From NCBI RefSeq assembly GCF_026151205.1, contig NC_087080.1, positions 147,312 through 197,311 on the forward strand: a stretch of DNA of 50,000 nt, read 5' to 3'. The position numbers were made by a program, and so were the translations under genes. This document shows positions 1 to 50,000 of this stretch, in pieces. Source of the stretch: Bolinopsis microptera. Taxonomy: Eukaryota; Ctenophora; Tentaculata; Lobata; Bolinopsidae. The notes beneath the pieces were generated by a model. The model did no database searches, had not been told where the DNA came from, and was given only the letters and a program-made list of their open reading frames with translations. Every line of letters starts with the position of its first letter. Position 1 is the first letter of the stretch.

Positions 1-565
1 TCCTCCTCCTCCTCCTCCTCCTCCTCCTCCTCCTCCTCCTCCTCCTCCTCCTCCTCCTCCTCCTCCTCCTCCTCCTCCTCCTCCTCCTCCTCCTCCTCCT
101 CCTCCTCCTCCTCCTCCTCCTCCTCCTCCTCCTCCTCCTCCTCCTCCTCCTCCTCCTCCTCCTCCTCCTCCTCCTCCTCCTCCTCCTCCTCCTCCTCCTC
201 CTCCTCCTCCTCCTCCTCCTCCTCCTCCTCCTCCTCCTCCTCCTCCTCCTCCTCCTCCTCCTCCTCCTCCTCCTCCTCCTCCTCCTCCTCCTCCTCCTCC
301 TCCTCCTCCTCCTCCTCCTCCTCCTCCTCCTCCTCCTCCTCCTCCTCCTCCTCCTCCTCCTCCTCCTCCTCCTCCTCCTCCTCCTCCTCCTCCTCCTCCT
401 CCTCCTCCTCCTCCTCCTCCTCCTCCTCCTCCTCCTCCTCCTCCTCCTCCTCCTCCTCCTCCTCCTCCTCCTCCTCCTCCTCCTCCTCCTCCTCCTCCTC
501 CTCCTCCTCCTCCTCCTCCTCCTCCTCCTCCTCCTCCTCCTCCTCCTCCTCCTCCTCCTCCTCCT
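1..565. repeat. (TCC)n trinucleotide microsatellite
   Basis: The first 565 bases are an uninterrupted TCC repeat of about 188 units with no substitution seen. It is a pure polypyrimidine/polypurine tract (GGA on the other strand), a class able to form triplex or G-rich structures. It runs off the left edge, so true length is unknown. The perfection may reflect recent expansion or consensus smoothing of an unresolved array. Confidence 0.97.
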
Positions 566-926
566 TTGGTGCGGTCACAAGTTTCCCACTGCATTTTGTT
601 ACTATTTTATTTTGAGTAATTAGATCGTGATAGTGTCTTGGTAGCTAAATCTAATTTGCACCGTAATTTCAAATTTTTACAAAATAATATCCGAAAACTT
701 TGTAGGTTCATTAGATCGTTGATCTCGAGCAAAATAAATCCAATTACACATATTATAAAGCAGATCAAGGTCGCCACAATTTATCGAGGACCGGAATTTT
801 TCAAACAACTCTACAACTCATAAGCTCTTAACTTTAGTCTGATGGTGAAAATGTCACGCGTATTATATAAATCCAAGTACATATTTGGAGGAGAGCTGAC
901 ATATGAACAGTCACTTACTTAGACTA
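566..926. other. Non-coding sequence, nothing recognised
   Basis: AT-rich DNA between the TCC tract and the repeated segment. Open frames here are short and start or end without coding character. No RNA gene, splice-bounded exon or inverted repeat was identified. Confidence 0.6.
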
Positions 927-1203
927 AGAGAGATTTAGCGCGTTCGTTATGCGATATAATGATCTAATGTTGAAGGAACTATTCTGTTGTTGTTCTGGAA
1001 TGTGAATTATGTAAAGAGAGCCCGGTTATTAGTGTGTGTGTGTAATTCTATTCTCATCTCGAGGTCTCGGTGTTGCGTGCGGTTCTAGCCTTCGTCATTT
1101 GAACAGCTTAACTTTGCCGTTACTTAGTCACTGATATTGCCGTCTAAGTAATTTCATAATATCTTAAGATAATTTCTTAATTTATTAAATAATTTCTTAA
1201 TAA
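927..1203 (+). repeat. Left copy of a ~275-bp segment repeated at the right end of the window
   Basis: From the motif AGAGAGATTTAGCGCG onward this stretch matches 49,726-50,000 in the same orientation with only scattered single-base differences and a 2-nt difference in a GT run. The match starts sharply in both copies and runs off the right edge of the window. The copies are about 48.8 kb apart. No coding frame is shared, so this is a duplicated non-coding segment or part of a larger dispersed element. Both copies have a 13-bp-period array close by. Confidence 0.93.
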
Positions 1204-1448
1204 GTTTAACGTTAGATGATATCAGTATTATTTAACAAATATCAAAAGGTTGTGTTTTGTTACCATTATGTTATTTGGAACACGTTCAAAGATGCTTATA
1301 TAACAATCCTATTATAGCTTGTGATTGGCAGCCAGAAAGTGAAAATAAATATGGGGCTAAGAATACGATTTGGTAAGCATAAAATATGTTTCCAACCATT
1401 AATTGGTTACCACACTATATTACTACGGTACGATTTTATAGCTTTATA

Positions 1449-1672
1449 GAGTACCTGCATAGAGTACTTACCTAGAGTACTTACCTAGAGTACATACCTA
1501 GAGTACTTACCTAGAGTACCTACCTAGAGTACTTACCTAGAGTACTTACCTAGAGTTCCTACCTAGAGTACCTACCTAGAGTACTTACCTAGAGTACCTA
1601 CCTAGTGTACATACCTAGAGTACCTACCTAGAGTACCTACCCTAGAGTACCAACCTAGAGTACCTACCTATT
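1449..1672. repeat. 13-bp tandem array, unit ACCTAGAGTACCT
   Basis: About 17 units of a 13-bp repeat with variants at one position (TACCT, TACTT, TACAT). The same unit builds the longer array at 48,833-49,545. No function can be assigned. Confidence 0.93.
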
Positions 1673-4458
1673 AACCTTCCGACAGTTTTTAACCCTAACA
1701 GCCAACATGACCTTTATTGATATATTTTTATGTGTTTATCTTTAAATTGATTGTAATTTAATCACTAATTGCTTATTTGAACACGTTTGTGCGAGTACTA
1801 TTTTTTGTATAAACAGACTGGATTAATTTTTAAAGTTTTACAAAATTATACTAGTTGGTTTAATTGTTTTAATGTTCAATAAACTGTTAGTGTTAATTGT
1901 CATTTACAGGTTAATTCAGTACTCTATAAAACAAAGCCAAACAAGAAGAAAAGGAGTACTAAACAGCTTAAGGTTATTATAAAAACTATATCTTACTTTT
2001 TTATCGTTGATGGTAACTAACTGTGTGAAAACTGATAAGTACCTATTTGACTTAAAAAGATTTAATGGTCTATTGTTCATTTTGAACATGACCACTGGAC
2101 AAATAACTATACAATTTCAGGATCATTTCACCTACACGTGAGATTGTCAAGAAACAAGTAGCTCAAAAATCTGTTCTGAACACAAGGTAAACCTACAAAA
2201 AGAACTAATTAACCTAGTCTCCTTATATTTTAGCATGTTAGTTAAAAATGTTCATAAAATTCATGTTTATATACGGCAAATGCTGAAAACGAAAAAATGA
2301 TTTACCAAATACTGGCGAGGTATCGGCGAAAAAGTGCCTCAATCACGTGATATGAATTAGTAAAAGCCGATATGACCATATAAAGATATGATAAGGAAGT
2401 TGGTTTAATTTTCCGTTAGAATTAGGGTTTAAGCATATGCTTCGGTTAGAGATTGGGTTAGGGTTGGCATCAGTGTCATGTAGATATCATGTAGGGGTTT
2501 CGCTGAATTTCCATTTGTTTGACAATTCAAATTCCGGTTTGCCTCAGCGTATGCTTGATGATAGTGATATATGTTGCGTATCACAAACATCAAAGATATT
2601 TTCCGCCTTCGCGCGCGAAAAGTGGCATGCAATGTATGCCAAGCGTATGCTGTCGTTCATCTCACGGTAAGGGTCTGCGTTCAGGTTAAGGGTGTAAAAA
2701 TGAATCGTGTTCTGAATTGACCCGTGAAGTGTTTCAAGTAGTTATGCAAGGTGCGTGCTAAATCACTCTACAGTCGATCTTCGAGATTGCAAGTTAACAG
2801 AATCAGCACGACCGTTTTTAAGACACCAGCACTGATGAGGACTACATCAGATTGTTCTATTTAGGCTTGATGTTGCACCAAGTCTTTTATTTTGTGCTCG
2901 ATAGACTCGGCCTTGGTCAACTGCCTTATAGAGCGAAAAACTATCTATCCATTCTTATAACTCATCTTATACAGTTAAACCTCATAAGCTCATGTACATG
3001 CTGTTATCAATCTACCTTTTTAATTGTTCGTATTGCGTCCAAAAATACACCTACTCAGATCAATTTCATACCCAAAGGGCCTTTTCACAAGAATTTTCTT
3101 AAAATTTGGGCGAGCGATTTAGTAGGAGCGATTGATTCGTGATAAAAGGGACAGTTACAATATTCCGTATTATTTACGACCTGTTTCTGACCATACATTT
3201 TCTTGTACCATACCTAGTTTTTTTTCGAGTATGACTATGAGTGTTGTGCCTTATAACCTGCCTACATAGCTCGAAGGCTTCTTCCAACCTGTACACCCGC
3301 TAGCTAAAAGCTTTTTTCGAGGACATTAAAATCATTTATGTTATATTATAGTTTCTTGTTATCATCTATCATCTAGGCTCTAGCTCCGTAACATAAATTG
3401 TATGGATTTTTACTTTCTAATGACGACAAAGGTTTAAGTATTGTCTAATCGATACTTGTTACTGCATCAAAAAACATCAATCACAACCAAAGTTATGGAT
3501 AGTCATAGCGTAATTGTAACTTTGTAATGTGAGCTAGTTATGACGTAGTAATGAGGCAGTTATAAAGCATGGCAACGCGCGTTGCTAACCTGTGTTGTAC
3601 TGTGGTTGTTCGCGCACGTGTAATCTCTTGATGTTGCTGCGCAACGACGTAGTTGACCTTTGATAAAAAAGCGCTGCTTTAATCTAACGTTTATTTTACC
3701 TCACTTCCGACGTTAATTATACAAAATCTAAAGCCTTAATCATAATTCTAAGAATGCTATCTCCTATTTCTGTCCTTTTTCTACAACCCTGCTAAAAATC
3801 GCGAGGTTTCAACTCCATTTGCGAGCTAAAATTGGTCACGCCAGAGGGTCATTTTTTGATAAATCATCATTGTTTTTTAAGTTTAAAATATTATATAGAT
3901 ATACCAAAGTTCTAAATACCAGATAAACACAACGCTATCTAGTCTTTCTTTTAAAGAAGAGAATTATAAAACTTGCACTTGTGCCAATTTGCTCTGTCAA
4001 AAGTAATATTCTTAAGATGATTAATAAATTTCGACAACTTAAGTCGCGTTTTCTGGACGAGAAAAGAAGCTAGGGCCTCCAGCGTCAAATTTATGTCCGC
4101 TCAAATAAAATCCGATAAGGTAGCTATCGCTAGTTTTACGCCCACGCTATGACTTTTCATAACTTTGGTTAATGTGATCGATATTTTTGATGTGATGAAA
4201 TACTTTGATGTCATTGTCAAATAAAGTCAAATAACATCCACACTTTCTACAGTGCGGAGCTAAATGAAGAGAAATTAAAACATAACTGATTTTAAATATC
4301 CTCCAGTAAAGCTTTCGACTAGCGCATTTCCCATTCTAATCTTACCTGGGGACCCCAGGCTATAATGTTCATAAACAAATAAAGATTCGGCGGAATGACA
4401 GGCTGAGCGCCGCCCAGTAAATTCTAATATAATGTGAAAACTTTTTATAATACATTTC
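1673..4458. other. Non-coding DNA upstream of the XKR-like gene
   Basis: AT-rich sequence without a supported exon. Candidate donor-like sites (for example around 2,188 and 2,668) exist, so a 5' untranslated exon of the downstream gene could lie here but cannot be placed. The stretch holds single CACGTG boxes near 2,134, 2,345 and 3,616, a 12-bp palindrome AAGCATATGCTT near 2,432, and a 14-bp palindrome GCAACGCGCGTTGC near 3,571. Short open frames at 2,437-2,670 and 2,852-3,142 show no family resemblance and are probably chance. Confidence 0.55.
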
Positions 4459-4460
4459 AG
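4445..4460 (+). other. Probable 3' splice site before the XKR-like coding exon
   Basis: A T-rich stretch ending in TACATTTCAG at 4,451-4,460 is a good 3' splice site, 24 nt before the first in-frame ATG at 4,485. The open frame extends a little further left only through a GTG and meets a TAA at 4,425-4,427. The exon therefore probably begins at 4,461, with either a short 5' leader or an in-frame link to an unseen upstream exon. Confidence 0.65.
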
Positions 4461-4484
4461 TCGAAGATAAGAACAGTCTGGTAC

Positions 4485-7400
4485 ATGGTAGGAATAGACA
4501 ATCCAGAGCAAGAAGTAGGTAAGATGATTACTTTAAATAGTAAACTTGGTACAAAAGAGGAAATATCTTCTCTCGCTACCAAACTTCGCTCAGTTCCTGA
4601 TGATAAAGACAAAATAGATGTGGTAAAGAAGCTGAAACAAACTGAGTTTTACAGTGTGTTTGTTGATTTGTATAAGAGTAATGAGGAGTTGCAATTTAGG
4701 AGGGATGCAACTTTCATTTTGAGAAGGGTCGGATACTTCGGTGATAAGGAAGATTTAAAGGAGCTAGTTCATAGAGGTATAGTGAGGCTCATCCTTACAG
4801 ACTGTGTTTACTCAACAGATGCAGATCTCATAACAAACGTAGTGACAGTCTTAAGAGATGTATGTTCCAAACATAACAGGGTTCTTTTGTCAGACATTGC
4901 CGAGGAGGGTCTTTATGATAAAGTGATATACCTGCTGGAGACCTGGAAAAGTAACGATGTTATAGCTGGGAGAATACTTTCCATGATCAACACGATATGT
5001 TCTTATGAGATGTCACTAGGTGAAGATATTGTTTCATTAAACCAGCCTAGATTTGTTGATATACTGAGAAATAAACATCAACCTCTTAGAGAAATAATAA
5101 GTTCGGACACAAGCTGTAAAGTAACTGCTGCGATACTGTTATTCAAATACCTGGGCAGTATTGAAAAAAGTGAGCTATTACAACTGTTAATACCACCGAC
5201 AAATGAAATGTTCACTGAGGGCGGTATTGTAAAGCTAGCTAGTATCATAAAAGCGATACCTGGTAGAGAAGAAGAATTTGGAAAACAAGTAATCAGAGAG
5301 GTTGTTTCAGCTAACTTTATCAGCAAGTTTAGTGAACAGTACGACAGTAATACTGAGGAGGTGTATCGTAGAAACCTGACATATGTGCTGAGAAGAGTAG
5401 CTTATCTAGGAGATAAAGCTGTAATAAGCTCACTGGTTAAAAGTGGTGTAATAAAACATTTGATAACAACATGTGAAAATTGCACTGACAGTGAGGTTAT
5501 GTGCAATATATCAGCTACTCTATGTTACGTTTCTTACGATAACGGTGATATCTCACATGTTGACCACCTTGTTGGGGAGGGAGTTCTAACCCTTATATCT
5601 AAACTACTACAGAAGTGGAGTAAAGATGACACTGTGATGGTTAAGGTACTTGTAACTTTACTGAACATTACCTGTAATAGGGAGGATATCTGTGAGTTAA
5701 TAGCTAACAGTACAGAGTACGGAGATAAACCCGAACTAGTGACAAATATTTTCCAAACAAGCAGTAATGTGAAGGTACTGGAGAGCACTATTGATTGTAT
5801 TTACAGCATGTTACAAGGGAGCATGGCTTTACATGAGCACTTCTCCAACAAACAACTCATAGACACGTGTATCTCCCGGATCAGATCTGATGTGTTATCT
5901 TCTGAGTACAAAATTCATATATTACGGGGTATTGTCACCAGGCTCACATGCAACCACCCTGCTAAAGTTGCTGCATTGTTAGTTCCACACACACATTCTT
6001 TGAAGGAAATCGCCGAGTTAGACACTGACACTGAGCTATCTAGACATGCTGCAGAGTTGATAAATACGTACTTAAGTTGTGGTGAAAAGCGACATAAATG
6101 TGTTTTGGTCAACACACTGTTTATATTAAATATCTTGAAATTTTTTGCTCTATATATTGTAGACATTGTTTTAGACATTAAAGTAGGGATAAACTCTGTT
6201 AATGATGCTACTTTGAGCACACGGTATGAGGGTTATTGTTTACTTTTATTTAGTATTTTACCTTTGATTTATCTAAATTATCAATCTGTTTTACGGTATT
6301 ACATTCAATGCTGGAACATGATAAGTGTCGATCCTGTGATATCTCTACAGGGATCAAACAGAGGACGAATAATGAAGTTCTTTTTCCCTTGGAGGTTTAA
6401 CAGTGTGAAACACGCTATCTTGAACATTTTAACAGTATTACAGCTGCATCCCCTCATAAGAGCTTTTGAGCTGGTGTTTCATCGGAGTAAAACGCTGTAT
6501 ACAATCATAAGTAATAAATTTCATTTTGGAAGACTCTCCACTCAAGAGAAGATCCTAGAGAATGTGCCCTGCACTCTTATCAAGGGTATAATTTTGTATA
6601 AATTCATCGACAGCAACAAAAGTGATGTTGATTTTAGTTTGGGATCAGATGAATATGTTACCCTATTTTCAACTGTATATGGTATACTAACACTCTGCTA
6701 TAAAGTAGCAAGTTTTGAAGAGTTGTGCAGGAGTGCAGACAATTCTCCTGGAGCCCTCAGGACATGTCAGAAACTAGTGTCGTTCATAGGAGTATTGCTC
6801 TCACTTAATTCACGACTTATCATGTGCCTTGTTCTATTCAGCGTGATGCGTGATAATGGAACTATGTGGATTTTTACCATCAGTGTATTTCTTCACATAT
6901 TGTTATCTTCTGTTACTCACTTACTATCTCATCACGAGTGGCAGTCTCCTTATGACTTTTCGATGGTAAAAAGAAAATTTGTGATAAAGGATTTTATTCT
7001 GAGAGAAGGCAGTAACAGAAACAGTAAACTTGTAATAATTGGACGATGCGCACTAGTGTTCTGTCTATCATGGAGTGAATCCTTTATAGTGAGCCTCCGA
7101 AATCCTATAGATCTGGTGTCAGGACGTGTTCCAAGCACTTATCATTTAAGATCAAGACGACAGTTTTTCATGATTTATGTGTTTCACCTGTTAGAAGTAA
7201 TAACCGTCACGGTTTTAGCAAACACTCTCAACTCTAAACGATGGATAATGGATTTGGGGTATGTATCGCTGGCACTATTTCTCATATCTGGTGCAATGTA
7301 TATGCTGTACTTAACAGTTCTTAATCCAGACAAGACATCTAAATTATTGTCGGTTTCAATCAACCCCAGGTTGAAGCAGTTTGGATATAAATCCCAGGTG

Positions 7401-8462
7401 ACCACAAGCACTCGATTTTGTCATGTAACTGAAAAAGCAACAAAGATAAACAGCACAAAAGTCTACTCGTCCAATCAGTATAATTACAGACTCCAAGTTC
7501 TAGATCCCTGTTATGACTGCATGTTGGGTAGAGAACACACAGATAAAGATGAACCTGTTAATCAGAGCAAATGCTGCTCACGATCAAGTTTTCTGAAGAA
7601 ACTTAGAAACTGTTTTACTCGACCATTTAATAGCACTTACAGGAGACTCTCGCTTTCAATTAGTGATGCTGAGAATCTTGCTGAGAATCTTCAGTTGCGT
7701 CGTAAGGACGTGGATTTGCTCATTACTAAAGTGAGAAAGTACGACAATATTCATCGTCATCAGATATATTTATTTCCTGGTATTGAGAACATTGAAAAAG
7801 TGGACCCCAAGCTTATCTCGAGGTGTAGAGCGATTGGTTCAAATGTGTTCCGCAGTATTGAACATATCAGAGACGATGAGTTGAGTCCTAATCTCGTACC
7901 AGCGTGCAACAAACTGAAAGGTAGAATAGAAAACAAGTACACTGATGCGACTGAAGGTGACATTCTCAATGATGAGCTGGTTGAACAGATCAGTAACCTC
8001 TGCGAAGAATACTTTTCCTTAAAAGAGCAGCAATGGGAAAATAAAGTTCTTGCCTGGTGTGAAACAGCTCCCACTGAGATTCTTACTAAATATGACAGTG
8101 GAAAATGGGGTTCAGCTCAATGTATAAAGGATATTGAGAAGTGGATAACAGAAAAAGAAAGACTCGCAGTATACTTGAACCCTTGTAATAATAACGCAGC
8201 AAACCTTCCTGACACTACTATAGTGCTGTACGATGAGAAACACTCTAATTTCCACATCAACGGGGTTAAAACACCCTCAAAACACGGCTGGGTAACCAGA
8301 AAAGTTGCAGAACTGAGGAACTGTTACCATAGAAACAGGAGGAATTCTACATCAGGACAAACAGAGTATCTGCCTGTCGGACAAGATATTGTTACAATAG
8401 AAACAGGACAAGATATTTTTACCATAGAAACAGGACAAGATATTGTTAATTCAGCAGTTTAG
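4485..8462 (+). CDS. Armadillo-repeat protein with C-terminal XK-related (XKR-like) eight-helix membrane domain
   Basis: 1,325 codons in one exon, taking the ATG at 4,485 because it follows a 3' splice site. Residues 1 to about 530 are alpha-helical ARM/HEAT-like sequence with an internal duplication: the block from residue 71 (FRRDATFILRRVGYFGDK) recurs near 294 (YRRNLTYVLRRVAYLGDK). Hydrophobic segments lie near 539-563, 585-604, 643-665, 764-788, 794-814, 849-870, 894-913 and 922-945. Their order and spacing resemble the XK-related family: DIVLDIKVG in helix 1 (family pattern D-x-x-x-D-I), LQLHPLIRAFELVF after helix 2, and the ENVPCTLIKGIILYKF block that parallels the family's ES-P-Q-L-LY motif. 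Some XKR members are caspase-activated phospholipid scramblases at the plasma membrane; activity here is inferred only from family. The last 380 residues are soluble, unassigned, and end in tandem copies of GQDIVTIET. The ARM-XKR combination is unusual. XKR assignment is likely, not proven. Confidence 0.78.
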   Translation: MVGIDNPEQEVGKMITLNSKLGTKEEISSLATKLRSVPDDKDKIDVVKKLKQTEFYSVFVDLYKSNEELQFRRDATFILRRVGYFGDKEDLKELVHRGIVRLILTDCVYSTDADLITNVVTVLRDVCSKHNRVLLSDIAEEGLYDKVIYLLETWKSNDVIAGRILSMINTICSYEMSLGEDIVSLNQPRFVDILRNKHQPLREIISSDTSCKVTAAILLFKYLGSIEKSELLQLLIPPTNEMFTEGGIVKLASIIKAIPGREEEFGKQVIREVVSANFISKFSEQYDSNTEEVYRRNLTYVLRRVAYLGDKAVISSLVKSGVIKHLITTCENCTDSEVMCNISATLCYVSYDNGDISHVDHLVGEGVLTLISKLLQKWSKDDTVMVKVLVTLLNITCNREDICELIANSTEYGDKPELVTNIFQTSSNVKVLESTIDCIYSMLQGSMALHEHFSNKQLIDTCISRIRSDVLSSEYKIHILRGIVTRLTCNHPAKVAALLVPHTHSLKEIAELDTDTELSRHAAELINTYLSCGEKRHKCVLVNTLFILNILKFFALYIVDIVLDIKVGINSVNDATLSTRYEGYCLLLFSILPLIYLNYQSVLRYYIQCWNMISVDPVISLQGSNRGRIMKFFFPWRFNSVKHAILNILTVLQLHPLIRAFELVFHRSKTLYTIISNKFHFGRLSTQEKILENVPCTLIKGIILYKFIDSNKSDVDFSLGSDEYVTLFSTVYGILTLCYKVASFEELCRSADNSPGALRTCQKLVSFIGVLLSLNSRLIMCLVLFSVMRDNGTMWIFTISVFLHILLSSVTHLLSHHEWQSPYDFSMVKRKFVIKDFILREGSNRNSKLVIIGRCALVFCLSWSESFIVSLRNPIDLVSGRVPSTYHLRSRRQFFMIYVFHLLEVITVTVLANTLNSKRWIMDLGYVSLALFLISGAMYMLYLTVLNPDKTSKLLSVSINPRLKQFGYKSQVTTSTRFCHVTEKATKINSTKVYSSNQYNYRLQVLDPCYDCMLGREHTDKDEPVNQSKCCSRSSFLKKLRNCFTRPFNSTYRRLSLSISDAENLAENLQLRRKDVDLLITKVRKYDNIHRHQIYLFPGIENIEKVDPKLISRCRAIGSNVFRSIEHIRDDELSPNLVPACNKLKGRIENKYTDATEGDILNDELVEQISNLCEEYFSLKEQQWENKVLAWCETAPTEILTKYDSGKWGSAQCIKDIEKWITEKERLAVYLNPCNNNAANLPDTTIVLYDEKHSNFHINGVKTPSKHGWVTRKVAELRNCYHRNRRNSTSGQTEYLPVGQDIVTIETGQDIFTIETGQDIVNSAV

Positions 8463-8481
8463 CTTGTCAGTTTATAATAAC

Positions 8482-8619
8482 ATAAACCCGCCACGCAAAG
8501 GGTTTATATAACAGATCATCCCGCGCTAGCGGGATGATCTGATAAACACATACGAGTGCGCGCAGCGCACGAGTTTTGTGTTAATATGTAATCCCGAAGC
8601 GCCAGCTGAGGGATTACAT
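8482..8619. repeat. Cluster of four consecutive hairpins just 3' of the XKR-like gene
   Basis: Four inverted repeats follow one another. They are ATAAACCC/GGGTTTAT (8,482-8,489 with 8,500-8,507); a perfect 13-bp stem with a 4-nt loop (8,512-8,524 with 8,529-8,541); GTGCGC/GCGCAC (8,556-8,561 with 8,565-8,570) enclosed by AACACA/TGTGTT; and a perfect 10-bp stem (8,586-8,595 with 8,610-8,619). They begin 20 nt after the stop codon. They may be 3' UTR structure or remains of a foldback element. Confidence 0.85.
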
Positions 8620-9145
8620 TTATTTAGCCCTGAGCGTGAAGTGTTTATGGATTATAATTATCTCCGGCGATTTCGACAAGGGATTTATACTTTAGAAGAG
8701 ATTGGAAAGCAGTTCATCAATCTGAATGTCAAACCGATCTGTCATAGTGGAGCAATAGCTTGAACGTTAGCAGGAACAAGAGCTGGAAGGAGAGCAAGCA
8801 AAACAATACTATTTTTAGGGCACGGACAAGGGTAGCTGGCTAGTCGCCAACTTCTCACGCCACGCGTTGGAGAAATTCCAAGAATTAGCTGCTTTGGCAA
8901 CGTTCCCAGGAATTTGCGTGTAAAAGAAGTGGACGGTTACGATGTTTCATATCACGTGGTGCGCTTTCGTGTCACGTGGTATAGACTCGGCGTATGCTAT
9001 TGGTGGCACGTGGTACGCACGTGACGCGCCCACGTGATCGCGCGTCTAACTGTTCTACTATTATCGAGTTCTAATCAGCAGTATCATTGATTATTGTAAG
9101 TCGGAGAATTGAATGATAAACATCAGTTACGACTAAAAGTAAAAA
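8620..9145. other. Non-coding sequence with an E-box cluster
   Basis: No supported gene. An open frame covering 8,578-8,763 overlaps the hairpins, lacks family resemblance and is treated as chance. The notable content is the CACGTG cluster annotated separately. Confidence 0.55.
8953..9036. promoter_or_regulatory. Five CACGTG E-boxes within 84 bp
   Basis: CACGTG occurs at 8,953, 8,973, 9,007, 9,018 and 9,031. The second has the flanks GTGTCACGTGGT, which match the reverse complement of the CACGTG part of the 41-bp array in the SMC2 intron. An ATTGG (inverted CCAAT) lies just before the third box. CACGTG is the class recognised by bHLH-ZIP factors such as USF, Myc/Max and MITF. Regulatory function is inferred from motif density only. 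Confidence 0.55.
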
Positions 9146-9260
9146 GCGGGCCGGGTTTATACGAATTTCCGGGGCGGGATGATATCACCTTGAGATGTTT
9201 ATCTAACAGCGGGCCGGGCTGAGTGATAATATGATCCCGCGTCGAAATCCCGGAGATATT
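9146..9260. repeat. Imperfect GC-rich inverted repeat
   Basis: Two GCGGGCCGGG motifs (about 9,146 and 9,211) and the near-complementary blocks CGGGATGATATCAC and GTGATAATATGATCCCG form an imperfect foldback in otherwise AT-rich DNA. This resembles a degraded small inverted-repeat element. No target duplication was identified. Confidence 0.5.
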
Positions 9261-9330
9261 TATACAATGTTTGAAGTTTATTGTTAATGTGATATTACTA
9301 TTCTGGTACAATGTGGTCCGCCTTCTCCAT

Positions 9331-9948
9331 TCTAACTAGATATTTACAAATAAGTATTTAGAAACTTACATCACCTTAATAATCCCAGAATGTGTGTTTC
9401 CGAGCGGCTTAATCAAGTAAACGGTAAGAGTTACGGGGCTGGTTTTTTCGGTATAGTGCCGACAAAACTACGAAGAAGCCAAATGGTAAAGATTTTTTAA
9501 ATCGGTCGGTGGTAAGTGGTTTAATTGATGGTTTTGTACCACAAATGTTACACAAAATGGCTTGAGCAGAACGGTAAGAGTTACGGGGCTCGCATATGTA
9601 GCTGCATAAATAGTGTAATTGGGTTACCCGGGTAAGATTCGGTGTCATATTATACTATAATCTTATTAGGTTATTAGGGGAGGGGCACTGTTTGGACTGC
9701 AAAGAGAGTTCATACTTTCATACGACAATGTTATGCGTGTTCACAAATATGATAGGCGGTTGTGGTGTTAAGGGTTAATTTCTATTGATTATTGTTTAAG
9801 ATACTATTGTTTAAGATACCATTGGATACGTGAGGGCACTCCGAATAGAATTGCTCACCTAATGCAGGTTTTGACTCAACGGGTAAATACTCCTACCTAT
9901 TCATTCTAACTAGATATTTACAATTAATAAGTATTTAGAAACTTACAT
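9331..9948. repeat. Dispersed element flanked by ~42-bp direct repeats, related to 38.3-38.95 kb
   Basis: A block beginning ATTCTAACTAGATATTTACA (9,331-9,372) recurs at 9,904-9,948 with a few inserted bases, bracketing about 530 bp. The interior shares long collinear matches with 38,310-38,955: TTTTTTCGGTATAGTGCCG, the CGGTGGTAAGTGGTT block, and GAGGGCACTCCGAATAGAAT. It is therefore an interspersed repeat. No protein-coding capacity is seen, so it is a non-autonomous element of unknown class. Confidence 0.75.
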
Positions 9949-10008
9949 AATCTCATATCCTCTGTCTTATATTCAATAACCACACCTTGAAGTTCGATTG
10001 TATAATCT

Positions 10009-10200
10009 ATAAGTAATGATATTACTTTATCGGTAATAATTAGGTAATAATGATATAATTTTATTAGAAATGGTGTTACTTTATCTCAGTAATTAATGAT
10101 AATGATATAATTTTATTAGAAATGATGTTACTTTATTGATAATGATATTACTTTATTAGCACTTATATTACTTTATCAGAAATAAAGCAACATCATTACT
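10009..10200. repeat. AT-rich degenerate tandem repeat (TAATGATATTACTTTAT-like)
   Basis: Repeated variants of TAATGATAT, TTTTATTAGAAATG and TTACTTTAT follow each other with indels, giving an irregular minisatellite with no coding potential. Confidence 0.75.
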
Positions 10201-10288
10201 ACATTATTGGTGTGCAGCAGTTTTAATTTATAATATGAACAGTGAATATCTCGGATGTACCCAGTACCCAAAACTAATCCCGCGTGCA

Positions 10289-10397
10289 AATGAACATTAT
10301 TATGTTAATTACATTATTATGTTACATAACAATGTAACATTGATTACATTATTATGTTAATAACATTATTATGTTAATTACATTATTATGTTAATTA
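10289..10397. repeat. AT-rich tandem repeat, unit about ACATTATTATGTTAATT
   Basis: About six units of ACATTATTATGTTAATT and variants, each internally near-palindromic (ACATTATTATGT). Simple AT minisatellite. Confidence 0.85.
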
Positions 10398-10400
10398 CCC

Positions 10401-11406
10401 CTCTTGATAATGTATCTGGCTAGATGTTAAAACACGTAGCTGAGATTGGTAATGCTGGAAGCTGATTGGTTAATCAATGACTCAATCTGTTTACCGCGTC
10501 TATAATATCTCTCCCAAGAGTATTACCATGGTAACGCTACCATATAAGGTAATATTATGGTGGTATCCAGATCTCAGAGTTGAGTCTGCTTTTATTTGGA
10601 TCTATCGGCAACTTATTTCCCTTTTTGTCGATATGATCTATCTATAATACTATGATCTATCGCCAATATAATTATAAACATACCAATTATTTTGGTTAAT
10701 TTTACCTGGGTACATCGCTTGAAAAGAGTGTTACTATGGTAACGCTTGCACCTTCTGAAATTCTTCCATCTATCCATCGATAGAAATCAAACTTATCTCT
10801 ATAAATTTACCTTACGTTTGTTATGTCGCTTTTCTCCACGATTCTAATGTATTTACCAAATATATGTATGTTTGTGATATGAGTGAACAGTGAATGTTAC
10901 TGCTTTATTGTTTGTGTATACTGTATATATATTCAGTTGAATACTACTACTTTTCTAACTGTATCTGAGCATATTATGTTACAGACTCGTTATTTATACG
11001 TTTTACTTGTGTTTGATTACTGAGTTTGTCTGAATAATGCCCCCCCCCCCCTGAGAATTATCTTTTAAAACTTCAGTTTTAATCAGTGTTCAATTGTAAA
11101 GATCTTTCTAATTTCTAATTTCTAATATACATTATACTGCAGAATAGTCAATAGTTTGATTATTTTATTCTAACAGTGAAATCATTTAACAATATATGAC
11201 ATGTCTAGAAGATCAGATGATATCCGATACCAGACGGAAATCAGATGTTCAACTAAAACAGCGTTTCTGCACGTGCAACGAAATATCTGGTGAAGTGGTA
11301 AGTTGAAACGTGCAGTATGATTGTTGTGAGATTAATTCTTTAAATCTACTTTTTAATAACCATCTGATTGTGTCTTATATTATACGTATATTTCAATTCA
11401 TTGTTG
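10401..11406. other. Non-coding sequence before the retrotransposon fragment
   Basis: No supported gene. It contains TACCATGGTAACG motifs near 10,526 and 10,733, which resemble RFX X-box half sites, and a C12 run at 11,041. The last 20 nt before the reverse transcriptase frame end in TTGTTGCAG and look like a 3' splice site. Confidence 0.5.
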
Positions 11407-11409
11407 CAG

Positions 11410-12699
11410 GAAAAATTCCTCCGGGAGAATCAAAGTGGTTTTAGACAGAATCGCTCATGTATTGACCAGGTTTATTCACTCCGCTGTATTATACACCAAT
11501 GCATTGAGTATAATATCCCTCTGTATATTAATTTTGTTGATTTCAAAGCAGCTTTTGATTCAATTGACAGGCAGTTCATTTGGAGAAGTATGCAGCACTA
11601 CGGCTTACCTGACAAGTACATTAGAATTATGAAGGCGTTCTTCACTCACACAGTTAGTGCTGTTAGGGTCAATGGAGAGGTCACAGGTTGGTTTGATGTC
11701 AACTCGGGTACTGGGCAAGGTGATATACAGGGACCACCAGTCTTCAACTTTTGTTTGAATTTTTCGGCATACCTTATGGAACTGAACAAGGTCATTAGCA
11801 AAGGGGCTTTATTACAGCTGCCAGCCCCCGGGGTAGAAGAGAAACATCTTTTGGACACTGATTACGCTGATGACATGGCCATGTTAGATAACTCAAAAGA
11901 GGGGCTGCAGGAAACCACTGACCTTCTCTGCAAATACAGTGCCTATGCGGGTCTGAAGATTAATGCTGGCAAAACACAGAGCATGGTTGTCAGCAAAAGT
12001 GCATCGCAGAGGCCGTATTCTAAAGACGACACTATGGACATCAATGTGGAAGGTCTCCCAATACAGCAGGTCAGCAATTTCACTTACTTGGGTGCAATCA
12101 TCAGTGCGAATGGAACAATTGACAAAGAACTGTCAGCTCGAATTCAAAAGGCCTCTGGGGCATTCTATCAGCTCAGCAGTATATGGTACAGTCGCAACAT
12201 CAAAACTCCAACTAAAATCAGGATTTACAAAGCGGCTGTTCTCACTATACTGCTTTATGGAAGTGAGGTATGGAATACCACACAGACACAGATGAAAAGA
12301 TTTGAGGTGTTCCAACATAGATGTCTGAGGAGAATCCTGAAAATAAAATGGTTTTATCATGTATCTAATGCTGATGTACTTAAGCGGGCTAACATCGCCC
12401 CTGTTGATACTTTCGTACGAGCAGCTAGACTCCGATGGTTTGGCCATGTGGTGAGGATGCCAGAAGAAAGAATACCCAACTATCTTCTGCACTGGATCCC
12501 AAAGCATGGTAAAAGGTCAAGAGGTAGACCTCGGAAAAACTGGTTGTCATGTGTCCGGGAGGATGCAGCAATCTTCACAGGTGTCGATAACATCACGATA
12601 GAAGATGCAGAACAACAGGCTACAGACAGGGTTCACTGGAGAGGTCTAATACACCGGAGAAAGGAGTTACTATGTGGTGCAGGCCACTCCAACGACTAG
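11410..12699 (+). pseudogene. Reverse transcriptase, 5'-truncated but open
   Basis: About 430 codons stay open from GluLysPheLeu (11,410) to TAG (12,697-12,699). Visible RT motifs are the LRENQSGFRQNRSCIDQ block, motif A with its Asp in INFVDFKAAFDS (about 11,530-11,565), motif B as GTGQGDIQGPPVF (from 11,707, where most relatives have QG-x-x-LSP), and motif C as YADD (11,863-11,874). Then come the thumb-like TYLGAIISANG stretch and a C-terminal basic region, FGHVVRMP then GKRSRGRPRKNW, typical of RTE-type elements. All catalytic aspartates remain, so the copy is young or under little decay. No credible ATG starts the domain, so it is dead as an autonomous element. It could be read only if spliced or fused to upstream sequence. 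Confidence 0.88.
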
Positions 12700-12730
12700 G
12701 AGGAGACCTTTTCAAGTACAAGTAAGTAAG
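11410..12730 (+). mobile_element. 5'-truncated RTE-like non-LTR retrotransposon
   Basis: The element keeps the reverse transcriptase and C-terminal region but lacks the endonuclease domain and the start of the RT domain, as expected from incomplete target-primed reverse transcription. After the stop codon the sequence ends in a short GTAA-type tail (AGTAAGTAAG, 12,721-12,730), typical of elements ending in short tandem repeats rather than poly-A. A 43-bp satellite starts at the next base. The 5' boundary is set where RT similarity starts; target-site duplications were not recognisable. Confidence 0.85.
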
Positions 12731-13731
12731 TTGCAGTGTTAGCATTACTTCTGGGTAATGTATACACTACTTGTTGCAGTGTTAGCATTACTTCTGGGTA
12801 ATGTATACACTACTTGTTGCTGTGTTAGCATTACTTCTGGGTAATGTATACACTACTTGTTACAGTGTTAGCATTACTTCTGGGTAATGTATACACTACT
12901 TGTTGCAGTGTTAGCATTACTTCTGGGTAATGTATACACTACTTGTTGCAGTGTTAGCATTACTTCTGGGTAATGTATACACTACTTGTTGCAGTGTTAG
13001 CATTACTTCTGGGTAATGTATACACTACTTGTTGCAGTGTTAGCACTACTTCTGGATAATGTATACACTACTTGTTGCAGTGTTAGCACTACTTCTGGGT
13101 AATGTATACACTACTTGTTGCAGTGTTAGCATTACTTCTGGGTAATGTATACACTACTTGTTGCAGTGTTAGCATTACTCCTGAGTAATGTATACACTAC
13201 TTGTTGCAGTGTTAGCATTACTTCTGGATAATGTATACACTACTTGTTGCAGTGTTAGCATTACTTCTGGGTAATGTATACACTACTTGTTGCAGTGTTA
13301 ACACTACTTCTGGGTAATGTATACACTACTTGTTGCAGTGTTAGCATTACTTCTGGGTAATGTATACACTACTTGTTGCAGTGTTAGCACTACTTCTGGG
13401 TAATGTATACACTACTTGTTGCAGTGTTAGCATTACTTATGGGTAATGTATACACTACTTGTTGCAGTGTTAGCATTACCTCTGGGTAATGTATACACTA
13501 CTTGTTGCAGTGTTAGCATTACTTCTGGGTAATGTATACACTACTTGTTGCAGTGTTAGCATTACCTCTGGGTAATGTATACACTACTTGTTGCAGTGTT
13601 AGCATTAGTTCTGGGTAATGTATACACTACTTGTTGCAGTGTTAGCATTACTTCTGGGTAATGTATACACTACTTGTTGCAGTGTTAGCATTACTTCTGG
13701 ATAATGTATACACTACTTGTTGCAGTGTTAG
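12731..13731. repeat. 43-bp satellite array, ~23 units
   Basis: Units beginning TTGCAGTGTTAGCATTACTT with a 43-bp period and high identity. Each unit contains the interrupted palindrome ATTAC...GTAAT and GTATAC. The array starts directly at the retrotransposon tail and ends in a partial unit at 13,731. It has no open frame. Variation is mainly single substitutions (ACTAC for TTAC, GATAATG for GGTAATG), which suggests real array evolution rather than sequencing noise. Confidence 0.95.
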
Positions 13732-14287
13732 GGGGTCACGACGTGATACAAGTGTTAACGCAGTCCACTTTACAGACAAAATGGTTTATTAATTAATTAT
13801 TTATCAATTTGTAATGCAATTGTTTGAGTAAAATAATATTTATCTGTATACCTATAAAATACGGTTTACAATACTTTATAATTATATTTAATTTTTCAGA
13901 GCAAAAATCATGATTTACGTAACTTCCCGCCCAGTCATAATGACAATATTAAAAGCTTAGTTTTTAAATGTCTTATATTAAATATTATGAAACTATATAA
14001 TCATAGTAGATATATATTTATAAAGATAAAACATAACACTGTAACAGCACCAAACTCAGACAGCCACTATTTCAGTTTGGCAACTCTGTGGATAAGAAAA
14101 GTTTATCAGAAGAACTGTTAGGAAGGTGCCAGGATACAGAATCTCAGAACCAACTAACAATTAAAAAGTAGAACCTTGTCAGTATGACGGGGAACATGAA
14201 CAATATTCAAATACGATTATCCTAACACTTCCAGGGCCAGAGTGCTTGATATTTCAGTGACTTATTATATTATAATTATATTATATC
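13732..14287. other. Non-coding AT-rich sequence, nothing recognised
   Basis: No frame, motif or inverted repeat of note between the 43-bp and 19-bp arrays. Confidence 0.55.
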
Positions 14288-14594
14288 TTGAATACGATTA
14301 AATATTTTGAATGCGATTAAATATTTTGAATACGGTTAAATATTTTGAATTCGAATAAATATTTTGAATACGATTAAATATTTTGAATGCGATTAAATAT
14401 TTTGAATACGATTAAATATTTTGAATACGAATAAATATTTTGAATGCGATTAAATATTTTGAATACGATTAAATATTTTGAATACGATTAAATATTTTGA
14501 ATACGAATAAATATTTTGAATACGATTAAATATTTTGAATACGTTTTAATGTTTTGAATGCGATTGAATATTTTGAATACGATTACATTTTTTT
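14288..14594. repeat. 19-bp tandem array, unit GAATACGATTAAATATTTT
   Basis: About 16 units with a 19-bp period. Variation is concentrated at GAATAC/GAATGC and GATTAAA/GAATAAA. Non-coding minisatellite. Confidence 0.93.
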
Positions 14595-14835
14595 AATCGG
14601 TTTATTTATGAAAATTACAATTTTTCTTATTTAAATTTATAGTTTAAATTTGTAATTTATGACCTGCTTCCAATATTTGTTTGAAATAAATTAAATATTC
14701 CATACTGTTTATTTGGATGTGCTTTCTGTGGATAATAATAATCTCCACTGCACTAATACCCACTGGATATATAGTGGAGATACGAGCGAATTAAACAAGT
14801 TGCTCAAATAAACACTTCAGTACACTACTGTCTAC

Positions 14836-15030
14836 CAGTGGAGTTCCCACTACGAGTGAAAACTGAGAGGTGGCGCGCCTGATGATAAGGTATGATAATG
14901 TCAGCCTTGCGGCTGACATTAGCTTTCATTACGTTTGAATTATCTCCCATATACTCTGCATACACCGCGCCACCTTTCAGGCGCGCCACCTCTCAGTTTT
15001 CACTGGTAGGTCAAGGTGGGAACTCCACTG
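14836..15030. mobile_element. MITE-like element with ~50-bp terminal inverted repeats
   Basis: The left arm starts CAGTGGAGTTCCCAC (14,836) and continues through GTGAAAACTGAGAGGTGGCG to 14,882. The right arm (14,977-15,030) is its reverse complement, with about 10 extra bases near the outer part. The interior (about 95 bp) has a perfect 10-bp hairpin with a 4-nt loop (14,897-14,920) and no coding frame. The CAGTG start resembles hAT-type ends, but no clear 8-bp target duplication is visible, so superfamily is open. Confidence 0.82.
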
Positions 15031-15333
15031 TAAAGATCTACTACACTTCCACACGTGTTAAAGCGATGTGAGGCTGATACTTACAAATGATTCGTTGAAT
15101 AGTGCTATTCACTATTGCTGTATTGTATCGCTTACATTTCTACTTAATGAACAAAGAAAAGTAAAATAATTGTAATGTTTCGATAGATTCCAATGAAATG
15201 TAACTGAAATACAACAATATAAATATAAATACAGTCCAGGTAAAGCAGAATACATTGCGACTAAAAATAAGGTCTTAAAGATACAAACAAAAGGTGCAGG
15301 ATTTAAAATGTTGCTTTAAAGATTTGAGATATT

Positions 15334-15374
15334 AACCAATCAGAGCACAGTATTCACACCACGTGACACAAGCT
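15334..15374. repeat. Solitary copy of the 41-bp CCAAT/E-box unit
   Basis: Contains AACCAATCAGAGCACAGTAT followed by TCACACCACGTGACACAA, the same unit as in the array at 16,478-17,632 but standing alone about 1.1 kb away outside the SMC2 intron. A second CCAAT follows shortly after (GACCAATGTC). It may be the progenitor or a dispersed copy. Confidence 0.95.
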
Positions 15375-15981
15375 GAGTGCTGACCAATGTCAGTACTTCA
15401 GTACATAATTTCAAACGTAAATATCTTATAATAAACTGAGAAGTAATGATGATTGTTTTTATTAGCACATTTTTTATTAAAGTCAACGGCATTACCATCA
15501 ACTAGGGGAAAAGTAGGATAACTAAAAAAGAACAAGAAATTTAAAAATTGTGACTTAAAAACTGGATCGTTTAAAATTTACAAAGAAAAAAGCTTTGAAT
15601 CTAAATTAACCGATTAAAAGTATTAATTTTATATTAAATATAAGACACACGTAGATAAATACCACGTGAGGACAATTAACTATAACAAATAATGAATAGT
15701 CACAGTATATATTACTTTTACTTTTTAACACGAGCACTCAATACATAAGGTTGTAAATGTAAGCCTGCTTTGCAAAGTGTGTAATAATACCATCGTTGTT
15801 AAATACGTCAAAAATCTGCTCAAAATACGGCGTATTCAATGTTCGAGAGAAATACGTAAGAATACGTGAAGTTTCCAATCAATAAGCCCGAAAAAAATTG
15901 AACTTAGACCCTGTTAAATTTTGTCCGGAATACGTTTAAAATTTGTCCGAAATACGCGCGCAGATCAAATATTGTAAAATA

Positions 15982-15987
15982 TTTATT
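15982..15987 (-). terminator. Candidate polyadenylation signal of SMC2
   Basis: TTTATT on the plus strand gives AATAAA on the minus strand, about 340 nt downstream of the SMC2 stop codon. It is the nearest canonical hexamer found by eye. Cleavage there is inferred only. Confidence 0.4.
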
Positions 15988-16326
15988 GTAAAAAATTCTT
16001 ACTCCACAGTGGAAATCGAAATACGCGAATTTTCGACGACAAATACGTTTGCGTACGCATACGTTTGCTTGAAACGCTACGTATTTAACAGCATTGTATA
16101 ATACTAAACAAGAAAAAGTTAGCAACTCAGTGCTCCCTAGTCATGTACACACTTATAGTCATTAAGCCGCGCACTGATCTTGATACGCAGTTTTAATAAT
16201 CCGTAACCATGGTAACACCACCTTAGTTCTCAACTTGACAATTTGCTTAATTTAAACTAAAGAAGCTACTTGAATAGCAACTGTTTAAAAAGTAAGTAGG
16301 TTTCACATCACCAGTCACCATGGAAA

Positions 16327-16453
16327 CTAAACCTTTTGTTTTTTATTTTTCTTAACGAGCGGCTGAATATTCTCCTTCTCAGACAGAACAGGTTTTGTGG
16401 AGGAATGTTGAGTGTGTCGTGTAACAGCTGATACTCCGTCAACAAACTTCGTC
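16327..16453 (-). CDS. SMC2: SMC2 terminal coding exon
   Basis: 127 nt. It starts after ATATCAG (acceptor AG at 16,455-16,454), completes the split Arg codon and reads [15 protein letters not shown], matching the family's conserved TKFVDG-S-V tail, then a basic end and TAG at 16,329-16,327. Confidence 0.94.
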
Positions 16454-18217
16454 CTGATATGATGAGGGTCTTATTATAACCAATCAGAGCACAGTATTCA
16501 CACCACGTGACACAAAGTAACCAATCAGAGCACAGTACTCACACCACGTGACACAAACTAACCAATCAGAGCACAGTATTCACACCACGTGACACAAACT
16601 AACCAATCAGAGCACAGTATTCACACCACGTGACACAAACGAACCAATCAGAGCACAGTATTCACACCACGTGACACAAACCAACCAATCAGAGCACAGT
16701 ATTCACACCACGTGACACAAAGTAACCAATCAGAGCACAGTACTCACACCACGTGACACAAACTAACCAATCAGAGCACAGTACTCACATCATGTGACAC
16801 AAAGTAACCAATCAGAGCACAGTACTCACACCACGTGACACAAACTAACCAATCAGAGCACAGTACTCACACCACGTGACACAAAGTAACCAATCAGAGC
16901 ACAGTATTCACACCACGTGACACAAAGTAACCAATCAGGCACAGTATTCACACCACGTGACACAAAGTAACCAATCAGAGCCCAGTACTCACATCATGTG
17001 ACACAAAGTAACCAATCAGAGCACAGTACTCACACCACGTGACACAAAGTAACCAATCAGAGCACAGTACTCACACCACGTGACAAAAATTAACCAATCA
17101 GAACACAGTAATTACACCACGTGACGCAAACTAACCAACCAGAGCACAGTACTCACACCACGTGACACAAACTAACCAATCAGAGCACAGTATTCACACC
17201 ACGTGGCACAAACTAACCAACCAGAGCACAGTACTCACACCACGTGACACAAACTAACCAATCAGAGCACAGTATTCACACCACGTGGCACAAACTAACC
17301 AATCAGAGCACAGTACTCACACCACGTGACACAAAGTAACCAATCAGAGCACAGTACTCACACCACGTGACACAAACTAACCAATCAGAGCCCAGTATTC
17401 ACACCACGTGACACAAAGTAACCAATCAGAGCACAGTATTCACACCACGTGACACAAAGTAACCAATCAGAGCACAGTACTCACATCACGTGACACAAAG
17501 TAACCAATCAGAGCACAGTACTCACACCACGTGACACAAAGTAACCAATCAGAGCACAGTATTCACATCACGTGACACAAAGTAACCAATCAGAGCACAG
17601 TACTCACACCACGTGACACAAACCAACCAATCACAATGTAAATATCCAATCTACCTGAAGAGAACATTAGCATTCTGGAACATGCCATCTTTGAGGGAGA
17701 CCACGATGAATTGAGAATGTTTGAAGTGAGCCCTCAACATCTGTCCGATGTTCTGAGTGTGGGACAAGTCTAGCGCTGCGTCCACCTGGGGAGAAACACG
17801 TGTCAGTATTCCATAACAGAGGAGTATAATTAGTATAATTAGTATAATTAGTATAATAAGTATAATTAATATAATTAGTATAATAAGTATAATTACCTCG
17901 TCCAGAATGTATAGAGGAGCGGGTTTGAAGAGAAGAAGAGATAAGATAAGAGAGAGAGCCACTAAAGATCTCTGTCCACCGCTCAGTTCGGTTAGTGACT
18001 CTTTCCATACCTCACCGAACCCAACCTGCAATTATAAACTATTAAAGTAAGGTAGTATAGGTTTACAAAGTAACCTGCAATTATAAACTATTAAAGTAAG
18101 GTAGTATAGGTTTACAAAGTAAGATATGTTTACTTAGCAACAATAATAACCTATATAAAGATATAAACATTAGCACTTACCTTGACTTCTAGACCATCAG
18201 TAACAGGTCTCCCCTCC
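16327..18217 (-). CDS. SMC2: Condensin subunit SMC2, C-terminal end (partial, spliced)
   Basis: Joining 18,217-18,181, 18,025-17,897, 17,785-17,655 and 16,453-16,327 gives a continuous reading frame to a TAG stop, with GT-AG introns (phases 0, 0 and 2). SMC2 is one of the two SMC ATPases of the condensin complexes that compact mitotic chromosomes. Visible are the ABC signature LSGGQRSL, the Walker B segment LYILDEVDAALD interrupted by an intron after DE, and the switch region [10 protein letters not shown]. The combination [21 protein letters not shown] is specific to SMC2 rather than SMC1, 3 or 4. The tail ends [16 protein letters not shown], lysine-rich. The roughly 1,000 upstream residues (N-terminal head, coiled coils, hinge) are not in this window: upstream there is only the 61-bp array made from this exon's own end. 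The gene may continue beyond an assembly break or really be truncated here. Confidence 0.95.
16478..17632. repeat. 41-bp CCAAT + CACGTG array filling the last SMC2 intron
   Basis: About 28 units of AACCAATCAGAGCACAGTAT + TCACACCACGTGACACAAACT occupy nearly all of the 1,201-bp intron (17,654-16,454). Nearly every unit keeps CCAATCAG (the NF-Y type CCAAT box) and CACGTGAC (a USF/MITF-type E-box). Variation falls mostly at other positions: TATTC/TACTC, and AGT or ACT at the unit joint. A few units have CATGTG or CCAACC. A regulatory role is inferred. Confidence 0.97.
17655..17785 (-). CDS. SMC2: SMC2 exon with D-loop and switch motif
   Basis: 131 nt. Acceptor CTCCCCAG, then [17 protein letters not shown] through [18 protein letters not shown] and the first two bases of an Arg codon. 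Donor CTTCAG|GTAGAT. Confidence 0.96.
17822..17895. repeat. AGTATAATT minisatellite in a 111-bp SMC2 intron
   Basis: About eight units of AGTATAATT/AGTATAATA make up most of the intron 17,786-17,896 up to the donor site, leaving a short unique stretch with the 3' splice site. Confidence 0.9.
17897..18025 (-). CDS. SMC2: SMC2 exon with ABC signature and Walker B
   Basis: 129 nt, exactly 43 codons: [20 protein letters not shown] to [10 protein letters not shown]. Acceptor AATTGCAG|GTTGGG and donor GACGAG|GTAATT; phase 0 on both sides. Confidence 0.97.
18026..18122. repeat. 49-bp tandem duplication carrying the 3' splice site
   Basis: The sequence CCTGCAATTATAAACTATTA to TTTACAAAGTAA occurs twice, with acceptor AG/exon start at 18,026 and a decoy copy at 18,075. 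On the minus strand each copy contains TTTATAATTGCAG|GTT, but only the 18,026 acceptor leads into SMC2 coding sequence. Confidence 0.93.
18181..18217 (-). CDS. SMC2: SMC2 exon 3' end (partial), first unit of the 61-bp array
   Basis: Reads [12 protein letters not shown] and then the donor AAG|GTAAGT. In SMC2 proteins this segment directly precedes the V-G-x-W-KE-L-ELSGGQ block, as it does across this intron. This copy has GGTCTAGAA where the array consensus has GGTTTAGAA, so it is slightly distinct from the amplified units. Sequence 5' of GGAGGGG is already intron-derived repeat, so the rest of the exon is absent here. Confidence 0.85.
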
Positions 18218-19289
18218 AAAGATATAAACATTAGCACTTACCTTGACTTCTAAACCATCAGTAACAGGTCTCCCCTCCAAAGATATAAACATTAGCACTT
18301 ACCTTGACTTCTAAACCATCAGTAACAGGACTCCCCTCCAAAGATATAAACATTAGCGCTTACCTTGACTTCTAAACCATCAGTAACAGGTCTCCCCTCC
18401 AAAGATATAAACATTAGCACTTACCTTGACTTCCAAACCATCAGTAACAGGTCCCCCCTCCAAAGATATAAACATTAGCACTTACCTTGACTTCTAAACC
18501 ATCAGTAACAGGTCTCCCCTCCAAAGATATAAACATTAGCACTTACCTTGACTTCTAAACCATCAGTAACAGGTCTCCCCTCCAAAGATATAAACATTAG
18601 CACTTACCTTGACTTCTAAACCATCAGTAACAGGTCTCCCCTCCAAAGATATAAACATTAGCACTTACCTTGACTTCTAAACCATCAGTAACAGGTCCCC
18701 CTCCAAAGATATAAACATTAGCACTTACCTTGACTTTAAAACATTAGCACTTACCTTGACTTCTAAACCATCAGTAACAGGTCCCCCCTCCAAAGATATA
18801 AACATTAGCACTTACCTTGACTTCTAAACCATCAGTAACAGGTCTCCCCTCCAAAGATATAAACATTAGCACTTACCTTGACTTCTAAACCATCAGTAAC
18901 AGGTCTCCCCTCCAAAGATATAAACATTAGCACTTACCTTGACTTCTAAACCATCAGTAACAGGTCTCCCCTCCAAAGATATAAACATTAGCACTTACCT
19001 TGACTTCTAAACCATCAGTAACAGGTCTCCCCTCCAAAGATATAAACATTAGCACTTACCTTGACTTCTAAACCATCAGTAACAGGTCTCCCCTCCAAAG
19101 ATATAAACATTAGCACTTACCTTGACTTCTAAACCATCAGTAACAGGTCTCCCCTCCAAAGATATAAACATTAGCACTTACCTTGACTTCTAAACCATCA
19201 GTAACAGGTCTCCCCTCCAAAGATATAAACATTAGCACTTACCTTGACTTCTAAACCATCAGTAACAGGTCTCCCCTCCAAAGATATAA

Positions 19290-24109
<4,820 letters not shown>

Positions 24110-27100
24110 TCTCCCCTCCAAAGATATAAACATTAGCACTTACCTTGACTTCTAAACCATCAGTAACAGGTCTCCCCTCCAAAGATATAAACATTAGCAC
24201 TTACCTTGACTTCTAAACCATCAGTAACAGGTCTCCCCTCCAAAGATATAAACATTAGCACTTACCTTGACTTCTAAACCATCAGTAACAGGTCTCCCCT
24301 CCAAAGATATAAACATTAGCACTTACTTGACTTCTAAACCATCAGTAACAGGTCTCCCCTCCAAAGCTATAAACATTAGCACTTACCTTGACTTCTAAAC
24401 CATCAGTAACAGGTCTCCCCTCCAAAGATATAAACATTAGCACTTACCTTGACTTCTAAACCATCAGTAACAGGTCTCCCCTCCAAAGATATAAACATTA
24501 GCACTTACCTTGACTTCTAAACCATCAGTAACAGGTCTCCCCTCCAAAGATATAAACATTAGCACTTACCTTGACTTCTAAACCATCAGTAACAGTCTCC
24601 CCTCCAAAGATATAAACATTAGCACTTACCTTGACTTCTAAACCATCAGTAACAGGTCTCCCCTCCAAAGAAATAATCATTAGCACTTACCTTGACTTCT
24701 AAACATCCCCGTAACAGGTCTCCCCTCCAAAGATATAAACATTAGCACTTACCTTGACTTCTAACCATCAGTAACAGGTCCCCTCAAAGATATAAACATA
24801 GCACTTTACCTTGACTTCTAAACCATCAGTAACAGGTCCCCCCAAAGATATAAACTTAGCACTTACCTTGACTTCTTAAAACCCTCAGTACAGGTCTCCC
24901 CCCCAAAAATATAAACATTAGCACTTACCTTGACTTCTAAACCATAAGTAAAGGTCTCCCATCCAAAGATATAAACATTTGCACTTACCTTGACTTCTTT
25001 AAAAACCCTCAGTAACAGGTCTCCCCTCCAAAGATATAAACATTAGCACTTACCTTGACTTCTAAACCATCAGTAACAGGTCTCCCCTCCCAAAGATATA
25101 AACATTGCACTTACCTTGACTTCTAAACCCTCAGTAACAGGTCTCCCCTCCAAGATATAAACATTAGCACTTACCTTGACTTCTAAACCATCAGTAACAG
25201 GTCTCCCCTCCAAAGATATAAACATTAGCACTTACCTTGACTTCTAAACCATCAGTAAAGGTCTCCCCCTCCAAAGATATAAACATTAGCACTTACCTTG
25301 ACTTCTAAACCATCAGTAACAGGTCTCCCCTCCAAAGATATAAACATTAGCACTTACTTGACTTCTAAAACATCAGTAACAGGTCTCCCCTCCAAAGATA
25401 TAAACATTAGCACTTACCTTGACTTCTAAACCATCAGTAACAGGTCTCCCCTCCAAAGATATAAACATTAGCACTTACCTTGACTTCTAACCCATCAGTA
25501 ACAGGTCTCCCCTCCAAAGATATAAACATTAGCACTTACCTTGACTTCTAAACCTCAGTAACAGGTCTCCCCTCCAAAGATATAAACATTAGCACTTACC
25601 TTGACTTCTAAACCATCAGTAACAGGTCTCCCCTCCAAAGATATAAACATTAGCACTTACCTTGACTTCTAAACCATCAGTAACAGGTCTCCCCTCCAAA
25701 GATATAAACATTAGCACTTACCTTGACTTCTAAACCATCAGTAACAGGTCTCCCCTCCAAAGATATAAACATTAGCACTTACCTTGACTTCTAAACCATC
25801 AGTAACAGGTCTCCCCTCCAAAGATATAAACATTAGCACTTACCTTGACTTCTAAACCATCAGTAACAGGTCTCCCCTCCAAAGATATAAACATTAGCAC
25901 TTACCTTGACTTCTAAACCATCAGTAACAGGTCTCCCCTCCAAAGATATAAACATTAGCACTTACCTTGACTTCTAAACCATCAGTAACAGGTCTCCCCT
26001 TAAAGATATAAACATTAGCACTTACCTTGACTTCTAAACCATCAGTAACAGGTCTCCCCTCCAAAGATATAAACATTAGCACTTACCTTGACTTCTAAAC
26101 CATCAGTAACAGGTCTCCCCTCCAAAGATATAAACATTAGCACTTACCTTGACTTCTAAACCATCAGTAACAGGTCTCCCCTCCAAAGATATAAACATTA
26201 GCACTTACCTTGACTTCTAAACCATCAGTAACAGGTCTCCCCTCCAAAGATATAAACATTAGCACTTACCTTGACTTCTAAACCATCAGTAACAGGTCTC
26301 CCCTCCAAAGATATAAACATTAGCACTTACCTTGACTTCTAAACCATCAGTAACAGGTCTCCCCTCCAAAGATATAAACATTAGCACTTACCTTGACTTC
26401 TAAACCATCAGTAACAGGTCTCCCCTCCAAAGATATAAACATTAGCACTTACCTTGACTTCTAAACCATCAGTAACAGGTCTCCCCTCCAAAGATATAAA
26501 CATTAGCACTTACCTTGACTTCTAAACCATCAGTAACAGGTCTCCCCTCCAAAGATATAAACATTAGCACTTACCTTGACTTCTAAACCATCAGTAACAG
26601 GTCTCCCCTCCAAAGATATAAACATTAGCACTTACCTTGACTTCTAAACCATCAGTAACAGGTCTCCCCTCCAAAGATATAAACATTAGCACTTACCTTG
26701 ACTTCTAAACCATCAGTAACAGGTCTCCCCTCCAAAGATATAAACATTAGCACTTACCTTGACTTCTAAACCATCAGTAAACAGGTCTCCCCTCCAAGAT
26801 ATAAACATTAGCACTTACCTTGACTTCTAAACCATCAGTAACAGGTCTCCCCTCCAAAGCTATAAACATTAGCACTTACCTTGACTTCTAAACCATCAGT
26901 AGCAGGTCTCCCCTCCAAAGATATAAAAGTATAAACATTAGCACTTACCTTGACTTCTAAACCATCAGTAACAGGTCTCCCCTCCAAAGATATAAACATT
27001 AGCACTTACCTTGACTTCTAAACCATCAGTAACAGGTCTCCCCTCCAAAGATATAAACATTAGCACTTACCTTGACTTCTAAACCATCAGTAACAGGTCT

Positions 27101-30100
27101 CCCCTCCAAAGATATAAACATTAGCACTTACCTTGACTTTCTAAACCATCAGTAACAGGTCTCCCCTCCAAAGATATAAACATTAGCACTTACCTTGACT
27201 TCTAAACCATCAGTAACAGGTCTCCCCTCCAAAGATATAAACATTAGCACTTACCTTGACTTCTAAACCATCAGTAACAGGTCTCCCCTCCAAAGATATA
27301 AACATTAGCACTTACCTTGACTTCTAAACCATCAGTAACAGGTCTCCCCTCCAAAGATATAAACATTAGCACTTACCTTGACTTCTAAACCATCAGTAAC
27401 AGGTCTCCCCTCCAAAGATATAAACATTAGCACTTACCTTGACTTCTAAACCATCAGTAACAGGTCTCCCCTCCAAAGATATAAACATTAGCACTTACCT
27501 TGACTTCTAAACCATCAGTAACAGGTCTCCCCTCCAAAGATATAAACATTAGCACTTACCTTGACTTCTAAACCATCAGTAACAGGTCTCCCCTCCAAAG
27601 ATATAAACATTAGCACTTACCTTGACTTCTAAACCATCAGTAACAGGTCTCCCCTCCAAAGATATAAACATTAGCACTTACCTTGACTTCTAAACCATCA
27701 GTAACAGGTCTCCCCTCCAAAGATATAAACATTAGCACTTACCTTGACTTCTAAACCATCAGTAACAGGTCTCCCCTCCAAAGATATAAACATTAGCACT
27801 TACCTTGACTTCTAAACCATCAGTAACAGGTCTCCCCTCCAAAGATATAAACATTAGCACTTACCTTGACTTCTAAACCATCAGTAACAGGTCTCCCTCC
27901 AAAGATATAAACATTAGCACTTACCTTGACTTCTAAACCATCAGTAACAGGTCTCCCCTCCAAAGATATAAACATTAGCACTTACCTTGACTTCTAAACC
28001 ATCAGTAACAGGTCTCCCCTCCAAAGATATAAACATTAGCACTTACCTTGACTTCTAAACCATCAGTAACAGGTCTCCCCTCCAAAGATATAAACATTAG
28101 CACTTACCTTGACTTCTAAACCATCAGTAACAGGTCTCCCCTCCAAAGATATAAACATTAGCACTTACCTTGACTTCTAAACCATCAGTAACAGGTCTCC
28201 CCTCCAAAGATATAAACATTAGCACTTACCTTGACTTCTAAACCATCAGTAACAGGTCTCCCTCCAAAGATATAAACATTAGCACTTACCTTGACTTCTA
28301 AACCATCAGTAACAGGTCTCCCCTCCAAAGATATAAACATTAGCACTTACCTTGACTTCTAAACCATCAGTAACAGGTCTCCCCTCCAAAGATATAAACA
28401 TTAGCACTTACCTTGACTTCTAAACCATCAGTAACAGGTCTCCCCTCCAAAGATATAAACATTAGCACTTACCTTGACTTCTAAACCATCAGTAACAGGT
28501 CTCCCCTCCAAAGATATAAACATTAGCACTTACCTTGACTTCTAAACCATCAGTAACAGGTCTCCCCTCCAAAGATATAAACATTAGCACTTACCTTGAC
28601 TTCTAAACCATCAGTAACAGGTCTCCCCTCCAAAGATATAAACATTAGCACTTACCTTGACTTCTAAACCATCAGTAACAGGTCTCCCCTCCAAAGATAT
28701 AAACATTAGCACTTACCTTGACTTCTAAACCATCAGTAACAGGTCTCCCCTCCAAAGATATAAACATTAGCACTTACCTTGACTTCTAAACCATCAGTAA
28801 CAGGTCTCCCCTCCAAAGATATAAACATTAGCACTTACCTTGACTTCTAAACCATCAGTAACAGGTCTCCCCTCCAAAGATATAAACATTAGCACTTACC
28901 TTGACTTCTAAACCATCAGTAACAGGTCTCCCCTCCAAAGATATAAACATTAGCACTTACCTTGACTTCTAAACCATCAGTAACAGGTCTCCCCTCCAAA
29001 GATATAAACATTAGCACTTACCTTGACTTCTAAACCATCAGTAACAGGTCTCCCCTCCAAAGATATAAACATTAGCACTTACCTTGACTTCTAAACCATC
29101 AGTAACAGGTCTCCCCTCCAAAGATATAAACATTAGCACTTACCTTGACTTCTAAACCATCAGTAACAGGTCTCCCCTCCAAAGATATAAACATTAGCAC
29201 TTACCTTGACTTCTAAACCATCAGTAACAGGTCTCCCCTCCAAAGATATAAACATTAGCACTTACCTTGACTTCTAAACCATCAGTAACAGGTCTCCCCT
29301 CCAAAGATATAAACATTAGCACTTACCTTGACTTCTAAACCATCAGTAACAGGTCTCCCCTCCAAAGATATAAACATTAGCACTTACCTTGACTTCTAAA
29401 CCCATCAGTAACAGGTCTCCCCTCCAAAGATATAAACATTAGCACTTACCCTTGACTTCTAAACCATCAGTAACAGGTCTCCCCCTCCAAAGATATAACA
29501 TTAGCACTTACCCTTGACTTCTAAACCATCAGTAACAGGTCTCCCCTCCAAAGATATAAACATTAGCACTTACCTTGACTTCTAAACCATCAGTAAAGGA
29601 CTCCCCTCCAAGATATAAACATTAGCACTTACCTTGACTTCTAAACCATCAGTAACAGGTCTCCCCTCCAAAGATATAAACATTAGCACTTACCTTGACT
29701 TCTAAACCATCAGTAACAGGTCTCCCCTCAAAGATATAAACATAGCACTTACCTTGACTTCTAAACCATCAGTAACAGGTCTCCCCTCCAAAGATATAAA
29801 CATTAGCACATCCCTTGATTCTAACCAATCAGTAACAGGTCTCCCCTCCAAAGATATAAACATTAGCACTTACCTTGACTTCTAAACATCAGTAACAGGT
29901 CTCCCCTTCCAAAGATATAAACATAGCACTTACCTTGACTTCTAAACCATCAGTAACAGGTCTCCCCTCCAAAGATATAAACATTCGCACTTCCTTGACT
30001 TCTAAACCATCAGTAACAGGTCTCCCCCTCCAAAGATATAAACATTAGCACTTACCTTGACTTCTAAACCATCAGTAACAGGTCTCCCCTCCAAAGATAT

Positions 30101-33100
30101 AAACCTTAGCAACTTACCTTGACTTCTAAACCCATCAGTAAGAGGTCTCCCCTCCAAAGATATAAACATTAGCACTTACCTTGACTTCTAACCATCAGAT
30201 AACAGGTCTCCCCTCCAAAGATATAAACATTAGCACTTACTTGACTTCTAAACCATCAGTAGCAGGTCTCCCCTCCAAAGATATAAAAGTATAAACATTA
30301 GCACTTACCTTGACTTCTAAACCATCGGTAACAGGTCTCCCCTCCAAAGATATAAACATTAGCACTTACCTTGACTTCTAAACCATCAGTAACAGGTCTC
30401 CCCTCCAAAGATATAAACATTAGCACTTACTTGACTTCTAAACCATCAGTAACAGGTCTCCCCTCCAAAGATATAAACATTAGCACTTACCTTGACTTCT
30501 AAACCATCAGTAACAGGTCTCCCCTCCAAAGATATAAACATTAGCACTTACCTTGACTTCTAAACCATCAGTAACAGGTCTCCCCTCCAAAGATATAAAC
30601 ATTAGCACTTACCTTGACTTCTAAACCATCAGTAACAGGTCTCCCCTCCAAAGATATAAACATTAGCACTTACCTTGACTTCTAAACCATCAGTAACAGG
30701 TCTCCCCTCCAAAGATATAAACATTAGCACTTACCTTGACTTCTAAACCATCAGTAACAGGTCTCCCCTCCAAAGATATAAACATTAGCACTTACCTTGA
30801 CTTCTAAACCATCAGTAACAGGTCTCCCCTCCAAAGATATAAACATTAGCACTTACCTTGACTTCTAAACCATCAGTAACAGGTCCTCCCCTCCAAAGAT
30901 ATAAACATTAGCACTTACCTTGACTTCTAAACCATCAGTAACAGGTCTCCCCTCCAAAGATATAAACATTAGCACTTACCTTGACTTCTAAACCATCAGT
31001 AACAGGTCCTCCCCTCCAAAGATATAACATTAGCACTTACCTTGACTTCTAAACCATCAGTAACAGGTCTCCCCTCCAAAGATATAAACATTAGCACTTA
31101 CCTTGACTTCTAACCATCAGTAACAGGTCTCCCCTCCAAAGATATAAACATTAGCACTTACCTTGACTTCTAAACCATCAGTAACAGGTCTCCCTCCAAA
31201 GATATAAACATTAGCACTTACCTTGACTTCTAAACCATCAGTAACAGGTCTCCCCCTCCAAAGATATAAACATTAGCACTTACCTTGACTTCTAAACCAT
31301 CAGTAACAGGTCTCCCCTCCAAAGATATAAACATTAGCACTTACCTTGACTTCTAAACCATCAGTAACAGGTCTCCCCTCCAAAGATATAACATTAGCAC
31401 TTACCTTGACTTCTAAACCATCAGTAACAGGTCTCCCCTCCAAAGATATAAACATTAGCACTTACCTTGACTTCTAAAACCATCAGTAACAGGTCTCCCT
31501 CCAAAGATATAAACATTAGCACTTACCTTGACTTCTAACCCATCAGTAACAGGTCTCCCCTCCAAAGATATAAACATTAGCACTTACCTTGACTTCTAAA
31601 CCATCAGTAACAGGTCTCCCCTCCAAAGATATAAACATTAGCACTTACCTTGACTTCTAAACCATCAGTAACAGGTCTCCCCTCCAAAGATATAAACATT
31701 AGCACTTACCTTGACTTCTAAACCATCAGTAACAGGTCTCCCCTCCAAAGATATAAACATTAGCACTTACCTTGACTTCTAAACCATTAGTAACAGGTCT
31801 CCCTCCAAAGATATAAACATTAGCACTTACCTTGACTTCTAAACCATCAGTAACAGGTCTCCCCTCCAAAGATATAAACATTAGCACTTACCTTGACTTC
31901 TAAACCATCAGTAACAGGTCTCCCCTCCAAAGATATAAACATTAGCACTTACCTTGACTTCTAAACCATCAGTAACAGGTCTCCCCTCCAAAGATATAAA
32001 CATTAGCACTTACCTTGACTTCTAAACCATCAGTAACAGGTCTCCCCTCCAAAGATATAAACATTAGCACTTACCTTGACTTCTAAACCATCAGTAACAG
32101 GTCTCCCCTCCAAAGATATAAACATTAGCACTTACCTTGACTTCTAAACCATCAGTAACAGGTCTCCCCTCCAAAGATATAAACATTAGCACTTACCTTG
32201 ACTTCTAAACCATCAGTAACAGGTCTCCCCTCCAAAGATATAAACATTAGCACTTACCTTGACTTCTAAACCATCAGTAACAGGTCTCCCCTCCAAAGAT
32301 ATAAACATTAGCACTTACCTTGACTTCTAAACCATCAGTAACAGGTCTCCCCTCCAAAGATATAAACATTAGCACTTACCTTGACTTCTAAACCATCAGT
32401 AACAGGTCTCCCCTCCAAAGATATAAACATTAGCACTTACCCTTGACTTCTAAACCATCAGTAACAGGTCTCCCCTCCAAAGATATAAACATTAGCACTT
32501 ACCTTGACTTCTAAACCATCAGTAACAGGTCTCCCCTCCAAAGATATAAACATTAGCACTTACCTTGACTTCTAAACCATCAGTAACAGGTCTCCCCTCC
32601 CAAAGATATAAACATTAGCACTTACCTTGACTTCTAAACCATCAGTAACAGGTCTCCCCTCCAAAGATATAAACATTAGCACTTACCTTGACTTCTAAAC
32701 CATCAGTAACAGGTCTCCCCTCCAAAGATATAAACATTAGCACTTACCTTGACTTCTAAACCATCAGTAACAGGTCTCCCCTCCAACGATATAAACATTA
32801 GCACTTACCTTGACTTCTAAACATCAGTAACAGGTCTCCCCTCCAAAGATATAAACATTAGCACTTACCTTGACTTCCTAAACCATCAGTAACAGGTCTC
32901 CCCTCCAAAGATATAACATTAGCACTTACCTTGACTTCTAAACCATCAGTAACAGGTCTCCCCTCCAAAGATATAAACATTAGCACTTACCTTGACTTCT
33001 AAACCATCAGTAACAGGTCTCCCCTCCAAAGATATAAACATTAGCACTTACCTTGACTTCTAAACCATCAGTAACAGGTCTCCCCTCCAAAGATATAACA

Positions 33101-34029
33101 TTAGCACTTACCTTGACTTCTAAACCATCAGTAACAGGTCTCCCCTCCAAAGATATAAACATTAGCACTTACCTTGACTTCTAAACCATCAGTAACAGGT
33201 CTCCCCTCCAAAGATATAAACATTAGCACTACCTTGACTTCTAAACCATCAGTAACAGGTCTCCCCTCCAAAGATATAAACATTAGCACATACCTTGACT
33301 TCTAAACCATCAGTAACAGGTCCCCCTCCAAAGATATAACATTAGCACTTACCTTGACTTCTAACCATCAGTAACAGGTCTCCCCTCCAAAGATATAAAC
33401 ATTAGCCCTTACCTTGACTTCTAAACATCAGTAACAGGTCTCCCCTCCAAAGATATAAACATTAGCACTTACCTTGACTCTAAACCATCAGTAACAGGTC
33501 TCCCCCTCCAAAGATATAAACATTAGCACTTACCTTGACTTCTAAACCATCAGTAACAGGTCTCCCCTCAAAGATATAAACATTAGCACTTACCTTGACT
33601 TCTAAACCATCAGTAACAGGTCTCCCCTCCAAAGATATAAACATTAGCACTTACCTTGACTTCTAAACCATCAGTAACAGGTCCCCCTCCAAAGATATAA
33701 ACATTAGCACTTACCTTGACTTCTAAACCATCAGTAACAGGTCTCCCCTCCAAAGATATAAACATTAGCACTTACCTTGACTTCTAAACCATCAGTAACA
33801 GGTCTCCCCTCCAAAGATATAAACATTAGCACTTACTTGACTTCTAAACCATCAGTAACCAGGTCTCCCCCTCCAAAGATATAAACATTAGCACTTACCT
33901 TACTTCTAAACCATCAGTAACAGGTCTCCCCTCCAAAGATATAAACATTAGCACTTACCTTGACTTCTAAACCATCAGTAACAGGTCCTCCCCTCCAAAG
34001 ATATAAACATTAGCACTTATCTTGACTTC

Positions 34030-37000
34030 TAAACACGTAACAGGTCCCCCCAAGATTAAACATTAGCATTACCTTTACTTTTAAACCCTCAGTAACGGTC
34101 CCCCCCAAAAATTAAACTTAGCATTCCTTGACTTTTAACCCCATAAGGTCCCCCCAAAGTTAAACATTACATTACTTTTCTTCTAAACCCTTAAAGGTCC
34201 CCCTCCCAAAATAAAAACATTAGCACTTACCTGCTTTTAACACAGTAAAAGGCTCCCCCCAAATATAAAACATTAGACTTCCTTGATTCAAAACATCTAA
34301 AGGTTCCCTCCAAAAATTAACATTCATTACCTTGATTTTTAACCTCGAAAGGTCCCCCAAAGAAATAAACATGCACTTACCTTTTATTCTAAACCATCAG
34401 TAAAAGGTTCCCCCCCAAAGAAAAACATTAGCACTTTCCCTTTATTTAAAACAGAACAGGTCCCCCCCAAAGTTTAAAAAAATTAACTTTTTGACTTTAA
34501 ACTCATAAAGTTTTCCCCCCCAAAGATATAACATTAGCACTTCCTTGACTTCTAAACCATCAGTACAGAGGTCTCCCCCCAAAGATTAAACATTTAAATT
34601 TCCTTGATTTAAAAATCGAAAGGTTCCCCCCAAAAATATAAACTTGCCTTCCTTGACTTCTAAAAAATCGTAAGGTCTCCCTCCAAAAATATAAAATTAA
34701 TTACCGCTTTAAACCCTCATAACAGGGCTCCCTCCAAAAAATAAACATTACCTTACCTTGCTTCAAAAAAACCCGTAACGGCTCCCCCCCAAAGATTAAA
34801 CAAGCACTTACCCTTTACTTCTAAAACCCTAGTAACAGGTCCCCCCTCCAAAGAAAAAAATTCACTTCCTTTATTCTAAAACCTCAGTAAAAGGCCCCTC
34901 AAAGAAAAACATTAGCATTACCTTTTACTTCAAACCTCAGTAACAGGTTCCCCCCAAAGTATAAAAATTGCACTTACCTTGACTTTAAACCTGTAACAGG
35001 TCTCCTCCCCAAAATTAAACTTTCATTACTTGATTCTAAACCCTCAGTAACGGTTCCCCCCCAAAGATAAAACATTTGACTTACCCTTTCTTCTAAACCA
35101 CAGTAAAGGGGCTCCCTCCCCAAAATATAAACATTTGCACTTCCTTTACTTCTAAACCATCGTAACAGGTCCCCCTCCAAAAATATAAAAATTAGCCTTT
35201 CCTTTACTTAAACCCCAGTAAAAAGGGCCCCCTCCCAAAAATTAAAAATTTGCACTTTCCTTGACTTTTAAACCTCAGTAAAAGGGGCCCCCCCCCAAGA
35301 TATAAACATTACACTTACCCTTATTTTAAACCCTATAAAAGGTCCCCCCCCCAAAGATAAAAACTTAGACTTACGACTTTAAAATCATAACAGGGTTCCC
35401 CCCCAAAGTATAAACATTAGCACTTACCTTGTTCAAACCTCAGTAAAAGGGCTCCCTCCAAAAATATAAACATTGCATACCCCTTTACTTCAAAAACCTC
35501 ATAAAGGGCTCCCTCCCAAAAATTTAAAAATTTGCCTTTCCCTTTACTTTAAACCCTAGTAACGGTTTCCCCCCCAAGATTTTTAAACTTTTGCACTTTC
35601 TTTACTTCTCCATCAGTAAGGTCTCCCCCCCAAGATTAAACATTACCCCAAATTACCTTTACTTTAAACCCCAGTAAAAGGGCTCCCCCCCAAAATATAA
35701 ACCTTAGCATTTCCCTTTACTTCAAAAACCATCAGAAAGGCCCCCTCCCAAAAAAAACTTACACTTACTTGCTTCTAAACCATCAGTAACGGTCCCCCAA
35801 AGATTAAACATTAGCACTTACCCTTTACTTCTAAACCCCCAGTAACATTCCCCCCCCCAAAGATTAAATTTTCATTACTTGACTTTAAACCATCAGTAAA
35901 AGGTTCCCTCCAAAATAAAACATTTGCACTTTCCTTTATCTAAAACCCCAAAAGGTCTCCCCCCCAAAGTAAAACATTTTGCACTTTCCTTGACTTTTAA
36001 AAATCAGAACAGGTCCCCCCCAAGATATTTAAAAAATTAGCATTACCTTGATTTAAACCACAGTAACAGGTCTCCCCCCAAGAAAAAACATTACATTACC
36101 CGACTTTTAAAATCCCTAAAGTTCCCCCCCAAAGAAAAAACATTGAAACCTTTTTCTAAACCCTCAGAACAGGTTCCCCCCCAAAGATATAAACTTACAC
36201 TTACCTTTTCTTTAAACCTCAGAACAGGTCCCCCTCAAGATAAAAACATTAGCACTTACCTTGACTTCTAAACCATCAAAACAGGTCCCCTCCCAAAAAA
36301 TAAAAATTACACTTTCTTGACTTTTAAACCCCAGTAAAGTCTCCCCTCAAAAAAAACATTAGACTTTTTGATTCTAACCCTCAGTAACAGGTCCCCCCCC
36401 AAAAATAAAAAATTTGACTTATTGCTTTAAACCCTCAGTAAAAGGGCCCCCTCCAAAAATATAAAAATTGCACTTTCCTTGATTTTTAAACCAAGTAAAA
36501 GGTCTCCCCCAAAGATTTAAAAAAGCATTACTTTACTTTAAACCTCGTAACAGGTTCCCCCCCAAAGTATAAAAATTTTCATTTTCTTTACTTCTAAACC
36601 TCAGTAAAGGTTCCCCCCCAAAGAAAATAAACATTTGCACTTTCCTTGATTCTAAACCTCGTAAAAGGTCCCTAAAAATTAAAAATTTTGACTTACCTTT
36701 CTTTTTAACCCCAAATAAAAAGGTTCCCCCCCCAAAAATATAAATTTGCATTACTTACTTTAACCATCAGTAACGGCCCCCCCAAAAATATAAAATTACA
36801 CTTTCCTTGCTTCTAAACCCTCGTAAAGGTCCCCCTCCCAAAAATATAAAATTAGCACTTACCCTTATTTAAACCATCGAAAAGGGTCCCCCCCCAAAAA
36901 ATATAAACATTCACTTACTTACTTTAAACCCTCGTAAAGGTCTCCCTCAAAGATAAAACTTAGCACAAACCCTTGAAATTTTAAACCATGTAACAGGTCT

Positions 37001-37770
37001 CCCCCCCCAGAATAAAATTAGCCTTTTCCTTGACTTTTTAAAACCCTCAGTAACGGGCTCCCCCCCCAAAGATATAAAAATTTGCACTTCCTTGACTTCT
37101 AAACCATCAGTAAAAAGGTCTCCCCTCCAAAGATATTAAAAAAATTTGCCTTACCTTGACTTCTAAAAACCCTTAGTTAAAAGGTCCCCCCTCCAAAGAT
37201 ATAAACATTTTGCACTTACCTTGACTTCTAAACATCAGTAACAGGTCCCCCTCCAAAGATATAAACATTAGCAATTACCTTGCTTCTAAACCATCAGTAA
37301 CAGGTTCCCCTCCCAAAAATATAAACATTAGCACTTACCTTGACTTCTAAACCATCAGTAACAGGTCTCTCCCACCAAAGATATAAACATTAGCACTTAC
37401 CTTGACTTCTAAACCATCAGTAACGGTCTCCCCTCCAAAAATAAACATTAGCACTTACCTTGACTTCTAAACCCTCAGTAACAGGTCTCCCCTCCAAAGT
37501 ATAAACATTAGCCCCTTACCTTTATTCTAAACCATCAGTAACAGGTCTCCCCCTCCCCAAAAATATAAACATTAGCACTTACTTGACTTCAAACCATCAG
37601 TAACGGTCTCCCCTCCAAAGATATAATACATTTGCACTTACCTTGACTTTTAACCATCAGTAACAGGTCTCCCTCCAAAGATATAAAAATTTAGCACTTA
37701 CCTTGACTTCTAAACCTCAGTAAAGGTCTCCTCCAAAAATTTTAAAAAATTAGCACTTTTCCTTGACTTT
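34030..37770. other. Second degraded part of the 61-bp array, to its right edge
   Basis: From about 34,030 the array shows the same homopolymer-type noise as 19.3-22.6 kb. It partly recovers at about 37.05-37.7 kb and stops in mid-unit after CCTTGACTTT at 37,770. No SMC2 coding sequence precedes the last unit on the minus strand. Confidence 0.8.
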
Positions 37771-38309
37771 TTCGAATTTTGGAGACGAGTCTTGAAACAC
37801 CCTGTATAACTTTTAAGCTTAGCAGATTGTTTACCTTTGCACCCGATTTACTGATTTTTAGTCAATTTGTTGCTCGTAAAAAAAAGAAGGGATGAGTCAT
37901 AACGCATTAGTAGCACAGAAAATTAATGAATGCAATTATACACTGGATGATATGTAGTATTAATATTAATATAATAACATTTAAAATATGCTAAAACCCT
38001 ACCCTAAGGCCCTACTTGATGTCCATGTGATCGAAACAGTTGTTGGCCCGATATCTCGTCCAGTAGGGTGATTCGGAATCAGCGTTAAAAAAGACATCGA
38101 TCCAAGCTTGGTTTCAACTGTCGGCCAGCCTTTTTAGAAAGAATCTCGAAGTTCGAGTATAAAGTGAAAAAATTGTGCAAAAATTGATTATGTAATAAGT
38201 GGAACGAGTCCCAACGCCTAACCCCATAGATTTAATAAATATTAAATAAATAAACATAAATTGGCAGGGTTGAAATCTGTATTCAATGCGGTTAGTTGCG
38301 TATCTTAAA
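37771..38309. other. Non-coding sequence right of the array
   Basis: Unrelated to SMC2 on either strand. It contains TTGAAACACCCTGTATAA at about 37,792, similar to sequences found at ends of small transposons in various invertebrates; this is a weak resemblance from memory. No gene is supported. Confidence 0.5.
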
Positions 38310-38955
38310 CAATAATCTTAGAATGTGTGTTTTCTGTGTGTGTGTAATTTCCCGAACTCTTATTCAAGAAAACGGGGCTTGTTTTTTCGGTATAGTGCCG
38401 TATAGTGCCGTATAGTGCCGTATAGAGCCGACTAAACTTTAACTATGAGGAAGCCCCCCATGGTTAGTGCCGACTAAACGTAACTATGAGAAGCCAAATG
38501 GGGTTAAGGGTTTTTTATGAATCGGCCGGTGGTAAGTGGTTGTAATGATGGTTTTGTAACACAAATGGTCCAAATGCTTTGAAGCAGTATGGTAAAGAGT
38601 TACGGATCTCACTCACTTCTCTCCCATAACTGGTAATATGTATCTGCATCATAATTGTGTTTTTAAAACCCAAATAGATGCAGCCTACAAATACAGGTTA
38701 ATTTCTACAACGATTTAGAATAAAAATGGAAAGCGGTTCAAGACGGGAGTGATGGGTGTAATAGTCCGGTGTTCGGACCTATGACATGGAATTTGGTGCC
38801 TAATAATGACTTAATTAACACGAGAAAAACCTGATTATGAGATATTGTTAAAGATACATGGAGGGTGTCTCTGGCATCTGGAGGGCACTCCGAATAGAAT
38901 TGCCCCCTAATGCGGGTTTTAAACTCAGCGGTAATTAAATCCTACCCTTTTTAAG
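38310..38955. repeat. Second copy of the 9.3-kb dispersed element
   Basis: Collinear with 9,375-9,905 through AGAATGTGTGTTT, TTTTTTCGGTATAGTGCCG, CGGTGGTAAGTGGTT, GATGGTTTTGTA and GAGGGCACTCCGAATAGAAT, with insertions between blocks. The flanking 42-bp direct repeats of the 9.3-kb copy are not seen here. A 10-bp tandem TATAGTGCCG (four units, about 38,391-38,430) has expanded in this copy only. Confidence 0.78.
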
Positions 38956-40539
38956 CTGCGGCAGTGGAAAATCCCGGGCCGTAAGCCGGGTTACACTAGT
39001 ATAAGTTATACTGCAGCTCATAAGATCCTTTAAATAGTTGACTATTGCCTCTTACCCTATAGTTTGTAGTCACAAGGATTACCATCCTTATAAGCACAAG
39101 ACAGCCATCACATGATGAAATGCCATTATTCAAACCTAGGGAGCGAATAACGATATTTTAACGTAAAGGTTACTGAAAGTTATTACATTATTATTTATAA
39201 TGTTGTGGAGCTAGAGGTGTGGTTACTAGGTTTTCAGTCCGCCCTCTTCTCTCCAATGTAACAATTATTATGATCAACTAGTTAGGTGGGTGAACGGCTA
39301 TCTAGCGCTAGTACTACATGAATAATACACGTGATTGCCCCATATAAGGAGTGATTAAGTTTGATCGCAAAAACGTGCTACTCAGCAGGAGTACTATCCT
39401 TATTTCGATCTAAAATAGCTTGTTATTTTTTGTTTTTAGATTTGAGTGTCTATTATACTGTCCCTTGATGGTGCGGTAGAATATTAAAACTAGATTAAGA
39501 TCCATTTGTTTTAGACAAATAAGGTTTGTCTATTCTCGCACATAACCATCCTTTTTTGTCGGAAAATCATTATTCTCGGGATAAATTTTTTCACATTTTA
39601 CGAAAGACTTATTTAAAAATAATACTTGAGAAAATTTAGACAGACTTGTTAGCTCCCTCTATACTTGACACACTCTGCAACCCCCTTTTGAACGGAGACT
39701 GTTACCGACATTAATAACTTTTTATTTGTCTCCATTGCTCCCTTATAAAACATCTCTCATGGCTAGCGCCATCTAGCGTTAATAGCGCCATCTACGTTCG
39801 ATAGCACTATATAGTGTGGATAGATAGACGGCTATATATCGGAATTTCACTATCGAGTAAAGAACTGGGTGACTGAAAGGGTCTTAACTCTTAAGTGGCT
39901 CAAATTTGGCTTACGTAATAGTATTATTATGTGAACGATCCCTAATGAGTATCCAGCATATGTCTGCAATTTGTAGTACAATGAGGAAGTTAAATTCATT
40001 TTAATGTCCGTACACGCAATGTCCGGTAAAATAACGTCAGATAAGTTTATCGCAGTTACTCAGAATGTAAATACATATTATTTTGGTAAAACCATTTTAA
40101 TTTCACTCAGTAATAGGATAGTTAAGCAGCCCATGGAAATGTCCGACGAAAAGGAACTAACCATGAAATCAGGAGTTATCACATACCTGGTAATTAATAC
40201 TAGTGACTAGTAGCAAGTAGTAAGCAGTAATCTTCATTATTAAGTAACATAGCTAGTATCGGTGTTGCTGGCCTGTCATCTGCCTTTGTAGTAGAATTAT
40301 TCTGTGTAGCAATCAAATTCAACCCTGTTAATTTCATATCATGTCAAAGGTTGTTAATTGATAATACACCCAATTGACTAATACAAATTTACAGGTGAGG
40401 CGGTTCGCTTAATGGATATTGCAGGAGAAGTTTATAGTAAGTGAAACAAAAACATTTGTTAAATTCAAAAATTCATAAACACATAAATTACATACATTAA
40501 AAAGCAAAAAAAAATATATATATAAAAGATATATGGGTT
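38956..40539. other. Non-coding sequence, no gene supported
   Basis: AT-rich DNA. An open frame at 40,004-40,210 has no recognisable family. A short GC-containing cluster at about 39,760-39,805 has the motif TAGCGCCATCTA twice, once as CTAGCGCCATCTAGCG. Nothing else stands out. Confidence 0.5.
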
Positions 40540-40561
40540 GGGGGGGGGGGGGGGGTGGGGG
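40540..40561. repeat. G-run (G16-T-G5)
   Basis: A homopolymer of 16 G, a T and 5 more G, preceded by a short AT dinucleotide run. Homopolymer length is unreliable in this kind of assembly. Confidence 0.9.
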
Positions 40562-41559
40562 TTATTTAAAAATCTACACATATTTAACATAGCCATTGGA
40601 AAAATCAGGCTTAAATCCCTTATTAATATATATTACGTATTTTTAAATTTAATACATTGTATCAAACGAAAATTGATCTCTGTGTGGGTATAAAAGTAAA
40701 GTGTTGTTAGCTTGAGGTGAAACTGAGTTGTTAGTGTTGTAGGTTAGTTGCCAGGTAACGGCTAGTGTTTGTTAGGGTTAGGTTGCCAGTAATCGGCTAG
40801 TGCTGTTAGGTGTTGCCAGGTAACGGCTAGTGTTTGTTCTTTGATTGAGCGTGCTTGAATGAAACTCAGCTACTCAGAGTGGAGCTTGAAATGAGTGGCA
40901 GCGTGAGACGTGAAAACTCTCCCATAACCTTTAAAAAACTTTTAACAAAATTAAAAACAATAACATTAAATCTTCACTATCAGAATGTAGCTTGTGTTGG
41001 ATGTTTCCCTATTTCTTGTATTTCTCTGAAAGACCGTATCTCAACCTCTCTGCAAATGTGGAATTCACCGCTATCATCAGTTTTAGATACTCCCCTGTTA
41101 CCATTGGTAACCACATTCCTCCTCTTTCTCATACGCCTTCCTAAGTCGGGGCATTCAGCTGTATCCCGGCAACCTGGACATAATATGGGGATTCACTTCA
41201 GTGGTGGCGAGGTAGCGTAGAAATAAATTTTAGAAACTAGTACAATTTATTTCTGGGAGCGGGGTACTGTCTGTCGTAAGTCATTTTTTAATGGATTGTA
41301 ATAGTTAAACTTGCTGTTACATGTCGGGAGTGTTGCCGTGGTATGACGTAATGTTGATATTACTGGTTTTACTATTGTGATGGGGTGTTCTAGGATGTGC
41401 AGCTGATGAGCCGGGCTGTGAGGTCTCCTCTCTCTCTGTATGGGGGATGTCGGCTAGATCATATTTAGTACATAGGCGTAGGGGGTGTGAGAGCGCTCCT
41501 CAACACGTTCGTTGACTTTTCTCCGCAAGTATTGGCAGACTTTGTTGCCGACAAATGAT
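40562..41559. other. Non-coding sequence with scattered GCCAGGTAACGGCTAGTG copies
   Basis: Near 40,745-40,835 the motif TTGCCAGGTAACGGCTAGTG and variants occur three times; it resembles the core of the 26-bp array at 43.3-46.0 kb in reverse complement. An open frame of 121 codons at 40,855-41,220 (+) begins with a true ATG but has no recognisable domain or splice context, and is left unassigned. Confidence 0.5.
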
Positions 41560-41890
41560 CCCAGGGGGGTGGGGGGGGGTTGTGGAGGGGTGTGTGTATT
41601 ATTTTAGTATGTGGTGAGTAGAGAGGGGGTGTGTTGTGAGTGGGGGGGGGGGGGTTGGTGGGGGTATGTTGGAGTGGGCGTCTGTGTGGTAGTGGTTGTG
41701 GTGTGGAGTGGGTGAGAGGGACTGGGTGTTGTGTGGGGTGGGGGGGTGTGGTGGGGTATGGTTACCATGAGACATGGGGTAGGTGGACTGAGTAATGGTC
41801 GGGGGGGGGTAAGTGGGGGGTGTGGGAGGGGAGGTGGGAGGGGATGGCGGTGGGTGGGGGTCTTGGGGACATGGGGTGGTGGTGTGGAGC
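41560..41890. repeat. Strongly G-skewed low-complexity tract (GGGGTGTGG-type)
   Basis: The plus strand is almost only G and T with many runs of 4 to 12 G, such as GAGTGGGGGGGGGGGG. The minus strand gives Pro/Thr/His-rich frames by composition alone. The tract has strong G-quadruplex potential. No gene. Confidence 0.85.
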
Positions 41891-43309
41891 AAGCTGTCAC
41901 CTACTCCAGCAACCTTGAAACCCCCAGCTTGCCAATAGGACCACCCACCACACAACCCATTACAGACCCAGCAACAGGAACCCGCGGCAAACTTTGCCCT
42001 CCGACCTTTATAATCCCAACAGTCCGAGAGTAGTGGGTATGAGACGGCGTTTCTTTAGCTATCGCCAGGCGGGGGGTGTCTGTGGGGGGTCGAACATACA
42101 TGTATGGAGTGTCTCCGTCTGCTGGGGTCGCGTCATGAGATGTCACTCTAGTTACGGAGTGATCCTTGTGAACGTTGACTAACTTTGACAAACTCGGCCA
42201 TTATCTCTTAATGCAGACGTGTACAACCTGATTATCGTTCTTTACTGGTTTATTTATCAATTCTGCGGTGTTAGTACACACGTTTAGTATGCTTCACTAA
42301 CCGTCTGGTCAGGTTGCTATGTTCAGAGCCGGTGTCAGTTGATACTGTGGGACAGAGCGCAGTCAGTTGTCTAGGGGGGGGGACTAAGGGTACGCGTGTT
42401 GGGAGTGCAGTTTGTTTGGCTAGGGGGGGTACGGGGTCGGGAGTCCAGTTGCTAGGTACCAGTTCAGTATCTGAGGCGTTGTACGGTTATTTTGACAGGT
42501 GGTGGCTAGGTTACGGTTAGTTGCTAGGTAACGGGTAGTGATAAGGTGGTTGCTAGGTAAGGGTCAGTTTGCTAGGTTACGGTTTTTGTTGACAGGTGGT
42601 TTGCTAGGTAACCGTTATTGACTGGTAGTTGCTAGGTAAGGTAGTTCCTGCTAGCGGTTTTATTGTTCTAACCTGGATATCCATGTTGCAGCTGGTTCCA
42701 ACTCTGTGCTGTAGCCTCTAACCGCTCCCAGGGTCATCCTCAAGTACTCTTAGTTTTCTTGTAAGACATCAACTCAGTGTGTTCCTCTCCTGAGAGTTAC
42801 CAGGTTACCATAGTTAGTAACCGTGGTAACCATTGGTTACCACTGTTGCTAGTCACTGTAAAGTGCAGTGTGTTAGTACTTTGGAATTTATAAAGGATGC
42901 ACCTGAGCCTAGTACTCACCTGTTTTTGAGAAAGTGTGGTATTGTTACTGTTCATCGTGAGAGAGGTGATCTCATACTGGTGCTAGGTAAACTGGTGATT
43001 GTGTAAGTGGAAACAGATTGTGTGTCTAGGTCTGGACTGATCTATCTTATCCAGATCATCGTCTAACTAAAAATTCGAGTGTTTACTCTGGTTTTTACAG
43101 ATGTGGTAGTAGTTTTCCTTCAAATAATTAAGTAACACCACGTGACCTACACCACGTACAAAGCTATAGCCTGAACAAACTTGACAATTTCGTCGTAAGC
43201 TGACTGTCTGAGCGGGTCGGCTGTTGATTTAAACTTGTCCAATCATAGTAAAAAAACTCTTTGGTTCGTCCCAACCATCTAGCCCTTAAGAGCAGTTCTT
43301 CAAGTTCCT
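41891..43309. other. Non-coding sequence with many GTTGCTAGGTAAC-like motifs
   Basis: Around 42,500-42,640 TTGCTAGGTAACGG and close variants occur five to six times in loose spacing. At 42,797-42,850 several GTTACC/GGTAAC half sites cluster (for example GTAACCGTGGTAACC). These resemble the unit of the following 26-bp array and the RFX X-box pattern. Paired boxes, CACCACGTGACC and CACCACGTACA, lie near 43,137. No gene is supported. Confidence 0.55.
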
Positions 43310-45977
43310 AGGAGAGTTTACGGTTACCAAGCAATGGGAGAGTTTTACCGTTACCAGCCAACTGGAGAGTTTCCGTACCTAAGCAACTGAGAGTTACCGT
43401 TACCTTGCAACGGGAGAGTTAGCCGTTTTCCTAGCAAATGGGAGAGTTCCGTTTACCTAGCAACTGGGAGAGTTACCGTTTACCTAGCAACTGGAGAGTT
43501 TTAGATTAACCGTTTACCTACAACTGGGAAGTTATTACCGGTACTAGCAACTGGGAGAGTTCCCGTTACCTAGCAACTGGGAGAGTTACCGTTACCTAGC
43601 AACTGGGAGAGTTACCGTTACCCAGCAACTGGTAGAGTTACCCCTTACCTAGCAACTGGAATTACCTTTACCCAGCAACTGGGAGGTCCCGGACCCAGCA
43701 ACTGGGAGAGTTACCGTTACCTAGCAACTGGGAGAGTTACCGTTACCTAGCAACTGGGAGAGTTACCGTTACCTAGTAACTGGGAGAGTTACCGTTACAT
43801 AGCAACTGGGAGAGTTACCGTTACCTAGCAACTGGGAGAGTTACCGTTACCTAGCAACTGGGAGAGTTACCGTTACCTAGCAACTGGAAGTTACCGTTAC
43901 CGGTTTAAGCAAAAGGGTTGAGATTTCCGTTTCCTAGCAACGGGAGAGTTACGTTACCTACAACTGGGAAGTTACCGTTACCTAGCAACTGGGAGAGTTA
44001 CCGTTACCTAGCAAATGGAGAGTTCCGTTACCTAGCAACGGGCGAGTACCGTTACCTAGCAACGGGGAGAGTACCGTTTACCTAGCATCTGGGTAGTTAC
44101 GTTACCTAGCAACTGGGAGAGCTACCGTTTACCTAGCAACTGGGTGAGTTTAGCCGTTACCTAGTAACTGAGAGTTTACCGATACATAGCAACTGGGAGA
44201 GTTACCGTTACCTAGCAAACTGGAGAGATACAGATACCTATCAACTGGGAGAGTTACGCGTTTACCTAGCAACTGCGATAGTTACCGTTACCTAGCAACT
44301 GGGAGATTTACCGTTACCCTAGCAACTGGAAAGTAACCGGTTACATAGCAACTGGGGAGTTTACCGGTAACCTAGCAACTGTGAGATTTACCGTTACCTA
44401 GCAACAGGGATGGGAGAGTTACCGGCTACCTAGCAACTGGAGAGATACCTTTACCTAGCAACTGGGAGAGTTTAATGTTACCGAGCAACTGGAGAGTTAC
44501 CGTACCTAGCAACTGGGGAGAGTTACCGTTCCATAGCAACTGAGAGAGTATACCGTTACCTAGCAACTGGGAGAGTTACCGTTACCTAGTTACTGGGAGA
44601 GTTACCGTTACCCAGCAACTGGGAGAGTTACCGTTACCTAGCAACTGGAGAGTTACCGTTACCTAGCAACTGGGAGAGTTACCGTTACCTACAACTGGAG
44701 AGTTACCGTTTACCTAGCAACTGGGAGAGATACCGTTACCTAGCAACTGTGAGAGTTACCGTTACCTAGCAACTGAGAGAGTTACCGTTACCTAGTAACT
44801 GGGAGAGTTACGTTACTAGCAACTGGGGAGTTTACCGTACCTAGCAACTGGAGAGATTACCGTTACCTAGCAATGGGGAGAGCTTACCGTTTACCTAGCA
44901 ACTGAGAGAGTTTACCGTTTACCTTAGCAACTGGGAGAGTTTTTACCGTTACCTAGCAACTGGAAGAGTAACCGTTACATAGCAACTGGGAGAGTTACCG
45001 TTACCATAGCATCTGGAGAGTTTACCGTTACCTGACAACTGGGAGAGTTTACCGCTACCTAGCAACTGGAGGAGATACCGTTACCTAGCAAACTTTGAAG
45101 AGTTTTACTGTTACCTATCAACTGGGAGAGTTACCGTTACCTAGCAACTGGAGAGTTACCGTTACCAAGCACCAAGAACTGAGAAGTTACCGCCGTTACC
45201 TAGCAACTGGGAGAGTTAACCGTTACCTTAGTTACTGGAGAGTTTCCGTTACCGTGCAGCAGACTGGGAGAGTTACCGGTGTTACAGATACAGCGCGTGC
45301 ACTGTCAACGGGAGAGTTTACCGTTACCTAGCAACTGGGAGAGTTACCGTTACCTAGCAACTGGGAGAGATACCGTTACCTAGCAACTGGAGAGAACCGT
45401 TAACCTAGCAACTGGGAGAGTTACGTGAGGGAGTGTGTGGGGGGGATGTGATCCTTGTTGGGGGTTAACCTGTTTTCCTTGCATACTGAGGGATGGGACA
45501 GTTTTTTCCGTTTACCTAGCAACTGGGAGTGTTACCGTTACCCTAGCAACTGAGAGAGTTACAGTTACCTTTACAACTGGGAATGTGTTACCGATACCTA
45601 TTACTGGGGAGATGTTATCGTTACCCTGCAACTGGGAGTAGTTACCGTTACCTAGCTACTGGAGAGTTACCGTTTACCTAGCAACTGGGAAGTTACCGTT
45701 ACCTAGCAACTGGGAGATTCCGTTACATAGCAACTGGGAGAGAACCGTTACCTAGCAACTGGGAGATTACCGTTTAGACCTATCAACTGTAGAGAGTTAC
45801 CGTTACCTAGGCACGGGAGAGTTACAGCTCCTAGCAACTGAAGAGTAACCGTTACATACAACTGGAGAGTGACAGTTACCTAGCAACTGGGAGAGTTTTA
45901 CCGTTACCTAGCAACTGGGAGAGTTACCGTTACCTAGCAACTGGGAGAGTTACCGTTAACTAGCAACTGAGAAAGTT
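43310..45977. repeat. 26-bp array with X-box-like palindrome (~100 units)
   Basis: Unit GAGAGTTACCGTTACCTAGC + AACTGG. Its core GTTACCTAGCAAC is an imperfect palindrome made of GTTACC and GCAAC arms, the pattern of RFX X-boxes (GTNRCC, spacer, RGYAAC). Parts of the array are noisy by single-base indels, like other low-quality stretches here. One non-repeat interruption with G runs lies at about 45,424-45,500. Confidence 0.93.
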
Positions 45978-46067
45978 ATAATCATTTTACTACTCATAAT
46001 CATTTTACTACTCATAATCATTTTACTACTCATAATCATTTTACTACTCATAATCATTTTACTACTT
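45978..46067. repeat. 18-bp tandem array, unit ATAATCATTTTACTACTC
   Basis: Five near-perfect units directly following the 26-bp array. Non-coding. Confidence 0.95.
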
Positions 46068-46440
46068 TCATTACGCATCAATATTTTTCCTCTGAAATCT
46101 ACCTTTTCTTATCCACTGAGCTTGTGATTTAGACTGATCATGTCGCGACGAAATACCCACCCCCCCTCTGGATCTTCTACCACCTAATACCTCTACACCT
46201 ACATCATCCCAGAGGAAGAAACTACCTTCTAAAGCTGCTTCTGATCAATCGGCTGACCCAGAACACTTCTACCGGTATGTGGGTGGCTGGGGTGGCAGGG
46301 AATTACACGTTTGCAGCAACAACATGCCTTCACTTGTTAGCCGTACTGCCGCTCCCGAGTTAGATGATTGAGTTCGAAAACTCCGCCTCCTGTTCGAAAA
46401 GTGCTACTAAAGACAAGCACAACGGACAACAAAAGTCTGT
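46068..46440. other. Non-coding sequence, nothing recognised
   Basis: Short stretch between the 18-bp array and the minus-strand unit. No supported frame or structure. Confidence 0.5.
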
Positions 46441-46452
46441 TTAAGGAAAACA

Positions 46453-47591
46453 TTTATTAGGCCAATGGCCCTAGACGCTGACGAGACAAATGAACAAATT
46501 AAACTGCGAGATCTTAAACTCATTTCATGGTACCGTTAATGAAGAGGGTGAGAAGTCGTCAACAGCACACGGAACGAGCCTGCACTGCGATCGCAGGAAG
46601 TCTCCTGAAGAAGTCCAGGAAGCAGACACTCTCTCAAGCGTGAAGCAGCTAGCATAGTTCTCTCTCCACAGACTCTCTCAGCCCTTCCGGTGAAGTAGAA
46701 GTATACCTTACCAACCACCTCCGGTAAGATTTTTGGACTGTGACTTGTGATCTTTCTTTGATGAATCTACCGCGAGCTTGACTTTAACATGATACACTCC
46801 GGGGGGGCCCCCGTTCAACGTCATATTTTGGCTCGGTACCGTTACAGTTATGGCAGATCCAACCACCGTGCATCCCATGAGACGCCCTTGCCGACCTTCC
46901 CTAAAGCGCCATTTTTGATTGTTTGCATGAATCCGACCTGACATTACTCACACGAACTACACCTGGCCTCTGTACTTACGAAAAGGACGGGTCATGTTGT
47001 ATCCATTGCATAGGGACAGCGAAATCCAGCATTGGTAAAGATTGTCTGAATTTACACTGCACATTTGCCTCTACCAGAATATGAGAATGTCAACGTCGAC
47101 AGGCCCTTTCGTTGAGCATAGCATCCAGCTTGAGCACGGCTTGCTGTCTTTGCAATGTCCTCGATCTGACAGAACCACGCAGCACGGCATTGAACGTGAT
47201 CCTAGTTAAGGCACCACGATGTCTCGCTCCACTCTTCGCAAGTTGAAACACCCTGAATCCCACGGCCCTTGCCAGCACCTGCAGCCCCTACTCGATTTCC
47301 CCGCCTGGTGCACCACCTAACACAGAAACAGTAACCAACGACCCCGTCACTCCAGGAAGTCCTTTTATTCACGACTCAATAACCAGAAACCCAGAATGGC
47401 TTTGTTTCGACCAATAACATGGCCCACCGATGGCATAAGCGCCTTAACTATCAACTAGTAAACTCACTGGAACATCAACATGAGTTCAAACATTCTAAAG
47501 CAATCGACTTTCCTGCGGTATTAATGACCTACTAGGTATGGGCAGTCGGCCAAAGAGTCCTTGCGGACATTTTCCCTTCCCCTTTTTATAG
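46453..47591 (-). other. Unassigned compact transcription-unit-like region (TATA to AATAAA)
   Basis: Base composition changes here to near 50% GC. On the minus strand a strong TATA box (TATAAAAAGG, 47,591-47,582) is followed by AATAAA at 47,369-47,364 and again at 46,458-46,453. Between them lie ATG-started frames, notably 46,944-46,708 (78 codons, MSGRIHANNQKWRFREGRQG...) and 46,718-46,536, plus an open stretch at 47,278-47,090. I recognise no domain. A TATA box followed after about 220 nt by AATAAA is also how an LTR looks, so a decayed LTR retroelement is one reading; a small gene with unrecognised introns is another. Confidence 0.35.
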
Positions 47592-48832
47592 ACTCTTGTA
47601 ACAATAACAAGAATACAACGAGTTTAATGTTTTTTGTGCTTTATCCTATGACTAAATTTAACTGGTTGAATGCCAGAGATTGGACGCTTTTAATATCAGT
47701 GATGTTTGAACCTGTCTAAGGAATATCCAAATCTGAGTTTTTTCGAAAAAAAAAAAAAAAAATGCCCCCCCCAAAAACAAAATTGCCGGATCAAGCTTGT
47801 TAACTCATACTTACGTAAATGGTACCGCAACGAGAAAAAAAATAAAGGGTGGGGGGGGGGGGGGGGGATAAGAATATAACAGACATGGAATCCCACTTAT
47901 ATCACGAGGTGCAAAGGGTAGTGGCACAGATGAACTTGTTAACTGCGAGTGGCAAAGTTGTGTGGTCTGATCAGAGAACGTCCCAGAACCGTGTAGTGGC
48001 TCTATCACCACTACCCTAACAGTCCTACTCCAGATATAACCGAAAGATAGCGTTACAAATCATTGATACCAGTCTGATAAAATACGATACAATTTTTTCT
48101 CAACTTCCATCCACCCTTTAAACAGATCGTTACCAGATCGATCATTAATGAAATGTTCTGATTGGGTGGAAGTTTTCTCATTATCTGATAAAACTCATCC
48201 ATTATCAGTATCTCCTTATCACCCGATCGGCACACAAAACAGCGTACTCTACAAACTTATTCTTCCTAAATCATCGAGAGTTCATAACACATACAACATG
48301 TCAAAATACACATACTAATCAATGAATAATCAAGTAACGTGTCTCTTCATGTATTACTCAAGTTCTGTGCGATAGTCCCTTTTACGTAAACGCTACAAAC
48401 AAAATCAAATACAAATAACACCCTCACAAAACTACACCACACAATAAGCAACCACATTATTCCATTCCTATTTTAGCCATTTCAGTTTTTTTTAAATCAT
48501 ACTGTTAAGGCCCTAGTTTATGGTCTCTTTAATATACACTTAATTATCCGATTTTAGTAATATAGTAAAATTGACGTTTTAAATCATATCACGATTCTGT
48601 AGCATACAGGACCTCCGGTTCTCGTGAAAGAATCTGATTTGAACTATGTTTTATATTCTATCGGTTGTTTCAAATCTTAATATTTAGTAAAATGGAACCC
48701 ACTGTTGACATCTGAAAACAAAGTCAAACAAATGTTCCAAGCTGGCTGCGGCCTGGTGTTACTCTATTAGAAATATTCGCACTGCTCATGTGCCAAAGTA
48801 ATGTCCATGTCAAATGTTTTTAAGGATAATTA
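47592..48832. other. Non-coding sequence with homopolymer runs
   Basis: Contains an A run near 47,748, a C run near 47,765 and a G run near 47,851-47,867. Minus-strand frames at 47,696-48,235 span these runs and have no domain character. Nothing else recognised. Confidence 0.5.
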
Positions 48833-49545
48833 GGCTTACCTAGAGTACCCACCTAGAGTACCACCTAGAGTACCTACCTAGAGTACCTACCTAGAGTACT
48901 AACCTAGTGTACATACCTAGAGTACCTACCTAGAGTACTTACCTAGAGTACCTACCTAGAGTACCTACCTAGTGTACCTACCTAGAGTATCTACCTAGAG
49001 TACCTACCTAGAGTACCTACCTAGAGTACCAACCTAGAGTACTTACTTAGAGTACCTACCTAGAGTACCTACCTAGAGTACTTACCTAGAGTATCTACCT
49101 AGAGTACCTACCTAGAGTACCTACCTAGGGTACCCACCTAGAGTACCTACCTAGAGTACCTACCTAGAGTACCTACCTAGAGTACCTACCTAGAGTACCT
49201 ACCTAGAGTACCTACCTAGAGTACCTATCTAGAGTATCTACCTAGAGTATCTACCTAGAGTACCTACCTAGAGTACCAACCTAGAGTACTTGCCTAGAGT
49301 ATCTACCTAGAGTATCTACTTAGAGTTGTTACCTAGAGTACCAACCTAGAGTACTTGCCTAGAGTATCTACCTAGAGTATCTACTTAGAGTTGTTACCTA
49401 GAGTACCTACCTAGAGTACCTACCTAGAGTATCTACCTAGAGTTCCTACCTAGAGTACCTATCTAGAGTATCTACTTAGAGTTGTTACCTAGAGTACCTA
49501 CCTAGAGTACTTGCCTAGAGTATCTACCTAGAGTACACACTTAGA
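48833..49545. repeat. Long 13-bp array, unit ACCTAGAGTACCT (~55 units)
   Basis: Same unit as 1,449-1,672. A higher-order pattern is visible near 49,280-49,400, where a block with ACCAACCTAGAGTACTTGCC, two TATCT units and TTAGAGTTGTT is itself duplicated. Ends in GTTGCTAGGTGG. Confidence 0.95.
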
Positions 49546-49725
49546 GTTGCTAGGTGGTACTCAAATGATTTGGATTACCCAATCAATAATGAAATAAATA
49601 AATTCAATTAATAGGGTTACTAAAATTTTCCAAAATTCTTTAATAAATCCCAAATGAAGGTGTCCATGTATATTGAATATATTGAATCTGTTGGGCCCTC
49701 AAAAGACATCCTACAGTTATAGTGT
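49546..49725. other. Spacer between the 13-bp array and the repeated segment
   Basis: AT-rich, unique in this window, no feature seen. Confidence 0.5.
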
Positions 49726-50000
49726 AGAGAGATCTAGCGCGTTCGTTATGCGATATAATGATCTAATGTTGAAGAAACTATTCTGCTGTTGTTCTGGAAT
49801 GTGAATGATGTAAACAAAGCCCGGTTATTAGTGTGTGTGTAATTATATTCTCATCTCGAGGTCTCGGTGTTGCGTGCGGTTCTAGCCTTTGTCATTTGAA
49901 CAGCTTAAATTTGCCGTTACTTAGTCACTGATATTGCCGTCTAAGTAATTTCATAATATCTTAAGATAATTTCTTAATTTGTTAAATAGTTTCTTAATAA
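49726..50000 (+). repeat. Right copy of the terminal repeated segment
   Basis: Direct repeat of 927-1203 with roughly a dozen differences. It continues beyond the window, so the full length of the duplication is unknown. Confidence 0.93.

Follow-up and report, generated by a model that had tools for sequence, protein, structure and literature searches.

The ctenophore Bolinopsis microptera carries, at seven SMC2 loci, tandem arrays in which the boundary between exon 7 and intron 7 of the gene is repeated, together with its splice donor, in units of 61 bp. Such an array is best read, with a probability of roughly 0.8, as a 'mirage' minisatellite, which would have arisen by a microhomology-mediated duplication, would later have been expanded and would be spliced out by the choice of exon-proximal sites. 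In the window—the whole 50-kb stretch analysed here, C9:147312-197311—Tandem Repeats Finder places the array at 18157..37769 on the minus strand. Each unit, on that strand CTTTGGAGGGGAGACC...GAAGTCAAG|GTAAGTGCTAATGTTTATAT, combines the end of exon 7, the consensus-like donor AAG|GTAAGT and the start of intron 7. A preceding sequence-only reading had proposed such an array from an SMC2 exon-intron boundary, with the exon at 18,025 as the next one after it, and both claims have been borne out, the first exon downstream (exon 8) starting at that very position. The 61-bp array itself is real.

Arrays at seven SMC2 loci

A search of the genome (264.65 Mb, 232 contigs) for the unit outside the window, as the sequence-only reading had suggested, revealed six further 61-bp arrays on three contigs of 16-23 Mb, every one of them at a copy of SMC2. 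Three are located on C9, the contig of the window, with 36 units (C9:106683-108879), 15 units (C9:234365-235281) and, on the opposite strand, 26 units (C9:284787-286376); two on C2, with 44 units (C2:10947021-10949708) and 84 units (C2:10992734-10997880); and one on C13, with 27 units (27.1; C13:10790793-10792442) and 27 exact copies of AAG|GTAAGT. The match given by Tandem Repeats Finder is 97-98% in all six, and each runs straight into the remaining exon 7 (...GTTAAACTGCAGA|CTTTGGAGGGG), the array extending about 40 nt into that exon. The number of units, 15-84 among these paralogous loci, differs at every locus. A 35-nt core of the unit has 339 exact copies genome-wide, and since all 339 lie inside the seven SMC2 arrays, the idea of a genome-wide satellite has been rejected.

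For the comparison of single units, a unit was called if its GTAAGT was intact or nearly so and if it had no more than six differences; this gave 245 of roughly 250 units for the clean arrays and, for the middle part of the window's array, 123 of about 160. The units carry both shared and private variants, the clean arrays having variants specific to their locus; the 50 private variant types include those of window units, which are possibly consensus errors. Fourteen of the 26 units called on C13 are identical to the consensus, and the units of the arrays look recently homogenised.

The locus on C13 is the only full-length SMC2 found. Its 10 exons, placed by hand under the guidance of the reading frame and the known protein, are separated by introns that are GT-AG in every case and comprise an open frame of 1,200 codons; the protein aligns with PDB 9f5w_A (SMC2), residues 1 to 1182, and a search with exon 3 gave one place in the genome, the one on C13. 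Its intron 7 is 14.3 kb long vs 132-1187 bp for the eight other introns.

We read the six copies outside C13 as recent partial duplicates of SMC2. Exons 4-10 are present in C9_4 and C2a, part of exon 6 to exon 10 in C9_1, part of exon 7 to exon 10 in C2b and C9_3, and exons 8-10 only in the window. Concerning their lesions, C9_3 and C2b have lost one base and acquired a stop, exon 5 of C9_4 contains an insertion of 31 nt, and both C9_1 and C2a bear inserts in exon 7; the indels were taken from multiple alignments, where 'del31' in C2a just mirrors the insertion in C9_4. The ratios of silent to replacement differences from the C13 gene are 36:10 (C9_1), 6:1 (window), 27:11 (C9_3), 49:12 (C9_4), 59:15 (C2a) and 28:9 (C2b), a silent excess that is odd for dead fragments and is not explained by their reading as duplicates. 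Some of the 5' breaks of the copies, e.g. that of C9_3, may be assembly faults.

Origin of the array

The junction sequence points to the first step. The tetranucleotide CTTT occurs at both breakpoints, in the exon as AGA-CTTT-GGAGG and in the intron as TATAT-CTTT-ATATAG, the unit starting at one CTTT and stopping before the other, as is characteristic of a tandem duplication that took place between two matches of 4 nt. The split of the unit into 37+24 nt of exon and intron, respectively, is for the same reason equal to a split into 41+20 nt, CTTT being the shared microhomology. A tandem duplication of 61 bp spanning the border of exon 7 and intron 7 would have come first, and slippage or unequal exchange would subsequently have enlarged the array, a later expansion being suggested by the locus-specific unit numbers and by the shared and private variants of the units. 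The third step is the spread of the array with partial copies of SMC2, of which C9 and C2 together have six in addition to the complete gene on C13.

The other end of intron 7 is also affected. Its acceptor is tandemly duplicated in three of the seven copies—a 49-mer twice in the window, a 43-mer five times in C2a and a 43-mer twice on C13—and is single in C9_1, C9_3, C9_4 and C2b, the donor 61-mer being found in 7/7; the acceptor has been duplicated separately in these three copies. In the C13 gene, tandem repeats account for 86, 46, 70, 87, 62 and 95% of introns 3, 4, 5, 6, 8 and 9, respectively, for 24% of intron 7, for 5% of intron 1 and for 0% of intron 2. It should be pointed out that none of them extends into an exon except the two arrays of intron 7.

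Splicing consequences and possible functions

When the C13 gene is spliced in silico, full-length SMC2 results from a single one of the 27 donors, the first and outermost; from the other 26 a stop follows after 1,086 codons, and translation does not arrive in frame at exon 8, which carries the LSGGQ motif. Three acceptors were tried as well, and the exon-proximal one alone works. Exon definition would predict the choice of outer splice sites. Judged from the sequence, either the outer sites are chosen or the C13 gene fails, and the outermost, exon-proximal donor would be expected to join the exon-proximal acceptor, the array leaving with the intron and the mRNA staying unchanged. The inner donors would be passive decoys without any selected function, and the array is, we think, tolerated rather than used. 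In this way the gene provides an experiment of nature on splice-site choice: the spliceosome faces 27 strong donors that are nearly identical, and the frame is kept by the outermost alone.

A device acting on splicing or through U1 would be a different matter: the dozens of strong donors could recruit U1 snRNP against premature polyadenylation within the 14-kb intron 7, or decoy donors could tune the output of SMC2. In its favour are the C13 array, which keeps 27 exact AAG|GTAAGT in 27.1 units, the exceptional length of intron 7, and donor positions that change less than average. The donor nonamer, indeed, has 6/120 substitutions vs 17.7 expected by length (binomial P 0.0007), repeated variants not being independent events, and this could hint at constraint; nevertheless, 9 of the 61 nine-base windows of the unit are as low in change as the donor nonamer, and selection on the nonamer has been rejected, being indistinguishable from chance and homogenisation. 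The copy number, erratic among the loci, the apparently recent homogenisation and the tandem repeats that fill six other introns of the C13 gene without entering exons also argue against such a device, which we consider very unlikely. Nothing in the sequence analysis indicated U1 titration or telescripting, two of the consequences raised by the sequence-only reading.

Equally improbable appears an ongoing remodelling, with the array as a step to new introns or exons—as proposed for the mirages in amphioxus globin genes—and inner units used sometimes as exons. The model of intron gain put forward for the mirages (PMC3087553), the potential of human tandem repeats at exon-intron boundaries to create novel introns (PMC2812944), both as presented in the available parts of those papers, and the duplication at both ends of intron 7 are compatible with it; on C13, however, the use of any inner donor shifts the frame and leads to the premature stop described above.

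Structure and reliability of the array in the window

The copy of SMC2 in the window lies on the minus strand and ends with exon 10, the last coding exon (16327..16453), which is 99% identical to the C13 gene. Next to it are found, in the order of the coordinates, a 41-bp minisatellite of 28 units in intron 9 (16477..17633), seen by tandem-repeat analysis, exon 9 (17655..17785), a 9-bp repeat on the donor side of intron 8 (17823..17895) and exon 8 (17897..18025), which is followed by the duplicated acceptor of intron 7 (18023..18122; two 49-bp units, with the intron end TTGCAG|GTT) and by the single-copy remainder of this intron (18123..18156). With exons 8-10 only, a functional SMC2 is rejected for the window. 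The sequence-only reading had placed the donors inside or beside an essential gene; SMC2, a gene of condensin, is essential elsewhere, and the claim holds for C13, where 27 donors stand at the intron 7 donor of an intact gene, and not for the copy in the window.

The array itself, on the minus strand, is uneven. Its first part (18157..19285) is clean except for one short unit, with 18 exact AAG|GTAAGT and a 98.5% match to the consensus at its start. The consensus then decays (19286..22563), the match dropping to about 65% near 21.5-22.5 kb, mostly through deletions and homopolymer runs, up to a perfect run of 1,544 consecutive A (22564..24107) that we take as an assembly artefact. Behind this run the array is back at a match of 94-100% per 500-base bin, with 148 exact AAG|GTAAGT (24108..33988), before a second decayed zone (33989..37769) with a 79-90% match, in which exon 7 is not reached. 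Per kb, the two decayed zones contain 36.6 and 29.6 homopolymer runs of at least five bases, the two clean ones 2.7 and 1.2. The copy C9_3 ends in the same kind of garbage sequence. We know of no evolutionary process that yields such gradients of decay; they presumably come from a failing assembly consensus, and the decay, together with the run of A, is best read as assembly errors within a long repeat.

The array in the window is the worst of the seven copies. With identity falling to about 65% and 80% amid homopolymer runs and the 1,544 A, the '~300 units' of the sequence-only reading are an unsafe count, inflated by the decay of the consensus: the exact AAGGTAAGT occurs 18 + 148 = 166 times in the clean zones and 14 + 12 times in the decayed ones, 192 times in total. 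At its far edge the array passes into 37770-46042 and not into exon 7, into which the six other copies continue; among the matches listed, which are those of at least 150 bases, this segment has none to the other SMC2 copies fetched. As for coding potential in the window, Pfam assigned one reverse transcriptase in the two open reading frames submitted, plus matches below the curated cut-off.

That most or all of the array might be an assembly artefact—a reading which the decayed zones, the run of A, the similar garbage where C9_3 breaks off and the use of wtdbg, TGS-Gapcloser and pilon for the assembly, as given in the accessible text of PMC10232365, would favour—is very improbable and is rejected for the array as a whole, since the six loci outside the window, spread over three contigs of 16-23 Mb, have clean arrays with locus-specific variants. 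Libraries of the types PacBio CLR, HiFi and Iso-Seq are also named in that text for the species it covers.

Introns built of a 21-bp minisatellite

Introns 3, 5 and 6 of the C13 gene consist largely of the 21-bp repeat GTAACTATGGTAACTAGTAGT. Intron 5 is flanked on both sides by TCTAACTACACCCAGGTA, with a shared word of 19-20 nt, and intron 6 by AGGTACGTCATGATA, with a shared word of 15 nt; no such flanking duplication has been seen at intron 3. In the copy C2a both sites are empty, i.e. present once each and uninterrupted, so that exons 5, 6 and 7 are fused. The duplicated flanking word includes AG|GT, offering both a donor and an acceptor. Introns 5 and 6 combine in this way an insertion with a target site duplication and an empty site, as introners do, and may represent insertions of the 21-bp minisatellite, a finding possibly newer than that of the array. 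A cDNA-mediated loss of introns would be an alternative explanation for the empty sites of C2a, but it leaves the flanking duplications unexplained.

Exon 7 is interrupted by this 21-bp repeat in C2a and in C9_1, where the shared words measure 15 and 25 nt, and an exact 27-mer of the repeat has 1,002 copies genome-wide. At one locus on C7 and one on C12, picked by a pattern demanding AG|GTAAC, it stands, as judged by eye, exactly at the donor of exon-like sequence, with shared words of 9 and 8 nt, respectively. The tally of similar introns amounts to three in SMC2 plus these two donor-site cases beside exons seen by eye. In a comparison of the flanks in 13 rows, shared words of at least 9 nt were found in nine and of 5-8 nt in four (C9_4 exon 5, C13 intron 3, L045 and L043), the rows not being independent, since introns 5 and 6 contribute two and three rows, respectively, and the pair of inserts in exon 7 may go back to one event. 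Four of the rows (L042, L043, L044 and L045) come from a pattern demanding AG|GTAAC or nearly so; L041, an array of another kind, and L046, near-identical to L043, were excluded, and the null has a heavier tail, its flanks being drawn from a locus rich in repeats.

Taking the array and these introns together, it is conceivable, at somewhat less than even odds, that this genome both makes and reshapes introns with minisatellites: the 21-bp repeat would insert into exons with long target duplications supplying both splice sites, as a new, minisatellite type of introner, and junctions would be amplified to tens to more than one hundred donors, among which the spliceosome would find the right one from its position alone. 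The birth and remodelling of introns by tandem repeats would then become directly testable with long cDNA reads.

Comparison with known systems

Introners share with the 21-bp introns the insertion into coding sequence, the target duplication and the GT-AG ends (PMC9860276), this likeness concerning the 21-bp introns only; the 61-bp array is not an introner. In the part of that paper available, known introners are transposon-like, with target duplications of 3-9 bp in some families, whereas the SMC2 introns are tandem minisatellites with 15-25 nt in the clear cases; the same source, surveying animals and land plants, records introners in just two groups, both of them animals.

The array has its closest counterpart in the 'mirages' of amphioxus, minisatellite-like tandem duplications of exon-intron boundaries described for Adh3 and the globins BflGb6 and BflGb9 (PMC3087553) and also for PGBD5 and troponin C (TnC; PMC3902484), with RT-PCR that suggests regular splicing, as far as their available text goes; for Adh3, somatic instability also belongs to the picture of a mirage. 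The supposition of the sequence-only reading, that satellites born from a splice junction of a conserved gene had not been described, is superseded by these publications. Common to both systems are, within that text, a unit spanning the junction, the AG/GT signals kept in many units and a variable unit number, as well as the cluster-edge units, which in amphioxus often differ from the homogenised interior. In SMC2, too, both the 5' and 3' boundaries are affected, the former in 7/7 and the latter in 3/7 copies, and the unit number is unstable among the paralogous loci. In amphioxus, according to that text, the units measure 10-72 bp in Adh3 and 150-160 bp in the globins, and two BflGb6 haplotypes contain 6 and 3 of them; the SMC2 array has, by comparison, units of 61 bp, of which a clean array counts 15-84, and the window shows 166 exact donors in its clean zones. 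It concerns, in addition, another phylum (a ctenophore), another gene, seven loci and an intron affected at both of its ends. Human internal tandem repeats at exon-intron boundaries in segmental duplications are likewise minisatellites at the exon edges of recently duplicated genes (PMC2812944); unlike the SMC2 array, they have on average four units of 30 bp, and, according to the accessible portion of the paper, their variation can alter splicing.

Judged by the titles and entries listed, the matches from the literature searches on ctenophore introns and on introners included no ctenophore mirages or minisatellite introners. With regard to the mirages in the available text of the amphioxus papers, it is the number of units, the duplication at both ends of the intron, the gene and the phylum that go beyond what is described. 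The SMC2 array would extend mirages past amphioxus to ctenophores, in a condensin gene and in arrays far larger than those reported in that text.

Repeats and open frames in the window

The (TCC)188 tract with its flank (window 1-876) recurs, among the matches listed, at 95-98% identity at C9:113046, C9:130737, C9:139569 and C2:10999391, the first of these lying just past the break of the partial SMC2 copy C9_1 and the last at the point where another partial copy, C2b, is cut off. The tract and its flank are read as either an element that is dispersed or a join that recurs. Further along, on the plus strand, an open frame of 1,344 codons (window 4428-8459) has TPR_CCP1_N, below the cut-off, as its sole Pfam match, and C9:209916-213209 resembles window 5179-8476 at 96%; a reverse transcriptase frame (window 11368-12696, plus strand, Pfam RVT_1) has a copy, 98% identical, at C9:255207-256529, both being among the matches listed. 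Concerning the stretch beyond the SMC2 donor array (window 37770-46042), it gave no match of at least 150 bases to the other fetched SMC2 copies. Its G runs and a 26-bp repeat (window 43311-45978; 77% match, 11% indels) suggest further poor assembly consensus.

Related features elsewhere in the genome

Judged by eye, the sequence 5' of intron 3, upstream of exon 4, in the partial SMC2 copies C2a and C9_4 is exon-like, common to both and different from SMC2 exon 3, which suggests a fusion to another gene. The 68-bp tandem array at C1:23270285-23270925, in which the unit motif CAG|GTAACYATGG occurs ten times, is possibly another donor array.

The 21-bp repeat of SMC2 introns 5 and 6 is also found inserted at the donors of putative coding exons at C7:662700-662760 and C12:3785430-3785480, where the end of the exon recurs after the repeat. 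In the full-length SMC2 on C13, the sequence comparison revealed coding-sequence duplications of 15-20 nt flanking introns 5 (C13:10794606-10794737) and 6 (C13:10793903-10794036), both largely 21-bp minisatellite, and the corresponding sites in the paralogue C2a (C2:10951252 and 10951824) are empty. Both are candidates for recently gained introns of a minisatellite kind that resembles introners.
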